Of a stretch of 64,000 nt of DNA, positions 1-64,000 are shown in pieces. A model generated the notes under the pieces. The model saw nothing but the letters and a program-made list of their open reading frames with translations, searched no databases and was not told the origin of the DNA. Position 1 is the first letter of the stretch. Every line of letters begins with the position of its first letter. Made by a program: the position numbers and the translations under genes. Source of the DNA: Thiohalorhabdus denitrificans (GTDB taxonomy: Bacteria; Pseudomonadota; Gammaproteobacteria; Thiohalorhabdales; Thiohalorhabdaceae); contig NZ_LJCP01000010.1 in assembly GCF_001399755.1 (NCBI RefSeq), positions 124,001-188,000 of the forward strand, read 5' to 3'.

Positions 1-377
1 GCGGCCAGCTGGTAGCGGGGCAGGGCCCCCTCCTGGCGGAGGTAGGCCTCCAGCTCGGGGGCGGTGGGCTCCTCGCCCAGGAGGCGGAACAGGCGCCAGG
101 TGAGGACCACGGTCTGGAAGGCCTCCCCCGGCCGGGTACGCTCGTCGGGCAGGACCGCGCGCACCAGCTCCCAGACCAGGCTGGCGGGGAAGGGGAAGCG
201 GAGGTTGGCCGCTATGCCGTTGCGGTCCGCCAGCCGCATGGACAGCCAGCGGGCCATGCCGTTGCTGTGGACGGCGACCACGGAGGGGCGCAGCAGGTCG
301 GCGCGGGCTTCGCGGAGGTGGTCGGCGAGCAGGTCGGCGAGGTGCTCGAGGCGGTTGCCGGTGTGCAGGGTCAGCAA
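1..377 (-). CDS. recC: RecC, exonuclease V gamma subunit (N-terminal part)
   Basis: This is the first 125 or so codons of RecC, the subunit of the RecBCD helicase-nuclease that recognises Chi during double-strand break repair; the rest lies beyond base 1. The reading frame on the minus strand gives an N-terminus with HTGNRLEHLADLLADHL, then HSNGMARWLSMRLADRNGIAANLRFPFPAS, which follows the order and spacing of the E. coli RecC N-terminus (HSNRLDVL, QSTGMAQWL, GIAANIDFPLPAS). The start is a TTG whose second residue onward aligns with E. coli RecC residue 2 onward, with a GGGAG about 12 bases upstream. recB and recD would be expected further downstream on the minus strand. It follows the PilZ gene by 71 bases in the same direction. 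Confidence 0.88.
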   Translation of the reverse strand, partial: MLTLHTGNRLEHLADLLADHLREARADLLRPSVVAVHSNGMARWLSMRLADRNGIAANLRFPFPASLVWELVRAVLPDERTRPGEAFQTVVLTWRLFRLLGEEPTAPELEAYLRQEGALPRYQLA

Positions 378-448
378 GGGGCTGGGGCTCTCCCGAGCGG
401 AAATGCGGTACGGAGCGCGGAGACGGTGGCGGGACGCCGGGTCCCGGG

Positions 449-838
449 TTATGGCTCCCCGGCGGTGGTGGCGTCGTCCCGCGCCGCCTGCACTGCCGCG
501 TCCAGGAGCCACTGCGGCGGCCAGTCCATGAACTCCAGGCCCAGCTTCAGGGTGCCCTCGGCGGTCTCCGAAAGGTGGGCGCCCTTGGCGAGGATCTCCA
601 TCTGCGGCTCCCCCGCCTCGATGAATACCACCGTGGCCACCTCGTCCACCAGGCCGGGGTCGTGCTCGGCCGGTGACCGGGGGGTGTCCAGCAGCAGGCC
701 CATGCCCTCCCCGGAGACGTCCATCGGGCGACCCCGGGCCAGCACACCGCCGTCGTGATCCTTCAGGAGCACCTCCACGTCCAGGTTCTCCGGCACGGGG
801 AACCGGTCTTCCTTGCGGTGGGGCTGGGGTAGGGGCAT
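449..838 (-). CDS. PilZ-domain protein, putative c-di-GMP receptor
   Basis: A 129-residue protein consisting essentially of one PilZ domain. The c-di-GMP-binding signature is visible as R8-x3-R12 (RKEDR) followed by D40-V-S42-G-E-G45, matching the RxxxR and D/NxSxxG motifs of the family. There is no membrane segment or enzymatic domain, so it probably acts as a stand-alone cytoplasmic adaptor that changes partner when c-di-GMP binds. Family members often control motility, pili or exopolysaccharide, but the partner here is unknown; the exopolysaccharide locus in the same window is 25 kb away. It may be co-transcribed with the downstream recC. The ATG start is directly preceded by a weak ribosome site. 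Confidence 0.8.
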   Translation of the reverse strand: MPLPQPHRKEDRFPVPENLDVEVLLKDHDGGVLARGRPMDVSGEGMGLLLDTPRSPAEHDPGLVDEVATVVFIEAGEPQMEILAKGAHLSETAEGTLKLGLEFMDWPPQWLLDAAVQAARDDATTAGEP

Positions 839-1090
839 GGGGATCTACCTAACCGTATCCGGGAACATGCTTATAAGGTGGCGCAACCGGGGGGCTGGTT
901 GCAAGCGCGGGCGCCGGGTTGGAGGGATGGCGCGGCCGCTTTATAGGGAAATTCCCGCGGTAACTAGGTATTTTCCCCATTTGTCCGGATTTTCATGGGC
1001 TCTATGGTGAATAGAAGAGCCCGCATGCTCTTCTCTCCCTTCGGGCAATGGGCTTGCCGGGTGCTTCTGGTGCTTGCTCCGGCATGGGTG

Positions 1091-1126
1091 CGCCGGCCTG
1101 CCTTCGGGCAGGCCGGCGTTTTTTTT
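1091..1126 (+). terminator. Strong intrinsic terminator with UUCG loop
   Basis: A perfect 12-bp GC-rich stem (1091-1102 with 1107-1118) closes a TTCG tetraloop and is followed by eight T residues. This is close to an ideal rho-independent terminator reading rightward. No plus-strand gene ends upstream of it, so it probably ends a small untranslated RNA from the 840-1090 stretch. Confidence 0.88.
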
Positions 1127-1251
1127 GCCCGGTGCGCCCCGCGGGGTGGCCCTTTCGGGACTCGATTCCCACCCCAACCCCCTGACCCCCCTTTTCTCCC
1201 GTTCCAACGCGCGGTTCCGCCCGCGCCAGGCCCCGTGCGCGGGGCCCGGCC

Positions 1252-1274
1252 GGCCCGGGTGTCCGGGCCTTTTT
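1252..1274 (+). terminator. Second intrinsic terminator
   Basis: GGCCCGG (1252-1258), loop GTGT, CCGGGCC (1263-1269), then five T residues. It reads rightward, 126 bases beyond the first terminator, and precedes the sensor kinase gene. It may be a backup terminator or end a second short transcript. Confidence 0.65.
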
Positions 1275-1407
1275 AGGGAAAACCCTTATTCCTCTTATAG
1301 GGACTGGGGGTTACGGTTAGGCGCTATCGGGTACGGCTTCCCGGCATCCCGTTTTACCGGAAGCCGGTTTCCCATTTTTTCACTTTTTCATGGGAGCAGC
1401 ACCGGCT

Positions 1408-3495
1408 ATGGGCGAAAACCCTTCCTCCCTCTCCTCCCGCCTCCTGTCCCGCTATTCCTTCGATCCGGGCGAGAACCCGTCGCCGGCCGAAGTGGAGTCC
1501 CGCCTCAAGCAACAGGCGGTGGTCGCGGAGCTGGGGGAGATGGGCCTGCGGGGGGCCTCCCTCGAGACCCTGTTCGATGAGGCCGTGGCGGTGCTCGCCG
1601 AGGTCCTGGACGTGGAGCTCACCAAGGTCCTGAAGCTCCTGCCGGGGGAGGGGGCGCTCCTGGTTTCGGGGGTGGGCTGGGGGGAGGGCCTGGTGGGCGA
1701 GGCCGTCGTCCCCACCGGGTGGGGCTCCCAGGCCGGCTATACCCTGCTCTACGAGGAGCCGGTGATTGCGGCGGACCTGCGCACCGAGGACCGCTTCACC
1801 GGACCGGATCTGCTCCATGAGCACGGCGTGATCAGCGGCATGAGCGTGGTCATCCAGGGGCACGACGGTCCCTACGGCGTGGTCGGCGTCCATAGCCGCC
1901 GGGAGCGGCAATTCACCCAGTACGACGTCAACTTCCTGAAGGGGGTGGCCAACGTGCTCGGCGCTACCGTTCAGCGCGCGGCCACGGAGGCCGCCCTGCG
2001 CCGCAGCGAGGCTACCTTCCGCGAGATCTTCAGCCACGCGGGGGTGGGCATCGCCGTCCTCGACCTGCAGGGGAACATCCTGGAGGCCAATCCGGCGTAC
2101 GCGGAGATCACGGGCTATGCCCAGGAGGAGCTCACTGACGGCGCCCTTTCCGTCCGGCAGCTGATCCATCCGGAGGACTGGCCGAGCGCGGAGGTAGCCA
2201 TGGCCCGTCTCCGGGACGGGGAGGTCCATGATTGCTCCGTGGAGAAGCGCCTGGTCCGCAAGGACGGCGGCAACGCCTGGATCCAGGCCACCGTAACCCT
2301 GCGGCCGGGGGATACGGGGCACCCCCGCCAGTTCATCGCCCTGTTGGAGGACATCACCAAGCGCCGGGAGGCCGAGGAGACCCTGGCCGAGGCCAGCCGG
2401 CGCAAGGACGAGTTCCTGTCCATGCTGGCGCATGAGCTGCGCAACCCGCTGACCCCCATCGCTACCATGGGCGAGGTCCTGGCCTCCCAGCGGGAGCCCA
2501 TGGACCCTGCGCGGCTGCGCCGGATGGCCGCCACCATCCAGCGACAGAGCACCCACCTGACCCGGATCGTGGACGACCTGCTGGATCTCAACCGGATCAA
2601 GACCGGGCGCATCGACCTGCAGAAGGAGGTCGTGGACCTGCGGACCGTGGCCGACCAGGCGGCCGAGTCGGTGGCCGCAGCGGCCCGGGAGAACGAGCAG
2701 TCCCTGGAGCTGGACCTGCCCGAGGCGTCCCTGACCACCGAGGGGGACCCCGTCCGCCTCACCCAGATCCTCACCAACCTGCTGGACAACGCGGTGAAGT
2801 ACTCCGACCCCGGGGGAGAGGTGCGCCTGACGGGCTTCCGGGACAACGGGCAGGTGGTGATCCGGGTGCGGGATACCGGGCAGGGTATTCCCCCCGAGCG
2901 GCTACCGCGCCTGTTCGACGACTTCGATCGGGGCGGCCTGCGTAACGCCGGGCCCAAGGGCCTGGGGCTCGGGCTGGCGGTGGTCCGCCGCTTGGTGGAG
3001 CTGCACGGCGGCTGGGTGGAGGCACGGAGCCCGGGGCCGGGGCAGGGCAGCGAGTTCACGGTGCATCTCCCCGCCGCGGAAGCCAACACGCCCGACCAGC
3101 CCGAGGCGGCCGAGCCCGCCCTCCGGGAGGGCGTCCACGAGGTGCTCATGGTGGAGGACGATCCCGACGTGGCTCAGTCGCTATCCTTTCTCCTGGAGGA
3201 CCTGGGCTACCACGCCAGGCACGCCGGTTCCGGCGAGCAGGCCTTCGATATGTTGCAGGGGGCCGCCCCGGAGCTCGTGCTCATCGACATCGGCCTCCCC
3301 GATCAGTCCGGGTTCGAGGTGGCCCGGAGGCTGCGGGGGCGGCTGCGGGATACCCCCCTGGTGGCCCTGTCGGGCCACGCCCCCACCGACTTCTCCGACG
3401 AGTCCACCAACGTCTTCGACGAGTACCTGCTCAAGCCCCCCACCGTGGGGGTGCTGCGCAAGGCCCTGGAGCAGGTCGAGCATGAGGGGGGCTGA
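1408..3495 (+). CDS. Hybrid sensor histidine kinase (GAF-PAS-HisKA-HATPase-REC)
   Basis: A 695-residue cytoplasmic hybrid kinase with no membrane segment. In order: a GAF domain (about residues 35-185), a PAS domain with PAC tail (about 195-320), HisKA with the H-box MLAHELRNPL (His342), an ATPase domain with N-box LTNLLDNAVKYS, DTGQGI and GLGLGLAVV glycine boxes, and a C-terminal receiver domain with acidic pair EDD, phosphoacceptor Asp627 in LIDIGLPD and a KPP lysine. The stimulus is unknown. The start at 1408 is preferred because GGGAG lies 11 bases upstream; an in-frame ATG at 1390 has no ribosome site and would add six residues. No separate response regulator lies next to it. Confidence 0.85.
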   Translation: MGENPSSLSSRLLSRYSFDPGENPSPAEVESRLKQQAVVAELGEMGLRGASLETLFDEAVAVLAEVLDVELTKVLKLLPGEGALLVSGVGWGEGLVGEAVVPTGWGSQAGYTLLYEEPVIAADLRTEDRFTGPDLLHEHGVISGMSVVIQGHDGPYGVVGVHSRRERQFTQYDVNFLKGVANVLGATVQRAATEAALRRSEATFREIFSHAGVGIAVLDLQGNILEANPAYAEITGYAQEELTDGALSVRQLIHPEDWPSAEVAMARLRDGEVHDCSVEKRLVRKDGGNAWIQATVTLRPGDTGHPRQFIALLEDITKRREAEETLAEASRRKDEFLSMLAHELRNPLTPIATMGEVLASQREPMDPARLRRMAATIQRQSTHLTRIVDDLLDLNRIKTGRIDLQKEVVDLRTVADQAAESVAAAARENEQSLELDLPEASLTTEGDPVRLTQILTNLLDNAVKYSDPGGEVRLTGFRDNGQVVIRVRDTGQGIPPERLPRLFDDFDRGGLRNAGPKGLGLGLAVVRRLVELHGGWVEARSPGPGQGSEFTVHLPAAEANTPDQPEAAEPALREGVHEVLMVEDDPDVAQSLSFLLEDLGYHARHAGSGEQAFDMLQGAAPELVLIDIGLPDQSGFEVARRLRGRLRDTPLVALSGHAPTDFSDESTNVFDEYLLKPPTVGVLRKALEQVEHEGG

Positions 3496-3579
3496 CCATG
3501 GGGAGGCGCCCCATTCCGGGAACCGGAGAGGCCGCGCTAGGTTGAAGGGTATGTACGCTTCTCAAGGCAGGGGTGCAGG

Positions 3580-3906
3580 ATGAGCCAGGGGGACCTCGCC
3601 CGGATCCCGGATTGCATCATGCGGCACATCGAGCAGCTTGGTGAGGGCCGGCACGGCGTGGGCCAGAACTGCGGCGATACCCAGGACGAGGCGGCGCAGA
3701 GCACGAGCCCGCCCCTCATCTGCGGCGAGATCCGCCTTACCGAGGAGGAGGCGGGGGAGATCCGGCGATTTTTCGAGAAATATCGCGATGCCGCCGTGGA
3801 GAAGCCCCGGGATGGGGCCCGGGGCCGCATGATCGTGGCGCCCCGGCGATACGAGCGGCTGGGAGAGAGCTTCTACCTGGAGTTCGAGGCCCTGGCCTTC
3901 CTCTAG
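3580..3906 (+). CDS. Hypothetical protein, 108 residues
   Basis: An ATG frame preceded by a purine-rich GGGGTGCAGG. The product has no signal peptide or membrane segment. The C-terminal half is highly charged (EIRLTEEEAGEIRRFFEKYRD) and probably helical; the N-terminal half has two cysteines (Cys13, Cys32) plus a third at about residue 49. No family was recognised. It lies 84 bases after the hybrid kinase in the same direction and could be a small accessory gene of that unit, but nothing in the sequence proves this. Confidence 0.5.
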   Translation: MSQGDLARIPDCIMRHIEQLGEGRHGVGQNCGDTQDEAAQSTSPPLICGEIRLTEEEAGEIRRFFEKYRDAAVEKPRDGARGRMIVAPRRYERLGESFYLEFEALAFL

Positions 3907-3945
3907 ATGACCCCATGCAGCCCCGTTGCGGTCTTGGGAAGGGCT

Positions 3946-4227
3946 TCAGCCCAGGGTGTGGCCGGCGGTGGGGCCCCGATGCTCGCGAAGGGCCTCCTCG
4001 CCCAGGGGGCTGAGCTGGATGCCGTTGCCGCTCGGCTCCAACAGCTTGCCTTCCAGGAGGCCCGCCAACGCGTCGGCCACCTCCTGCTTGGCCCCGGAAT
4101 CGGCCAGGGATTCCTGAATATCGGCGACGGACCATCCCTCCGCCAGTCTCTGCAGAATCCGGGTTTCCATGGTGGTCAGACCCACTTTCGACCCCCCCTT
4201 GAAGGCCAACCAGATCCCAGCATCCAA
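3946..4227 (-). CDS. Small winged-helix-like protein, putative regulator
   Basis: A frame of up to 93 residues on the minus strand. After about residue 20 it reads METRILQRLAEGWSVADI, a spacer with QEVADALAGLLEGKLLE, then QLSPLGEEALREH, a pattern typical of short winged helix-turn-helix proteins (helix, recognition helix, then a wing ending in LTPxGxxAL). The TTG start at 4227 has AGGA seven bases upstream; an internal ATG at codon 20 is also possible and would begin right at the domain. An inverted repeat lies directly upstream and could be an autoregulatory operator. Effector and targets are unknown. Confidence 0.55.
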   Translation of the reverse strand: MDAGIWLAFKGGSKVGLTTMETRILQRLAEGWSVADIQESLADSGAKQEVADALAGLLEGKLLEPSGNGIQLSPLGEEALREHRGPTAGHTLG

Positions 4228-4235
4228 ACCCCTTT

Positions 4236-4262
4236 CCTGATTACGGGAATCCCGTGTACAGG
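4236..4262. promoter_or_regulatory. 27-base inverted repeat, candidate operator
   Basis: A palindrome centred on base 4249: CCTG-ATT-ACGGGA, one central A, TCCCGT-GTA-CAGG. Ten of thirteen positions pair, including a perfect ACGGGA/TCCCGT core. It sits immediately upstream of the TTG start of the winged-helix-like gene and overlaps its probable ribosome-site region, as expected for autoregulation. Confidence 0.4.
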
Positions 4263-4385
4263 CATACCCCGATGCAAGTGAGGGCTTACCCTAAGGGTTT
4301 TCGGGGAGGTTGGGAAGGGGGGAGTCGAAATTTCGTGGTGTCCGGAATAGAGTCCCGCCCTGGTGGTCTCAACGGGGAGGGATGC

Positions 4386-4421
4386 GGGCCCGCCGGGCCG
4401 CACACCCGGGGCGGCGGGCCC
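4386..4421 (+). promoter_or_regulatory. 9-bp GC hairpin before a small gene
   Basis: GGGCCCGCC (4386-4394) pairs perfectly with GGCGGGCCC (4413-4421). It ends about 17 bases before the GGAGG ribosome site of the 75-residue gene and has no T-tract. It may be a leader structure or simply a chance feature of GC-rich DNA. Confidence 0.3.
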
Positions 4422-4452
4422 GGTAACCGCCTGGAACCGGAGGAATGAAACC

Positions 4453-4680
4453 ATGCCGGATCGCCAGGGGAAGGAGGTCCATGTCTTTCTGGACCAGACC
4501 CTGCCCGAGCCGGGCTGGGTGGGAAAGGCCTATGACCGGAAGGCGGACGGGGGGCTGGATCCCTTGCCGCCCCTGGAAGGGGTCCTGCTCTCCTCGGGGG
4601 ATTCCGAGGAGGCCCGGGAACGGGCCTCGGAGCGGTTCGAGGTGCCGCGGGAGCGCGTGGCGGTTATTCAGCCTTGTTAG
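4453..4680 (+). CDS. Hypothetical protein, 75 residues
   Basis: The chosen ATG follows a strong GGAGG with 9-base spacing; a longer in-frame extension to 4363 has no ribosome site and reads through a GC hairpin. The product starts MPDRQGKEVHVFLDQTLPEPGWVGKAYDR and continues with an acidic, proline-containing stretch and a charged helix (SEEARERASERFEVPRERVAV). No signal peptide, membrane segment or known domain was recognised. It lies between the winged-helix-like gene (divergent) and the second sensor kinase (same direction, 185 bases on). Confidence 0.5.
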   Translation: MPDRQGKEVHVFLDQTLPEPGWVGKAYDRKADGGLDPLPPLEGVLLSSGDSEEARERASERFEVPRERVAVIQPC

Positions 4681-4865
4681 CGCACGGCCTTCGCGCCCGG
4701 AGCCATTGCAAATAGGACCCGTGTTGGTCACGCTCTCCCCATCCTTGGACCCCGCTGCGGGCGGGGAGGGCGTCCCCTGCCCAATCAACCGTTTGGGGCC
4801 GGGACGTTGGATAAAGGCGCACGTAAGCGGTACCTTTTTTCGGGGTCCTCGAGGTAGCGGTCCGG

Positions 4866-7163
4866 ATGATCGGGAAAATGGGGAATACGGCAGTGGGAAA
4901 TAAACAAGGCCACCACGGCGGGTGTCATGGCGGGCGGAATCCCGTCCCGGGCCCGCGGGGAGCCGCGGGGCCGGAGGAGCTGAGCGGATGGTCCCGGGAC
5001 GACCTGATCGCCCGGCTGCGCCGCCTGGAGGAATGCCTGGAGGCCGATACCGCTCCGGAAGACTCCCGCCGCATGCTCTACGAGCTTCAGGTCCATCAGA
5101 TGGAGCTGGAGCGCCAGAACCGCGAGATGGCGGAGCTGCGCGCCCAGCTCGAGGTCTCCCGCGACCGGTATGTGGCCCTGTACGAGACCGCCCCGGTGGC
5201 CTATCTGACCCTGAGCCAGGAGGGGGTGATCCGGAACGTGAACCTCGCCGGGAGCCGGCTGCTGCAAGGCGGACCCGGCGGCCTGATCGGGGAGCCCTTG
5301 ACCGCCTTCCTGGGACGACGGGACCTCGCAAGGCTGGAGGAATACCTGGACACCCTGCTTCGGACGGGGGCCCCCGACTCCCTCGAGGTGGAGCTTCCCG
5401 GTGCCGACGGCGGGGAACGGATCCTCAAGCTGGAGGGCACCCGGGCCGTCTCGCCCCGGGACGAGGAACCGGTGGTGCGTATGGTGCTCACCGACGTTAC
5501 CGAGGCCAAGGAGGCGGAGGCCCTGCAGCGGCGCATCAACCGGGCCCTCTACGCCCTGAGCCGGGTTCAGGAGGCTACCCGGGAGGCGGAGACCCCCGAG
5601 GACCTTATGGAGCGGGTCTGCCGGTTCCTGAACGAGGAAGCCGGGTACGCCCTGGCCTTCGTGGGTGAGCCGGTAAAGGACGAGGAGGGCACGGCAAGGG
5701 TGCTCGGGGCCAGCGGCGCCACCGATTACCTGGAGCAGGTCGTGGGCGAAATCCGCTGGAAGGAGGGCCCGCAGGGGAAGGGGCCCTTCGGCCGGGCGGT
5801 GCAGACGGGCAGGCCCGTCATCAGCAATTCCGTGGGGATGGATCCTTCCTTCGAGCCCTGGCGGGACCGGGCGCTAGCCTACGGCCTGAACGCCGTGGTG
5901 GGCATCCCCCTGGTGGAAGGGGGCCGCACCCTGGGGGTTCTCGGGCTGTACGCGGAGGAGGCGGACTCCTTCGACGCCGAGGAGATGCAGTGGCTCGGCC
6001 AGGTGGCCGACGAGCTGGCCACCGCCTGGTGCGCCCTGCGCCACCGCGAGCACCGTCGGCGCGCGGAGCAGGAGCGGGACCGGCTGGTGCAGATCCTGGA
6101 GGCCACCCCCGACTTCGTGGCCATGGCCACCGCCGAGGGGCGGACCATCTACTGGAATCCGGGCGCTTACGAGCTGCTGGGCTACGACCCGGAAACCTTC
6201 CAGCCGGGGCATCACGCGATCCGGGAGTACCACCCAGCTTGGGCCTACGAGCGCTTGCAGCGGGAGGCCTTCCCCACCGCCCGGGAGCGCGGCCTTTGGC
6301 GGGGGGAATTGGCCTTCCTGAGCCGGGACGGCCGGGAGATGCCCGTCAACCAGGTGATTCTGGCCCACTACGACAGCGAGGGGCGGGTCCAGTACTGGTC
6401 CACCATCGCCCACGACCTCACCACCTTCAAGCAGCAGCGCGCCGAGCTGGAGCGTAGCCGGCGCCTCATGGCCATCGGCGAGCTGGGCTCGGTGGTGGCC
6501 CACCAGCTCAACCAGCCCCTGACCGCCGCCCTCACCTACGCGGAGGGCACCCTGCACCGGTTCGACAACCTCCAGGGGGTGCCCGTGGCCCTGCGGGAGG
6601 GCCTGGAGCAGGTCCTGGTCCAGGTCCGCAAGGCCGGGAGCATCGTCCGCGACCTGCACAACTTCCTGCGCGGCGGCTCGCCCCATTTCCAGACCCTGGA
6701 CCTCAACGGCCTGATCAGGGAGCTGGGTCCCCGCCTGGCCACGGGGCGCGAGAGCCGGGCGCCGCGGATCCGCCAGGACCTGGCACCGGACCTGCCCGCC
6801 GTGTCCGCGGATCCCACCCTCATCCAGGAATGCCTGCAGAACCTCATGAACAACGCCGCCGAGGCCATGGAGGGGCAGGAGGACCCGGTGGTGGAGATCG
6901 TCACCGACTTCCGTCGGGACGGCCTGGTGGAGGTCCAGGTGCGGGACTCGGGGGTGGGGCTGCCCGAGGCCCTGCGCGAGGACCTGGACCGCCCCCTGTA
7001 CACCACCAAGCCCGACGGACTGGGACTGGGAGTGGCCATCTGCCGCTCGGTGATCGAAGCCCACGGCGGCAACCTGTGGGCTACCTCCAACGACCCCGAG
7101 CCGGGGACCACCTTCCACTTCACCCTGCGCTCGTCGGGGGGCGAGGCCCAAGCGAGCAACTGA
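4866..7163 (+). CDS. Sensor histidine kinase (PAS-GAF-PAS-HisKA-HATPase)
   Basis: A 765-residue soluble kinase. A Gly/His-rich start is followed by a coiled-coil (LYELQVHQMELERQNREMAELRAQLEVS, about residues 75-100), a PAS domain (about 105-220), a GAF domain (about 245-385) and a second PAS domain (about 400-520). HisKA carries the H-box VVAHQLNQPLTAAL with His546, of the HxLNQPL type seen in FixL- and DctB-like kinases. The ATPase domain has QNLMNNAAEAME, DSGVGLPE and GLGLGVAICRSV. There is no receiver domain and no partner regulator nearby, so the output is unknown. A second in-frame ATG four codons in is equally possible as start. Confidence 0.85.
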   Translation: MIGKMGNTAVGNKQGHHGGCHGGRNPVPGPRGAAGPEELSGWSRDDLIARLRRLEECLEADTAPEDSRRMLYELQVHQMELERQNREMAELRAQLEVSRDRYVALYETAPVAYLTLSQEGVIRNVNLAGSRLLQGGPGGLIGEPLTAFLGRRDLARLEEYLDTLLRTGAPDSLEVELPGADGGERILKLEGTRAVSPRDEEPVVRMVLTDVTEAKEAEALQRRINRALYALSRVQEATREAETPEDLMERVCRFLNEEAGYALAFVGEPVKDEEGTARVLGASGATDYLEQVVGEIRWKEGPQGKGPFGRAVQTGRPVISNSVGMDPSFEPWRDRALAYGLNAVVGIPLVEGGRTLGVLGLYAEEADSFDAEEMQWLGQVADELATAWCALRHREHRRRAEQERDRLVQILEATPDFVAMATAEGRTIYWNPGAYELLGYDPETFQPGHHAIREYHPAWAYERLQREAFPTARERGLWRGELAFLSRDGREMPVNQVILAHYDSEGRVQYWSTIAHDLTTFKQQRAELERSRRLMAIGELGSVVAHQLNQPLTAALTYAEGTLHRFDNLQGVPVALREGLEQVLVQVRKAGSIVRDLHNFLRGGSPHFQTLDLNGLIRELGPRLATGRESRAPRIRQDLAPDLPAVSADPTLIQECLQNLMNNAAEAMEGQEDPVVEIVTDFRRDGLVEVQVRDSGVGLPEALREDLDRPLYTTKPDGLGLGVAICRSVIEAHGGNLWATSNDPEPGTTFHFTLRSSGGEAQASN

Positions 7164-7182
7164 TCGGGGGCGTTCCTCCCCT

Positions 7183-7205
7183 GGGGGCGGTCTTGGACCG
7201 CCCCC
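7183..7205. terminator. Hairpin between convergent genes
   Basis: A perfect 10-bp stem GGGGGCGGTC/GACCGCCCCC with a three-base TTG loop lies between the ends of the plus-strand kinase and the minus-strand ettA. Neither side has a long T-tract, so it is a weak intrinsic terminator at best, but its position suits shared termination. Confidence 0.5.
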
Positions 7206-7232
7206 ACCGTCCCGGCGGGTCGCCGGTGGCGC

Positions 7233-8897
<1,665 letters not shown>

Positions 8898-8974
8898 GAC
8901 AACCTTCTCGGTGCGGTTGGGTGGCGGGGTGGACCGCGGTGTATGGGGGCGGACCGGCCGCGGGGCCGGGCCGG

Positions 8975-9010
8975 CGGGGGAGGTCGGCCGCCGAACGGGG
9001 GCCTCCCCCG
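8975..9010 (-). promoter_or_regulatory. 9-bp hairpin in the ettA leader
   Basis: CGGGGGAGG (8975-8983) pairs with CCTCCCCCG (9002-9010), leaving an 18-base loop. It lies 78-113 bases upstream of the ettA start. The purine-rich arm resembles a ribosome site on the plus strand only. Its role, if any, is unknown. Confidence 0.3.
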
Positions 9011-9097
9011 AAACGCCGTAGGATAACACGCGACTCCGGGTTGGGAGGCCCCGGGCGGGTTGCGAAAGTTGGCTGTCCGTCTCGTTCCTGGAGGCGG

Positions 9098-9168
9098 CTG
9101 TGGAAGGGCCCCCGGTCCTGGCCGGGGTCGATGGTCCCTCCCGTCGCGGCCACTGGCCGCTCCCACAG
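9098..9168. repeat. REP/REPIN-like inverted element, 71 bp
   Basis: The element is bounded by CTGTGG (9098-9103) and CCACAG (9163-9168). Read on the minus strand its first half is GTGGGAG followed by the palindrome CGGCC-AGT-GGCCG, the layout of gammaproteobacterial REP sequences (a GGAG-type head and a short stem-loop). The other half, read on the plus strand, has GTGGAAG and a second stem, CCCCGG/CCGGGG. Two oppositely oriented REP-like units make it resemble a REPIN. It lies in the 406-base gap between ettA and the 89-residue gene; the rest of that gap shows nothing beyond the ettA leader hairpin. No second copy was noticed in the window. Confidence 0.5.
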
Positions 9169-9303
9169 GCGCCCAGCCCTATTTTTTACCGGCTGGCCGG
9201 ACTGAGTCGCCTGCCAGGTTTCGGGGATACGGGCGGGTATTCCGGTAGGTGCAGGGAGGGGACCGCTTCCCTGGCGGCCCCTTCGGCAAAGGCCCTCGGA
9301 GGG

Positions 9304-9573
9304 TCAGTGCCCGCGGGAGCGCCGCACGTAGCCGGCGGCCTGGTCCAGCTCGTCCGGGCGCTCCACCCAGGCGATCCATTTCCCCAGGTCCGGGGTGGCC
9401 TTGCGGAACTCCACCGGGACGTGGATCTCGCTGTACTCCGGGTGCTCCCCCAGCGGCTTGGCGAACAGGGTCAGCTCCCGGGTTTCCGGGGCTAGGGCGT
9501 TTTCGGCCAGGTCCAGATAGCCGAACACCTCCTGGGGGTTCTGGCGGTTGCGGACTTCCATGCGCATGGACAT
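9304..9573 (-). CDS. Hypothetical protein, 89 residues
   Basis: The start MSMRMEVRNRQNPQEVFGYLDL is chosen because AAAGGAG lies eight bases upstream; the open frame extends 27 codons further without a ribosome site. The small soluble protein has a probable beta-rich first half (EVFGYLDLAENALAPETRELTLFAKPL) and a second half with EIHVPVEFRKATPDLGKWIAWVERPDELDQ. No membrane segment, signal peptide or known motif was recognised. It lies upstream of ettA and downstream of the DUF3524 glycosyltransferase, all on the minus strand, with gaps too long to prove an operon. Confidence 0.55.
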   Translation of the reverse strand: MSMRMEVRNRQNPQEVFGYLDLAENALAPETRELTLFAKPLGEHPEYSEIHVPVEFRKATPDLGKWIAWVERPDELDQAAGYVRRSRGH

Positions 9574-9660
9574 CGCTTGCTCCTTTGCAAGGTCCCCAGA
9601 ACCACAGTAGCTCTCCCGCCGCGTCCCGGGAAGCCCCGGGGCGCGGGTATCCAAACGGCC

Positions 9661-10773
9661 TCACCGCCCCGCGGCGACCTCCTCCAGGATCCGGTCGTAC
9701 TCGGGGGCCATCCGTTCCCAATCGTAGGCCGCGGCGAGGTTCGCCAGCTCGCCGGAGTCGGGGCGGCCCTCGCGGAGTAGCTCTCGAAGGCACCCGGCCA
9801 GCTCCTCCTCGTCGTCGTACAGGCAGCGGGGGTGCCAGGACGTGGGCAGCAGTCCGGGATAGGCCTGCCGCCGGGGGAGCAGGGGAAAGGCCCCGCAATA
9901 GACCGCCTCCATCACGCTGATGCCGAAGAAGTCGTGGTAGGAGGTGACCGGCAGGATGTCGGCTGCCCACAGCCAGCGGGCATAGGCCGCGGCGTCCTCG
10001 GCGTAGCCGAAATGAACGATGCGGTCCCCCAGCAGCTCCCGGCCCTCCGTGAACGCTGGGGGAGGGTGCGGGGGCACCCGGCCCAGCACCGCCACCTGGA
10101 AATCCAGCCCTTCGTCGGCCAGCGCGCGCAGCACCCGGAAGAAGCCCTCGGGGTTCTTGTCGTGCTCCCAGCGGTGATTCCAGAGCAGCAAGGGCGGGTC
10201 CGACGGCGCCGGCTTCTCTGGCCGGTGGTGGTCGAGTGCGCCCAGCTCCAGGCCCAGGGGCAGCACCGTGCTCTTGGCCGCCACCTCGTCCACCTTCTCG
10301 GCCTCCCCGTGGTCCCGGATGTTCCCCAGCAGCGCCCGTGCGCCTTCCAGGAGGCTGTCGCGGTTGAAGGCGGAGTTGAACAGCACCCGGTCGGCGGCGA
10401 GGGCGGAGGCGAAATTGATGAAGGCGTAGTGGTTGTCCCGGCCGTTTTCCCGGTCCGGGTCCCAGGGGGAGCGGGGGTAGGCGAACTGGTTCTCGTGGAA
10501 GTAGAGGGCCACCGGGACCCCCGCGGTGTGGTCGCGGGTGAGGGCGAGGAAGGTGGTGAGGTCCAGCATGTCCGTCGCCAGGATCAGGTCGGGGCGGCGG
10601 TCCGGGGCCCGGAAGCGCTCCGCTAGGGTGATGGCGCCGCCGTGCATTCGCCACTTCCAGCTGCGTCCCGGCAGGGAGAGGATCTCCACCGTGTGCCGGG
10701 AGTGGTGCCGGAGGCCCTCGGCCCAGGCGGCGTGCGACCCGCCGAGATAGGGCTCCACGAGCAGAATGTGCAA
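9661..10773 (-). CDS. DUF3524 glycosyltransferase, tRNA-queuosine mannosyltransferase-like
   Basis: A 370-residue GT-B glycosyltransferase. The N-terminus (EPYLGGSHAAWAEGLRHHS, LPGRSWKWRMHGGAITLAE, LYFHENQFAYP, INFASALAADRVLFNSAFN) matches the DUF3524 family, whose animal member QTMAN (GTDC1) adds mannose to queuosine in tRNA-Asp. The C-terminal domain has NHRWEHDKNPEGFFRVL, a nucleotide-sugar site (DILPVTSYHDFFGISVMEAVYCG) typical of GT4-like enzymes, and YDWERMAPEYDRILEEV at the end. The TTG start has GGGAG eight bases upstream. The substrate in bacteria is inferred, not shown; it is far from the polysaccharide cluster, which favours a role other than exopolysaccharide synthesis. Confidence 0.75.
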   Translation of the reverse strand: MHILLVEPYLGGSHAAWAEGLRHHSRHTVEILSLPGRSWKWRMHGGAITLAERFRAPDRRPDLILATDMLDLTTFLALTRDHTAGVPVALYFHENQFAYPRSPWDPDRENGRDNHYAFINFASALAADRVLFNSAFNRDSLLEGARALLGNIRDHGEAEKVDEVAAKSTVLPLGLELGALDHHRPEKPAPSDPPLLLWNHRWEHDKNPEGFFRVLRALADEGLDFQVAVLGRVPPHPPPAFTEGRELLGDRIVHFGYAEDAAAYARWLWAADILPVTSYHDFFGISVMEAVYCGAFPLLPRRQAYPGLLPTSWHPRCLYDDEEELAGCLRELLREGRPDSGELANLAAAYDWERMAPEYDRILEEVAAGR

Positions 10774-10815
10774 GAAAGATGCTCCCCCGGGGTTGACCGC
10801 GGTGTCCGGCGGCCC

Positions 10816-10842
10816 GAATTTTCCCTGTAGGGGAAGGAATTC
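10816..10842. promoter_or_regulatory. Inverted repeat upstream of the beta-propeller lipoprotein gene
   Basis: GAATT-TTCCC, spacer TGTAG, GGGAA-GG-AATTC forms an interrupted palindrome 40 bases before the lipoprotein start, in the gap to the divergent glycosyltransferase gene. A TTGACC hexamer about 17 bases before its left end could be a -35 element, so the repeat would overlap the -10 region, as a repressor site would. Confidence 0.35.
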
Positions 10843-10881
10843 GCAAACGGGTGCGCCCGGGGAACGAAACAGGAGGGAGCC

Positions 10882-11892
10882 ATGCTCATGCCTTTTGCCC
10901 GCCGTACGCTCGGTGCCGTCGGCGGGGCGGCCCTGCTGGGCCTCTTACTGGGGGGCTGCGCCGCCATGAACGAGGCGGGCTGGTCCATCGGCGACGGCGA
11001 GCCGGTCTATGTGGTGGACCAGAACGCCGCCAAGCTGGCGATGGTGGATCCGGACGGCGGGGAGGTGGTCGGCGAGGTGGAAGTGGGGGACACCCCCACC
11101 TACAACGCCGTGACCCCCGATGGGGACTATGTCCTGGTGACCGCCACCGGGGAGGAGATGCTCTACGTGGTGGATACCGGGCAAGGGGAGGTGGTAGAGC
11201 GCCTGGAGCTCGGCGACACCCCCAAGGGGGTGGGCGTGACGCCCGACGGCGAGTTCGTCTACGCCGTGAACGAGGGGCCGGAATCCAACAGCGTGGACGT
11301 GTTCGAGGTGGGCTCCTGGACGCACGTGAAGGAGATCGGGGTTGGCGAGGCCCCGCACAACGTGGCCTTCGATCCCGCGCGGAAGATCGCCTATGTCAGC
11401 AACGCGGAATCGAACACCGTGAGCCGCATCCGCTACACCAACCACACTTATCTGGATGAGATCCCGCTCGCCGGGGACGGCGTGCCCCACAATCTGGTGG
11501 TGAGTCCGGACGGGGAGTTCCTGCTGGTTACCCTGAACGAGAGCGAGCAGATGGCGGTTGTGGAGCTGGATAGCGGCCAGGACATCGTGCACGTGAACCT
11601 CTCGAAGGAGCATCACGGCATCGACATGAGTCCGGACGGCCGCTGGGTGTACGTCACGGGTATCGGGGACTCCGTGGTCAACGTCATCGACCTCGGCCGC
11701 TTCGCCCGCGTCGGCCAGGTGGAGGTGGGCCAGGGGCCCCATGGCGTCCGGTTCAGCGCGGACGGCGACCATGCCTTCGTGTCCGTGCAGGGCACGAACG
11801 AGGTGGTGGTGATGGAAACCGGCGGCCACGACATCGTGCGCCGGATCGAGGACCCCGGCGGCCCCTTCTGGGTGGCCGTGCCGGGTCGGTGA
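10882..11892 (+). CDS. YVTN-type beta-propeller lipoprotein
   Basis: A 336-residue protein with a lipoprotein signal (MLMPFARRTLGAVGGAALLG, then LLLGGC with lipidated Cys26). The mature part is a run of about seven repeats of roughly 42 residues of the type xVxVGxxPxxVAxxPDGxxxYVxN (for example VEVGDTPTYNAVTPDGDYVLVT, LELGDTPKGVGVTPDGEFVYAVN), the YncE/40-residue YVTN beta-propeller family. Such propellers act in the periplasm as binding scaffolds or, in some pathways, sit next to metal or cytochrome enzymes; no catalytic residues are evident. AGGAGGGAG precedes the ATG at good spacing, and a strong terminator follows, so it is probably a single-gene unit. Confidence 0.8.
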   Translation: MLMPFARRTLGAVGGAALLGLLLGGCAAMNEAGWSIGDGEPVYVVDQNAAKLAMVDPDGGEVVGEVEVGDTPTYNAVTPDGDYVLVTATGEEMLYVVDTGQGEVVERLELGDTPKGVGVTPDGEFVYAVNEGPESNSVDVFEVGSWTHVKEIGVGEAPHNVAFDPARKIAYVSNAESNTVSRIRYTNHTYLDEIPLAGDGVPHNLVVSPDGEFLLVTLNESEQMAVVELDSGQDIVHVNLSKEHHGIDMSPDGRWVYVTGIGDSVVNVIDLGRFARVGQVEVGQGPHGVRFSADGDHAFVSVQGTNEVVVMETGGHDIVRRIEDPGGPFWVAVPGR

Positions 11893-11914
11893 AACCGGTT
11901 CGAACTGCCGTCCG

Positions 11915-11940
11915 GGGCCCCCGCCAGGGGGCCCTTTTCT
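11915..11940 (+). terminator. Intrinsic terminator of the lipoprotein gene
   Basis: GGGCCCCC (11915-11922), loop GCCA, GGGGGCCC (11927-11934), then TTTTCT. It begins 23 bases after the lipoprotein stop codon. The following 190 bases to the sigma-54 site hold nothing recognisable. Confidence 0.85.
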
Positions 11941-12132
11941 TGGGTAGAGCCGGTGCTCTGTTCCCCCCGGTGTAGGCAACGGGCAACAGCGGCTTGACGG
12001 CGCTTCCGCGTGGTTTCGGGCGGGACCGGGGCCGTTCCGGTCCGTGTCCTCGTTCCCGGGGGACGACGCTTCCCGGCCCGGTCCGGCTGGACGGCTGCCC
12101 GTTTGCGCTGGGAATACGGGCGGCTACGGGAT

Positions 12133-12147
12133 TGGCACGAAGGTTGC
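12133..12147 (+). promoter_or_regulatory. Sigma-54 (RpoN) promoter for the hyp region
   Basis: TGGCACG-AAGG-TTGC matches the sigma-54 consensus TGGCACG-N4-TTGC at every defined position, with the invariant GG and GC separated by ten bases. Transcription would begin near 12159, about 29 bases before the ATG of the four-helix membrane protein. Sigma-54 control by NtrC-type activators is known for several hydrogenase and hyp operons. No activator binding site was identified upstream. Confidence 0.85.
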
Positions 12148-12187
12148 CGTGGGAAGGGGGGAGTTGCCCAAACAGAGCGGGGATACC

Positions 12188-12895
12188 ATGCCGAAAGCCG
12201 TGTCGGAATTGCCCAATATGCTGGATCCAACCTTTTTCCGCCTGCTGGTGGTGGCGGCCTTCAGCAATTTCTTCCTGATGGTGGCCGTGGTCATCGGCGG
12301 CCTCGGCGTCATGGAGATGGTGGGGACCCTGCTTCGCACCGTGGGGGACCTGGTCCTGTCGGGAGGGCCCTCCGGGAGCCTGGCCTTTGAGGAAGGCGAG
12401 GGCGGGGAGAACCTCATCGCCAGCATTATCAAGGGGCTCAACATGGCCATTATCGCCCTGGCGTCCCTGGAGCTGGCCATGGGAATCCACAAGGAATACG
12501 GCAGCAAGGAGGAGGAGGACAACCTCTACCGCATCGTCCGGCGGACCATCACCCGGTTCGTAAGCCTGGCCTCCATCGCGCTGGTCCTGGAGGCCCTCAT
12601 CATGGTGATCAAGTACAGCCATTTGGATCTGGCGGGGAACCTAACCTATCCGGTGGCCATCCTGGGGGGCACCAGCGCGCTGCTCCTGGGTCTCGGTGGC
12701 TTCCTGGCCCTGAGCCGGGCGGACGAGCATCCCGCTGGTGAAGGTGGGCCGGTTGAGCCGGAAGGCGTCGCGGGGATCGGCTCGGGCCGGCGGCCGCCCG
12801 AGTCGTTTGGTGTACGCGCGGGGGGTGTTGCCCGGAGCCGGGGCGCCCGCGGTGAAGGTGTGCCGGGGCGGGAATGGGCCCGGCCGGGCCGGTGA
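12188..12895 (+). CDS. Four-helix inner-membrane protein of unknown function
   Basis: A 235-residue protein with hydrophobic segments at about residues 17-45, 78-98, 118-138 and 143-165, a short charged loop (HKEYGSKEEEDNLYRIVRR) and a Gly/Arg-rich hydrophilic tail of about 65 residues. The ATG at 12188 follows GCGGGG; the open frame extends 48 codons upstream but that would run through the sigma-54 promoter. It is the first gene behind that promoter and is followed after 107 bases by hypA, so it is probably part of the hydrogenase-maturation unit. The pattern vaguely recalls PsiE-like proteins but no family could be assigned. Nickel entry or a hydrogenase membrane anchor are possible but unsupported roles. 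Confidence 0.65.
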   Translation: MPKAVSELPNMLDPTFFRLLVVAAFSNFFLMVAVVIGGLGVMEMVGTLLRTVGDLVLSGGPSGSLAFEEGEGGENLIASIIKGLNMAIIALASLELAMGIHKEYGSKEEEDNLYRIVRRTITRFVSLASIALVLEALIMVIKYSHLDLAGNLTYPVAILGGTSALLLGLGGFLALSRADEHPAGEGGPVEPEGVAGIGSGRRPPESFGVRAGGVARSRGARGEGVPGREWARPGR

Positions 12896-13002
12896 TGGGA
12901 AGGGTTCCCTGGGCCCGGAACGGGGGTAGGGATCGTCGGGAGGAGCGGGCCCGGGCGGTTTCTGCCACATTGGGAGGGGAGGTTGCGCCAGGGGGCCGCG
13001 CC

Positions 13003-13344
13003 ATGCATGAGATGGCCTTGTGCGAGTACGTGCTGCAGGTCCTGGAGGAGGAGTCGGGGCGCCAGGGCTACGTCCGCGTCGAGCGGGTACGGTTGGAGGT
13101 GGGGGCCCTGTCCTGCGTGGAGAAGGAGGCCCTGCGGTTCAGCTTCGAGGCCGTGGCGCGCGGTTCGCTGGCCGAAGGGGCCCGGCTCGAGCTTCGGGAC
13201 GCCCCGGGGCAGGGCTGGTGCGGGATGTGCGAGGAAACGGTGACGCTGCGCTCCCTGGCCGATCCCTGCCCCCGCTGCGGGGGCTTCGAGCTCACGCTGA
13301 CCCGGGGCCTAGGCCTGCGGATCAAGGACCTCGACGTGGTGTGA
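13003..13344 (+). CDS. hypA: HypA, hydrogenase nickel incorporation protein
   Basis: A 113-residue nickel metallochaperone that works with HypB to deliver Ni to the large subunit of [NiFe] hydrogenase. The N-terminal MHE (His2, Glu3), which binds nickel, is intact; the zinc site is C73-GM-C76 and C89-PR-C92. Length matches the family. The ATG is preceded by GGGGGC; an open frame upstream lacks a start with support. It is the first of six hyp genes, with hypB 25 bases on. The order A-B-F-C-D-E is common in proteobacteria with uptake hydrogenases. Confidence 0.93.
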   Translation: MHEMALCEYVLQVLEEESGRQGYVRVERVRLEVGALSCVEKEALRFSFEAVARGSLAEGARLELRDAPGQGWCGMCEETVTLRSLADPCPRCGGFELTLTRGLGLRIKDLDVV

Positions 13345-13369
13345 CCGCCGCCCGAGCCAGGAGGGGACC

Positions 13370-14209
13370 ATGTGTAACGTTTGCGGTTGCGGAGAAGGCG
13401 CGGCCCCGGTCCCTGGCGAGGAGGAGGCCCGGGGCGCCGGGGACCGGGAGCCGGATGGGCCGGACTACGGAGCCTCCCCGGCCCGCGCCCACGCGCCGGG
13501 GATGGACCCGGCGCGCATGGTGCGGATCGAGCGGGACGTGCTGGCCGCCAACGACCGCCACGCCGCCGCCAACCGGTCCCGGCTGGAGGAGCAGGGCGTC
13601 CTCGCCCTCAACCTGGTCTCCGGGCCCGGTGCGGGCAAGACCACCCTGCTCGCCCGCACGGTGGCGGACCTGGCGGGGCGCCTGGACGTCGCCGTGGTGG
13701 GGGGCGATCAGCAGACCGACAACGACGCCGAGCGGGTGCGGGCCGCCGGGGCCCGGGCCCTGCAGGTGAACACCGGCAAGGGCTGCCACCTGGACGCCCA
13801 CATGGTGGAGCACGCCCTGGTGTCCCTGGCCCCCGCGGAGCACGGGCTGGTCTTTATCGAGAACGTGGGCAACCTGGTCTGCCCGGCGGCCTTTGACCTG
13901 GGCGAGGAGGCCAAGGTGGTGATCCTCTCGGTCACCGAGGGCGAGGACAAGCCGGCCAAGTACCCCGACATGTTCCATGGCGCCGACCTGCTGGTGCTGA
14001 ACAAGGTGGACCTGCTGCCCCACCTGGACTTCGACGTGGCGCGCTGCCTGGACCACGCCCGCCGGGTGAATCCGGACCTGGAGGTGGTTCAGCTCTCCGC
14101 CACCACCGGGGCGGGTCTGGAGGACTGGCACGCCTGGCTGGCCGCCCGGCGCGCGCGCCTGCTGGACCGCCTCGGGGCCGCTCCTCCCGAGCCGGCGGCG
14201 GGGGACTGA
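13370..14209 (+). CDS. hypB: HypB, hydrogenase nickel incorporation GTPase
   Basis: A 279-residue SIMIBI-class GTPase that drives nickel insertion. The N-terminal CxxCGC nickel site is present as C2-NV-C5-G-C7. The P-loop is [11 protein letters not shown] (about residues 84-94); the G-domain metal site has C139-H140 in GKGCHLDAHM and Cys171 in ENVGNLVCP; NKVDLL is the guanine-specificity motif. There is no long histidine-rich stretch, so nickel storage by this protein is unlikely. AGGAGGGG lies just upstream of the ATG. hypF begins four bases after the stop. Confidence 0.95.
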   Translation: MCNVCGCGEGAAPVPGEEEARGAGDREPDGPDYGASPARAHAPGMDPARMVRIERDVLAANDRHAAANRSRLEEQGVLALNLVSGPGAGKTTLLARTVADLAGRLDVAVVGGDQQTDNDAERVRAAGARALQVNTGKGCHLDAHMVEHALVSLAPAEHGLVFIENVGNLVCPAAFDLGEEAKVVILSVTEGEDKPAKYPDMFHGADLLVLNKVDLLPHLDFDVARCLDHARRVNPDLEVVQLSATTGAGLEDWHAWLAARRARLLDRLGAAPPEPAAGD

Positions 14210-14213
14210 GGCC

Positions 14214-16535
14214 GTGGGACGCCCCGCCACGGCCGCGGTGGGGGGTGAGCGCATCCGGGTGCGGGGGCTGGTGCAGGGCGTGGGCTTCCGGCCCACCGTA
14301 TGGCGGCTGGCCCGGGAAGAAGGACTGACGGGGGAGGTGGGCAACGACGGGGCCGGCCTCTGGATCCGGATCTGGGGACCGGAGGCCGTCCGTGCCCGTT
14401 TCCGGGAGCGGCTGCGCGCGGAGGCCCCGCCCCTGGCCCGCATCGAGGCCTTGGAGGTCGAGTCCCTGGGGTCCGGGCCCGCTCCTGCGCGTTTCAGCAT
14501 CGCATCCAGCGGCGGCGGGACGGCCCGCACGGGGGTAGCTTCGGATGCTCCGGTTTGCCCCGCCTGCCTGGCGGAGCTGCTGGACCCCGGGGACCGCCGC
14601 TATCGCTATCCCTTCCTCAACTGCACCCATTGCGGACCCCGCTACACCATCACCACCGCCATCCCCTACGACCGGCCCAACACCACCCTGGCGGGCTTCC
14701 CATTGTGCGGGGACTGCAGCCGGGAGTACGCGGACCCTGGCGATCGCCGTTTCCACGCCCAGCCCATCGCCTGTCCGGCCTGCGGTCCGGCCCTGGTTTT
14801 GCGGGATTCGGAAGGCCGGCCCGAGGCGGGGGATCCGGTGAGCGGGGCCCTGGCCCATATCCGGGCGGGACGGATCGTGGCAATGAAGGGGGTAGGCGGC
14901 TACCACCTGGCCTGCGATGCCCGCGACCCCGGGGCCGTGCCCCGCCTGCGCGCGCGCAAGGAGCGGGGCGGCAAGCCCCTGGCGGTGATGGCGGCCAATC
15001 CCGCCTCCCTGGAGCGCTGGGCGAGGATCGGTCCCGCGGAGCGGGATCTGCTGGGGGATCCGGCCCGGCCCATCGCCCTGCTGGCCAAGCGTGGACGGGC
15101 CGAGGCGGAGCTGCCCGGCATCGCCCCGGGTCTGGCCGAGGTGGGGGCCATGCTGCCCTACGCGCCCATCCACTACCTGCTGTTCCACGAGGCGGCCGGG
15201 CGGCCGGCAGGCACCGGCTGGCTGGGGGAGCCCCAGGGGCTTTTGCTGGTGATGACCAGCGCCAACCCCGGCGGCGAGCCCCTGGTAACGGAACCGGACG
15301 AGGCCCACCGGCGGCTGGCCGGCATCGCCGATGCCTTCCTGGACCACGACCGGCCCATCGCCGTGGCCTGCGACGATTCCGTGGCCCGGCTCCGGAGCGA
15401 CGGCCGGCGGCTCCTGCTCCGCCGGGGACGCGGCCACGCCCCCCGGGCGGTTCCGCTGCCCCGCAAGGGGGCGCCAGTGCTGGCAACGGGCGCCTGGCTG
15501 AAAAACACCGTCTGCCTCACCCGCGGCGACGAGGCCCACCTTTCCCAGCACATCGGCGATCTGGCCAATCCCGCCGCCGTGCGGGCCATGGAGGGGGCGG
15601 CCGCCCACCTGGAGGCCCTCCTGGAGACGGCCCCGGGGGCCGTGGCTTGCGACCTTCATCCCGATTTCCCCAGCACCCACCTGGCCCACCGGCTGGCCGA
15701 AGTACGCGGCCTCCCCGTGGTTCCCGTCCAGCACCACCACGCCCACATCGCCGCGGTGGCCGCCGAGCACCGCCTGGGTGGCCCCGTCCTGGGCCTGGCC
15801 CTGGACGGCGTGGGCCTGGGCGACGACCGCGCCGCCTGGGGCGGGGAGATGCTGGTGGTGGACGGTGCCCGCTACGAGCGCCTCGGGCATCTGACCCCGC
15901 TGCCCCTGCCGGGCGGCGACCGCGCCGCCCGCGAGCCCTGGCGGATGGCGGCCGCGGCCTTGCACCTCCTGGGGCGTGGCGCGGAGATCGAGACCCGCTT
16001 CGGCCACCGGGAGGGGGCCGGGCTCCTGGCCCGCATGCTGGAGCGGGAGGCGGCCTGCCCCTGGACCACCAGCGCCGGGCGCTGGTTCGACGCCGCCGCC
16101 GGGCTCCTCGGCGTGCGCGAGGTCTGCGGCTACGAGGCGCAGGCGGCCATGGAGCTGGAGGGGCTGGCCCGCGCCCAGCCCGAGCCCGTGGAAGAGCCGG
16201 GCGGTTTCCGCGTGGCCGGTCCGGAGCTGGACCCGACGCCCCTGCTGGAGGCCCTCCTGGAGGAGCCGGATCCGGCCCGAGGGGCAGCCCGTTTCCACGC
16301 CGGCTTGGCGGCGGGGCTGGCCGAGTGGGCCCGCTGGGCCGCGGCGGCCCGCGGCTTGACGCGCGTGGTGCTGGGCGGGGGATGCTGGGCCAATACCCTG
16401 CTGGCGGGCAAGGTGCGCCGGCGCCTGGAGGCCTCCGGCCTGACCGTTTTCGAGGCCGAGGCGGTGCCGCCGGGCGACGGGGGACTGAGCCTGGGGCAGG
16501 CCTGGGTGGCCGTGCGGAGCCTGGAGGAGGATTGA
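14214..16535 (+). CDS. hypF: HypF, carbamoyltransferase for hydrogenase cyanide ligands
   Basis: A 773-residue enzyme that turns carbamoyl phosphate into a carbamoyl adenylate and passes the group to the C-terminal cysteine of HypE. In order: an acylphosphatase domain with VQGVGFRPTVWRLA (about residues 20-35), two CxxC-x18-CxxC zinc modules (CPACLAEL to CTHCGPRYT; CGDCSREY to CPACGPAL), a YrdC-like domain (KERGGKPLAVMA) and a Kae1/TobZ-like carbamoyltransferase domain with VQHHHAHIAAVAAEH and LALDGVGLGDD. The start is GTG at 14214, right after the hypB stop. Full length for the family. Very long open frames on the opposite strand are GC-driven shadows. Confidence 0.95.
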   Translation: MGRPATAAVGGERIRVRGLVQGVGFRPTVWRLAREEGLTGEVGNDGAGLWIRIWGPEAVRARFRERLRAEAPPLARIEALEVESLGSGPAPARFSIASSGGGTARTGVASDAPVCPACLAELLDPGDRRYRYPFLNCTHCGPRYTITTAIPYDRPNTTLAGFPLCGDCSREYADPGDRRFHAQPIACPACGPALVLRDSEGRPEAGDPVSGALAHIRAGRIVAMKGVGGYHLACDARDPGAVPRLRARKERGGKPLAVMAANPASLERWARIGPAERDLLGDPARPIALLAKRGRAEAELPGIAPGLAEVGAMLPYAPIHYLLFHEAAGRPAGTGWLGEPQGLLLVMTSANPGGEPLVTEPDEAHRRLAGIADAFLDHDRPIAVACDDSVARLRSDGRRLLLRRGRGHAPRAVPLPRKGAPVLATGAWLKNTVCLTRGDEAHLSQHIGDLANPAAVRAMEGAAAHLEALLETAPGAVACDLHPDFPSTHLAHRLAEVRGLPVVPVQHHHAHIAAVAAEHRLGGPVLGLALDGVGLGDDRAAWGGEMLVVDGARYERLGHLTPLPLPGGDRAAREPWRMAAAALHLLGRGAEIETRFGHREGAGLLARMLEREAACPWTTSAGRWFDAAAGLLGVREVCGYEAQAAMELEGLARAQPEPVEEPGGFRVAGPELDPTPLLEALLEEPDPARGAARFHAGLAAGLAEWARWAAAARGLTRVVLGGGCWANTLLAGKVRRRLEASGLTVFEAEAVPPGDGGLSLGQAWVAVRSLEED

Positions 16536-16536
16536 G

Positions 16537-16764
16537 ATGTGCCTGGCCGTGCCCGGAAAGGTGGTGGAGCAGGAGGGCGACGAGGTCGCCCGGGTGGACT
16601 TCGGCGGGGTCCGCAAGAGCGTGAGCCTGGCCCTGGTGGAGGACGTGGCGGTCGGGGACTACGTGCTGGTGCACGTGGGCTTCGCCCTGCAGCGCATCGA
16701 TCCGGAGGAGGCCGAGCGCACCCTGGCGCTGTTCGCGGAGATGAGCCAGCGGCAAGGAGGATAA
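16537..16764 (+). CDS. hypC: HypC, hydrogenase assembly chaperone
   Basis: A 75-residue HypC/HybG/HupF protein. The essential N-terminal MCLAVPGKV is present; Cys2 carries the Fe(CN)2CO group with HypD and then contacts the hydrogenase large subunit. The ATG follows the hypF stop by one base. The TAA stop codon is formed from the last bases of the gene plus AA, which are also the first two bases of the inverted-repeat element that separates hypC from hypD, so the original 3' end may have been altered by the insertion; the length is nonetheless normal. Confidence 0.95.
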   Translation: MCLAVPGKVVEQEGDEVARVDFGGVRKSVSLALVEDVAVGDYVLVHVGFALQRIDPEEAERTLALFAEMSQRQGG

Positions 16765-16903
16765 CCGCCAAGGACGCCAAGAACGCCAAGAAGGCAAAAA
16801 ACCAGAAATGATCCACGCCCCGTGGAAGGCCTTGGTAGATCCCGGTGCTTTCAAGGTTGTTCTTACGGTTTTTCTTTTGGCGTTCTTGGCGTCCTTGGCG
16901 GTT
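16763..16903. repeat. 141-bp MITE-like inverted-repeat element
   Basis: A perfect 27-bp inverted repeat (16763-16789 and 16877-16903) flanks about 87 bases. The arms contain tandem 9-base units (CGCCAAGGA, CGCCAAGAA, CGCCAAGAA on the left). The inner sequence is less GC-rich and encodes nothing. The left end overlaps the hypC stop codon; the right end is 32 bases before hypD. Structure and size fit a non-autonomous mobile element or large transcript hairpin. No flanking target duplication is evident. The folded transcript could affect hypD expression. No other copy was noticed in the window. Confidence 0.8.
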
Positions 16904-16935
16904 CAAAGCCGTTTAACGGAGAGGCAGTCTGCGCC

Positions 16936-18065
<1,130 letters not shown>

Positions 18066-18069
<4 letters not shown>

Positions 18070-19094
18070 GCGGGAAACCGGATCTCGAAGCGGGTCGGGT
18101 GGAGCTGGCCCACGGCGGTGGCGGGCGGGCCATGACCCGGCTCATCGAGGAGCTGTTCGCCGCCGCCTTCGACAACCGGTGGCTGGCGGCGGGGGACGAT
18201 GCCGCCGCCTTCCCGGCGCCTGCGGGGCGCATGGTGATGGCCACCGACAGCCATGTGGTGACGCCGCTGTTCTTCCCGGGCGGCGATATCGGCTCCCTGG
18301 CCGTGCACGGCACCGTGAACGACGTGGCCATGGGGGGCGGGAGGCCGCTGTATCTCGCCGCCGGATTCGTGCTGGAGGAGGGCTTCCCGCTGGCGGACCT
18401 CCGGCGCATCGTGGGCTCCATGGCCGCCGCCAGCCGGGAAGCGGAAGTCCCGGTGGTGGCCGGCGACACCAAGGTGGTGGAGCGCGGCAAGGCGGACGGG
18501 GTGTACATCAGCACCACGGGGGTTGGCGTGGTGCCCGAGGGCGTGGCGGTGGGCGGCGCTCGGGCGCGTCCGGGCGACCGCGTCCTGGTGAGCGGCACCC
18601 TGGGCGACCACGGCGTGGCCATCCTTTCCGCCCGGGAGGACCTCGGCTTCGGAACGGAGCTGCAGTCGGACAGCGCACCCCTGCACGGGCTGGTGGCGAC
18701 CATGCTGGAGGCCGCTCCGGGGGTCCGCTGCCTGCGGGACCCCACCCGCGGCGGCCTGGCCGCCGCCCTCCACGAGCTGGCCCGCCACTCGGGGGTCGGC
18801 ATGCGCATCCGCGAGGCGGACCTGCCGGTACGTGAGGAGGTGCGCGGGGCCTGCGAGATCCTGGGCCTGGATCCCCTCAACGTCGCCAACGAGGGCAAGC
18901 TGGTGGCGGTCTGCCCCCCGGATGCGGCGCCGGCGCTGCTGGCCGCCATGGGCGGCCATCCCCTGGGGCGGGCGGCGGCGGAGATCGGCAAGGTCACCGC
19001 CGACGAGCGGGGCTTCGTGGAGATGGAGACCGCCTTCGGCGGTACCCGCCTGGTGGACTGGCTGTACGGGGAGCAGCTGCCGCGGATCTGCTGA
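18066..19094 (+). CDS. hypE: HypE, carbamoyl dehydratase of hydrogenase maturation
   Basis: A 342-residue PurM/AIR-synthase-like protein that accepts carbamoyl from HypF on its C-terminal cysteine and dehydrates it to thiocyanate, the cyanide donor to HypCD. It begins with ELAHGGGGRAMTRLIEELF, has DSHVVTPLFFPGGDIGSLAVHGTVNDVAMGG and RDPTRGGLAAALHE, and ends with PRIC, the conserved catalytic tail with terminal Cys342. The ATG overlaps the hypD stop (ATGA). It is the last gene of the hyp unit; no clear intrinsic terminator follows. Confidence 0.95.
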
Positions 19095-19236
19095 ACGGCG
19101 CCCCGAGGAACGCCGGCCGTCCGCCGGCTCCGGCCCCTTCCCCAGCGCCTTTCCCCATGGGGGCGCCCCTAGCCCCCTAGGCCTTCACGCCCCTGTGGCG
19201 CCCCCTCCCGCACGTTCTATATTCGGGGGAAGCTTT

Positions 19237-19275
19237 CGGCCCGGTGCCGTCGCGGCTACCGGGCCGATGCCCGGT
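19237..19275 (+). promoter_or_regulatory. Mutually exclusive hairpins in the polX leader
   Basis: CGGCCCGGT (19237-19245) pairs over 9 bp with ACCGGGCCG (19258-19266). The same ACCGGGC (19258-19264) can instead pair over 7 bp with GCCCGGT (19269-19275) across a CGAT loop. Only one can form at a time. The structure ends about 20 bases before the GGAGG ribosome site of polX. A lone TATATT at 19218-19223 could be a -10 element. No known riboswitch was recognised. Confidence 0.35.
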
Positions 19276-19306
19276 GCTCCCCATGCCGGCGGCCGGAGGG
19301 TCCCCC

Positions 19307-21040
19307 ATGCCCGTCCACAATCGCGACATCGCAGAGCGGTTCACCCGGCTGGCCAACCTGCTGGAGATCGAGGGGGCCAACCCCTACCGCGTCCGCGCCT
19401 ACCGCAACGCCGCCCGCACCATCGGCGGCCTGTCGGTGGATATCGCCGATCTGGTCGCAAAGGGGGAGGATCTGACCCGCTACCCGGGCATCGGCAAGGA
19501 CCTGGCCAGCAAGATCCGGACCCTTGTGGAGACCGGGGAGCTCCCCGATCTGGCGGAGGTGGAGAAGCGCGTGCCCACGGAGCTCTCCGATCTCATGGCC
19601 ATCGAGGGGCTGGGGTCGCGGGGGGTAAAGGCCCTCTACAAGCGCCTGGGCATCACCGGGCTGGACGATCTGGAGGAGGCGGCCCGCGCCGGCCGTATCC
19701 GCGAGGTGGAACGGTTCGGGGAGAAGTCGGAGCACGCCATCCTGGCGGAGATCGAGAAGCTCCGCGGCGGGGCCCCGGAGCGCATGCGGCTGGCGGACGC
19801 CGAGGACGTGGCCCGGCCGCTGGTGGAGCACCTGACCCGGGCGGAAGGGGTGGAGGCCATCGAGGTGGCCGGAAGCTTCCGCCGGCGCAAGGAGACGGTG
19901 GGGGACCTGGATATCCTGGTCGCCTGCGCGGACAGCGGTCCGGCCATGGAGCGGTTCGTGGGGTTCGAGGACGTGGCGGAGGTGGTTTCGCAAGGCTCTA
20001 CCCGCTCCACGGTGCGCCTGGCCTCGGGGCTGCATGTGGACCTGCGGGCGGTCTCCCCGAGCAGTTACGGCGCGGCGCTGCACTATTTCACCGGCTCCCA
20101 GGCCCACAACATCGCCGTGCGCCGCCGGGGGGTGGAGCGCGGCTACAAAATCAACGAGTACGGGGTCTTCCTGAGCGGGGGCGGCGAGGAGCCGGTGGCC
20201 GGTGCCCGCGAGGAGGAGGTCTTCGAACGGGTGGGCCTGCCCTGGATCCCTCCCGAGCTGCGCGAGGACCGCGGCGAGATCCAGGCGGGCGAGCAAGGGG
20301 AGCTTCCGGAGCTGGTTACGGAGGACGATCTGCTTGGGGACCTGCACGCGCACACCGACGCCACCGACGGCGCCGACTCCCTGCGCGCCATGGCGGAGGC
20401 GGCGGCCGCCCGCGGCTACGAGTATCTGGCGGTTACCGACCACTCCAAGCGGGTGGCCATGGCCCACGGCCTCGATGCGGACCGGCTGCGCCGCCAGATG
20501 GAGGAGATTGACCGGGTAAACGATGAGGGGAAGGGGGCTACCCTGCTGAAGGGGTGCGAGGTGGACATCCTGGAGGACGGCTCCCTGGACCTGCCCGACG
20601 ACGTGCTGGCGGAGCTGGACCTCACCGTGTGCTCCATCCACTACCAGATGAACCTGCCCCGGGAGAAGCAGACGGAGCGGGTCCTGCGCGCCATGGACAA
20701 CCCCCATTTCCGCATCCTCGCCCACCCCAGCGGACGCGCCATCAACGAGCGGGCGCCCATGGAGCTGGACATGGAGCGGATCATCGAGGCGGCCGCGGCG
20801 CGCGGTTGCGTGCTGGAGGTGAACGCCCAGCCCGCGCGCCTGGACCTCCGCGACGTGGACTGCCGCCTCGCCCGGGAGCGGGGCGCCATGCTGGCCCTGT
20901 CCACCGATGCCCACAGCACCGACAACCTGGGCCTGATGCGCTTCGCCGTGGACCAAGCCCGGCGGGGCTGGGTGGGGCCCGGGTCCGTGGTCAACACCCG
21001 TGACCTGGGGGGGCTGCGGGAGGCGCTGCGCCGCCGCTGA
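19307..21040 (+). CDS. polX: DNA polymerase X with PHP domain
   Basis: A 577-residue bacterial family X polymerase, the usual length. It fills short gaps in base-excision and end-joining repair, and the PHP domain gives 3'-5' exonuclease and AP-endonuclease activity in characterised homologues. In order: an N-terminal 8-kDa-like helix-hairpin-helix region (NPYRVRAYRNAARTI, YPGIGKDLASKI, IEGLGSRGVKALYKRLG), a nucleotidyltransferase core with GSFRRRKETVGDLDILVA carrying the metal-binding aspartates, GSQAHNIAVR, and a C-terminal PHP domain with GDLHAHTDATDG, TDHSKRVAMAHG and STDAHS. The start at 19307 has GGAGG at seven-base spacing. A glycosylase gene follows by 19 bases, which suggests a two-gene repair unit. 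Confidence 0.9.
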   Translation: MPVHNRDIAERFTRLANLLEIEGANPYRVRAYRNAARTIGGLSVDIADLVAKGEDLTRYPGIGKDLASKIRTLVETGELPDLAEVEKRVPTELSDLMAIEGLGSRGVKALYKRLGITGLDDLEEAARAGRIREVERFGEKSEHAILAEIEKLRGGAPERMRLADAEDVARPLVEHLTRAEGVEAIEVAGSFRRRKETVGDLDILVACADSGPAMERFVGFEDVAEVVSQGSTRSTVRLASGLHVDLRAVSPSSYGAALHYFTGSQAHNIAVRRRGVERGYKINEYGVFLSGGGEEPVAGAREEEVFERVGLPWIPPELREDRGEIQAGEQGELPELVTEDDLLGDLHAHTDATDGADSLRAMAEAAAARGYEYLAVTDHSKRVAMAHGLDADRLRRQMEEIDRVNDEGKGATLLKGCEVDILEDGSLDLPDDVLAELDLTVCSIHYQMNLPREKQTERVLRAMDNPHFRILAHPSGRAINERAPMELDMERIIEAAAARGCVLEVNAQPARLDLRDVDCRLARERGAMLALSTDAHSTDNLGLMRFAVDQARRGWVGPGSVVNTRDLGGLREALRRR

Positions 21041-21059
21041 CCCGATAGGAGAGGGGGGA

Positions 21060-21848
21060 ATGCCCGAGCTGCCCGATGTGGAGGTGTTCAAGCGGCGCCT
21101 GGACGCCACCGCCCTCCATCAGACCATCGGCGGGGTGGAGGTGGAGGACGAGCGCGTCCTGCGGGGCTGCGGGCCGGCCGAGCTGGAGCGCCGGCTGCAG
21201 GGGCGCTCCTTGGAGGCCTCCCGCCGCCACGGCAAGCACCTGTTTGCTCGGCTGAACAGCGGCGCCTGGCTGGAGCTCCACTTCGGCATGACCGGGGACC
21301 TGGCCTGCGTGGAGGACGTGGAGGACGCGCCCCCCTACACCCGGGCCCTGTTCCACCTGGAAGGCGGGCACCACCTGGCCTTTGTGGACAGGCGGAAGCT
21401 GGGCCACCTGGCCCTGCTGGAGGACCTGGAGGCCTATCTGGCGGAGCTCGGCCTGGGCCCGGACGCCCGCGCCCTGGGTCCGGACGCCTTCCTGGAGCGG
21501 GCGCGGGGCCAGCGCGGCCAGGTCAAATGCTGGCTCATGGATCAGGACAAGATCGCCGGGATCGGCAACGTCTATTCCGACGAGATCCTGTTCCAGGCGG
21601 GAATTCACCCGCGGACGCCGGTCAAGGCGCTCTCCGACCCCCGTCTGCGGGATCTTCATCGGACCCTGTGGCGGGTTATCGACGCCGCCGTGCAGGCGGC
21701 CGTGCGCCCGGAAGCCATGCCGGAAGGCTTCCTGCTGCCCCATCGCGAGAAGGGCGCCCTCTGTCCCCGCTGCGGTACCCCCCTTCAGACCATCGGCGCC
21801 TGCGGGCGCACCGCCTACCTCTGCCCGAACTGCCAGCCAGCCCCATGA
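21060..21848 (+). CDS. mutM: Fpg/Nei-family DNA glycosylase
   Basis: A 262-residue bifunctional DNA glycosylase/AP lyase for oxidised bases. Pro2 and Glu3 (PELPDVEV) are the catalytic N-terminus; HGKHL supplies the conserved lysine, LHFGMTGDL the DNA-binding segment, DQDKIAGIGNVYSDEILF the helix-two-turn-helix, and CPRC plus CPNC the C-terminal zinc finger. The PELPDVEVFK start differs from the PELPEVET of standard MutM, so it may be a diverged Fpg/Nei paralogue with other base preference; assignment to mutM is therefore tentative. GAGGGGGG precedes the ATG. It follows polX closely. Confidence 0.82.
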   Translation: MPELPDVEVFKRRLDATALHQTIGGVEVEDERVLRGCGPAELERRLQGRSLEASRRHGKHLFARLNSGAWLELHFGMTGDLACVEDVEDAPPYTRALFHLEGGHHLAFVDRRKLGHLALLEDLEAYLAELGLGPDARALGPDAFLERARGQRGQVKCWLMDQDKIAGIGNVYSDEILFQAGIHPRTPVKALSDPRLRDLHRTLWRVIDAAVQAAVRPEAMPEGFLLPHREKGALCPRCGTPLQTIGACGRTAYLCPNCQPAP

Positions 21849-21892
21849 GGGGCGGTGGGGTGAGGAATATCAGGGTTTTTCCTTGATTTATA

Positions 21893-21972
21893 GGGTTTAA
21901 CCCTTATGAAACCTGGTTCAGGGAAAAAAGGACAACGAAAGTTGTCAATGGACTGTCCTGTAGGGGTTTTTT
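21893..21972 (+). promoter_or_regulatory. Structured RNA element upstream of the ElaB-like operon
   Basis: This AT-richer stretch contains the palindrome GGGTTTAACCC (21893-21903), the hairpin GACAAC-GAAA-GTTGTC (21931-21946), an overlapping alternative stem AGGACA/TGTCCT (21929-21934 with 21954-21959), and a long-range pairing of AACCCTTA with TAGGGGTT (21899-21906 with 21961-21968) that runs into TTTTTT. It could be a terminator/attenuator or small RNA. It starts 45 bases after the glycosylase stop and ends 100 bases before the next gene. No known RNA family was recognised. Confidence 0.4.
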
Positions 21973-22072
21973 CTGTTTGCCAGGGGGAGGGGCCTGTCCT
22001 ACCGTGGATTTTAGGGGTGACCGCGCAGGAGCCCCGGTTGAGGGCGGATCCCGTTGAAAGGTAAGGGCAGCC

Positions 22073-22402
22073 ATGGGCGAGGAAAAGAACGATCTCAATG
22101 AGGAAATCCGGGCCCTGAAGGACGATCTGTCGTCCTTGCGCTCGGACGTTTCGGAGCTGGCCGAGGCCATGCGCGAGGCGGGCCGGGACAAGGCCAGCGA
22201 CTGGCGCTCCTCGGTGCAGGACGAGTGGAACGAGCGTCGCGAGGAGCTCCTGCATGCTCTGGGCGTGGCGCGGGACCGGGGACGGCAGGCGGAGGAGGAC
22301 CTCGAGCGGAGCATCGGGGAGCACCCCTGGACCAGCCTGGTCGCCGCCTTCGGGGTGGGCTACCTGCTGGCCAAGATCACGGGCGTGGGAGGCCGACGCT
22401 GA
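22073..22402 (+). CDS. ElaB/YqjD/DUF883 family membrane-anchored protein
   Basis: A 109-residue protein with a long charged helical N-terminal part (about residues 1-80, rich in Glu, Arg and Lys) and a C-terminal hydrophobic anchor beginning IGEHPWTSLVAAFGVGYLLAKI and ending in a basic tail. This layout, including the HPW before the anchor and the glycine motif, is diagnostic for ElaB/YqjD, tail-anchored proteins that bind ribosomes in stationary phase in E. coli. AAGGTAAGGG precedes the ATG. It is the first of three overlapping genes matching the E. coli yqjD-yqjE-yqjK arrangement. Confidence 0.8.
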   Translation: MGEEKNDLNEEIRALKDDLSSLRSDVSELAEAMREAGRDKASDWRSSVQDEWNERREELLHALGVARDRGRQAEEDLERSIGEHPWTSLVAAFGVGYLLAKITGVGGRR

Positions 22403-22674
22403 ACTACCTGGCCGATTTCCTGGTGGCCCTCCTGGACCTCGCGGAGGCCGAGGGACGGGCCTTGCGGCGCGGTCTGGTGCGCCTGGGCGGTGGGCTGGCG
22501 CTGGCCATCCTCGCCGCCCTCCTGGCGGCCGCCGCGGTCGGGCTCCTCCTGTGGGCCCTGTACCTGTTCACGGCGGACCTGCTCAATCCCGTGGCGGGGG
22601 CCCTGGTCACCGGCCTAGTGGCCCTGGTGGCGGCCGGAGCGATGGGATGGTTCGCCAGCCGCCTGGGCCGGTGA
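22399..22674 (+). CDS. YqjE-like (phage holin superfamily III) membrane protein
   Basis: A 91-residue protein with two hydrophobic segments (about residues 23-48 and 54-83) separated by a short loop, preceded by an amphipathic start LNYLADFLVALLDLAEAEGRALRRG. This matches YqjE, the holin-like partner of YqjD. No ATG, GTG or TTG lies at the expected place. The best start is CTG at 22399, six bases after a perfect GGGAGG and overlapping the stop of the upstream gene; a GTG at 22423 has no ribosome site and would cut eight conserved-looking residues. Function is unknown in the family. Confidence 0.68.
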   Translation: MNYLADFLVALLDLAEAEGRALRRGLVRLGGGLALAILAALLAAAAVGLLLWALYLFTADLLNPVAGALVTGLVALVAAGAMGWFASRLGR

Positions 22675-22973
22675 GCACCGCCGAGGCCAAGGAGCGCCTG
22701 CGCGCCGGGCGTTCCTACGGGGACCGCCTGCGCGCGCTCCGTGCCGGACGGGAGCCCCGGTCCGAGCCAGAGGGTCCCCCCTCTCTGGAGGAGGCCAAGG
22801 ACCGGGTTCGGTGGACGGCCGACCGGCTCAACCCACCGGCGTGGGTAGGCCGCCACCCCTACGGGTCCCTGGCGGCCGCCCTGGCGGGGGGCATGGCCGC
22901 CGGCGGTGCGCCGGCCCCGGTGCGCCGCCTGGTGGTACGGGGGCTGCTGGAGCTGGCCCTCCGCCGCTTCTAG
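22671..22973 (+). CDS. YqjK-like small protein
   Basis: A 100-residue protein from a GTG that overlaps the previous stop codon (GTGA). The first 60 residues are charged and arginine-rich; then comes NPPAWVGRHPYGSLAAALAGGMAAGG, a weak hydrophobic anchor preceded by HP as in the first gene of this trio, and VRRLVVRGLLELALRRF. Its place as third gene after an ElaB-like and a YqjE-like gene supports a YqjK-type assignment, though the sequence itself is poorly conserved in this family. Translation is probably coupled to the upstream gene. Confidence 0.6.
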   Translation: MSTAEAKERLRAGRSYGDRLRALRAGREPRSEPEGPPSLEEAKDRVRWTADRLNPPAWVGRHPYGSLAAALAGGMAAGGAPAPVRRLVVRGLLELALRRF

Positions 22974-23055
22974 GACCGTCCGCGCTCCGATTTCTTTCCT
23001 TCCCACGGCCCGTTGCCTCGGGGTGACGGGTCCGATCAGCGAGGCCACCCGGTAT

Positions 23056-25050
23056 ATGTGCGGTATCGCGGGGTTCTGGACGGCAAGCCTTCCCGGGACT
23101 CCGGAGGAGGTGGCCGGAGCCATGGGGGACCGGCTGCGCACCCGGGGACCGGACGACCGCGGAGTGTGGGCCGACCGGGAGGCGGGCCTCGCCCTGGCGC
23201 ACCGGCGCCTGGCGGTTCTCGATCTCTCCCCGGCTGGCCACCAGCCCATGGTCTCCCCCTGCGGGCGGTACGTGCTGGCCTACAACGGCGAGATCTACAA
23301 CCATCCCGAGCTGCGCCAGGCGCTGGAGGGGGAGGGCGGCCACTTTCGGTGGCGCGGGCATTCGGACACCGAGACCCTGCTGGCGGCCCTGCGCCACTGG
23401 GGGGTGGAGGAAACCCTCGGCCGGCTCAACGGCATGTTCGCCTTCGCCCTGTGGGACCGCAGCGAGCGGCGGCTCTTCCTGGCCCGGGACCGCATGGGGG
23501 AGAAGCCGCTGTACTACGGCCGCAGCGGGGAGACTTTCCTGTTCGGCTCCGAGCTGAAGGCCCTGACCGTCCACCCCCACTGGCGGGGGACCCTGGATCG
23601 CGATGCGCTGACTCTCTACCTCCGCCACAACTACATCCCGGCCCCCCGGAGTATCTACCAGGGCATCCACAAGCTCCCCCCGGCCCATTACGTGGTGGTG
23701 GGAGAGGATGGAAGGAGCCTTTCGGCGCCTCGATGCTACTGGGACCTGCGCGCGGTGGCCGAGGAAGGGGCCGCGAGCGCGGGCGGCGATCCGGAGGCGC
23801 TGACCGACGAGCTGGAGGGGCTGCTCGGCGACGCCGTGGAACGTCGCATGGCCGCGGACGTTCCCCTCGGGGCTTTCCTCTCCGGCGGCTACGACTCCAC
23901 CACCGTGGCCGCCCTTATGCAGGCGCGCAGCCAGCGCCCGGTGCGCACCTTCTCCATCGGCTTCCAGGAGGCGGCCTACAACGAGGCGGAGCACGCCCGG
24001 GCGGTGGCAAACCATCTGGGCACGGACCATACCGAGCTCTACGTGACCCCGGAGGAGGCGCGGGAGGTCATCCCCGAGCTGCCGACCATCTGGGACGAGC
24101 CCTTCGCCGATTCCTCGCAGATCCCCACTTACCTGGTGAGCCGGCTGGCCCGTCAGCACGTCACCGTGGCCCTGTCCGGGGACGGCGGGGACGAGCTGTT
24201 CTGCGGCTACCACCAGTACGCCCTCGGGGTTCGGCTCTGGAACCGTCTGCGCCGGGTGCCCCTAGCCCTGCGCAGACGGGTGGCGGAGGCCCTGTCCGGG
24301 ACCCCGGCCCCCACCCTCGACGCTGCGGCGAGGGGCCTGCCCCGGCGGCTGCGCCAGGCGGCCTCGGCAGACCGGCTGCTGAAGCTTGCCGAGGTGCTGC
24401 CGCCGACGGAGGGCGAGGAGTTTTACCGCAGCCTGGTATCCCACTGGAAAGCGCCGGAACAGGTGGTGCGCGGAGCGGTGGAGCCGGACACTCTGCTCAC
24501 CGAGCCCGGCCGGTGGCCGGATCTGCCCGGACTGCGGGAGCGCATGATGTACTTCGACGCGCTCACCTATCTCCCCGACGACATCCTGGCCAAGACCGAC
24601 CGGGCCACCATGGCCGTGAGCCTGGAGGCCCGGATTCCCCTGCTCGACCACCGGCTGGTGGAGTTCGCGTGGCGGGTGCCCACGGGCCTGAAGTTCCGCG
24701 GGGGACAGGGGAAGTGGCTGCTGCGCCAGGTGCTCTATCGCCACGTGCCGTCCGCCCTCATGGACCGGCCCAAGATGGGCTTCGAGGTTCCCATCGAACA
24801 TTGGCTTCGCGGCCCCCTGCGCGAATGGGCGGAGGATCTGCTGGACGAGAAGCGTCTGCGTGAGGAGGGGGTGCTCCGCCCCGAGCCCATCCGGCGGATG
24901 TGGCGGGAGCACCTCTCGGGACACCGTCGCTGGAATTACCACCTCTGGGACGTGCTCATGTTCCAGGCCTGGCAGCGAGAGCACTCCGCCACGCCTCCCG
25001 CCATCGAAGGGCTTCCCGCCGGCCCGGCCCAGGAGCGCGCCGCGGGCTAG
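23056..25050 (+). CDS. Asparagine-synthase-like glutamine amidotransferase
   Basis: A 664-residue class II amidotransferase of the AsnB family. Met1 is removed to expose Cys2 (MCGIAGF), the glutaminase nucleophile; RGPDDRGVW, AHRRLAVLDLSP and YNGEIYNHPEL complete that domain (about 1-200). The synthetase domain has the PP-loop SGGYDSTTVA and the LSGDGGDELFCGYHQY motif. Such enzymes in polysaccharide loci transfer amide nitrogen to a sugar acid or related acceptor; the acceptor is not evident. It stands alone between the YqjK-like gene and the first exopolysaccharide gene and is distinct from the second amidotransferase of this window at 46.9 kb. No ribosome site is obvious upstream. Confidence 0.88.
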   Translation: MCGIAGFWTASLPGTPEEVAGAMGDRLRTRGPDDRGVWADREAGLALAHRRLAVLDLSPAGHQPMVSPCGRYVLAYNGEIYNHPELRQALEGEGGHFRWRGHSDTETLLAALRHWGVEETLGRLNGMFAFALWDRSERRLFLARDRMGEKPLYYGRSGETFLFGSELKALTVHPHWRGTLDRDALTLYLRHNYIPAPRSIYQGIHKLPPAHYVVVGEDGRSLSAPRCYWDLRAVAEEGAASAGGDPEALTDELEGLLGDAVERRMAADVPLGAFLSGGYDSTTVAALMQARSQRPVRTFSIGFQEAAYNEAEHARAVANHLGTDHTELYVTPEEAREVIPELPTIWDEPFADSSQIPTYLVSRLARQHVTVALSGDGGDELFCGYHQYALGVRLWNRLRRVPLALRRRVAEALSGTPAPTLDAAARGLPRRLRQAASADRLLKLAEVLPPTEGEEFYRSLVSHWKAPEQVVRGAVEPDTLLTEPGRWPDLPGLRERMMYFDALTYLPDDILAKTDRATMAVSLEARIPLLDHRLVEFAWRVPTGLKFRGGQGKWLLRQVLYRHVPSALMDRPKMGFEVPIEHWLRGPLREWAEDLLDEKRLREEGVLRPEPIRRMWREHLSGHRRWNYHLWDVLMFQAWQREHSATPPAIEGLPAGPAQERAAG

Positions 25051-25614
25051 CCGAGCCCACCGCAGCCCCGGCCACCGCCTGGCCCCACGGCCGCACCCGG
25101 GGTGCCCACGAATCCGCTCAAGTTCGAGCCAGCCGCCCTCTCCCTAGCCCAGCGCCGGGGCATTCCGCCTGCGGGCTGTCCAGTACCGGAAAACGGAAGG
25201 GGATCCGCCCCGCGTTGAGCAGGCCCCTGGAGGGGCCAGCCAGCGGCACACGGGGTCCTTGTGCGCGCCGTTCCGGGTGGCCCCGTTTCCTGCCTACCTC
25301 GCAATCCTCCACAAAAAGTCGAAAGCGTTCCCCACTACACGGCATTGTTGGGAATTTTAGGGAATACACCTACCGGACTCTCCCCATCAAATTCCAGACG
25401 TAAAAATAGTAAAACAAATTGCAGGATTGCCCATGTAAAGAAGACTGACGCAGTTTAAATTTGTTTTGTTATTTTGCAGCGGGCGTACTATGAATTGGGG
25501 AAGGGGGTAACAAATTGAGCCCTGGACATAGGTGAAGCGTTAAGCATATCCCTATGCAATTTCCGCGGCCGGTAACCAAAACCCGGGTGGCTATCCGGGA
25601 AAAAGGAGAGGCAG
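25051..25614 (+). promoter_or_regulatory. 564-base upstream region of the exopolysaccharide operon
   Basis: Non-coding. From about 25310 to 25560 the DNA is markedly AT-rich against the surrounding coding sequence, typical of a promoter island. It contains ACAAATT at 25414-25420 and 25510-25516 and its complement AATTTGT at 25458-25464; the first and the complement form a perfect 10-bp inverted repeat (25411-25420 with 25458-25467). TACTAT at about 25486 is a possible -10 hexamer without a clear -35. No sigma-54 site was found here. The gene itself has GGAGAGG before its start. Confidence 0.45.
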
Positions 25615-27012
25615 ATGCGGACCATCCCTCTGTTCCAGCACCACATCAAGGCGGGATTCCTGATCCTGGGCCTGGTGGAGCTGATGGTCCTGGTGGTCGC
25701 GGTGTCCGTTGCCGCTTACGCCCGCTTCGAGTGGGACCCCCTTCTTGTCCGGGAGAGTGTCGGCCCCCTGTTCCCAAAGGCCGTGTTCTTCGCCCTGGTG
25801 GTGCAGTTGGGCATGGTGGCAACCGGGCTGTATCAGCGGCACCTGCGGGACGGCTATGGAGGGATCGGCCGGAGGCTGGTGATCGCCTTCGTCATCGCCG
25901 TGATCTTTTTGACGGTGTTCTTTTACACCCTTCCCGAGCTGTACCTGGGCCGCGGCATCCTGGGTGCCGCCCTGCTTATCGCCTTTCCGTCGCTCCTGGC
26001 CGTTCGGGCCACCTTCTTCTCGGTGGTGCGCAGTCCGGGAATGCGCCGGCACGTGCTTGTGCTGGGCGCCGGACGGGGGGCGGAGGCCCTTAGCCAGTTC
26101 CGCCGCGAGACGGACCGCCTGGGCAAGGACATCATCGGCTACGTCCCCATGGGCAGCGAGACGCCCCGGGTTCCTAAGAGCCAGCTGGTGGAGCTCGGGG
26201 AGGGCCTCTGTCCCTACGCCTACCGCAACGTGGACGAGATCGTGGTGGCCGTGGAGGAGCGCCGCGACGTACTGCCGGTGCAGGAGCTCCTGGAGTGCCG
26301 GGTGCGGGGTATCGAGGTGGTGGACCTGCTGACCTTCCTGGAGCGGGAGACGGGGAAGGTGAAGGTGGATCTGGCCCAGCCGAGCTGGTTCACCTATTCC
26401 CCCGGCTTCTTCTACCGAGGGCTTTTCCACCGCACTTTCAAGCGCGCCATCGATCTGGTGGGGGCCCTGGCGCTCCTGGTGCTGGCCGGCCCCGTCATGA
26501 TCGCGACGGCCCTGGCCATCCGCCTGGAGGACGGGGGCCCCGTGTTCTATCGCCAGACACGGGCTGGCGAGGACGGCCGGCCCTTCCAGCTGATCAAGTT
26601 CCGGAGCATGCGTACCGACGCCGAACGGATGGGTGTGCCCCAATGGGCGGAGGAGAACGATCCCCGGGTGACCCGGGTGGGCGCCGTGATCCGGAAGTAT
26701 CGCATCGACGAGCTCCCGCAGGTGCTCAATATTCTGCGGGGGGACATGAGCTTCGTGGGTCCCCGTCCGGAGCGTCCGGAGTTTGAGGAGGAGCTGCTCC
26801 GGGAGCTGCCCTTCTACGCGGAGCGCCACCGGGTCAAGCCCGGGCTCACGGGCTGGGCCCAGATCAGCTACCCCTACGGCGCCTCCCAGGAGGACGCCCT
26901 CGAGAAGCTCCAGTACGACCTGTACTACGTCAAGAACTTCAGCCTTTTTCTGGACCTGATGATCCTCATCCACACGGCGGAAGTGGTTCTCTGGGGAAAG
27001 GGGGCGCGATGA
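25615..27012 (+). CDS. Priming sugar-phosphate transferase, PEP-CTERM/XrtA system
   Basis: A 465-residue polyprenyl-phosphate glycosyl-1-phosphate transferase that puts the first sugar on undecaprenyl phosphate. Four or five hydrophobic helices occupy about residues 10-140, a Rossmann-like segment (RRHVLVLGAGRGAEALS) follows, and the catalytic domain starts near residue 275 (KRAIDLVGALALLVLAGPVMIA) with GPVFYRQTRAGEDGRPF, KFRSMRTDAE, YRIDELPQVLNIL, GDMSFVGPRPERP and KPGLTGWAQI. It matches the EpsB-type transferases specific to exosortase A loci. It opens the main gene cluster; the prsK gene follows after 36 bases. Confidence 0.92.
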   Translation: MRTIPLFQHHIKAGFLILGLVELMVLVVAVSVAAYARFEWDPLLVRESVGPLFPKAVFFALVVQLGMVATGLYQRHLRDGYGGIGRRLVIAFVIAVIFLTVFFYTLPELYLGRGILGAALLIAFPSLLAVRATFFSVVRSPGMRRHVLVLGAGRGAEALSQFRRETDRLGKDIIGYVPMGSETPRVPKSQLVELGEGLCPYAYRNVDEIVVAVEERRDVLPVQELLECRVRGIEVVDLLTFLERETGKVKVDLAQPSWFTYSPGFFYRGLFHRTFKRAIDLVGALALLVLAGPVMIATALAIRLEDGGPVFYRQTRAGEDGRPFQLIKFRSMRTDAERMGVPQWAEENDPRVTRVGAVIRKYRIDELPQVLNILRGDMSFVGPRPERPEFEEELLRELPFYAERHRVKPGLTGWAQISYPYGASQEDALEKLQYDLYYVKNFSLFLDLMILIHTAEVVLWGKGAR

Positions 27013-27048
27013 AGGTGCCGGGGAATTGCACCGACGGGACGGAGAGCC

Positions 27049-29136
27049 ATGCCTAGCATCGCGGCCCTGAGCTATGCCGGGGGGATGGCGGCCTTCCTGG
27101 CCCTGACCCTGGTGCTGGCCATCGGTTGGCGGGGGCGCAGCGCCGGTACCCTGCTGCTGGCGGCCGCGTCCGGGAACACCCTGTGGGCCGGCTTCCTGGC
27201 CTGGCAGGCCTGGTCCGGCCAGGGGGGACCGGTGGCGGTGGCGCTGGTGGACGGGCTGCGCTACGGCCTCTGGTTCGTCTTTCTGGCGGGCCTCCTGAAG
27301 GGGGTGGCGGAGCCCCGCATATTCCGGGGGATCGCGGCGATCGCGGCCGGCCTGCCTGTACTCCATTTCCTGGGCGCCGCCTGGGGGAGCTGGGCGGGCG
27401 GGGGGTCGGGGGGCGCGGTGCTCGCCGGGTCGTCCATGCTGACGGGCATCCTGCTGGCGGTCTTCGGCCTCCTGCTGGTGGAGCAGACCCTGCGCAACAC
27501 CGAGGAGGACGGCCGCTGGGCCATCAAGTACCTCTGTCTGGGGCTGGGGGCGATCTTCGCCTACGACTTCTTTCTGTTCGCCGACGGCCTCCTGGTGCAG
27601 CGCACGGACCTGGACCTGTGGGCGGCCCGCGGAGCGGTAAACGCCCTGGTGGTGCCCCTGATCGCCGTGTCCGCGGCCCGCAACCCGAGCTGGTCCCTGG
27701 ACGTCTACGTATCCCGCAGCATGGTGCTGCATACGGCCACCCTGGTGGGCGCCGGCCTCTACATGCTGGTGATGGCGGGGGTGGGTTACTCCATCCGCGC
27801 CTACGGGGGGATCTGGAGCGGGACCGTGCAGGCGGTCTTCCTGTTCGGCGCCGGGATCCTCCTGGCGGTGCTGCTGTTTTCGGGTCAGCTACGCGCTCAG
27901 GCCCGGGTATTCCTCAGCAAGCATTTCTTCAACTACAAGTACGACTACCGCGAGGAATGGCTGCGCTTCGCCGCCACCCTCGCCGACGAGGAGGGCGGGC
28001 CGCTGAAGGAGCGGGTGATCCGCGCCCTGGCGAGGATCGTGGAGAGCCGGGGCGGCGTGCTCTGGAAGCGGGACGAGAACAGCGACTACCGGCCCACGGC
28101 GGCCTGGAACATGCGTCGGACGGAGGCGGATCCCCTGCCCGGGGAGGACCCCCTGGCTCGCTTCCTGGAGGAGTCCGGCTGGATCCTGGAGGCCGGCGAA
28201 TGGCGGGAGCGCCCCTATCGATACCGCGGGATCGCGGTTCCGGAATGGTTCAGCGTGCAACCGGAGGCGTGGCTGGTGGTGCCCCTGATCTACCGCGAGT
28301 CGCTGATCGGGTTCGTGGTCCTGGGCGAGCCCCGCGCGGGCACCCGAACGCTGGACTGGGAGGACTACGACCTGATCAAGACCGCGGGGCGCCAGGCGGC
28401 GAGCTATATCGCCCAGGAGGAGGCCGCCGAGGCGCTGGGCGAGGCCCAGCAGTTCGAGACCTACCATCGCCTCTCCGCCTTTGTCCTCCACGACCTGAAA
28501 AACGTCATGGGCCAGCTCTCCCTGTTGGCCCAGAACGCCTCCCGGCACAAGCACAACCCGGAGTTTGTGGACGACGCCGTCCTCACCATCGAGCACTCCG
28601 TGGAACGGATGCAGCGCCTGATGGAGCAACTGCGGGGCGGGCGCAACCTGAGCCAGCCCGTGGCCCTGGACCTGGCCGAGTGCGCCCGGGAGGCGGTGGC
28701 GGCCCACGGCGACCGCAAGCCGGTTCCCACCCTCGAGGAGCCCGGCCCCGTCGGGCGGGTGGTGGCCGACCGTGGGCGGCTGGTGGCGGTGCTGGGACAC
28801 ATCATCCAGAACGCCCAGGACGCCACGGCGGAGGAGGGCTTCGTGGAGGTTCGGCTGGGCCGTGACAGGGACGATGCGTTGATCGAGATAGAGGACGACG
28901 GGAGCGGTATGGACGCGGACTTCATTCATAATCGACTGTTCAAGCCGTTCGATACCAGCAAGGGAAGCACCGGTATGGGGATCGGGGCCTACGAGGCTCG
29001 GGAATACGTCCGCGAGCTCGGGGGCGATGTGGAGGTCTCCAGTGCCCTCGGCGCGGGGACGCGGTTCCGGATCCGCTTCCCGGAGGAGGCGCTGGTGGAG
29101 GAGCCCATGGACTTGGCCAGGGAGGTGGGGCAATGA
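27049..29136 (+). CDS. prsK: PrsK, PEP-CTERM system sensor histidine kinase
   Basis: A 695-residue membrane kinase. About eight hydrophobic helices fill residues 1-285, followed by a GAF domain (about 300-465), a histidine kinase core with FVLHDLKNVMGQLSLLAQN (His481) and an ATPase domain with HIIQNAQDAT, EDDGSGMD and STGMGIGAYEAREYV. The unusual HDLKN H-box and N-terminal membrane domain are typical of PrsK, which partners PrsR. The next gene encodes PrsR and overlaps by four bases, so the pair is translationally coupled. The signal it senses is unknown. Confidence 0.92.
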   Translation: MPSIAALSYAGGMAAFLALTLVLAIGWRGRSAGTLLLAAASGNTLWAGFLAWQAWSGQGGPVAVALVDGLRYGLWFVFLAGLLKGVAEPRIFRGIAAIAAGLPVLHFLGAAWGSWAGGGSGGAVLAGSSMLTGILLAVFGLLLVEQTLRNTEEDGRWAIKYLCLGLGAIFAYDFFLFADGLLVQRTDLDLWAARGAVNALVVPLIAVSAARNPSWSLDVYVSRSMVLHTATLVGAGLYMLVMAGVGYSIRAYGGIWSGTVQAVFLFGAGILLAVLLFSGQLRAQARVFLSKHFFNYKYDYREEWLRFAATLADEEGGPLKERVIRALARIVESRGGVLWKRDENSDYRPTAAWNMRRTEADPLPGEDPLARFLEESGWILEAGEWRERPYRYRGIAVPEWFSVQPEAWLVVPLIYRESLIGFVVLGEPRAGTRTLDWEDYDLIKTAGRQAASYIAQEEAAEALGEAQQFETYHRLSAFVLHDLKNVMGQLSLLAQNASRHKHNPEFVDDAVLTIEHSVERMQRLMEQLRGGRNLSQPVALDLAECAREAVAAHGDRKPVPTLEEPGPVGRVVADRGRLVAVLGHIIQNAQDATAEEGFVEVRLGRDRDDALIEIEDDGSGMDADFIHNRLFKPFDTSKGSTGMGIGAYEAREYVRELGGDVEVSSALGAGTRFRIRFPEEALVEEPMDLAREVGQ

Positions 29137-30509
29137 GTGGCAGGGAGCGCCGTTTGTTGATCGTGGAGGACGATCCGGGGGTCCAGCGGCAGCTTCGCTG
29201 GTCCTTCGACGAGGTGGAGCCAATCGTCGCCGAGGATCGCCAGAGCGCCCTTGCGCAGCTGCGCCGGTACGAGCCCCAGGTGGTGAGCCTGGACCTGGGC
29301 CTGCCCCCGGACCCGGGTGGGGTGGAGGAGGGCCTGCGAACCCTGCGCGAGATCCTAGCCCTGGACCCCCGGGTAAAGGTGGTGGTCATCACCGGCAACA
29401 ACGACCGCGACAACGCGGTGCGGGCGGTGGCCATGGGCGCCTACGACTTCTATGAGAAGCCCCTCGATCCCGAGCTGCTCGGCGTCATCGTGGACCGGGC
29501 CTTCAAGGTCTACGAGCTGGAGGAGGAGAACCGCAAGCTGAGCCGCAGCCGGCAGGATTCGCCCCTGGCGGGCGTGGTAGCGGCGAGCCCCCAGATGGAG
29601 CATGTCTGCCAGATGGTGGAGAAGGTGGCCCCCTCGGAGGCCACGGTCTGCCTCCTGGGCGAGAGCGGAACCGGCAAGGAGCTCCTGGCGCGCGGCCTCC
29701 ATGAGCTCAGCGCCCGAGCCGACAACCGGTTCGTCGCCATCAACTGCGCCGCGATCCCGGAGAACCTCCTGGAAAGCGAGCTGTTCGGTTACGAGAAGGG
29801 GGCCTTCACGGGCGCCAACCGGCAGACCAAGGGCAAGATCGAGCACGCCCACGGCGGAACCCTGTTCCTGGACGAGGTGGGGGACCTGCCCCTGTCCCTG
29901 CAGGCCAAGCTCCTGCGCTTCCTCCAGGAGCGCGTGGTGGAGCGGGTGGGCGGCCGCGAGGAGATCCCCGTGGACCTGCGGGTCATCTGCGCCACCAACC
30001 AGGACCTGGAGGAGCAGCTGGCCCGGGGCGATTTCCGCGAGGACCTCTACTACCGGATCACCGAGGTGACCGTCCGCATCCCGGCCCTGCGCGCCCGGGA
30101 GGGGGACGCGGCTGTGATCGCCCGGTCCCTCCTGGAGCAGACCGCCCGGGAGCAATCTAGGCCGGTGCCCCGGCTCACCCAGGACGCGGTGCACGCCATC
30201 GAGGCCCACAGCTGGCCGGGCAATGTCCGCGAGTTGGAGAACCGGATCAAGCGGGCCACCATCATGTGCGAGGGGGGCCGGATCACCCCCGAAGACCTGG
30301 AGCTGGAGGCTCCGGAGACCGAGCCGCTGCCCTTCAACCTGCGCCAGATCCGGGAAAAGGCGGAGCGCACCGCCCTGCACCGCGCCCTCAACCATACCAA
30401 CAACAACCTGTCCCGGGCGGCCGAGGTGCTCGGCGTAACCCGGCCCACCCTCTATGCCTTGCTGGACAAGCATCAGATGCGCAGCGGCCGGGCCACCAAG
30501 AACGCCTGA
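29133..30509 (+). CDS. prsR: PrsR, sigma-54-dependent response regulator of the PEP-CTERM system
   Basis: A 458-residue NtrC-family activator. The receiver domain (about 5-125) has the acidic pair EDD and phosphoacceptor Asp54 (SLDLGLP). The AAA+ domain has Walker A GESGTGKELLARGLH, the sigma-54-contact loop GAFTGAN, Walker B GTLFLDEVGDLP and an arginine-finger region. A Fis-type helix-turn-helix ends the protein (NNLSRAAEVLGVTRPTLYALLDKH). It is the cognate regulator of PrsK and in other bacteria switches on PEP-CTERM genes from sigma-54 promoters; a matching promoter lies upstream of the PEP-CTERM gene at 34.5 kb. Confidence 0.93.
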   Translation: MSGRERRLLIVEDDPGVQRQLRWSFDEVEPIVAEDRQSALAQLRRYEPQVVSLDLGLPPDPGGVEEGLRTLREILALDPRVKVVVITGNNDRDNAVRAVAMGAYDFYEKPLDPELLGVIVDRAFKVYELEEENRKLSRSRQDSPLAGVVAASPQMEHVCQMVEKVAPSEATVCLLGESGTGKELLARGLHELSARADNRFVAINCAAIPENLLESELFGYEKGAFTGANRQTKGKIEHAHGGTLFLDEVGDLPLSLQAKLLRFLQERVVERVGGREEIPVDLRVICATNQDLEEQLARGDFREDLYYRITEVTVRIPALRAREGDAAVIARSLLEQTAREQSRPVPRLTQDAVHAIEAHSWPGNVRELENRIKRATIMCEGGRITPEDLELEAPETEPLPFNLRQIREKAERTALHRALNHTNNNLSRAAEVLGVTRPTLYALLDKHQMRSGRATKNA

Positions 30510-30554
30510 GTCCGCGGGAAACCTCAACCGGATCGGCTTCCACGGGAGCAGCTT

Positions 30555-33353
30555 ATGGGAACGTTTCTACGCAAGGGGCGCCACGGGGGCCCCCTGGCCG
30601 GCCTGTTGGCCGCCGTCCTGCTGGCCGGGTGCCTTGGTGAGGGCATGGACGCCGCGGAGCACCTGGAGCGGGCGGAGGCCTACCGGGAGGAGGGCAATCT
30701 GCGGGCGGCGGTGATCGAGTACAAGAACGCCCTGCAGAAGGAGCCCGGGAACGCCGAGGCCAGGCTCCATCTGGGACGCACCTATTCATCCCTCGGTGAC
30801 GGGGTCTCCGCCGTGAAGGAGCTGCGGCGGGCCGAAGAGGCGGGCCTTCCCGAGGCCGACCTGGTCCTGCCGCTGGGCCGGGCCCTGCTGCTGAAGGGTG
30901 CTCCCGAAAAGGTGCTGGAGGAGATCGATCCCGAGGCGGTCTCCGGGGACGGGAAGCGGGCCCGCATCCTCGCCCTGCGGGCCCGGGCGCGGCTGGCCCG
31001 CGGGGATCTGCAGAAGGCCAGCCCCCTGGTGGACCAGGCCCTGTCCCTGGATGAGGGATCGTCGAGCGTTCTGCAGGCGCGCGCCTGGGTGGCCGCCGCC
31101 GGCGGGGATCTGGAGGAGGCCCGGGAATGGGCAGAGCGGGCCCTGGAGACGGGTAATGACCGGGGCGCCGCCTGGAGCCTGCTGGGGGACATCCGGCGGC
31201 GCCAGGGCGAGGTGGAGGCCGCCGAGGAGGCCTACTCCCGGGCCGTCGAGCTCCGGGCCAACAATGCGGGGGACTATTTCAAGCGGGCCCTGATCCGCAT
31301 CACGGAAGGGGAGATGGCCGCAGCCGAGGAGGATCTGGACGCCCTGGAAAGGGTGGCTCCGGAGCACCCCGGCCTGTCCTACGGACGGGGGCTGATCGCC
31401 TTCCAGGAGGGGGACCTGGATGAGGCCCTGGGCGGGTTCCGGCAGGCGGTGCGGGGGGCTCCGCGGCACCTTCCAGCCCGGTTCTACCTGGGTGTCACCC
31501 ATTTCCTGGAGGAGAACTACAACCAGGCGGAGGTGGAGCTCTCCCGAGTGCTGGAGCGGGCACCCCGCCAGGACCAGGCCGCCAAACTCCTGGCCTCCAT
31601 CCACCTCCGGTGGGAAAACTTCGACCGGGCCATTAGGGTGCTGAAGCCCATCCTGCGGCGCAGTCCGGAGGACCGGGTGGCCCTGACCCTCATGGGCCGG
31701 GCGTCCCTGCGGGCGGGGCGGACCGAGGAGGGCATCTCCTACCTGAAACGGCTAGTGAAGCAGTCCCCCGACAACGCTGCGGCCCATACCACCCTTGCCC
31801 TGGGCCACATCTACGGCGGGCAACGGGGGCAAGGTACCCGGGCCCTGGAGAAGGCCATTGAGCTGGCCCCGGAGGCGGATCTGCCGGCGGCGCTCATCGT
31901 CCGGCAGTATTTCGAGTCCGGAGACCTGGACAAGGCCCTGGAAGCGGCTCGCCGGTACCGGGACAACCGCCCGGAAAGCGCCCGTCCCCTGGTCTACATG
32001 GGGCTGGCCTACCTGGGCAAGGACCGGGTGGAGGAGGCCCGCGAGGCCTTCCGCGAGGCCATGGAGCGGGAGCCCGGTGATCCGGCGGCGGGCAACAATC
32101 TGGCCCGCCTGGCCGCCCGGGACGGGCGGCTCGAGGCGGCTCGCCGCTATTACGACCGGATCCTGGAGGAGCACCCCGGCCATCTGGGGACCCTGGTGTC
32201 CCTGGCCCGCCTGGAGGCCGAGCGTGGCAATCGCGAGGCGGCCGTTCGGGACCTGGAGCGGGCTCGGGAGGCGAATCCCGAAGCGGCCGAGCCGCGGACC
32301 ATGCTGGCGCGATACCACCGCAGCGAGGAGCGGTACGCCGAGGCGCTGGCCGCCGCCGAGGAGGGGCTGGAGGGCCCCCCCACGGATCCGGATCTGCTGG
32401 AGGAGATCGGTCGGGCGCGGCTGGCGCTGGGACGGGGCGGTGCGGCCCTGGACGCCTTCGAGCAGCTGGCGGAGATCGTCCCCGGGTCCGCCCGGGCCCG
32501 GCTCCTGATGGCCCGGGCGCACGCGCGGATCGGGGATGCGGCGGAAACGGAGCGCGACCTGCGGGCGGCGCTGGAGCGGGATGGGGGCCTCCTGGAGGCT
32601 CGTCTGGCTCTGGCCCGGCTGTTTATCCGGCAGGGCCGGATCGATGCCGCCGAAGACCAGGTGGAGCGTCTGCGGCGGGACCATGGCGACCATCCGGAGG
32701 TGGCCATCCGGGCGGCTCGTCTGGCCGCGCGGGAGGGCCGGTGGGAGGCCGCCGCGGATGCCTACCAGGAGGCCCTGGCCCAGCAGGAACGCTCCGCGTG
32801 GGTGCGGGACCTGGCTGCCGTGCAGCGCCGCTCTGGGCGAATGGGGGAGGCTAGACAGACCCTGGAGGACTGGCTGGGGCGCCATCCCGGCGACGGGCAG
32901 GCGCGGCTGGCCCTGGGGAACCTCCATCTGGAAGAGGGCCGGAAGGAAGCGGCCGCGCGGGCCTTCCGGCGGCTCGTGGAGGAGCATCCCGATAACGTGG
33001 CGGCACGGAACAACCTCGCCTGGGTGCTCCGGGAGGACCATCCGGAGGAGGCGGAGCGCCACGCGGCCCGTGCCCTGGAGCTGGCCCCCGAGTCCGCGGT
33101 GGTCCTGGACACCGCGGGTCTGATCAAGCTGGCTCAGGGGCGGGCGGAAGACGCCGTTCGGAAGCTGCGGCGCGCCGTGGATCTGGCCCCGGAGCGTCCC
33201 GCCTTTCAGGTCCACCTTGCACGCGCCCTGCGGGCCCAGGGGGAACGGAGGGAGGCGCGTTCCATTCTGGAGTCGTTGCTGGATCAGGGCACCGATCTGC
33301 CCCAGCGGGCGGAGGTGGAAGGGATGCTGGAGGAGCTATCGGCCCAGCCATGA
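30555..33353 (+). CDS. prsT: PrsT, TPR-repeat lipoprotein of the PEP-CTERM system
   Basis: A 932-residue protein with a lipoprotein signal (LLAAVLLAGC, lipidated Cys26) and then almost nothing but tetratricopeptide repeats, about 25 units to the C-terminus (for example EEGNLRAAVIEYKNALQKEPGNAEARLHLG). Length and architecture match PrsT, which regularly follows prsK and prsR. It is probably a periplasmic or outer-membrane scaffold for polysaccharide or protein export; its exact role is not established. GGGAG lies seven bases before the ATG. It closes the first transcription unit. Confidence 0.9.
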   Translation: MGTFLRKGRHGGPLAGLLAAVLLAGCLGEGMDAAEHLERAEAYREEGNLRAAVIEYKNALQKEPGNAEARLHLGRTYSSLGDGVSAVKELRRAEEAGLPEADLVLPLGRALLLKGAPEKVLEEIDPEAVSGDGKRARILALRARARLARGDLQKASPLVDQALSLDEGSSSVLQARAWVAAAGGDLEEAREWAERALETGNDRGAAWSLLGDIRRRQGEVEAAEEAYSRAVELRANNAGDYFKRALIRITEGEMAAAEEDLDALERVAPEHPGLSYGRGLIAFQEGDLDEALGGFRQAVRGAPRHLPARFYLGVTHFLEENYNQAEVELSRVLERAPRQDQAAKLLASIHLRWENFDRAIRVLKPILRRSPEDRVALTLMGRASLRAGRTEEGISYLKRLVKQSPDNAAAHTTLALGHIYGGQRGQGTRALEKAIELAPEADLPAALIVRQYFESGDLDKALEAARRYRDNRPESARPLVYMGLAYLGKDRVEEAREAFREAMEREPGDPAAGNNLARLAARDGRLEAARRYYDRILEEHPGHLGTLVSLARLEAERGNREAAVRDLERAREANPEAAEPRTMLARYHRSEERYAEALAAAEEGLEGPPTDPDLLEEIGRARLALGRGGAALDAFEQLAEIVPGSARARLLMARAHARIGDAAETERDLRAALERDGGLLEARLALARLFIRQGRIDAAEDQVERLRRDHGDHPEVAIRAARLAAREGRWEAAADAYQEALAQQERSAWVRDLAAVQRRSGRMGEARQTLEDWLGRHPGDGQARLALGNLHLEEGRKEAAARAFRRLVEEHPDNVAARNNLAWVLREDHPEEAERHAARALELAPESAVVLDTAGLIKLAQGRAEDAVRKLRRAVDLAPERPAFQVHLARALRAQGERREARSILESLLDQGTDLPQRAEVEGMLEELSAQP

Positions 33354-33483
33354 TGTCTCCGGACCGGGGTGGTGGGGCGTCCCGGGACATGGGCCCGGGC
33401 CCGGCCACCCCGAAAACGGTCCCCTCCGCTCGGCGAATGGAGGGGGCCAACCTGTGTTCTCTGTACCGGCTGGGGCTGGACGC

Positions 33484-33509
33484 AAAAAGGCCGCCCCAGC
33501 GGGGCGGCC
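33484..33509 (-). terminator. Intrinsic terminator of the PEP-CTERM gene
   Basis: Read on the minus strand: GGCCGCCCC (33509-33501), loop GCT, GGGGCGGCC (33497-33489), then TTTTT (33488-33484). It starts 29 bases beyond the PEP-CTERM stop codon and also lies between that gene and the convergent prsT. Confidence 0.88.
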
Positions 33510-33537
33510 CATACCGAAGGCCGGTGCCGTGAGCTAC

Positions 33538-34515
33538 TCAGCCCAGAGACCGCCCCGGGAAGCGCCGCCGTCCGAAGGCGGCCGTCAGGACGAGGCCGAG
33601 ACCGGCCAGGGCTGCCGTGGCCGGTTCGGGGACCTGCTCCCCACCCCCGGCAACGGTGATGTTGGCCTTGTTGAAGCCGTCGAAGCCGCTCGACCCGGTG
33701 GGGCCGAACAGGTCCCCGTCGCCGTACAGGCCGACCTCGGCCGCGCCGTCCCCGGCGAAGGCGATGTCCTGGATGGCGGCCGACCCCAGGTTCTGGGAGA
33801 ACTCCCCGAAGTCCCGCTCGAAATCCTCATACATCCAGCTGGCCCCGAAGAAGAAGTCGCCCACGTCCTCGTTCATCATGGCGTCCTGGAAGGCCTGGAG
33901 CTCGATAGGACTCTGGGCAATCCAGAAGTCGTCCTCGCCGTCCAGCCCCGCGGCCGCTCGCAGGCTTCCGTCGCCGGCCTCCGCCAGCTCCTGCTCCGAA
34001 TCCGCCGCGGTCCGGTCGAACTCGGTTCCCGCGCCGATGGAGTCGTCAAAGAACAGGGTGGACAACCGGCCCTTGTCGATGCCGAGGGAGTCGGCCTCGG
34101 CGTCGCTGATGTAGGGATCCCAGGCCGTGGCGATCGGGTTCCGGAAGCTGATGTCCCACATCTCGTAGGTGTTGCCGCCGAGTTCCGCGGTCTTGCCCGA
34201 ATTCCCCAGGTCCGCCACCTCCACCTGGAACAGGGAGGTGAACTGCCGTCCGGTGGTGTTCACATAGGAGGAGTCACCCCCGTTCTCGAGCTTGGTGATA
34301 TCCATGGCGCCACGCAGGATATCCCCCTGCTGGATGGTGCTCTGCACCCGTTCCCCGCTGCGGTAGAAGTTCTCCCCGCTGTCATCGGTCCACAGGGCCA
34401 TACCGGACGGCATGATGGAATCCAGGGCGGTCGCCTGGGCCGCGCCCGCGGCGCCCAGCCCGAGACCCACCATGCCGGCCAGGGTCGTATGCAACACGAC
34501 ATTGCGTACTGCCAT
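33538..34515 (-). CDS. PEP-CTERM sorting-domain exported protein
   Basis: A 325-residue secreted protein. A signal peptide (MAVRNVVLHTTLAGMVGLGLGAAGAAQA) is followed by an acidic, glycine-rich body and the C-terminal sorting signal VPEPATAALAGLGLVLTAAFGRRR: the PEP motif, a hydrophobic helix and an arginine cluster. This is the substrate signature for exosortase A, which is encoded 10 kb away. The body (ALWTDDSGENFYRSGERVQ, SSYVNTTGRQFTSLFQVEV) shows no enzyme motif, so it is probably a surface or matrix protein. TGTGGAGGAAG precedes the ATG. It is transcribed alone from a sigma-54-type promoter and ends at a strong terminator. Confidence 0.93.
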   Translation of the reverse strand: MAVRNVVLHTTLAGMVGLGLGAAGAAQATALDSIMPSGMALWTDDSGENFYRSGERVQSTIQQGDILRGAMDITKLENGGDSSYVNTTGRQFTSLFQVEVADLGNSGKTAELGGNTYEMWDISFRNPIATAWDPYISDAEADSLGIDKGRLSTLFFDDSIGAGTEFDRTAADSEQELAEAGDGSLRAAAGLDGEDDFWIAQSPIELQAFQDAMMNEDVGDFFFGASWMYEDFERDFGEFSQNLGSAAIQDIAFAGDGAAEVGLYGDGDLFGPTGSSGFDGFNKANITVAGGGEQVPEPATAALAGLGLVLTAAFGRRRFPGRSLG

Positions 34516-34590
34516 CGTTCTTCCTCCACAGAATGTTTGGTGTCTAGCTGGGAGCCCGACATCTGTGGCACCCGCCTCGCCCTGTCTCTA

Positions 34591-34605
34591 GCCAGTACCG
34601 TGCCA
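34591..34605 (-). promoter_or_regulatory. Sigma-54 promoter of the PEP-CTERM gene
   Basis: On the minus strand the sequence reads TGGCACG-GTAC-TGGC, with GG and GC ten bases apart; it differs from the TGGCACG-N4-TTGC consensus at one position. Transcription would start near 34580, about 65 bases before the ATG. PrsR is the obvious activator. No PrsR-binding palindrome was identified close upstream. Confidence 0.78.
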
Positions 34606-35149
34606 AAAAAGAAAAGCTTATTTTTTCAACTATCTAGTTTCTGGACATGGAATCCGTGGGCAGGCCATGGAAACTTTTCCGACGCCGCCCGGGTGGCCCC
34701 GCCAGGCTCCCGGGAGCCGCTAGTTCCTCGTGTCCGCCCCGGTGAATGGCCGCGTCCGGGGGCGGGACCCTCCGGAGTGGCGTTTCCCTTGGGTGTCCGT
34801 AGAACGGACATGGGGCTTTTCCCCCAAGGGAGAGACTCAGGATCCGCCATTGTTTTCGGTTACCCGTCCGCGTGCTCCGGGCTGTTTTGTCGGGCGGTGA
34901 CAATGAGCCGCTCGGAATCACCACCAGGCGGACCCCGGGCCACTGGACCGTGGCCCCACCGCGCCCTTGTTTCCCGCCACGAAGACCCGACCCCCTTGTC
35001 CCGTCGCTAGTAGACGGGGTGTAAAGACGGCCGTTTGGAGGGTTTTGTTCTTGTTCCGGAGCGGGACAGGCGCTGATGACCCCATCGGCGTTATTTGGAT
35101 CCTTTGTTTTTAATAATAGGCTGTTTTTAAATGCTAAAAATTATGTTCT

Positions 35150-35167
35150 GTAAAATATTTTTTACAC
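35150..35167. promoter_or_regulatory. TGTAAA-N6-TTTACA palindrome
   Basis: A perfect inverted repeat with seven complementary bases on each side of a TATT centre, in an AT-rich island 126 bases before the export-lipoprotein gene. It equals the TGTAAA-N6-TTTACA consensus of the E. coli TyrR box; whether a TyrR-type protein binds here is unknown. It may be the operator of the second exopolysaccharide transcription unit. Confidence 0.45.
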
Positions 35168-35292
35168 CAAAACGGGCCCTTCCGGGCCCGGTAAGGGTTC
35201 GTCCCAAGGTTTCGGTGGTGTCTTTTACGTTATTAATGTCCAAAAGAAAGTAAATCGCACCTAAGGGCCTCCGGGCCGGGGAGGGGGAAATC

Positions 35293-35928
35293 TTGAAGGT
35301 ATGCCTTGGGGTGCCACGCACTCTCGTATGGATGGTTTTGCCGTTGGGTTTGGTGGGGGTGGCCGGTTGTGGCGGTCCCGGCCTTCCGGAAGGGGCTCCC
35401 AAACAGCTGGACGTTGACGAGACCCCGCACTACCGCATCGGTCCGGGGGATTCGGTCAACATCTTCGTCTGGCGGAACCCGGAGCTCTCGGTGACCGTTC
35501 CCGTCCGTCCGGACGGGCGCATCACCACCCCGCTGGTGGAGGACGTCGTTGCCAGTGGACGGACTCCTACCCAGCTGGCGCGGGTGATGGAGAACGAGCT
35601 GAGCACCTACATCAAGCAGCCGGAAGTGACCGTCATGGTCGATCAGTTCCAGGGGCTGCCCCCCCGGCAGATCCGCGTGGTGGGGGAAGCCACGGAGCCC
35701 ATGGCCCTGCCTTATCAAGACGATCTTTCCTTGCTCGACGTGATGATCGAGGTAGGGGGGCTTACCGAGTTCGCCGCCGGCAATCGAGCCAAGCTGGTCC
35801 GGACCGTGGATGGTGAGCGCAAGCAGTACAACGTCCGCCTCGACGATCTGGTCCGCGATGGCGATATCAGCCAGAACGTGGACATGCTCCCCGGGGACGT
35901 CCTGTTCATCCCTGAAGCCTTGTTCTAG
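35293..35928 (+). CDS. Wza-like polysaccharide export lipoprotein, XrtA system
   Basis: A 211-residue outer-membrane export protein. The lipobox is LVGVAGC with lipidated Cys26. The polysaccharide-export domain begins YRIGPGDSVNIFVWRNPELSVTVPVRPDGRITTPLVEDV, followed by an SLBB-like region (IRVVGEATEPMALPYQDDLSLLDVMIEVGGLTEFAAGNRAKLVR) and a GD-type end (DMLPGDVLFIPEALF). It is shorter than Wza, as is usual in exosortase A loci. The start is TTG with GAGGGGG five bases upstream. It opens the second transcription unit. Confidence 0.9.
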   Translation: MKVCLGVPRTLVWMVLPLGLVGVAGCGGPGLPEGAPKQLDVDETPHYRIGPGDSVNIFVWRNPELSVTVPVRPDGRITTPLVEDVVASGRTPTQLARVMENELSTYIKQPEVTVMVDQFQGLPPRQIRVVGEATEPMALPYQDDLSLLDVMIEVGGLTEFAAGNRAKLVRTVDGERKQYNVRLDDLVRDGDISQNVDMLPGDVLFIPEALF

Positions 35929-35961
35929 CTACCCCGATTACAGGCGGATTGGTAACCGATC

Positions 35962-37575
35962 ATGCACGAAATGCTAAGCCAGCTTATGACCTATTTGCGG
36001 GGCGTCCTGCGCTTCCGCTGGTCCGCCCTGCTCACGGCCTGGGCCATCGCTCTCGCCTCGTGGGCCTTGGTGTACTACCTGCCGGACAAGTACGAGGCCG
36101 ATGCCCGCGTCCACGTGGATACCCATTCCGTGCTCAAGCCCCTGCTGGAAGGAATGGTGGTGGAGACCAACACCCAGGAGCGGGTCCGCCTGATGGCCCG
36201 GACCCTGCTCAGCCGCCCCAACCTGGAGAAGGTGGCACGGGCGACGGACCTGGACCTTCAGGTCAACGGCCGGAAGGGCATGGAGGACCTAATCGACGGG
36301 CTCCGGGAGCGGATCGAGATCGATGCCACCAGCGAGTTCAACCTCTACGACATCACCTACCGCGATTCCGACCCCAAGCGGGCCGAGCGGGTGGTCCAGA
36401 CCCTACTGGACCTCTTCGTGGAGGAGAGCTTGGGCGATACCCGGCAGGATTCGGCCAATGCCCAGAAGTTCCTGACGCACAAGCTCAAGGAATACGAGCG
36501 GCGCCTGGAAGAGGCCGAGCAGCGCCTGATGGACTTCAAGCGCAAGCACACAGGTGAGATGCCCGATGAGCGCGGGGACTACTACGAGCGACTGCAGGGC
36601 AAGCAGGCCCAGCTCGAGGAGGCCAGGCTCCAGCTGGAAACCGCCCAGAAGCGGCGGGATGTCCTTGAGGAGCAGCTGGCCGGCGAGAAGCCCACCTATG
36701 GGGTGATGGAGCGCACCGCGCAGTCCCCGGCCGGAACGGGGCAACCGAGCGAGCTCCAGCAGCGAGTCTCCCAGCTCCAGCAGGAACTGGACCAGCTCCG
36801 GCTGCAGTACACCGACAAGCACCCCGATGTCCGCAACCTGCAGGCCACCATCGAGAACCTGAAGGAACAGCAGGAAGGCCAACAGTCCCAGCAGGTGGCG
36901 GCGGTCGACCAGGGCGGAGACAGCGGAGGCTTCGAGGCTAACCTGGCGGCCAACGAGTACTACCAGAACCTGCGCACCGCCCTTGCCGAGGCCAAGGCGG
37001 AGGTGGCCTCCCTGCGGGCCCGGAAGGAGCGGTTCGAGGAGCAGGTGGAAACCCTGAAGGAGAAGGTGGACACCATTCCTCAGGTGGAGGCCAAGCTGGC
37101 GCAGCTCAACCGCACCTACCGGGTGAACAAGGAGAACTACGAGAAGCTCCTGGCGCGCCTGCAGAGCGCCCAGATCTCCGAGGAGGCGGGGCGCAGCAGC
37201 GACGACGTGAAGTTCCAGGTGGTGGATCCGCCCCAGACCCCTGTCGAGCCCGTGGCCCCCAACCGGGCCCTGCTCGTGAGTGGCGGCCTGTTCGGCAGCG
37301 TGGGGGCGGGCATGGTCCTGGGGGTGCTCATGGCCCAGATCCGGCCGGTTTTCGACTCCCGTAGGAGCCTGTTCGAGGCCACGGGTCTGCCGGTCCTGGG
37401 GACGGTGTCCAGGGTAAGCACCCGGGCCACCGCGGCCCGCAAGCGAACCGAAGGCCTGCTGTACCTGTTGGGGATGGTCCTGCTGCTGCTCGCCTACGGG
37501 GTGGCCATGGCCATTGCCTTCTGGGGAACAGGACCCGTAGAGACTTGGCTCAACGCGTGGGGGATTTCCCTATGA
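35962..37575 (+). CDS. Wzz-like chain-length determinant, XrtA system
   Basis: A 537-residue inner-membrane protein of the polysaccharide co-polymerase group. Transmembrane helices lie near residues 19-41 and 505-528 around a large periplasmic coiled-coil (about 165-400, for example EYERRLEEAEQRLMDFKRKH and ELQQRVSQLQQELDQLRLQY). A proline-rich segment (VVDPPQTPVEPVAPNR) precedes a second hydrophobic stretch. It sets chain length and bridges export and polymerisation. The tyrosine autokinase gene overlaps its end by four bases, as expected for the functional pair. Confidence 0.9.
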   Translation: MHEMLSQLMTYLRGVLRFRWSALLTAWAIALASWALVYYLPDKYEADARVHVDTHSVLKPLLEGMVVETNTQERVRLMARTLLSRPNLEKVARATDLDLQVNGRKGMEDLIDGLRERIEIDATSEFNLYDITYRDSDPKRAERVVQTLLDLFVEESLGDTRQDSANAQKFLTHKLKEYERRLEEAEQRLMDFKRKHTGEMPDERGDYYERLQGKQAQLEEARLQLETAQKRRDVLEEQLAGEKPTYGVMERTAQSPAGTGQPSELQQRVSQLQQELDQLRLQYTDKHPDVRNLQATIENLKEQQEGQQSQQVAAVDQGGDSGGFEANLAANEYYQNLRTALAEAKAEVASLRARKERFEEQVETLKEKVDTIPQVEAKLAQLNRTYRVNKENYEKLLARLQSAQISEEAGRSSDDVKFQVVDPPQTPVEPVAPNRALLVSGGLFGSVGAGMVLGVLMAQIRPVFDSRRSLFEATGLPVLGTVSRVSTRATAARKRTEGLLYLLGMVLLLLAYGVAMAIAFWGTGPVETWLNAWGISL

Positions 37576-38432
37576 GCAGCATAGAAAAGGCGATGGACCA
37601 GATGGGGGGCAGTCCCGCCCTGGATATGGAATCCACCGGGGGGGAGGAGGTCCAGGAGAAGCAGTCCCGCAAGGCGGGCGGCGAACGGGCCGCGGAGGAT
37701 GTGGACATCCAGCTGCCCTTCAAGCGGCTCCGCCGGCGGGGGCTCCTGACTCCCACGGACACCGACAGCCGCCTGGCGGAGGAATACCGGCTGATCAAGC
37801 GTCCCCTGCTCATGAACGCCTTCCATGAGGAGCGCCGGACGCTGGCCCGGAGCAACCTGGTCATGGTCACCAGCGCCCTCCAGGGGGAGGGCAAGTCCTT
37901 CACCGCCTTCAACCTGGCCGTGAGCATGGCCATGGAGCTGGACCACACGGTCCTGCTGGTGGACGGCGACCTGGAGGAGGCCTCCCTAACCCGTTGGCTG
38001 GCGCGGCGGGACATGACGGGATTCTCGGACCTCCTGGAGGACCCGGACCGGGATGTCAGCGAGGCCCTGCTACGCACCGATATGCCGCGTCTGACCATGA
38101 TCCCGGCGGGGAAGCGTCATCCCCATGCCACCGAGCTATTGGCGAGCGGCCAGATGGCCCAGGTGGCGGAAGAGCTGTCGCAGCGGTACCCCGACCGGAT
38201 CGTGCTTTTCGATTCGCCGCCCTTGCTGGTTACGAGCCAGTCCACCGTGCTGGCGGGGTCCGTTGGCCAGGTGCTCCTGGTGGTGGAGTCCGGGCGGACT
38301 CCCCAGCACCTCGTGCACGAGGCCATGGGCCTGCTCGATACGGAGAACCAGTGGGTCGGCTCGCTTCTGAACAAGGGTGAACGATTTGCCAGCGGCTCCT
38401 ACTACGGCGGCTACTATGGCCAGTACGGCTGA
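37572..38432 (+). CDS. Tyrosine autokinase, XrtA exopolysaccharide system
   Basis: A 286-residue cytoplasmic BY-kinase that controls the chain-length protein. Walker A is SALQGEGKSF (about 101-110), Walker A' is LLVDGDLEEASL, with Gly in place of the usual Ala or Asp in the DxD, and Walker B is IVLFDSPPLL. The C-terminus is a tyrosine cluster (SYYGGYYGQYG), the autophosphorylation tail. EYRLIKRPLL before the ATPase is typical of the family. The ATG overlaps the previous stop codon. The next gene starts inside the tyrosine tail. Confidence 0.9.
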   Translation: MSSIEKAMDQMGGSPALDMESTGGEEVQEKQSRKAGGERAAEDVDIQLPFKRLRRRGLLTPTDTDSRLAEEYRLIKRPLLMNAFHEERRTLARSNLVMVTSALQGEGKSFTAFNLAVSMAMELDHTVLLVDGDLEEASLTRWLARRDMTGFSDLLEDPDRDVSEALLRTDMPRLTMIPAGKRHPHATELLASGQMAQVAEELSQRYPDRIVLFDSPPLLVTSQSTVLAGSVGQVLLVVESGRTPQHLVHEAMGLLDTENQWVGSLLNKGERFASGSYYGGYYGQYG

Positions 38433-40014
38433 GCGCGCCGGTCGTCGTTCGTCCTCCATGCTCGCCGCCCCCGCCTCTGCCCCGTTCAAGGGGGGAAGGG
38501 TAATCGCCATGGTGGTAACCGCGCTCGCGGCGCCGGCTCCCGTGCTGGGGCAGGGGGTGTCGGCGCAGGGCACGGGCGCCCTGTTCGGCGCCACCCCCTT
38601 CGGCGAGGGGGCCGATGAGGGCACGGAGCCCGAGGAGCGCACCGGGGAGTGGGTCGTGGCTCCGCGGCTGACCCTGGGGGAGACCATCAGCGACAACTTC
38701 GCCCTCGCCCCGCCGGGCGAGGAGGAGTGGGACCTGATCTCCCAGATCACCCCGGGGATCCGGGTGGAGCGGGACGGAAGCCGGACCCGGGCCTTCCTGG
38801 ACTACCAGGCCCAGAGCCTCTTCTACGTGCGCAACCCGGAAAGCGACGGGGTGTTCCACCAGCTGGAGGCCAACGGGACCGGGGAGCTGTGGCGCAACCA
38901 CCTGTTTCTGGACGGGGCCGCCTCCTACACCCAGCAGTTGATCTCCCCGTTGGGTGCCGTCCCCGAGTCCAACCTGGTGCCCACGGCCAATCGCACGGAT
39001 GTGGCCACCTACGAGGTGAGCCCCAATTACGTGCAGCGGCTGGGGAGCTTCGCCGACGCCCGGGCCCGGTACACCTACAACCGGGTGGACTACGAGACCC
39101 AGTCCCTGTCCGACTCGGAGAGCAACGGGGTGAGCGCCTCCCTGGACAGCGGGGAGCGCTACAACGACCTCGGTTGGCGGGCGAGCTACTACCGCGAGGA
39201 GGAGCGCCTGGAGGACTGGCCCGACCGCACCTTCGAGCGGGTCTCCGGCGAGCTCAGCCACCGCCTCGGTGCCAAGACCGAGGTCTTCGGGGTGTACGGG
39301 TACGAGGACAACGACTACGAGACCGATGCCACGGGGGGGGACCTGAGCAGCGACTTCTGGGAGGCCGGGATGCGCTTCAACCCGACCCCCCGCACCGCGC
39401 TGGAAGGGGCCTACGGCGAGCGGTATTTCGGCAATACCTGGCGGGCCAGCCTGCAGCACGCCACCCGGCGGACGAACTGGCAGGTGGGGTATTCGGAGAC
39501 CATCGAGACCGAGTCCCAGCTCCAGGCCGACACGCTGAATCTGCGCGTCACGGACCCCAGCGGCAACACCATCACCGACGAGCAGGGCAATCCCATTCTC
39601 CTGGAGGTGCCCTTCTCCCTCCAGGTCCAGGATGTCTTCCTGCGCAAGCGATGGACCGCGGACGTCACCGCCGATACCGGCAAGAGCCAGTTCCGGCTCT
39701 CGGCGTACCAGGAGTCCCGCGACTACCAGCGCACTGGACTGGAGGAAGAGGGCTACGGCGCGGGCACCGGCTGGACCTGGCGGGTGGCCCCCCGGACCCG
39801 GGCCATCACCCGGTTGTCCTGGGACCACCACGACCTGGCCTTTCAGGGGAACCGGAAGGACGACATCTGGCGGTTCGGGGTGCGGCTGGCCCGCGAGCTG
39901 CGCCGGCAGCTGACCACCTCCGTGGACTACCAGTACTTGCGCCGGGACTCCAACCAGTCCAGCGCCGAGTACCGGCAGAACTCGGTCACCCTGCTTCTCA
40001 CGAAGGTCTTCTAG
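38416..40014 (+). CDS. Putative outer-membrane beta-barrel protein, XrtA system
   Basis: A 532-residue protein; a hydrophobic signal (FKGGRVIAMVVTALAAPAPVLGQG) is followed by long alternating beta strands rich in Tyr, Arg and Asp (RTRAFLDYQAQSLFYVRN, FADARARYTYNRVDYETQ, RKDDIWRFGVRLARELRRQLTTSVDYQYLRRDS) and the C-terminal strand NSVTLLLTKVF, which ends in phenylalanine as outer-membrane barrels do. It matches the exosortase-A-associated outer-membrane family, possibly the export porin. Start is uncertain: ATG 38416 overlaps the kinase gene by 17 bases; ATG 38458 would leave a 32-residue signal. Neither has a clear ribosome site. Confidence 0.82.
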   Translation: MASTAERAGRRSSSMLAAPASAPFKGGRVIAMVVTALAAPAPVLGQGVSAQGTGALFGATPFGEGADEGTEPEERTGEWVVAPRLTLGETISDNFALAPPGEEEWDLISQITPGIRVERDGSRTRAFLDYQAQSLFYVRNPESDGVFHQLEANGTGELWRNHLFLDGAASYTQQLISPLGAVPESNLVPTANRTDVATYEVSPNYVQRLGSFADARARYTYNRVDYETQSLSDSESNGVSASLDSGERYNDLGWRASYYREEERLEDWPDRTFERVSGELSHRLGAKTEVFGVYGYEDNDYETDATGGDLSSDFWEAGMRFNPTPRTALEGAYGERYFGNTWRASLQHATRRTNWQVGYSETIETESQLQADTLNLRVTDPSGNTITDEQGNPILLEVPFSLQVQDVFLRKRWTADVTADTGKSQFRLSAYQESRDYQRTGLEEEGYGAGTGWTWRVAPRTRAITRLSWDHHDLAFQGNRKDDIWRFGVRLARELRRQLTTSVDYQYLRRDSNQSSAEYRQNSVTLLLTKVF

Positions 40015-40023
40015 GTACGCACC

Positions 40024-40986
40024 ATGTACGAGTCCTTTTACAACCTGCAGGCCAAGCCCTTTCAGCTCAGCCCCGACCCCCGGTTCTTCTTCGGCAGCCG
40101 GGGGCACCGCCGGGCCCTGGCCTATCTGCGCTACGGGCTGGGGCAGGGCGACGGCTTCGTGGTGGTTACCGGCGGGGTGGGCACCGGCAAGAGCACCCTG
40201 GTGCAGATGCTGCTCGCCGAGCTCAAGCGCCAGCGTAACGTGGTGGCGGCTCAGCTGGTCATGACCCAGCTGGAGCCGGACGACCTCCTGCGGATGGTGG
40301 CCGGGGCCCTGGGGCTGGAGAACGAGGGCCTGAGCAAGGCCGCCCTGCTGCGCAAGTTCGAGTCCTACCTGCGCAAGCAGCGGCGCGAGGGGCGGCGGGT
40401 CCTTTTGCTGCTGGACGAGGCCCAGAACCTGCCCGCGCGGAGCCTGGAATCCCTGCGCATGCTCTCCAACTTCCTCGACGGCGAGCAGCCGCTGATTCAG
40501 AGCTTCCTGCTAGGCCAGGCGGAGTTCCGGGACACCCTGGCCTCCCCCCGGCTGGAGCAGATGCGCCAGCGCGTGATCGCCAGTTGCCACCTGACGGCCT
40601 TCGAGGAGGAGGAAACGCGCAGCTACATCGAGCACCGGCTGGGCAACGTGGGCTGGCAGCACGATCCGTCCATCTCGGACGAGGCTCTCCAGAGCATCCA
40701 CCAGTTTACCCGGGGGGTGCCGCGCTCCATCAACACCTTCTGCGATCGCCTCCTGTTGTACGGCTACCTGGAGGGGCTCCACGAGATCTCGGTGGAGACC
40801 GTGGAGGCCGTGGCCCAGGAGCTCAACCTGGAGCTTCAGGACGAGGAGGAGGCGGAAGGGGAGGGAAGCTCCGCCGAGGGGGGCTCCCGCATGGCCCGCC
40901 TGGAACGGCGTATCGAGCTCCTGGAGGAGGCCCTTAGCGCCACCCGCGACGGCCTGAACCAGGCCCTCGCCGAGCGCTACGGGTAG
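40024..40986 (+). CDS. ExeA/GspA-like AAA ATPase, XrtA system
   Basis: A 320-residue ATPase that begins MYESFYNLQAKPFQLSPDPRFFFGS, the hallmark of the ExeA-like family of exosortase loci. Walker A is TGGVGTGKSTL (about 49-59), Walker B is VLLLLDEAQNLP, and sensor regions are in MLSNFLDGEQPLIQSFLLGQAEFRD. The C-terminus has a charged coiled-coil (LERRIELLEEALSATRDGL). Its role is unproven; family members may energise assembly of a trans-envelope export complex. It starts nine bases after the outer-membrane gene. Confidence 0.9.
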   Translation: MYESFYNLQAKPFQLSPDPRFFFGSRGHRRALAYLRYGLGQGDGFVVVTGGVGTGKSTLVQMLLAELKRQRNVVAAQLVMTQLEPDDLLRMVAGALGLENEGLSKAALLRKFESYLRKQRREGRRVLLLLDEAQNLPARSLESLRMLSNFLDGEQPLIQSFLLGQAEFRDTLASPRLEQMRQRVIASCHLTAFEEEETRSYIEHRLGNVGWQHDPSISDEALQSIHQFTRGVPRSINTFCDRLLLYGYLEGLHEISVETVEAVAQELNLELQDEEEAEGEGSSAEGGSRMARLERRIELLEEALSATRDGLNQALAERYG

Positions 40987-40990
40987 GGGC

Positions 40991-41845
40991 ATGGAAGATT
41001 CCGGCCCGATTTCCAACGCCCTGAGCGTGGACGTGGAGGACTATTTCCAGGTTTCCGCCTTCGCGGGGCACATCGATCGCGCCGACTGGGACCGCCTGCC
41101 GCATCGCGTGGAGCGCAACACCGACCGGATCCTCCAGCTCTTCGCCGACCACGGGGCGCGGGCCACCTTCTTCGTGCTCGGCTGGGTGGCGGACCGCTAC
41201 CCGGACCTGGTGCGAAGGCTGGCGGACAACGGCCACGAGGTGGCCAGCCACGGCTACGGGCACATCCGGGTCGATGAGCAGTCCCCGGAGGAATTCCGCG
41301 CCGATGTCCAGCGAGCCAAGGCCCTGCTCGAGGACACCTCCGGGCAGGCCGTGCGGGGATACCGGGCCGCCAGCTTCTCCATCGGCCGGGACAGCACCTG
41401 GGCCTTCGACGTGCTGCGCGAGGAAGGCCACCGCTACAGCTCCAGCGTCAACCCCATCCGACACGATCTCTACGGCATGCCGGAGGCGCCGCGCTTCGCC
41501 CACGCGCCCGCCGGGGGGGACCTGATCGAGGTGCCCGTCTCCACGGTGGAAGCGGGGGGGCGAAACCTCCCCTGCGGGGGCGGCGGCTTCTTCCGGTTGC
41601 TGCCCTATGCCTACTTCCGCTGGGGCCTGCGGCGTATCAACCGGAGGGAGGGGCGGCCGGCGGTCTTCTACTTCCACCCCTGGGAGATCGACCCCGAACA
41701 GCCCCGCCAGCGGGGAGTCGCCCTGCGGACCCGCTTCCGCCATTACGTCAACCTCCACCGGACCGAGCCCCGCCTCCGGCGCCTGCTCGACGATTTCCGG
41801 TGGGAGCGCATGGATCGGATCTTTCTCGAAGAGGAGCAGGCATGA
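40991..41845 (+). CDS. Polysaccharide deacetylase, XrtA system
   Basis: A 284-residue NodB-fold deacetylase. The catalytic pieces are visible: LSVDVEDYFQ (metal and base aspartates), RATFFVLGWVADRYPDLV, HEVASHGYGH (metal histidines), YRAASFSIG and FYFHPWEID. No signal peptide is present, so it probably acts on a cytoplasmic lipid-linked intermediate or is exported otherwise. It is the deacetylase type regularly found with exosortase A. The FemAB-like gene overlaps the stop codon by four bases. Confidence 0.9.
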   Translation: MEDSGPISNALSVDVEDYFQVSAFAGHIDRADWDRLPHRVERNTDRILQLFADHGARATFFVLGWVADRYPDLVRRLADNGHEVASHGYGHIRVDEQSPEEFRADVQRAKALLEDTSGQAVRGYRAASFSIGRDSTWAFDVLREEGHRYSSSVNPIRHDLYGMPEAPRFAHAPAGGDLIEVPVSTVEAGGRNLPCGGGGFFRLLPYAYFRWGLRRINRREGRPAVFYFHPWEIDPEQPRQRGVALRTRFRHYVNLHRTEPRLRRLLDDFRWERMDRIFLEEEQA

Positions 41846-42891
41846 CGGTCACCGGGATCACCGATCCGGTCATCCGCGAGATGGGCAGTGGCGAGGAGGC
41901 GCGCTGGGACGCCTTCGTCGACGCTGCGCCCGAGGCCACCTTCTTCCATCGCGCCGGGTGGCGGCGTGTTCTCGAGGAGGGGCTTGGCCACCGCGCCCAC
42001 TTCCTGTTCGCCGAGCGCAACGGGGAGGTGGACGGGATCCTGCCCCTGGGCCGCATCCGCAGCCGGCTGTTCGGGGATGCCCTCATTTCCCTGCCCTTCT
42101 GCGTGCGTGCCGGGGTGGTGGGCAGGAGCGAGGAGACCCGGGCGGCCCTGGAGCGGGCGGCCTGCGACCTCGCCGACCGCCTCGGCGTGGACCATCTGGA
42201 GCTGCGCCAGGAGGCCCCGCGCAATCCGGACTGGCCCACCCAGAGCGAACGGTACGTCCATTTCCGGCGCGCCCTGGATCCCGATCCCGAGGCCAACCTC
42301 AAGGCCATCCCCCGCAAGCAGCGGGCCATGATCCGCAAGGGCATGGAGGCCGGCCTGGAGGGGGTGGTCGACGACGACCTGGAGCGCTTCTACCCCCTGT
42401 ACGCCGAGAGCGTACGGAACCTGGGTACGCCGGTGTTCCCCAAGCGCTACCTGCGCACGCTGCGCGAGGTGTTCGGCGACGACTGCGAGGTGCTCACCAT
42501 CGAGCACCGGGGGCAGGCGGTAAGCAGCGTGCTGTCCTTCTACTTCCGGGACGAGGTGCTGCCCTACTACGGCGGGGGAGGGCCGGCGGCCCGCGACCTC
42601 AAGGCCAACGACTTCATGTACTGGGACCTCATGCGCCGGGCAGTGGAGCGGGGCTACGCCGTCTTCGACTACGGCCGCAGCAAGCGGGACACGGGCTCCT
42701 ACCGGTTCAAGAAGCACTGGGGATTCGAGCCCGAGCCCCTGTACTACGAATACCACCTGGTGCGGGGGCAGGAGATCCCGGACGTGAGTCCCTCCAACCC
42801 CCGCTACCGCGTCTTCGTGGACGCCTGGAAGCGCCTGCCCCTGCCCATGGCCCGGGTGATCGGGCCCGTGATCGCGCGGAATCTCGGATGA
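41842..42891 (+). CDS. FemAB-like acyltransferase, XrtA system
   Basis: A 349-residue double-GNAT-fold protein of the FemAB/methicillin-resistance family. Motifs include ATFFHRAGWRRVLEEGLGH, PRKQRAMIRKGMEAGLEG, YAESVRNLGTPVFPKRYL, VSSVLSFYFRDEVLPYYGGG and YAVFDYGRSKRDTGSYRFKKHWGFEPEPL. FemAB proteins use aminoacyl-tRNA to add amino acids; the exosortase-associated branch may decorate sugar or protein, but its substrate is unknown. Both ends overlap neighbours by four bases (ATGA), so it sits inside a translationally coupled run. Confidence 0.9.
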   Translation: MTVTGITDPVIREMGSGEEARWDAFVDAAPEATFFHRAGWRRVLEEGLGHRAHFLFAERNGEVDGILPLGRIRSRLFGDALISLPFCVRAGVVGRSEETRAALERAACDLADRLGVDHLELRQEAPRNPDWPTQSERYVHFRRALDPDPEANLKAIPRKQRAMIRKGMEAGLEGVVDDDLERFYPLYAESVRNLGTPVFPKRYLRTLREVFGDDCEVLTIEHRGQAVSSVLSFYFRDEVLPYYGGGGPAARDLKANDFMYWDLMRRAVERGYAVFDYGRSKRDTGSYRFKKHWGFEPEPLYYEYHLVRGQEIPDVSPSNPRYRVFVDAWKRLPLPMARVIGPVIARNLG

Positions 42892-44147
42892 CCGGCAAGC
42901 CCCCCCTGTTGTTTCTGGCGCACCGGATTCCCTATCCCCCCAACAAGGGGGACAAGATCCGCTCGTTCCATCTGCTGGAGTACCTGAGCCGGTACTACGA
43001 CATCCACCTGGGCGCCTTCGTGGACGATCCGGCCGATTGGAGGTACGCCAAGCAGACGGCCCGGTACTGCGCCGCCACCGAGCTGGTGCCCTTGGGCCGG
43101 GGCCGGGCCCGGCTCCGGAGCCTGAGGGGCCTGATGGCGGGGAGCCCCCTGTCGCTCCCCTTTTACCAGGACCGGCGCATGGACGCCTGGGTTCGCGATA
43201 CGCTCCGCGCGGTGAAGCCGCGGCGGGTGATGGTGTTCTCCTCGGCCATGGCCCAGTACGTGCCGGGGGAACGGACCCCGGAGGCCCGCCGGGTGCTCGA
43301 CATGGTGGATGTGGACTCGGCCAAGTGGGCCCAGTACGGCCGCATGCGGCCAGGCCCCATGGGCTGGATCTTCCGCCGGGAGGGGCGGCGGTTGCTGGAG
43401 CACGAGCGGCGGGCGGCCCTCGACTTCGACGCCACGGTCCTGGTGACCCGGCCGGAGCGGGAGCTTCTCGAGGCGGAGGTCCCCGAGGCCGGGGAACGGC
43501 TTGCCGCTGTGGGCAACGGGGTGGACGTGGAGCATTTCACCCCCGGCGCGGACCTGCGGGATCCGTATCCGAATACGGGGCCGATCCTGGTGTTCACGGG
43601 GGCCATGGACTACTGGGCCAACGTAGACGCGGTGACCTGGTTCGCTGAGGGGGTCTGGCCGGGCATCCGGGAGCGGCTGCCGGCGGCCCGCTTCTTCGTG
43701 GTGGGGGCGCGGCCCACGGACGCCGTGCTGGGGCTGGGGACGCGTCCGGGGATCGAGGTGACCGGAACGGTCCCCGACATCCGGCCCTATCTGGCCCACG
43801 CGGATGCGGCCGTGGCGCCTCTCCGGGTGGCGCGCGGCATCCAGAACAAGGTGCTGGAGGCCATGGCCATGGCCCGGCCGGTGGTGGCCACGGGGGCGGC
43901 CCTGGACGGGCTGGAGGGGCTCGTTGACTACCCCCTGGTGGGGGACGATCCGGAGGCTCTTTGCCAGGCGACCCTGGCGGCCCTCTCCGAGAACCCGCCG
44001 GTGTCGGGCCCCGCACTGCGCGCCTGGGTGGCGGAGCGCTACGCCTGGGAGGCGCACCTGGCCCGCTTCCGGTCCCTGCTAGAGGACGAGCCCGTGGCCG
44101 GCGCCGTGCCGGCGCCGGCGCAGGTGCCGGTGGGGGAGGAAGGATGA
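42888..44147 (+). CDS. Glycosyltransferase, XrtA-associated (stp1 type)
   Basis: A 419-residue GT-B enzyme that begins PPLLFLAHRIPYPPNKGDKIRSFHLLEYLSRYYDIHLGAFVDD, the signature of the first exosortase-A-associated sugar transferase. Later motifs: LDMVDVDSAKWAQY, VGNGVDVEHFTPG, LVFTGAMDYWANVDAVTWFAEGVWP, and a sugar-nucleotide loop RGIQNKVLEAMAMARPVVAT typical of GT4 enzymes. Donor and acceptor are not known. It overlaps the FemAB-like gene and xrtA by four bases each. Confidence 0.9.
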   Translation: MTGKPPLLFLAHRIPYPPNKGDKIRSFHLLEYLSRYYDIHLGAFVDDPADWRYAKQTARYCAATELVPLGRGRARLRSLRGLMAGSPLSLPFYQDRRMDAWVRDTLRAVKPRRVMVFSSAMAQYVPGERTPEARRVLDMVDVDSAKWAQYGRMRPGPMGWIFRREGRRLLEHERRAALDFDATVLVTRPERELLEAEVPEAGERLAAVGNGVDVEHFTPGADLRDPYPNTGPILVFTGAMDYWANVDAVTWFAEGVWPGIRERLPAARFFVVGARPTDAVLGLGTRPGIEVTGTVPDIRPYLAHADAAVAPLRVARGIQNKVLEAMAMARPVVATGAALDGLEGLVDYPLVGDDPEALCQATLAALSENPPVSGPALRAWVAERYAWEAHLARFRSLLEDEPVAGAVPAPAQVPVGEEG

Positions 44148-45718
44148 GGGTGCCGGCCCCGGAAGGGATCCAGGCGGTCGCCGGCCCCGGGAGCCGGGCC
44201 GAGATGCGCCCCCTCCTCCTGGCCCTGCTCCTCCTGGCGGGGCTGGTGGGCCTCTACCACGAGACCGCCCTGTCCATGGCCGCCATCTGGTGGCGTTCCG
44301 AGACCTACGCCCACGGCATGCTGGTGCTGCCGGTGTCCGCCTATTTCCTGTGGCGCCGACGGCGGGCCCTGGCGGGGCTGCCCCTGGAGCCGGACCTGCG
44401 AGGGATGCTCGCCCTGGCCCTGCTGGCGGTCACCTGGCTGGTGGCCCGGCAGGCCGATGTGCTGTTCCTGCAGCATCTGACCTTCGTGGCCATGGTCCCC
44501 GCCGGGCTCTGGGCGCTGCTCGGGCTGCCGTTCCTCCGGACCGCCGCCTTCCCCCTGGGCTTCCTCCTGTTCGCGGTGCCCCTGGGCGAGGGCCTGGTGC
44601 CCATCCTCCAGGGCTTCACGGCGGACTTCAGTGTCGCCGGCCTGCAGCTGTCGGGGGTGCCGGTGTACCGCGAGGGCCACTACCTCTCCATCCCGGAGGG
44701 ACGCTTCGAGGTGGCCGAGGCCTGCAGCGGCATCCGCTACCTGATCGCCTCCCTGGCAATCGGCACCCTGTTCGCCTACCTGAACTACCGCTCCCTCTGG
44801 CGCCGCCTGGCCTTCGTCGCCGCCGCCGCGGCCGTGCCGGTGGTGGCCAACGGCCTCCGCGCCTACGGCATCGTGATGCTGGCTCGCTGGAGCGACATGA
44901 CCCTGGCCACGGGGGTGGATCACCTCATCTATGGCTGGGTGTTCTTTGGCGTGGTTATGGTCCTGCTGTTCTGGGTCGGGGGGCTGTGGCGGGACGCCGA
45001 ATCCGGGGTCCCGGAGGCCCCGAAGGGGGAGGCCCCGGAGGGCGGGGGGCGGGGGACCGTGACCCTGGCGCTGTCCGGGCTGGTCGTGTTGGCGGTGGCG
45101 GGGGCGGCTCCCGCCGGGGCCGGGTGGCTGGAGCGGTCGGGCACGCCCATCAAGGCCACCAGCCTCGATCTCCCTGCCGCCGAGGATCCGTGGAGCGGGC
45201 CCTTCCCCGTGGACGACGGCTGGCGCCCGGCCTTCCGGGGCGCCGACCGGACCCTGCGGCGCGTTTACCGATCCCCGGAGGGGTCCGTCCAGGTGCTTCT
45301 CATCCACTACTACGACCAGCGTCAGGGCGAGGAGCTGATCGCCTCCGGCAACCATCTGTACGACGGGAAGCGCTGGCTCCGCAGCGGGGAAGGCCGAACC
45401 CGCCTGGACCTCCCCGGAAAGGGAGGCGAGCTGGGGGTCCGGGAGCTCCGGCTACGCGGACCCGAGGACCGGCGGCTGGTGTGGCAGTGGTTCGACGTCG
45501 GCGGCCACATCACCGCCCGTTCGGTGATGGGCAAGGTCTGGATGGCCTGGGAGCGGGTCAGGGGAGGGCGGCCCGATGCCACACTCATCGCCGTGGCGGC
45601 CGATTACGCCGGGGATCCGGGGGAGGCCCGGAAGCGGGTAACCGGCTTCCTGGCGAAGCATCCCGAGCTGACCCGCGAAGGGCGGGTGGTGCGGATCCTG
45701 AGCGAAGGGGGGAGGTGA
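44144..45718 (+). CDS. xrtA: Exosortase A fused to EpsI
   Basis: A 524-residue protein. Residues about 20-290 form the exosortase with eight or so membrane helices and the catalytic triad Cys194 (EACSGIRYL), Arg239 (NGLRAYGIV) and His260 (GVDHLIYGW). It cleaves and transfers PEP-CTERM proteins at the membrane. Residues about 310-524 form an EpsI-type (DUF3485) periplasmic domain (GWRPAFRGADRTLRRVYRSPEGSVQVLLIHYYDQRQGEELI, VWQWFDVGGHITARSVMGKVWMAWERV). In many genomes EpsI is separate; here it is fused. It is embedded in the coupled run, between two sugar transferases. Confidence 0.93.
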   Translation: MRVPAPEGIQAVAGPGSRAEMRPLLLALLLLAGLVGLYHETALSMAAIWWRSETYAHGMLVLPVSAYFLWRRRRALAGLPLEPDLRGMLALALLAVTWLVARQADVLFLQHLTFVAMVPAGLWALLGLPFLRTAAFPLGFLLFAVPLGEGLVPILQGFTADFSVAGLQLSGVPVYREGHYLSIPEGRFEVAEACSGIRYLIASLAIGTLFAYLNYRSLWRRLAFVAAAAAVPVVANGLRAYGIVMLARWSDMTLATGVDHLIYGWVFFGVVMVLLFWVGGLWRDAESGVPEAPKGEAPEGGGRGTVTLALSGLVVLAVAGAAPAGAGWLERSGTPIKATSLDLPAAEDPWSGPFPVDDGWRPAFRGADRTLRRVYRSPEGSVQVLLIHYYDQRQGEELIASGNHLYDGKRWLRSGEGRTRLDLPGKGGELGVRELRLRGPEDRRLVWQWFDVGGHITARSVMGKVWMAWERVRGGRPDATLIAVAADYAGDPGEARKRVTGFLAKHPELTREGRVVRILSEGGR

Positions 45719-46917
45719 TGGCCGGGGCCGTTCAGGACCGCAGCCCGCCGCTGGTGGCCCACGTGATCCACTCCCTGCGCGTGGGCGGCATGGAGAACGG
45801 CCTGGTGAACCTCATTAACCGGACCCCGGCGGGGGCCCTGCGGCACGTCGTGATCTGCCTGGAGGGGTACTCGGACTTCGCCACCCGCCTCGATCCCGCG
45901 GTGGAGGTTTATGCCCTCCACAAGCACCCGGGGCTGGACGCCGGCCTGTACGGGCGGCTCTGGCGGCTCCTGCGGACGCTGCGGCCGGATCTGGTCCATA
46001 CCCGCAACCTGGCGGCCATCGAGGCCCAGCTGCCGGCGGCCCTGGCGGGGGTCCGGCGGCGGGTGCACGGCGAGCACGGCTGGGACATGGCGGACCTGGG
46101 CGGGGCCAGCCGCCGCTACCGGATGCTGCGGCGGGCGCTGCGCCCCCTGGTCCACCATTTCATCCCTCTGTCCCTGGACCTGGAGGACTACCTGGGCGGG
46201 GCCATCGGGGTGCCGCCGGAACGCATGACCCGCATATGCAACGGCGTGGACGTGGGGCGCTTCCGGCCGGTTGGGGACGGCGGGGCCCTGCGGGGCCGGG
46301 CCGGGTTCCCTCCGGCGGCCCCGGTGATCGGCTGGGTGGGCCGCATGGAGGGGGAGAAGGATCCGCTCGCCCTGGTGCGGGCCTTCATCCGGGTGGCCGG
46401 CGACGAGGAGGAGGGCGAGACAAAGGCGCGGCTGGTCATGCTCGGAGACGGCTCCCTCCGTGGCCAGGCCCGGGAGGAGCTGGAGGCCGCAGGCCTGGCC
46501 CATCGGGCCTGGCTGCCGGGGGAGCGGGCGGATGTGGCGGAGATCCTGCCGGACCTCGACCTGTTCGTGCTCCCCTCTCTGGCGGAGGGCATCTCCAACA
46601 CCGTGTTGGAGGCCATGGCCTGCGGCGTGCCGGTGGTGGCCACCCGGGTGGGTGGCAACCCGGAGCTGATCGTCGACGGCGAGACCGGCGTGCTGGTTCC
46701 CCCCGGCGACCCGCGGGCTCTCGGAGAGGCCCTGGCCGAGGCCCTGGCGGACCCGGACCGGAGGGCCGCCATGGGCCGTGCCTCCCGGGCCCGGGCGGAG
46801 GAGCGTTACAGCATCGAGGCCATGGTGGCGGCCTACCTGGGCGTCTACCGCCGGCTGCTCGGCCAGGGGGCGGGTCCCCTGGCGGGCGGACCCATTCCCG
46901 AAGGAGGAGCACGCTGA
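45718..46917 (+). CDS. Glycosyltransferase, XrtA-associated (stp2 type)
   Basis: A 399-residue GT4-family enzyme with VAHVIHSLRVGGMENGLVNLINRTP at the start, VHTRNLAAIEAQLPAALAGVRRRVHGEHGWDM in the acceptor half, ICNGVDVGRFRP, IGWVGRMEGEKDPLALVRAF and the donor-site segment VLPSLAEGISNTVLEAMACGVPVVATRVGGNPELI. This is the second exosortase-A-associated sugar transferase. Its ATG overlaps the xrtA stop as TGATG, and the amidotransferase begins on its last base. Confidence 0.9.
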   Translation: MAGAVQDRSPPLVAHVIHSLRVGGMENGLVNLINRTPAGALRHVVICLEGYSDFATRLDPAVEVYALHKHPGLDAGLYGRLWRLLRTLRPDLVHTRNLAAIEAQLPAALAGVRRRVHGEHGWDMADLGGASRRYRMLRRALRPLVHHFIPLSLDLEDYLGGAIGVPPERMTRICNGVDVGRFRPVGDGGALRGRAGFPPAAPVIGWVGRMEGEKDPLALVRAFIRVAGDEEEGETKARLVMLGDGSLRGQAREELEAAGLAHRAWLPGERADVAEILPDLDLFVLPSLAEGISNTVLEAMACGVPVVATRVGGNPELIVDGETGVLVPPGDPRALGEALAEALADPDRRAAMGRASRARAEERYSIEAMVAAYLGVYRRLLGQGAGPLAGGPIPEGGAR

Positions 46918-48884
46918 TGTGTGGTCTGGTGGGGCTGTTCGACACGCGGGACACGCGGCCCATGGATCGCGGCCTCGTGGAGGCCATGAACCAACGGCTC
47001 TACCACCGGGGACCGGACGGGGGCGGGGTCCATGTGGAGCCCGGGATCGGCCTCGGCCACCGCCGGTTGGCCATCATCGACCTCGACGGCGGGGACCAGC
47101 CGCTGTTCAGCGAGGACGGAAAGGTGGCGGTGGTCTACAACGGCGAGGTCTACAACTTCCGGGAGCTGGCCGGGGAGCTGCGCGACCGGGGCTACCGGTT
47201 CCGCACCCGGTGCGACACGGAGGTGGTCCTGCAGGCCTGGCGGGAATGGGGACCGAACTGCGTCCACCGGTTCCGGGGGATGTTCGCCCTGGCCATCTGG
47301 GACCGGGACCGGCAAAGCGTGTTTCTGGCCCGGGACCGCATGGGCATCAAGCCCCTGTACTACGCCCTGCTCGATGACGGGACTCTGGCCTTTGCCTCCG
47401 AGCTCAAGGCCCTGCTGCCGCACCCCGGGGTGAGCCGGGACCTGGACCCGGCGGCGGTGGAGGAGTACTTCGCCTTCGGTTATGTGCCGGATCCCCGCAC
47501 CATCCTGAAGGGGGTCCGCAAGCTCCCGCCGGCCCACCGCCTGATGGTGTGCCGGGGGCAGCCCGTCCCCGAGCCGGAGGCCTACTGGGATGTGGCCTTC
47601 GCCGAGGGGGACTCCCGGCCGGCGGAGGACAGCGTGGCGGAAGAGCTCACCGAGAAGCTGTCGGAGGCGGTAGGCATGCGGCGCGTGGCCGATGTGCCCG
47701 TGGGAGCCTTCCTCTCCGGCGGCGTGGACTCCAGCGCGGTGGTGGCCATGCTCGCCCGGGCCGACGATGAGCCGGTGCGGACCTGCTCCATCTCCTTCGG
47801 CGACCCCCGCTACAACGAGGCCGCCCACGCGGCGCGAGTGGCGGAGCGCTACGGCACCGACCATACGGTGTCGGAGGTGGACCCCTCGGATTTCGATCTG
47901 GTGGACCGCCTGGCCGGCATCTACGACGAGCCCTTCGCCGACAGCTCCGCCATGCCCACCTACCGGGTCTGCGAACAGGCCCGGAAGCGGGTGACCGTGG
48001 CTTTGTCCGGGGACGGCGGCGACGAGAGCTTCGGGGGGTACCGGCGCTACCGCTGGCACGTCCACGAGGAGCAGGTCCGGCGGCGCGTACCCCAGGCCCT
48101 GCGCGGTCCCCTGTTCGGGGCACTGGCCCGGGTCTACCCCAAGCTCAACCGTGCGCCCCGCGTCCTGCGGGCCAAGGCCACCCTGGAGTCGGTGGCCCGG
48201 GATAGCCTGGACGCCTACCTGGACAACATGGGGGTGGTGCCGGAGGGCATCCGGCGGGCGATGTTCAGCGACCGGATGCGCCGGGACCTGCAGGGCTATC
48301 ACGCGGTGGAGGTGCTGCGCGGCCACGCCCGCCGGGCCCCGGACCACCCCCTGTCCCAGGTGCAGTACCTGGACATGAAGACCTACCTCCCGGGCGACAT
48401 CCTGACCAAGGTGGACCGGGCCAGCATGGCGCACTCCCTGGAGGTGCGGGTCCCCGTGCTCGACCACGAATTCGTGGAGTGGGCGGCGGCGCTGCCTCCC
48501 CGCTACAAGTACCGCCAGGGGGAGGGCAAATACCTCTTCAAGAAGGCCCTGCGGCCCTATCTTCCGGACGAGGTGCTGTACCGGCCCAAGATGGGGTTCG
48601 CCGTGCCGGTGGATCGGTGGTTCCGCGGGCCCCTGCGGGACCGGGTCCGGGAGGCCCTGCTCGGGCCGGACCTGCAGGACACCGGGCTGTTCGACCGGGC
48701 GGCCCTCGAGCGGATCCTGGAGGAGCACCAGTCCGGGAAGTGGGACCACGGCGCGGTGCTGTGGTCCCTGCTCATGTTCGCGGCCTTTCTGCGGCAGCTG
48801 GACCGGGAGCCGGTGTACCCGGGCGCGGCCCCTGCCGCCGGCCGGCCGCGGCCGGCCGCGAGCCAGCCGGAGTCGTCGCCATGA
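46917..48884 (+). CDS. Amidotransferase, XrtA/PEP-CTERM system (AsnB-like)
   Basis: A 655-residue asparagine-synthase-like enzyme with Cys2 nucleophile (MCGLVGLFDTRDTRPMDRGLVEAMNQRLYHRGPDGGGVH), GHRRLAIIDLDGGDQPL, YNGEVYNF, the PP-loop SGGVDSSAVVAML and LSGDGGDESFGGYRRYRWH. It belongs to the amidotransferase group tied to exosortase A and presumably aminates a sugar acid of the polysaccharide. It differs from the 664-residue homologue at 23 kb. Start overlaps the previous stop (TGATG) and the next gene overlaps by four bases. The 3' end has a GC repeat (GGCCGGCCGCG twice) encoding Arg/Pro/Ala. Confidence 0.92.
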   Translation: MCGLVGLFDTRDTRPMDRGLVEAMNQRLYHRGPDGGGVHVEPGIGLGHRRLAIIDLDGGDQPLFSEDGKVAVVYNGEVYNFRELAGELRDRGYRFRTRCDTEVVLQAWREWGPNCVHRFRGMFALAIWDRDRQSVFLARDRMGIKPLYYALLDDGTLAFASELKALLPHPGVSRDLDPAAVEEYFAFGYVPDPRTILKGVRKLPPAHRLMVCRGQPVPEPEAYWDVAFAEGDSRPAEDSVAEELTEKLSEAVGMRRVADVPVGAFLSGGVDSSAVVAMLARADDEPVRTCSISFGDPRYNEAAHAARVAERYGTDHTVSEVDPSDFDLVDRLAGIYDEPFADSSAMPTYRVCEQARKRVTVALSGDGGDESFGGYRRYRWHVHEEQVRRRVPQALRGPLFGALARVYPKLNRAPRVLRAKATLESVARDSLDAYLDNMGVVPEGIRRAMFSDRMRRDLQGYHAVEVLRGHARRAPDHPLSQVQYLDMKTYLPGDILTKVDRASMAHSLEVRVPVLDHEFVEWAAALPPRYKYRQGEGKYLFKKALRPYLPDEVLYRPKMGFAVPVDRWFRGPLRDRVREALLGPDLQDTGLFDRAALERILEEHQSGKWDHGAVLWSLLMFAAFLRQLDREPVYPGAAPAAGRPRPAASQPESSP

Positions 48885-50050
48885 GGATTCTGTACCACCA
48901 CCGCACCCGCGGGGAGGACGCCCAGGGCGTCCATATCACGGCCCTGTGCCGCGCCTTCGAGGGCCTTGGCCACGAAGTGCGGCTGATGGGTCCGCCCCTG
49001 CCCGCCGGGGGCGGCCGCAGCGACAGCGGCAAGCGGGACAACGCCACCCTGTTGGGTCTGCCCCTGCCGCACTGGCTCTACGAGGTGCTGGCCCTGGGCT
49101 ACAACGTGCCGGCCTTCTTCGCCCTGGCGGCCGCGATCCTGCGGTGGCGCCCGGATTTCGTCTACGAGCGGTACGCCCTGTTCGGGGTGGCCGGGAGGCT
49201 GGCCGCCGGGATATTCCGGGTCCCCTTCATCCTGGAGGTGAATGCCCCGCTCAGCCAGGAGATGAAGGACCACGGTGGCCTGGTCTTCCAGGGCCTAGCC
49301 CGGCGGGTGGAGGACCGGCTGTGCGCCGGAGCCACCCGGACGGTGGTGGTCTCCGCCGCCATGCGGGACCTGTTCGTCCGCCGCGGCCTGCCGGAGGAGC
49401 GGTTCCTGGTGGTGCCCAACGGCGTGGACCGGGAGCGCTTCCATCCCGGCGTGGACGGCGAAGCGGTGCGGCGGGAGCTGGGGCTGGAGGACCGCTTCGT
49501 CATCGGGTTCGTGGGCTGGATCCGGCCCTGGCACGGGGTGCACGACCTGGTGGAGGCCTTCGCCCGCGTCGTGGCGCAACGGAAGGACGCCGCGCTCCTG
49601 CTGGTGGGGGACGGCCCCGCCGTTCCGGAGCTCCGGGCGCGGGCGGCGGAGCTGGGCCTGGCGGACCGGGTGGTGTTCACCGGCGCCGTGGCCCGCGAGG
49701 CGGTGCCCGGCCACGTGGCCGCCATGGACGTGGCGGTCCAGCCCGACGTTACCCCCTACGCCTCGCCGATCAAGCTCTTCGAGTACCTGGCCACCGGCCG
49801 GCCCGTGGTGGCCCCGGACCGGCCCAACATCGCCGAGGTGGTCGGGGATGGCCGGCAGGGCCTGCTGTTCCGACCCGGTAACGTGGAGGAGCTCGCCGCC
49901 CAGCTCACCCGCCTGGCCCTGGATCCCGGACTGCGCAACGCCCTGTCCATGCGCGCCGCCCGCGCCGTGGAAGAGCAGGGGTTCCATTGGGAAGCCAACG
50001 CCCGGCGGGTCCTCGCGGTGGTGGACCGCCACGCCCCGGAGGCCACGTGA
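48881..50050 (+). CDS. Glycosyltransferase, GT4 family
   Basis: A 389-residue GT-B enzyme: MRILYHHRTRGEDAQGVHITALCRAFEGLGHEV at the start, FVYERYALFGVAGRLAAGIFRVPFILEVNAPL in the middle, VVPNGVDRERFHPGV, IGFVGWIRPWHGVHDLVEAFARV, and the donor loop YASPIKLFEYLATGRPVVAPDRPNIAEVV. It is similar to exosortase-A-associated group 1 transferases. It is coupled to both neighbours by four-base and one-base overlaps. Confidence 0.88.
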   Translation: MRILYHHRTRGEDAQGVHITALCRAFEGLGHEVRLMGPPLPAGGGRSDSGKRDNATLLGLPLPHWLYEVLALGYNVPAFFALAAAILRWRPDFVYERYALFGVAGRLAAGIFRVPFILEVNAPLSQEMKDHGGLVFQGLARRVEDRLCAGATRTVVVSAAMRDLFVRRGLPEERFLVVPNGVDRERFHPGVDGEAVRRELGLEDRFVIGFVGWIRPWHGVHDLVEAFARVVAQRKDAALLLVGDGPAVPELRARAAELGLADRVVFTGAVAREAVPGHVAAMDVAVQPDVTPYASPIKLFEYLATGRPVVAPDRPNIAEVVGDGRQGLLFRPGNVEELAAQLTRLALDPGLRNALSMRAARAVEEQGFHWEANARRVLAVVDRHAPEAT

Positions 50051-51327
50051 TGCTGCTGGAGCGCAGCCGACCGGTGCGGAGCGAGGGCGGGGCCGACGCG
50101 CCCGGCCCCTCCGGGGAGGGGCCTCGCGTGGTGGTTCTCAGCCAGCTGTTTCCCCACGCGGGGGACCCGGGGGCCGGGCTGTTCATCCGCGAGCGCATGT
50201 TCCGGGTGGCCCGGCACCTGCCCATGGTGGTGGTCAGCCCCGTGCCCTGGTTCCCCTTCCAGGGGGCGATCCGCCGCTTCCGGCCGCATTTCCGGCCGCC
50301 AAGGCCGAGCGACGAGTGGCAGGACGGGGTGCAGGTCCTGTTCCCCCGCTATTTCTCGGTGCCCGGCGTCGCCAAGAGTCTGGACGGCCTGTTCCAGGCC
50401 CTGGGCGCCTTCCGCACGGTCCGTCGCCTGCGGCGGGAGTGGGGCGGCGAGGTCCTCGACGCCCACTTCGCCTATCCCGACGGCTACGCGGCGGGCTGGC
50501 TGGGCCGTTGGCTGGGTATGCCGGTGACGGTGACCCTACGCGGGACCGAACCGCCCCTGACCCGTTCCCCCGTGGGGCGGGTCCTGCTGCGCGGGGCCAT
50601 GAAGCGCAGCCATCGGGTATTCGCGGTGTCCGCCTCCCTCCGGGCGCTGGCGGAGGATATGGGAGCGCCGGCCGGCCGTACCCGGGTGATCCCCAACGGG
50701 GTGGACGCGGAGAAGTTCCGGCCCGAGGACCGGAGCCGGGCCCGCCGGGACCTGGGAATCCCGGAGGAGGCCCCGGTCCTGATTTCGGTGGGCGCGCTGG
50801 TGGAGCGCAAGGGGTTCCACCGGGTGCTGGAGGTGCTGCCGGCACTGCGGGAGGCCCATCCCGGGCTGCAATACCTCATCGTCGGCGGCCCGGGTCCGGA
50901 GGGGGACCTCGGGGCCTACCTCGAGGAGCGGACGCGGCAGCTGGGTCTGGAGGACACGGTCCGCTTCCTCGGCCCGCTGCCGCCGGAGCGGCTGCGCGGG
51001 CCGCTATCCGCCGCCGACCTGTTCGTGCTGGCCACCAGCCACGAGGGGTGGGCCAACGTCTTCCTGGAGGCCATGGCCTGCGGGCTGCCCGTGGTGACCA
51101 CGGACGTGGGCGGCAACCGGGAGGTGGTCTCCCGACGGGAGGTGGGGCGCATCGTGCCCTTCGGGGACCCGGAGGAACTGCGGAGCCAATTGGAGGAGGC
51201 CCTGGGGACCACCTGGGACCGGGGGATGATCCGGGCGTACGCCGAGCGCAACGGCTGGGAGGACCGGGTTGCCATGCTGGTGGAGGAATTCCGAGAGGTG
51301 GCGGCGCCGGTGGAGGAGGGGAGCTGA
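50050..51327 (+). CDS. Glycosyltransferase, GT4 family
   Basis: A 425-residue GT-B enzyme. Motifs: VVVLSQLFPHAGDPGAGLFIRERMFRVARHLP, DAHFAYPDGYAAGWLGRWLGMPVTVTLRGTE, VIPNGVDAEKFRPED, ISVGALVERKGFHRVLEVLPAL, and LATSHEGWANVFLEAMACGLPVVTTDVGGNREVV. The E-x7-E donor motif is intact (EGWANVFLE). Substrates unknown. ATG overlaps the previous stop as TGATG; the sulfotransferase starts on its last base. Confidence 0.88.
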   Translation: MLLERSRPVRSEGGADAPGPSGEGPRVVVLSQLFPHAGDPGAGLFIRERMFRVARHLPMVVVSPVPWFPFQGAIRRFRPHFRPPRPSDEWQDGVQVLFPRYFSVPGVAKSLDGLFQALGAFRTVRRLRREWGGEVLDAHFAYPDGYAAGWLGRWLGMPVTVTLRGTEPPLTRSPVGRVLLRGAMKRSHRVFAVSASLRALAEDMGAPAGRTRVIPNGVDAEKFRPEDRSRARRDLGIPEEAPVLISVGALVERKGFHRVLEVLPALREAHPGLQYLIVGGPGPEGDLGAYLEERTRQLGLEDTVRFLGPLPPERLRGPLSAADLFVLATSHEGWANVFLEAMACGLPVVTTDVGGNREVVSRREVGRIVPFGDPEELRSQLEEALGTTWDRGMIRAYAERNGWEDRVAMLVEEFREVAAPVEEGS

Positions 51328-52175
51328 TGGCCTTTCCACCGGACCTGTTCCTGATCGGGGCGCCGAAGGCCGGGACCACGACGCTGGCGGAGGTCCTGGA
51401 CAGCCATCCGGAGATCAGCCTGTCGCGGCCCAAGGAACCCCATTTCCTCACCCAGAACCGGGAGCTGGGGCTGGAGTGGTACCGGGAGTGCTTCGACGGC
51501 CCGGAGGATCGGGTGCTGCTGGATGCCTCCACCAGCTACTCGACGGATCCCCTGGGCACGCTGGGGCGGGATACGCCCCTGGCCGGGGTCCCCGAGCGGC
51601 TGCACGAGTTGAGCCCGGAAGCGCGGTTGATCTACGTGGTCCGGGAGCCGGTGGCCCGCAGCTATTCCGCCTACTGGCACGACGTACGCCTGGGCTACGA
51701 GCGCCTGCCCTTCCGGGAGGCCATCGCTCAGGACCCGATGTACCTGGCGGCCAGCGACTACGCGGGACAGCTGGAACGGTACCTGCCGTACTTCCCCCTG
51801 GAGCGGATCCTCATCGTGCGCGCCGAGGATCTGTGGCGGGATGCCCAAGGGGTGGCGGGGGAATGCTTCGATTTCATCGGCGTGCCCCGGGTGGCGGAGG
51901 AGGACCTGCCCGCGCTGCACAAGAACCGGTCCTACACCTTCAACGGGGTGGGCCGCTATCTGTACCGCATCCTCCAGGACGACCGCAGTCTGAAGCGGGC
52001 TGCGAATCTGGCGAGGCGGGTCATGCCGGAATCTGCCTACCGCGCCGTCGGCAGGGCGCTGACGAAGGAGATCCCGCCCCTGGATAGCGGGCACCGGGAG
52101 GAGCTGGAAGCGTGGTTCGCGCCGAAGAACCGGAGGTTTAGGGAGCTCACGGGGATCGGCATCGGGCAAGAGTAG
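51327..52175 (+). CDS. PAPS-dependent sulfotransferase
   Basis: A 282-residue sulfotransferase. The 5'-phosphosulfate loop is FLIGAPKAGTTTLAEVL (about residues 8-24) and the 3'-phosphate-binding motif is VVREPVARSYSAYWHDV; ALHKNRSYTFNGVGRYLYRIL and RRVMPESAYRAVGRAL follow. It resembles heparan-sulfate-type O/N-sulfotransferases, so the exopolysaccharide may be sulfated. The acceptor is inferred from context. It ends the run of genes joined by overlaps; the flippase follows after 66 bases. Confidence 0.87.
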   Translation: MAFPPDLFLIGAPKAGTTTLAEVLDSHPEISLSRPKEPHFLTQNRELGLEWYRECFDGPEDRVLLDASTSYSTDPLGTLGRDTPLAGVPERLHELSPEARLIYVVREPVARSYSAYWHDVRLGYERLPFREAIAQDPMYLAASDYAGQLERYLPYFPLERILIVRAEDLWRDAQGVAGECFDFIGVPRVAEEDLPALHKNRSYTFNGVGRYLYRILQDDRSLKRAANLARRVMPESAYRAVGRALTKEIPPLDSGHREELEAWFAPKNRRFRELTGIGIGQE

Positions 52176-52241
52176 GGGCAACCCGCTCCTCCCGGCCCGG
52201 AGCCGCCATCCCCCGTCCGCACCAGAGGATACAGCCCGTTC

Positions 52242-53717
52242 ATGTCCGACATAGGAGGAAGGATAGCCACCGGGGCGGCCTGGATGGTGGGCATGCGGGT
52301 GGTGGTCAGAAGCATCGGCATGATCAGCACCATCATCGTCGCCCGTCTGCTCACGCCCGAGGATTTCGGCCTGGTGGCGCTGGCCACCTCCATCTACGCC
52401 CTGGTGGAGTTCCTGGGCGCCTTCGGCTTCGGCGAGGCCATCATCCAGCGCCACGACGCGGACCGACGGCATTACGACACCGCCTGGACGATGAACATGG
52501 CCTTCGGGCTCCTCGCGCTGGCGGCCCTGGCCCTGCTGGCCAAGCCCATGGCGGGGTTCTTCGAGGAGCCCCGGTTGGAGGGGATCGTCTATGTGCTGGG
52601 TGTGGTGGCGCTGGTGGATCGGGCCTACAACCCGGGCATCGAGTTCTTCAAGAAAGAGCTCCAGATGGGGAAGATCTTCCGCCTCCAGGTCACCCAGAAG
52701 GTCCTCGCCTTCCTCGTGACGGTCTCCCTGGCGGTGTACCTGCGCAGCTACTGGGCCCTGGTGTTCGGCATGGCCCTGGGGGTGGCCACCTTCACGGCCA
52801 TGTCCTACTGGGTCAGCCCGTTCCGGCCGCGGCCGTCGCTGGCCAGGCTCGGGGACCTGTTCGGCTTCTCCGCCTGGCTGTTCCTGTCCAGCATCCTGTC
52901 CTATTTCGACCGGAAGTCGGGCCCCATCGTGATCGGCAAGCTGTCCGGGGCCTCCGCCATCGGCATCTACAGCGTATCCCAAGAGATCGCCAATCTCCCC
53001 ACCGTGGAGCTGGTCAAGCCCCTGAACCAGGCCTTGTTTCCGGGCTACTCCAAGGTCAAGAACGAGCCCGCCACCTTGCGCCGTTATTATCTGAAGGCCC
53101 TGTCGCTGGTGGCTCTTCTTGCCATGCCGGCCGCCACCGGCCTGGCCCTGCTGGCGCCCTTCCTGGTGCCCCTGCTTCTGGGCGGGCAGTGGGACCGCGC
53201 CATTCCCGTCATGCAGGTGCTGGCTGTCTCCGGCATGGCCCAGGCTCTGGCCGTGGTCAACATGAGCATCCATCTGGCCCTCAACCAGCCCCATATCGCC
53301 ACGATCTTCAACGCCATCAAGGTCGGGATCCTGATCCCGGCCCTGGTGTACGCGGTTTCCCGCTGGGGGGTAATGGGCGCCGCGTGGTCGTACCTGGGGG
53401 TGAACTTCCTCTTGGTACCGTTCCGGCTGTGGGTGGTTAAGCGGTCCTTGTCCCTGGGGCTTGGGGACCTGGCCGCGGTGCTCTGGCGGCCCGTGGCCGC
53501 CACGCTGGTGATGGCCGCCGGCCTTCAGGCGGCCGAGCCCTACCTGGATGGCGTTCCCCCGGGGGCGGATGTGGCGGCTCTGGTGGCGGGGGGCGCGCTG
53601 CTGTACGCGGCCACGGTGCTGGTGCAGTGGAAGATGGCCGGAAGCCCCGACGGGGGTGAGGAGTATGTGCTCGGCCAGTTCCGGGCCTGGATGCCCGCCT
53701 TCCAGCGCTACGGCTGA
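52242..53717 (+). CDS. Wzx-type polysaccharide flippase
   Basis: A 491-residue polytopic membrane protein with about 12-14 helices of the oligosaccharide-flippase/MVF group. It starts GGRIATGAAWMVGMRVVVRSIGMISTIIVARLLTPEDFGLVALATSIYALVEFLGAFGFGEAIIQ, a typical Wzx/RfbX N-terminus. It moves the lipid-linked repeat unit across the inner membrane. AGAGGA lies about 13 bases before the ATG. Note that the locus carries both this flippase and an O-antigen-ligase-like protein downstream. Confidence 0.88.
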   Translation: MSDIGGRIATGAAWMVGMRVVVRSIGMISTIIVARLLTPEDFGLVALATSIYALVEFLGAFGFGEAIIQRHDADRRHYDTAWTMNMAFGLLALAALALLAKPMAGFFEEPRLEGIVYVLGVVALVDRAYNPGIEFFKKELQMGKIFRLQVTQKVLAFLVTVSLAVYLRSYWALVFGMALGVATFTAMSYWVSPFRPRPSLARLGDLFGFSAWLFLSSILSYFDRKSGPIVIGKLSGASAIGIYSVSQEIANLPTVELVKPLNQALFPGYSKVKNEPATLRRYYLKALSLVALLAMPAATGLALLAPFLVPLLLGGQWDRAIPVMQVLAVSGMAQALAVVNMSIHLALNQPHIATIFNAIKVGILIPALVYAVSRWGVMGAAWSYLGVNFLLVPFRLWVVKRSLSLGLGDLAAVLWRPVAATLVMAAGLQAAEPYLDGVPPGADVAALVAGGALLYAATVLVQWKMAGSPDGGEEYVLGQFRAWMPAFQRYG

Positions 53718-53733
53718 TCCCACCTCGGGATCC

Positions 53734-53758
53734 CCCGCCCTTACGGAGCAAGGGCGGG
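53734..53758. terminator. 9-bp hairpin after the flippase gene
   Basis: CCCGCCCTT (53734-53742) pairs with AAGGGCGGG (53750-53758) around a seven-base loop. It starts 17 bases after the flippase stop but lacks a T-tract, so termination is plausible rather than proven. The 180-base gap to the methyltransferase shows nothing else. Confidence 0.45.
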
Positions 53759-53897
53759 TCCGTAGGGGAGACGGTGGACGCACGGATACCCCGTGTCCGC
53801 GGGGGCTGATAAGAATGGGACTCGGGCCTTCCGGTCATCCCCCGTTCCGGGGGAAGGGCTGTCCGGGGGCCGCCATCCCCGGCCATGGAAAGCGTGC

Positions 53898-54671
53898 ATG
53901 TCCACGGACCCTTGTGAGAAACCGGACCCCCAATGGCTGGATGGGGACTTCGAGCGGAAATGGCGGGAGCGGTTCGAGCGCTTCGCGGATAAGGAGGACG
54001 ACGCCGCCATCGCGGGCTGGAGCCAGCACGGCCTGGAGGCCCGCCTGGCTCATTTCCGCCTGCGTTGGACCCCGGAGGAAAACGGCGCCCTGTGGCTGGA
54101 CGCCGGCTGCGGGGCGGGGACGTATACCCGGTATCTGGAGCGGCGGGGGAAGCGCGTCCTGGCCCTGGATTACTCCCTGCCCACCATCCAGAAGGGGCGT
54201 TCCCGGGGGGGTGGCGACACGCTCTGGACCCAGGGGGACGCCGGAAGGCTTCCCCTGGCCGATGACAGCCTGGACGGAGCCCTGTGCTTCGGGGTCACGC
54301 AGGCCCTGTCCGCCTCCGACGCCCTGGTGGCCGAGCTGACCCGGGTGGTCCGCGGTGGCGGGGAGGTCTGGCTCGATGGCCTGAACGGGGGCAGCGCCTT
54401 CGATCTCTGGGCGCGCGCCGCCAGAAGGGTCCGGGGGGACCCGGAGGAGGTGCGATTCGAGTCCCCCCGTCGGCTTGCCCGCATGCTGCGGCGAGAGGGC
54501 GTCCGGAACATCCAACTGTACTGGGTTCCCGTGATGCCGGAGGGCTGGAGCCGGCTCCAGCGCCTATTCAACCGGTCCTGGGCGGCGCGAACCCTGGATC
54601 ATGTCCCCGGCGCGGGTCGACTGCTGTGCCATGCCTTCGTGCTCAAGGGAGAAGCCCCCGATGCCCAGTGA
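53898..54671 (+). CDS. SAM-dependent methyltransferase
   Basis: A 257-residue class I methyltransferase. Motif I is LWLDAGCGAGTYTRYL (about residues 66-80), then LALDYSLPTIQKG (motif II acidic end), GDAGRLPLADDSLDGALCFGVTQAL (motifs III-IV) and VRGGGEVWLDGLNG. It probably methylates a sugar or lipid-linked intermediate of the exopolysaccharide; the sequence alone does not tell. The ATG at 53898 has GGAAAG upstream; an open frame extending 35 codons further is not supported. Confidence 0.8.
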   Translation: MSTDPCEKPDPQWLDGDFERKWRERFERFADKEDDAAIAGWSQHGLEARLAHFRLRWTPEENGALWLDAGCGAGTYTRYLERRGKRVLALDYSLPTIQKGRSRGGGDTLWTQGDAGRLPLADDSLDGALCFGVTQALSASDALVAELTRVVRGGGEVWLDGLNGGSAFDLWARAARRVRGDPEEVRFESPRRLARMLRREGVRNIQLYWVPVMPEGWSRLQRLFNRSWAARTLDHVPGAGRLLCHAFVLKGEAPDAQ

Positions 54672-54713
54672 TGCTCCGGCCTTCGGCCTGCCCATGGCCG
54701 GGTGGGCGCGGAA

Positions 54714-56162
54714 ATGAACGAGGGGCGCACCCGCCGGGACCCCCAGGCGCACCATCCCGGGGAGGAGGAGGGGAAGGGGCCGGAAACGGATATCGGCACC
54801 CTGCTCATCGTGACCTCCGACTTCCCACCGCTGGCCGGGACCAACACCCAACGAGTGCAGAGCTTCGTCCGGCACCTTCCCGATTTCGGTTGGCGCTGCC
54901 GGGTCATCACCCGTGCCGTGGAGGACATGGGCTGGATCGATTCCGGCGAGCTCGCCCATCTGCCTCCCGACCTGGCCATCGAACGAGTGCCCAGCCCTGA
55001 CCCCTTCGCGGTCCGGCGACGCCGCCTGGGGGCCCGGCCCTATGACATCCACGCCGCCGGGGAGGCGGAATGGACACCGTCCCGGGAGGAGGCGGGCCAA
55101 GGGGCGGGGATCGCCGAACGGGCCCGCAAGGCGGTAAGCCAGTGGCTCCACGACGGGCTGGATTACGGCTGGTACGTCCCCGATTCCTCCCGGCCCTGGG
55201 CCGATGCGGCGGCGCGTCGGGGCGTGCGGATCGCCGGGGAAGGCGGGGCGGACGTGCTCCTTACCAGCTGCCCCAGCTACTCCAGCCATGTGGCGGGCCT
55301 CAAGATCAAGCGCCGTACCGGCCTGCCTTGGGTGGCCGATTTCCGCGACCTCTGGGTGGAGCGCCCCGGGCGCCGGGTCCGGAGCCGGTGGCACGCCTTC
55401 CGCGACCGGCACCTGGAGGCGGTCGTGCTGCGAGAGGCCGACCGGGTGGTGGTCACCTCGCCCGCTTGGCAGGAGGCCTTGTGCCGCCAGCACGGGGAGT
55501 GGCTGCGCGAGAAGATGGCCTGGATCCCCAACGGCTACGACCCCAGCAAGGATTCGGGGATGCCCCGGGCGGGGGACCGGGACCGCTACGTGCTCCGGCT
55601 CGTCTATACCGGGGCCATGGATGCCTCCGTGTCCCCGCTTCCCCTCATCGAGGCGCTGGGCCGGCTCAAGGAACGCCATCCCCACCTGATGGGGCGTTTC
55701 CAGGTCCGTCTGGTCGGCTACGCGGGCCACGAGCTCTCGCGGCTGGAGTCGGCCATCGCCGGGCACGGTCTCGAGCCGTACGTCGAGCTGCTGGGCACCC
55801 AGAGCCATGAGCGCTGCCTGCGCGAGCAGGCCGAGGCCGACGTGCTGCTCCTGTTCAGCGCGCCGTGCCACCGCGACACCATCACCGGGAAATCCTTCGA
55901 GTACATGCGCTCGGGACGGCCCATTCTGGCCATGATTCCCCGCTCCGGGGCGCAGGCCCAGATCCTGCGGGCCGCCAATACCGCCTGGATCCTCGACTAT
56001 TCCGACGTGGACGGCGCCATGCGGACCCTGGAGCGACTCGCCCGCGGCCCGGGCGCCCCCCGCGTGGAGCCCCGTTGGGACTACATCCGGCAGTTCGACC
56101 GGCATGCCCTGGCCGGGACGTTGGCCGGGGTCCTCGCGGCCCTGCCGGCCGGCCGGGCCTAG
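54714..56162 (+). CDS. Glycosyltransferase, GT4-like
   Basis: A 482-residue GT-B enzyme with an unusually long hydrophilic N-terminus before IGTLLIVTSDFPPLAGTNTQRVQSFVRHLPDFGW. Later: LTSCPSYSSHVAGLKIKRRTGLPWVADFRDLWVERPGRR, ADRVVVTSPAWQEALC, WIPNGYDP, LVYTGAMDASVSPLPLIEALGRLK and TGKSFEYMRSGRPILAMIPRSGAQAQIL. WVADFRDLW is typical of exosortase-cluster transferases. Start may be ATG 54714 or GTG 54702; both have weak ribosome sites. It follows the methyltransferase by 42 bases. Confidence 0.85.
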   Translation: MNEGRTRRDPQAHHPGEEEGKGPETDIGTLLIVTSDFPPLAGTNTQRVQSFVRHLPDFGWRCRVITRAVEDMGWIDSGELAHLPPDLAIERVPSPDPFAVRRRRLGARPYDIHAAGEAEWTPSREEAGQGAGIAERARKAVSQWLHDGLDYGWYVPDSSRPWADAAARRGVRIAGEGGADVLLTSCPSYSSHVAGLKIKRRTGLPWVADFRDLWVERPGRRVRSRWHAFRDRHLEAVVLREADRVVVTSPAWQEALCRQHGEWLREKMAWIPNGYDPSKDSGMPRAGDRDRYVLRLVYTGAMDASVSPLPLIEALGRLKERHPHLMGRFQVRLVGYAGHELSRLESAIAGHGLEPYVELLGTQSHERCLREQAEADVLLLFSAPCHRDTITGKSFEYMRSGRPILAMIPRSGAQAQILRAANTAWILDYSDVDGAMRTLERLARGPGAPRVEPRWDYIRQFDRHALAGTLAGVLAALPAGRA

Positions 56163-56218
56163 GAGGCCGCGGTGGGCGTCCCGCCATCCATTCAAGCGCG
56201 TTCCGGTGGGGAGGTCCC

Positions 56219-57406
56219 ATGAGAATCCTGGTCCTGGCCGACGAGCTTCCCTATCCGCTCTCCCACGGCCAGCGTCTGCGCATCTTCAACTACGTCCGGT
56301 CCCTGTCCGGGAGGCACCACTTCGATCTCCTGTGTCTGGACGACCGGCCCCTTCCGGAGCCCCTGGAACGCCTCTTCGGGCGGATCGAGATCCTGCCCCG
56401 GGAGGATCCGGCACGGGGCGGGAGGCGAGGGTGGTGGAAGAGCCTGTCGCTGGAGGAGATGGTCCCGGAGGACGGCCGGGTCACCGAGCGCCTGGAGGGC
56501 CTCCTGGCGGAAATCGATTACGACTTGATCTGGATGACCGGGGAGAGGGTGATTCCCAGTGTCCCCTTCGGCCGGGTACCTGTCCTAATGGACCTGGTAG
56601 ACGACGTGGTGCTCACCCTGCTGCGCGAGGCCAAAAGCCAGGTACCCATGCGACGGCGCCTCCAGGCGCTCAAGCGGGCCTTCATGCATTACCGCTTCGA
56701 GCGCCGGTACTACGGCCAGGGGGATGCCTGCTTGGTGGTGGCGGAGCCCGACGCGGAGATGTTCGGCCGTATCTGTCCGTGGGTCCCGGTGCGGGTGGTG
56801 AAGAACGGCGTGGACGCCGAGTATTTCGCCCCGCATGGGCAGGAGCCGGAGGATCCGGTGCTGGTATTCGAGGGAAACATGTCCTTTCCGCCCAATGTGG
56901 ACGCCGTCCGGTACTTCGTGAACCGGGTGCTGCCGCGCATCCGTGAGCGGGTCCCCAAGGCCCTCTTCCGGGTGGTGGGGAAGGACCCGGCGGAGGAGGT
57001 GCGCGCGCTGCAGGGGCCGGGGGTGGAGGTGACCGGATTCGTGGAGGATCTGCGCCCCTACCTCCGCGGGGGCGCGGTCTTCGTGTCCCCCCTGCGCAAG
57101 GGCGCGGGCATCAAGAACAAGATCCTCCAGGCCTGGGCCATGGGGCGACCGGTGGTGGGTACCCGGTTGAGCTTCGGCGGCCTCCAGGTACGGGAGGGCA
57201 GGAACGCGGTGGTGGCCGACGGCCCGCAGGAGATGACCGAGGCGGTGGTGCGCCTGCTTCGGGCTCCGGAGGAGCGCGCGGCGCTCGGCCGGGGAGGGCG
57301 GGAGACGGTGGTGGAGCACTACACCTGGGAGCAGAAGGCCCGGGAGCTCGAGGCCCTGATGCTGGAGACCGCGGCCAAGCACGGAGAGCGAAGCGCCTAT
57401 GCGTGA
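56219..57406 (+). CDS. Glycosyltransferase, XrtA-associated
   Basis: A 395-residue transferase resembling the stp1 type: MRILVLADELPYPLSHGQRLRIFNYVRSLSGRHHFDLLCLDD, LMDLVDDVVLTLLREAK, VVKNGVDAEYFAPHG, VLVFEGNMSFPPNVDAVRYFVNRVLPRIRERVP and SPLRKGAGIKNKILQAWAMGRPVVGT. It is a second copy of the same subfamily as the enzyme at 42.9 kb. GGGGAGG lies at ideal spacing before the ATG. The ligase gene overlaps its end by eight bases. Confidence 0.88.
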   Translation: MRILVLADELPYPLSHGQRLRIFNYVRSLSGRHHFDLLCLDDRPLPEPLERLFGRIEILPREDPARGGRRGWWKSLSLEEMVPEDGRVTERLEGLLAEIDYDLIWMTGERVIPSVPFGRVPVLMDLVDDVVLTLLREAKSQVPMRRRLQALKRAFMHYRFERRYYGQGDACLVVAEPDAEMFGRICPWVPVRVVKNGVDAEYFAPHGQEPEDPVLVFEGNMSFPPNVDAVRYFVNRVLPRIRERVPKALFRVVGKDPAEEVRALQGPGVEVTGFVEDLRPYLRGGAVFVSPLRKGAGIKNKILQAWAMGRPVVGTRLSFGGLQVREGRNAVVADGPQEMTEAVVRLLRAPEERAALGRGGRETVVEHYTWEQKARELEALMLETAAKHGERSAYA

Positions 57407-58748
57407 TGCAGCCCTACTGGTCATTTTCGCCAGCCTCATCCCCTTCGTTCTGGTGCGTCCCTGGACGGGGGTGCTGGTCTGGTCCTGGGTCGGCTTCATG
57501 AACCCCCACCGCCTGGGCTGGGGGGTTGCCCAGGACCTCCCCGTGGCCCTGGTCTTCGGCTCCCTCACGCTGGTGGCCATGTGGCTGCATTCGGATCGCA
57601 AGCCCATTCCCCTCACCCGGGAGACGGTGCTGATCATCCTCCTGATGATCGTGTTCACCATCACCACCTTCACGGCCTGGGTGCCGGAGGCCGCGTGGCC
57701 TCAATGGGAGAAGGTGATGAAGATCCTGGCCTTCGCCCTGGTCACCACCATGCTCATCTACGGGAGGAAGCGCATCCTGGCCCTGCTGGTGGTAGTGGCC
57801 GGCTCGTTGGCCTTCTACGGGGTCAAGGGGGCGGCGTTTGTGGCCAGCACCGGGGGCCAGTACCGGGTCAAAGGGCCCGAACCCTCCTTCATCGGCGCCA
57901 ACACCGCCCTGGGGCTGGCCCTGCTCATGGTCCTTCCCCTGCTGGTGGCCCTGGCCCGGGAGGTGGATAGCACGTGGGGGCGGCGCGCCATCTACGGGGT
58001 GGTGGTCCTCACCGTGATCGCCACGCTGTTCACCTATTCCCGCGGGGCGCTGTTGGGTCTGGCCGTGGTGCTGCCGATCATGCTGATCAAGGCCAACCGG
58101 AAGTTCCTGCTCTTTCTGCTCCTGATCCCTGCGGCCTACAAGGCGCCGGACTTCATTCCCGAGCGGCTTATGGAGCGGGCCGAGAGCATCGAACAGTATG
58201 AGGAAGACCGCTCGGCCATGCAGCGGATCCAGGCCTGGCAGGTGGGCTGGAACGTGGCCCTGGAGCGGCCCTGGTTGGGCGCCGGGTTCAAGCTGGAGGA
58301 GGCCCCGAACGCCCTGTGGCTGGATTACGCGGAATGGCAGGACGAGCATTTCAACCGGTCCCGGGCCGCGCACTCCAACTACTTCCAGATGCTTGGCGAG
58401 CACGGCTTCCTGGGCACGGCCCTCTACCTCCTGCTCCTGTTCTTCACCTTCGGCAGCCTGCGAAGGATCAAGAAACAGGCCCCCGGGGTGGGTCTGGGCT
58501 GGATGGTGAAGTACGCCGACGCCCTGCAGACGGGCCTCATCGCCTACGCCGTGGCGGGGGCCTTCCTGAGCCTGGCCTACTTCGACCTCTTCTATACCTT
58601 CGTCATCCTCGCCGCCATCATGCGCCGGGAGATCGCCGAAGCCACCGAAAAGGTGGCCGCGCACGCCTCCGATGTACGGGGCCCGTTGTCCCGGGCCCCG
58701 GCCCGCGCCGCGACCCCCGTGCCGGCCCAGATGCCGCGCGGGGTGTGA
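57399..58748 (+). CDS. O-antigen-ligase-like protein, exosortase A-associated
   Basis: A 449-residue protein with about ten to twelve membrane helices and a large periplasmic loop containing WQVGWNVALERPWLGAGFKLEEAPNALWLDYAEW and RAAHSNYFQMLGEHGFLGTALYLLLL, the signature of the Wzy/WaaL O-antigen ligase superfamily (PWLGxG, HSxYFxxLxExGxxG). The first residues (LVIFASLIPFVLVRPWTGVLVWSWVGFMNPHRLGWG) match the putative O-glycosylation ligases found with exosortase A, which may join glycans to PEP-CTERM proteins. A role as polymerase is the alternative. It overlaps the upstream transferase by eight bases. Confidence 0.9.
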   Translation: MRDAALLVIFASLIPFVLVRPWTGVLVWSWVGFMNPHRLGWGVAQDLPVALVFGSLTLVAMWLHSDRKPIPLTRETVLIILLMIVFTITTFTAWVPEAAWPQWEKVMKILAFALVTTMLIYGRKRILALLVVVAGSLAFYGVKGAAFVASTGGQYRVKGPEPSFIGANTALGLALLMVLPLLVALAREVDSTWGRRAIYGVVVLTVIATLFTYSRGALLGLAVVLPIMLIKANRKFLLFLLLIPAAYKAPDFIPERLMERAESIEQYEEDRSAMQRIQAWQVGWNVALERPWLGAGFKLEEAPNALWLDYAEWQDEHFNRSRAAHSNYFQMLGEHGFLGTALYLLLLFFTFGSLRRIKKQAPGVGLGWMVKYADALQTGLIAYAVAGAFLSLAYFDLFYTFVILAAIMRREIAEATEKVAAHASDVRGPLSRAPARAATPVPAQMPRGV

Positions 58749-58749
58749 G

Positions 58750-59763
58750 TTGGAAGGCGCCGCTGCCCTCGGCCTGCGCGGCATGGCCGCCATGCTCTCC
58801 CCGGGCGGGGGCCGGGGCCGGCTCGGGGTGCTCATCTATCACCGGGTGCTCGAAGAGGCCGATCCCCTGGACCCCGATATCCCGGACGCCGCGACCTTTG
58901 ACTGGCAGATGGGTCTGCTGGCGGAGGAGTTCCGGCCCCTGCCGCTCGCCGAGGGCGTGGCGGGTCTGGCCCGGGGGACGCTACCGCCACGGGCGGTGGC
59001 CGTGACCTTCGACGACGGCTACGCGGACAACTACACGGTGGCCCTGCCCATCCTGCGCAGGTGGGGGGTGCCCGCGACCTTTTTCATCGCCACCGGCTAC
59101 CTCGGCGGCGGGCGGATGTGGAACGACATAATCACCGAAACGGTCCGTCGCTGGCCGGAGGGGGAGATGGATCTGCGCCATATGGGCCTGGGCCGCTGGC
59201 CCCTGGATGGGGAGGAAGCCCGCCGCGAGGCCCGCATGGGTCTGATCCAGGAGCTCCGCTACCGCCCCCTGGAGGAACGAGAGCGAGTCGTCGAGGGGCT
59301 CGGCGCGGAGCTGGGCGGGCCGCCATCCCCGCGCCTCATGCTGGATCCCGGCGAGGTCCGGGCCCTGGCGGGGGCCGGCATGGAGATCGGCGCCCATACA
59401 CGCAGCCATCCCATTCTTTCCACCCTGGACCCCGACCGCGCCCGCGCGGAGGTGGCGGAGAGCAAGGCCCACCTGGAGGAGATCACGGGGGGGGCATGCC
59501 GGTTTTTCGCCTATCCCAACGGCCGGCCCGGTGAGGACTACGGTCCGGAGCACGTGGATCTGGTGCGCGCCGCGGGCTTCCAGGCCGCGGTTTCCACCGC
59601 CTGGGGGGCTGCAGGCCGGGAGACGAGCCGCTTCCAGATTCCCCGCTTCACACCCTGGAACGGGACCCCCCGAGGGTTCTACCTGGGGCTCCTGCGCAAT
59701 CTGTTACGGGGCCGCGGTCCCCGGGCGGGGGACACGCGGGAGACACTGGCGGAGCACGCCTGA
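58750..59763 (+). CDS. Polysaccharide deacetylase family protein
   Basis: A 337-residue NodB-fold protein of a different subtype from the one at 41 kb: LGVLIYHRVLEEADPLDPDIPDAATFDWQM, VAVTFDDGYADNYTVALPILRRWGVPATFFIATGYLGGGRMWNDII, MEIGAHTRSHPILSTLD and FFAYPNGRPGEDYG. The FDDG aspartates and H-x4-H metal site (HTRSHP) are intact. The start is uncertain: TTG 58750 follows the ligase stop directly, ATG 58783 is eleven codons later. It probably trims acetyl groups from the polysaccharide. Confidence 0.85.
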   Translation: MEGAAALGLRGMAAMLSPGGGRGRLGVLIYHRVLEEADPLDPDIPDAATFDWQMGLLAEEFRPLPLAEGVAGLARGTLPPRAVAVTFDDGYADNYTVALPILRRWGVPATFFIATGYLGGGRMWNDIITETVRRWPEGEMDLRHMGLGRWPLDGEEARREARMGLIQELRYRPLEERERVVEGLGAELGGPPSPRLMLDPGEVRALAGAGMEIGAHTRSHPILSTLDPDRARAEVAESKAHLEEITGGACRFFAYPNGRPGEDYGPEHVDLVRAAGFQAAVSTAWGAAGRETSRFQIPRFTPWNGTPRGFYLGLLRNLLRGRGPRAGDTRETLAEHA

Positions 59764-59788
59764 GAGCCGCTTCCACTCGGGGAAGGCC

Positions 59789-60547
59789 ATGCTGCGCAAG
59801 GTGGGAACCATTCGCCGACAGATGGGGGCACGGGAGGGGGGACTGTACCTCCTGGCCCGTTTCCTCGACCGGGCCAGCGGTGGCCGGGCCGGGCTGTACC
59901 GCTACCACCTCTTCTGGCAGCCGGTTCCCCGGGATCCCCTCCTGCCTCCCGGCAAGGGCACCCGGATCGCAGTGCGTCCCGTCGGCGCCGATGACGCGGC
60001 CCTGGAACGGATGCCCCGGCCCCGGGAGGTGCTGCAGCGTCGCATGGACTCGGGGGACCGGTGCCTGGGCGCCTTCCTGGGCGAGGAGCTGGTAGGTTTT
60101 CTCTGGTACGCCGAGGACCTATACCGCGAGGACGAGGCCCGCTGCACCTATCGCCTGCCTCCCGGTGGGGTGGCGGCCTGGGACTACGACGTCTACATCG
60201 ATCCCCGCCGCCGTCTGAGCCCCGTTTTTGCCCGGCTCTGGGACGAGGCGGCCGCCCGTTTCCGCGCCACCGGTGTGCAGGGAACCTTCAGCCGCATCTC
60301 CGCCTTCAACACCCCCTCCCTGGCCTCCCAGTACCGCCTGGGGGGTCGGAAATGGGGCACGGTAACCTTCCTCCGGCTGGGGAATTGGCAGCTGGCCTTC
60401 TCCAGCCTCGCCCCCCGCCTCCACCTCAGCCGAAGGGCGGAGCCGGTGTACCGGATGACCATACCCGAGGCCGACGATCCGGCCTCTTACGGCCTGGGCA
60501 AGGGGCAGGGCCGGCCGGCCCCGCCCCCCGCCGATCAGAGGGAATAG
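59789..60547 (+). CDS. GNAT-family acetyltransferase
   Basis: A 252-residue protein with a GNAT fold: GTRIAVRPVGADDAALERM, CLGAFLGEELVGFLWYAED (strands before motif A), AAWDYDVYIDPRRRLSPVFARLWDEAAARFRATGVQGTF (acetyl-CoA region) and SRISAFNTPSLASQYRLGGRKWGTVTFLRLG. About 55 residues precede the fold. GGGGAAGG lies before the ATG. The acceptor is unknown, but with two deacetylases nearby a role in acetylating a sugar amine is plausible. Its 3' end overlaps the convergent TPR gene by 13 bases. Confidence 0.75.
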   Translation: MLRKVGTIRRQMGAREGGLYLLARFLDRASGGRAGLYRYHLFWQPVPRDPLLPPGKGTRIAVRPVGADDAALERMPRPREVLQRRMDSGDRCLGAFLGEELVGFLWYAEDLYREDEARCTYRLPPGGVAAWDYDVYIDPRRRLSPVFARLWDEAAARFRATGVQGTFSRISAFNTPSLASQYRLGGRKWGTVTFLRLGNWQLAFSSLAPRLHLSRRAEPVYRMTIPEADDPASYGLGKGQGRPAPPPADQRE

Positions 60548-61254
60548 CCCGCCTCGGCGAGCTTCTCGCGCAGGCCGGGCAGGGGATAGCCTTCCTCGTA
60601 AGCCCGGCGTGCAGCCTCGCGGGCCTTTTCATACTTTTCCAGATCCAGGTAGGCCAGGCCCAGGTTGTACCAGGCCTCGGGGAATTCCTCCTGGATATCC
60701 AGGGCTTCCCGGTATTTATCGACCGCCGTCTCGGACTTTTCCAGGCGGTGCAGGTAGATCCCGTACAGGAGCCGGATCTCGGGGTCCTCGGGCGTGAAGG
60801 CCGCCGCCCGTTGCAGGAAGCACTCCGGCGGGGGGCTGGCGGAGAACTGGGCATGGCTGGTCCATTCCTCCCCGTCCTCCCCGGTGTGGAGCCGGATCAT
60901 GGCGTACAGGGCCTTGTGGTGGTTGGGGAAGGCCATGAGGGTGTAATGCAGGTCCCCAATGGGGGTCTGGCTGTTCTCCCCACCGGCCAGGGTCTGGACC
61001 TGGTTGGTGAAGTGGAAGTCCTCCACCCGTTTAAGAGTGGGGTCCGAGGAGCTGTACTTGCGGTAGTCGTAGGGCCCGTACCCCTGCTCGGTCCCGTCGA
61101 AGCTGGAGCAGGCCCGTCCATCAAGGGACTCGCCGATATACGGCGCCTTTCCGTCCTGGGCGTGAGCCACTGCGGGGAGGACGGAAAGCGTCACGAGAAG
61201 CAGGAAAAGGGCAGCCCGGTCGGTTATGGGAGGAAAAGGGGTCGTAAAAGCCAT
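60535..61254 (-). CDS. Secreted TPR-repeat protein
   Basis: A 239-residue exported protein with signal peptide (TDRAALFLLLVTLSVLPAVAHAQ) and then GKAPYIGESLDGRACSSFDGTEQGYGPYDYR, FHFTNQVQTLAGG, DLHYTLMAFPNHHKALYAMIRLH, an ECFLQRAAAFTPEDPEIRLLYGIYLHRLEKSETAVDKYREAL segment and TPR units (YNLGLAYLDLEKYEKAREAARRAYEEG). Similar proteins with this N-terminal cysteine-containing part accompany exosortase A loci. GAGG lies eight bases before the ATG; an upstream in-frame ATG is less good. It is the only minus-strand gene in this part and converges on the GNAT gene. Confidence 0.78.
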   Translation of the reverse strand: MAFTTPFPPITDRAALFLLLVTLSVLPAVAHAQDGKAPYIGESLDGRACSSFDGTEQGYGPYDYRKYSSSDPTLKRVEDFHFTNQVQTLAGGENSQTPIGDLHYTLMAFPNHHKALYAMIRLHTGEDGEEWTSHAQFSASPPPECFLQRAAAFTPEDPEIRLLYGIYLHRLEKSETAVDKYREALDIQEEFPEAWYNLGLAYLDLEKYEKAREAARRAYEEGYPLPGLREKLAEAGYSL

Positions 61255-61665
61255 GCTGGAAACCTCTGGATGGGCGGGTCCGCTTTCTGAAATGGTCAAG
61301 GCGCTCATCCCATCCTAACCGCCAGGTCCGTCCCGGACAGGGACCATATCCCAAAAAACCGGGTTACTTGACGCGGATCAGCAGGAAGGTCCGGGAATAC
61401 CGGTTTTCCCCTGTCGTTGTTGCCCGGTTCGTGCGTTGTTGCTTTCCAATTCCCGGACTGCCCCTGCGGCGAAGCGGTATTTTGCGGGTGCTCTTGACCC
61501 CATCGGGATGCGGACCTTGGAACCGGGGGAGGCGGGTACTAGCTTGATCCGATGATGCCTGCGCGGGTGCCAGCTTTCCGCCCGGGCCGGGTCCCCGGGG
61601 TCGGCCGGGAGGCGGCTTCGGGTAGAGGGTTCCGACAAGAGGTTTACCGGTACGGGGAGAACGGC
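61255..61665. other. 411-base divergent intergenic region
   Basis: Non-coding gap between the minus-strand TPR gene and the plus-strand ACP gene. It holds the direct repeat CGTTGTTGC at 61415-61423 and 61434-61442 (19-base period), and GGGAA pairing with TTCCC around 61394-61410. TTGACC near 61494 and TACTAG near 61538 are promoter-like hexamers with no good partner. No gene was found; a long minus-strand frame across it is unsupported. Confidence 0.4.
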
Positions 61666-61911
61666 ATGGCGAGCGTGGAGGAAGTACGGCAGGTGGTCGG
61701 CGATGTCCTCCAGCTGGGGGAGCGAACCGCGGCCCTGGAGCGGGAGACCCCGCTGATCGGGAACATCCCCGAATTCGATTCCATGGCGGTGGTCTCGGTG
61801 GTCACCTCCCTGGAGGATCAGTTCGGGGTGGTCATCGAGGACGACGAGATCTCGGCGGAGACCTTCGAGACCGTGGGCAGCCTCGTGGATTTCGTGAACA
61901 GCAAGCTCTAG
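61666..61911 (+). CDS. Acyl carrier protein, exosortase A-associated
   Basis: An 81-residue ACP-like protein: MASVEEVRQVVGDVLQLGER, then IPEFDSMAVVSVVTSLEDQFGVVIEDDEISAETFETVGSLVDFV. Ser39 in the DSM motif is the 4'-phosphopantetheine site. GGGGAGA lies at good spacing before the ATG; the longer open frame upstream is not ACP-like. It is followed by two hydrolase genes and a PLP-decarboxylase gene, the usual company of the exosortase A-associated acyl-activation set; the matching AMP ligase should lie just outside. The carried group is unknown, possibly an amino acid. Confidence 0.88.
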   Translation: MASVEEVRQVVGDVLQLGERTAALERETPLIGNIPEFDSMAVVSVVTSLEDQFGVVIEDDEISAETFETVGSLVDFVNSKL

Positions 61912-61919
61912 GCGCGGGC

Positions 61920-62774
61920 ATGGTGACCCCATTCTTTCTGGACAGCGCGGGAGGCCGAATTCACTGCACGGTCTTCCACCCCTCCGACCCCACGTCCGCG
62001 ACACCGGGCTTGGTGTTCCTGCCGCCCTGGGCGGAGGAGGCCAACAAGGCCCGCCGGATGATGGCCCGCCTCGGGCATTCGTTAGCTGGCGCCGGCTTCC
62101 GGACCCTGGTCCCGGATTTCTACGGCACGGGGGACAGCGAGGGGGATTTCGCCGAAGCCCGGTGGGAGCTTTGGAAAAACAACGCACGGGATGCCCGCGA
62201 CTGGTTGAGGGACCGGGAGACAGGGCCCGTGTATCTGGGGGGCCTGCGCCTGGGCGGCCTGATCGCCGCGGAGACCGCCCGTGAGCTTGCCGAGCCCCCG
62301 CCGGGACTGCTCCTGTGGAGCCCGATCATAAACGGGCGGCAGACCCTCCGGCAGTTCCTGCGCCTGCGCCTGGCGGCGGGCCTGGGGGTCGGAGGGGACA
62401 CGCCGCAGGAGCGCACCGCGGACCTCCTGGGGCGCCTGGAGGCCGGGGAAAGCCTGGAGGTCGCCGGCTACGAGCTGCATCCCGGCCTGGCCGGGGCCCT
62501 GGACGCCCGCTCTCTCCAGGGGCTGCTTCCTTCGCCGGAAACGGAGGTGATCTGGCTGGACGTGGTTTCGGGCCCGGAGGCAGGCCCACCACCGGCCTCC
62601 CGCAGCGTGGTGGAGGCCTGGCGGGAGCAGGGCAGGTCGGTCCGCCACCAGGGGGTCCCTGGGGACCCCTTCTGGGCAACGCAGGAGCTGGTGGATGCGC
62701 CCGCCCTGGTGGAAGCCTCCGCGGGGTTCCTGGAGCGCCTGGAAGATGCCGAAGTCTCCGGCCATGCCCCCTGA
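61920..62774 (+). CDS. Hydrolase 2, exosortase A system-associated
   Basis: A 284-residue alpha/beta-hydrolase-fold protein: FFLDSAGGRIHCTVFHPSD, GLVFLPPWAEEANKARRMMARLGHSLAGAGFRTLVPDFYGTGDSEGDFAEARWELW and VYLGGLRLGGLIAAETARE. At the nucleophile elbow, where serine hydrolases have GxSxG, this protein has G-L-Arg110-L-G, so the classic catalytic serine is missing. The PPWAEE and GTGDSEGDF segments match the exosortase-associated hydrolase 2 family. It may be non-catalytic or use another residue. It starts eight bases after the ACP gene. Confidence 0.87.
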   Translation: MVTPFFLDSAGGRIHCTVFHPSDPTSATPGLVFLPPWAEEANKARRMMARLGHSLAGAGFRTLVPDFYGTGDSEGDFAEARWELWKNNARDARDWLRDRETGPVYLGGLRLGGLIAAETARELAEPPPGLLLWSPIINGRQTLRQFLRLRLAAGLGVGGDTPQERTADLLGRLEAGESLEVAGYELHPGLAGALDARSLQGLLPSPETEVIWLDVVSGPEAGPPPASRSVVEAWREQGRSVRHQGVPGDPFWATQELVDAPALVEASAGFLERLEDAEVSGHAP

Positions 62775-63615
62775 ACGGCCCTTCGCCTTCGAATGCGCCA
62801 GCCACACCCTGTGCGGCATCCTGCACCCGCCGGCCGCGCCCTCGGCGGCCCGTGGGGTGCTGGTGGTCGTGGGAGGCCCCCAGTACCGGGTTGGCAGCCA
62901 TCGCCAGTTCGTGCTCCTGGCCCGCCACCTGGCCGAGCAGGGGATCCCGGTGCTGCGCTTCGATTACCGCGGCATGGGGGACAGCGAGGGCCGGCTCCAC
63001 GAATTCGCGGAGATCGAGTCCGACATCCGGGCCGCCGTGGACGCCTTCTTCGAACGTTGGCCGGACCTGGAAGAGGTGGTCCTGTGGGGGCTCTGCGACG
63101 CCGCCTCGGCGGCGGCCTTCTACGGTTTTCAGGACAGCCGGGTCGCGGGGCTGGTGCTGCTCAACCCCTGGGTGCGAACCGAGGCCGGCGAGGCGAGGAC
63201 CCGCCTCAAGCACTATTACCTGGCCCGGCTGACGGAGCCCGCCTTCTGGAAGAAGGTCCTGACGTTGCGCTGGGAGCCTCGGCGTTCTCTCGGCCATGCG
63301 CTGGCTGCCTTGCGGACGCTCGGTGGCCGGGAGAGGGTGGGCCCGGCGGAGGACTGGCGGCAGATGCCCTTGCCGCAGCGGATGCTCCACGGGCTGGAGC
63401 GCTTCCCGCGGCCGGTCCTCCTGATCCTCAGCGGCCGGGACCTGACGGCCCGGGAGTTCGAGGACACGGTGGCCGCCTCCAAGGGGTGGCGGCGCTGGCA
63501 GGGGAGCCCGCGGGTGGATACCCGGCGGCTGGAGGAGGCGGACCATACCTTCTCCCGCCGGGTCTGGCGCGAGCAGGTGGAGACGCACACCGCGGACTGG
63601 CTCCGCTCCTGGTGA
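62764..63615 (+). CDS. Hydrolase 1, exosortase A system-associated
   Basis: A 283-residue alpha/beta hydrolase: ERPFAFECASHTLCGILHPP, GVLVVVGGPQYRVGSHRQFVLLARHLAEQGIPVLRFDYRGMGDSEG, VVLWGLCDAASAAAFYG, LILSGRDLTAREFED and EEADHTFSRRVWRE. The nucleophile elbow reads G-L-Cys111-D-A, with cysteine instead of serine; an aspartate (GRDLT) and a histidine (ADHTF) complete a possible Cys-Asp-His triad. The VVGGPQYRVGSHRQF block is diagnostic for the family. ATG 62764 overlaps hydrolase 2 by 11 bases; ATG 62746 is an alternative. Confidence 0.87.
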   Translation: MPPERPFAFECASHTLCGILHPPAAPSAARGVLVVVGGPQYRVGSHRQFVLLARHLAEQGIPVLRFDYRGMGDSEGRLHEFAEIESDIRAAVDAFFERWPDLEEVVLWGLCDAASAAAFYGFQDSRVAGLVLLNPWVRTEAGEARTRLKHYYLARLTEPAFWKKVLTLRWEPRRSLGHALAALRTLGGRERVGPAEDWRQMPLPQRMLHGLERFPRPVLLILSGRDLTAREFEDTVAASKGWRRWQGSPRVDTRRLEEADHTFSRRVWREQVETHTADWLRSW

Positions 63616-63642
63616 AGGCGCGGCCGCGGGGAAGGGCAGGAC

Positions 63643-64000
63643 CTACACCAGGACCTCTTCCGGGGGCGGGTGGCCGAGGAAGCGGTGCGGGCTGGCGCTG
63701 TAGCCGTAGGCGCCCGACTGGAGCACGGCCACCAGGTCGCCCTCCTCGGCCCGGCCCATCTCGACCCGGTCCGCCAGCAGATCCAGGGGGGTGCACAGCG
63801 GGCCCACCACGCTCACCGTTTCCCGGGGCCCGTCGTGGACCCGGCGCGGGGTGACCACCGGGTAGTTCTTCCGGATCACCTGGCCGAAGTTCCCCGAGGC
63901 GGCGAGGTGGTGGTGGAGTCCGCCGTCGGTGACCAGGAAGGTGTGGCCGCGGGATACCTTGCGGTCGAGCACCCGGCAGGCGTAGACGCCGGCCTCTCCC
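63643..64000 (-). CDS. PLP-dependent decarboxylase, exosortase A-associated (C-terminal part)
   Basis: The last 118 codons of a fold-III (alanine racemase-like) decarboxylase; the start lies beyond base 64000. Visible: GEAGVYACRVLDRKVSRGHTFLVTDGGLHHHLAASGNFGQV, VVGPLCTPLDLLADRVEM, GDLVAVLQSGAYGYSASPHRFLGHPPPEEVLV. The GPLCTPLD and SGAYGYSASPHRFLGHP segments belong to the C-terminal barrel with the active-site cysteine of diaminopimelate/ornithine-type decarboxylases, in the branch regularly placed next to the exosortase-A ACP and hydrolases. It is transcribed toward hydrolase 1, with a 27-base gap. It may supply a decarboxylated amino acid for the carrier protein. Confidence 0.87.
   Translation of the reverse strand, partial: GEAGVYACRVLDRKVSRGHTFLVTDGGLHHHLAASGNFGQVIRKNYPVVTPRRVHDGPRETVSVVGPLCTPLDLLADRVEMGRAEEGDLVAVLQSGAYGYSASPHRFLGHPPPEEVLV

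Follow-up and report, generated by a model that had tools for sequence, protein, structure and literature searches.

Our best explanation for a gene module beside exosortase A in Thiohalorhabdus denitrificans, which we consider reasonably probable, is that L-Asp is converted to Asp-S-ACP and then to beta-alanyl-S-ACP, and that hydrolase 1 transfers the acyl group to the envelope polymer of the locus. The genes and their arrangement, the homologies, the conserved catalytic and specificity residues, and the co-occurrence are observed here; the route from Asp to beta-alanyl-ACP is extrapolated from characterised relatives. An AMP-forming ligase would convert the beta-carboxyl of L-Asp to an AMP ester and load it onto the ACP, and a PLP decarboxylase would strip the alpha-carboxyl from the tethered residue, leaving a beta-alanyl thioester. 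We hypothesize that hydrolase 1, paired with pseudo-hydrolase 2, then takes the acyl group off the ACP and passes it to an envelope polymer, most simply to amines exposed by polysaccharide deacetylases. The product would be a beta-alanylated, cationic exopolysaccharide. The chemistry itself is already known (VinN-VinL-VinO and AfcQ-AfcK-AfcP, see below). In the literature that we searched, we found no description of the module's function, of its use in an exopolysaccharide locus, or of the pair formed by a Cys-hydrolase and a pseudo-hydrolase. A widespread gene set that has long been unexplained thus gains a concrete, testable chemistry.

The window, which is the whole stretch of DNA that we analysed (64,000 nucleotides; positions 124001-188000 of contig C10 in a genome of 2.87 Mb), carries the module at its right end. 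The relevant features are:

41800..42891, + strand: FemAB-like protein of the XrtA system (TIGR03019)
43961..45718, + strand: exosortase A (XrtA) with an EpsI domain (TIGR03109)
46236..48884, + strand: XrtA amidotransferase (TIGR03108; MCG... with Cys2; the match begins at codon 228 of the open reading frame)
57399..58748, + strand: O-antigen-ligase-like protein, exosortase A associated (TIGR03097)
58672..59763, + strand: second polysaccharide deacetylase (PF01522), adjoining the GNAT-fold protein
59789..60547, + strand: candidate acyltransferase, a GNAT-fold protein without a Pfam or NCBIfam match
61666..61911, + strand: ACP (PF00550, 27.1 bits against a cut-off of 20.8), with its Ser within IPEFDSMAV
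61920..62774, + strand: hydrolase 2 (TIGR03101, 250 bits against a cut-off of 203)
62764..63615, + strand: hydrolase 1 (TIGR03100, 350 bits against a cut-off of 168)
63643..64000, - strand: PLP decarboxylase, the C-terminal 119 codons including the stop (TIGR03099, 610 bits against 478)
C10:188875-190464, - strand, outside the window: AMP-forming ligase (TIGR03098, 746 bits against a cut-off of 592)

The full decarboxylase gene spans C10:187643-188878 (- strand), so its 5' part lies outside the window. It is convergent with the genes for the ACP, hydrolase 2, and hydrolase 1; the last 11 nt of the hydrolase 2 gene are also the first 11 nt of the hydrolase 1 gene. The end of the ligase gene (its stop) overlaps the start of the decarboxylase by 4 nt. 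XrtA is 16-18 kb upstream of the module in the same locus, which also contains genes for an XrtA polysaccharide deacetylase, a tyrosine kinase, a chain-length protein, a flippase, and glycosyltransferases.

All four proteins with matches to TIGR03098, TIGR03099, TIGR03100, and TIGR03101 exceed the curated NCBIfam cut-offs, and these matches are far beyond chance. The profile matches confirm the ACP, two hydrolases, and PLP decarboxylase that the initial annotation had reported at 61666-64000. It had also predicted an AMP-forming ligase past position 64000, and the ligase is indeed there, abutting the decarboxylase. The names of TIGR03098-03101 imply a tie to exosortase, and the families are described as "hypothetical equivalog" with no function given. 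Linking them to AfcQ, VinN, and BtrK supplies a substrate, an intermediate, and a sequence of steps.

For the A4-A5 region of the ligase, VinN was the sole solved structure matched at E below 1e-8. D219, Y220, S287, and R319 of the ligase align with D230, F231, S299, and R331 of VinN (positions 246, 247, 315, and 347 of the VinN chain, by a constant offset of 16). In VinN, D230 binds the beta-amino group, F231 and S299 are bulky residues that face the loop, and R331 is a residue of the loop (reviewed in PMC11253843). The ligase has both the amino-binding Asp (D219) and the alpha-carboxylate-binding Arg (R319) of the VinN type. It also has the bulky residue (Y220) and the Ser (S287), where a minority of the ligase family has Ala or Thr. 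Of 44 aligned ligases, 43-44 have the Asp, the Arg, and the catalytic Lys. At the aromatic position (VinN F231), 39 have Tyr and 4 have Ala, as AfcQ does.

AfcQ, a VinN-type enzyme from the AFC-BC11 pathway of Burkholderia, activates L-Asp and not beta-Ala; the authors matched its Arg311 to VinN Arg331 and suggested that it binds the alpha-carboxylate (PMC12186527). FlvN also accepts Asp (PMC11284099). In B. cenocepacia, locus L133 encodes a protein whose Arg-Lys spacing of 192 equals that of the published AfcQ residues 311 and 503, with an uncertainty of one residue owing to a frameshift in the assembled gene. This is very probably afcQ. Its C-terminal 366 amino acids are about 52% identical to our ligase, and by sequence AfcQ is the closest characterised relative that we found. 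Another B. cenocepacia locus (L039) was rejected as the afc cluster, as it has a spacing of 191 and has KAS III and LuxI/LuxR neighbours.

Given that VinN and AfcQ act on (methyl)aspartate, we infer that L-Asp is activated by the ligase at its side-chain (beta) carboxyl. VinN uses 3-methylaspartate, which is made by glutamate mutase. A search of 26 carriers of the module turned up no E subunit of glutamate mutase, so we rejected 3-methylaspartate as the substrate and favour Asp.

Among solved structures, the decarboxylase is most similar to BtrK from butirosin biosynthesis (274 bits; the next-best entry has 168). BtrK is an L-glutamyl-[BtrI ACP] decarboxylase, and it acts on an amino acid that is tethered by its side chain to the carrier (PMC7857480). 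The decarboxylase belongs to the AR-fold PLP decarboxylases, and the PLP-binding Lys70 is present in 45/45 aligned proteins. We rejected a role like that of LysA (diaminopimelate decarboxylase, for lysine or polyamines) because of both a motif and the tree. The motif is CTPLD in the decarboxylase family, CTPED in BtrK, and CE[TS]xD in LysA from the same sample of genomes, and the decarboxylase family and LysA form separate clades at 100/100. (The placement of BtrK itself is unsure, as it is on a long branch.) A PLP decarboxylase that acts on a carrier-bound acid needs a free alpha-carboxyl, which side-chain loading provides. By analogy to these relatives, decarboxylation would most likely occur on the ACP, after the side chain of Asp is loaded.

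The Asp route is favoured because the ligase is similar to VinN and AfcQ, the decarboxylase is similar to BtrK, and the carriers lack glutamate mutase. The Afc system also combines a stand-alone VinN-type adenylating enzyme with a carrier and a PLP decarboxylase, and it shares the specificity Arg and Asp. AfcP decarboxylates Asp that is tethered to AfcK, and the conversion of L-Asp to beta-Ala-S-AfcK by AfcK/AfcP was shown in vitro (PMC12186527). In contrast to our module, Afc is a lipopeptide cluster without hydrolases 1 and 2 and without exosortase, and AfcP is only 26% identical to our decarboxylase. VinN-VinL-VinO (vicenistatin) and FlvN (fluvirucin) resemble the module in having a ligase, a free-standing ACP, and a PLP decarboxylase, in forming the thioester before decarboxylation, and in the D230, S299, and R331 pocket (PMC11284099), but they feed a polyketide synthase. 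The initial annotation had suggested that an amino acid is activated on a carrier and that a decarboxylated amine is then used. The first part agrees with our analysis. As for the second, the activated donor beta-alanyl-S-ACP is more likely than a free amine, given the VinN/AfcQ-like ligase and the BtrK-like decarboxylase.

The best solved relative of the ACP is 2lki (E = 9e-24), and the Ser that would carry phosphopantetheine is kept in 79/79 aligned ACPs. The two hydrolases are unusual. Hydrolase 1 has Cys instead of Ser as the nucleophile and retains the Asp and the His. These triad positions (Cys111-Asp226-His261) are Cys, Asp, and His in 81/81 aligned proteins, so by its sequence hydrolase 1 is a Cys-His-Asp type of alpha/beta-hydrolase. 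Its AF2 model (mean pLDDT of 84.7) matched alpha/beta-hydrolases, namely esterases and lipases, in Foldseek. GrgF (6lzh) was among the structural matches, which is a lead only. GrgF, too, works with a Cys, and it links acyl chains. Hydrolase 2 also has the alpha/beta-hydrolase fold, with Arg110 at the position of the nucleophile and Phe251-Trp252 at the position of the His, so the catalytic Ser and His are both missing. The Arg, Phe, and Trp are invariant in 78/78 proteins, which speaks for a function and against decay. Hydrolase 2 is probably a pseudo-hydrolase that acts as a non-catalytic partner.

To describe how the module is distributed, we used 274 genomes of the class, evenly drawn, of which 50 contain XrtA, 32 contain the decarboxylase, and 19 contain both. 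XrtA and the decarboxylase are associated (odds ratio 9.9, p = 2e-8; the genomes are not independent, so this p value and those below are only a guide). Each of the 19 genomes that have both XrtA and the decarboxylase also has hydrolase 1, and the 31 XrtA genomes lacking the decarboxylase all lack it (p = 3e-14, with the genomes again not independent). Hydrolase 1 was also absent from all 40 decarboxylase-free genomes that were searched. The co-occurrence pattern spans many families. In XrtA genomes the pair of hydrolases follows the module without exception, and it is a clear target in the search for a new kind of acyl-transfer or release enzyme.

More broadly, hundreds of proteins related to hydrolase 1 occur in species genomes (491 stretches). 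We examined 80 named loci that were found by hydrolase 1, and the set that the initial annotation had noticed recurs in them. The ACP is adjacent in 78 of these and hydrolase 2 in 78, and 43-44 have the ligase or decarboxylase no more than 10 kb away.

The module is not tied to exosortase: 13 of the 32 genomes with the decarboxylase lack XrtA above the cut-off, and three of these 13 have hydrolase 1. The ligase-decarboxylase pair also occurs without exosortase. The ligase, decarboxylase, and ACP are present on pSymB of Sinorhizobium meliloti, in Aureimonas, and on Rhizobium plasmids, beside genes for glycosyltransferases, a deacetylase, and O-antigen ligase. We found no exosortase and neither of hydrolases 1 and 2 in these polysaccharide loci. 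Since exosortase-free polysaccharide loci carry the module, its product would belong to polysaccharide biology rather than protein sorting. The module is thereby set apart from protein sorting, and Sinorhizobium pSymB becomes an exosortase-free genetic model.

We hypothesize that the acceptor is most likely a polysaccharide, which would be beta-alanylated. The deacetylase at 58672..59763 would expose amines on the polymer. With a polysaccharide as the acceptor, the module would account for a modification of charge in bacteria that form flocs and biofilms. That hydrolase 1 transfers the acyl group, instead of hydrolysing it, is likewise hypothetical. Besides the low identity between AfcP and our decarboxylase, it counts against the best explanation that the nearest solved folds of hydrolase 1 are esterases and that hydrolases 1 and 2 are absent from the Sinorhizobium-type loci, where the transfer must fall to a different enzyme. 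We found no published structure of a polymer with beta-alanine from such a locus in the literature searched.

More tentatively, we suggest that a heterodimer of the Cys-hydrolase and the pseudo-hydrolase moves carrier-made beta-alanine onto the amines of the exopolysaccharide, which would be a dedicated aminoacylation system of Gram-negative bacteria. If so, the matrix would have flexible primary amines and the system would be a counterpart of the D-alanylation of teichoic acids. As a further step, such amines may serve exosortase A as its acceptor nucleophile in those XrtA genomes, a minority, that have the module. The Dlt system D-alanylates teichoic acids with an adenylating ligase and a carrier protein. 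The likeness to Dlt is in outline only: an adenylating ligase, a carrier, and an aminoacyl group that is handed to a polymer of the envelope. In our module, the residue would instead be activated by its side chain and decarboxylated, and we found no counterpart of the membrane acyltransferase step. We do not claim that the module is a member of the Dlt family of systems.

Other enzymes may perform the last step. The protein encoded at 59789..60547 has a GNAT fold according to AF2 and Foldseek, and its homologs are found only in genomes with the module (0/31 XrtA genomes without the decarboxylase). Only 7 of about 33 carriers have it, so we rejected it as a universal transferase. The protein encoded upstream of the ligase in Sinorhizobium-type loci looks GNAT-like by eye, without a Pfam match; we detected no relation between it and the protein at 59789..60547. 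In two loci (L023 and L025), a PF13480 acyltransferase is encoded between the ligase and the decarboxylase. The module-restricted GNAT, the PF13480 acyltransferase, or an asparagine-synthetase homolog that is dead as a glutaminase (see below) may each be an alternative. The FemAB-like protein, which had been suggested as a user of the product, was rejected as a dedicated partner because it tracks the exosortase locus and not the module: it is found in 45/50 XrtA genomes, with 19/19 of those that have the decarboxylase and 26/31 of those that do not (p = 0.14, genomes not independent). A beta-helix protein (cluster 4) that is found beside some modules was also rejected; it is a polysaccharide-locus protein and is not specific to the module.

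The asparagine-synthetase homolog raises an alternative that we consider unlikely, which is that beta-alanyl-S-ACP or free beta-alanine is amide-linked via its amine to a carboxylate, such as that of a uronic acid. (Among the alternatives, this is the closest to what the initial annotation had proposed.) This second homolog of asparagine synthetase is encoded two genes upstream of the ligase (L002:11357-13342) and has Gln at the position of Cys2. Among its relatives encoded close to hydrolase 1 or the decarboxylase, about 20 have likewise lost Cys2 and keep the SGG[TL]DS ATP loop. Having lost Cys2, the homolog should use an amine other than ammonia. About 25 of the 80 loci have it no more than 10 kb from hydrolase 1, but it is missing near most module loci (just 5 of about 30 decarboxylase loci have it). 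Also, a carboxyl that is activated on the ACP would be superfluous if the amine is the reacting end.

Another alternative is that the same enzymes use a different acid, as in butirosin biosynthesis. There, BtrI, BtrJ, and BtrK lead to GABA-S-ACP by side-chain loading and decarboxylation of L-Glu, and we doubt that the same happens here. BtrJ is not known to have the ligase's adenylating fold. The decarboxylase nearest to ours in the PDB is a Glu-ACP decarboxylase and shares CTPxD with it (PMC7857480), and this homology fits glutamate to GABA equally well. BtrK-BtrI differs from our module in its Glu substrate and in serving an aminoglycoside pathway. The VinN/AfcQ-like ligase argues for Asp, since VinN and AfcQ take (methyl)aspartate.

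It is similarly improbable that beta-alanyl-ACP leads to a small secreted or signalling metabolite, as in AFC-BC11 or the macrolactams, instead of decorating a polymer. All of the characterised relatives serve small molecules, one genome (L017) has a FeeM/LuxI-like acyltransferase directly after hydrolase 1, and genes for KAS III and LuxI/LuxR occur in a second B. cenocepacia cluster. However, no gene for a KAS, a PKS, or a condensation enzyme was seen close to our module. Its surroundings encode glycosyltransferases, flippase, polymerase-like proteins, and deacetylases, and this is also so in the exosortase-free genomes.

Finally, it is very unlikely that the module substitutes for PanD, with hydrolase 1 releasing free beta-alanine for pantothenate and CoA: PanD is missing from 20/32 carriers versus 74/242 non-carriers (p about 6e-4, with taxonomy and other routes to beta-alanine uncontrolled), but PanD is present in T. 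denitrificans and its genus mate, several of the carriers without PanD also lack hydrolase 1, and the module genes sit within polysaccharide loci.

Aspartate decarboxylase PanD was absent from 20 of the 32 genomes with the ligase-decarboxylase module, versus 74 of the 242 other genomes (p about 6e-4; 274-genome sample). Three families, each with one pair of a carrier and a non-carrier, were discordant for PanD, and the carrier was the PanD-less genome in all three. The absence of PanD among carriers may reflect taxonomy, or it may reflect a second role of the module in supplying beta-alanine. The features discussed here are:

G000:C10:461827-462168 (T. denitrificans genome), PanD aspartate decarboxylase
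L002:11357-13342 (C10:191357-193342), asparagine-synthetase homologue with Gln at the Cys2 position
window 60535-61308 (-), TPR protein, between the GNAT and ACP genes
L017:14263-15255, FeeM/LuxI-like acyltransferase (PF13444)
window 49848-52175, sulfotransferase domain (PF00685), exosortase locus

About 20 relatives of the asparagine-synthetase homologue, encoded close to hydrolase 1 or the decarboxylase, have also lost Cys2 and retain the ATP loop. Judging from these residues, the homologues without Cys2 are a putative glutaminase-dead, amide-forming family that is linked to some module loci.

The TPR protein has a relative in 25 of the 80 hydrolase 1 loci and is kept beside the module across several genomes. 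In locus L017, hydrolase 1 immediately precedes the acyltransferase. Close to the Sinorhizobium module locus there is likewise a sulfotransferase gene, and another locus (L115) contains two ligase-decarboxylase pairs.

An uncharacterised cluster on the 3.2 Mb replicon of Burkholderia cenocepacia (L039) also encodes the ligase and the decarboxylase (49% and 54% identical, respectively), along with several KAS III-like proteins, acyl-CoA dehydrogenases, one GNAT, and LuxI/LuxR.
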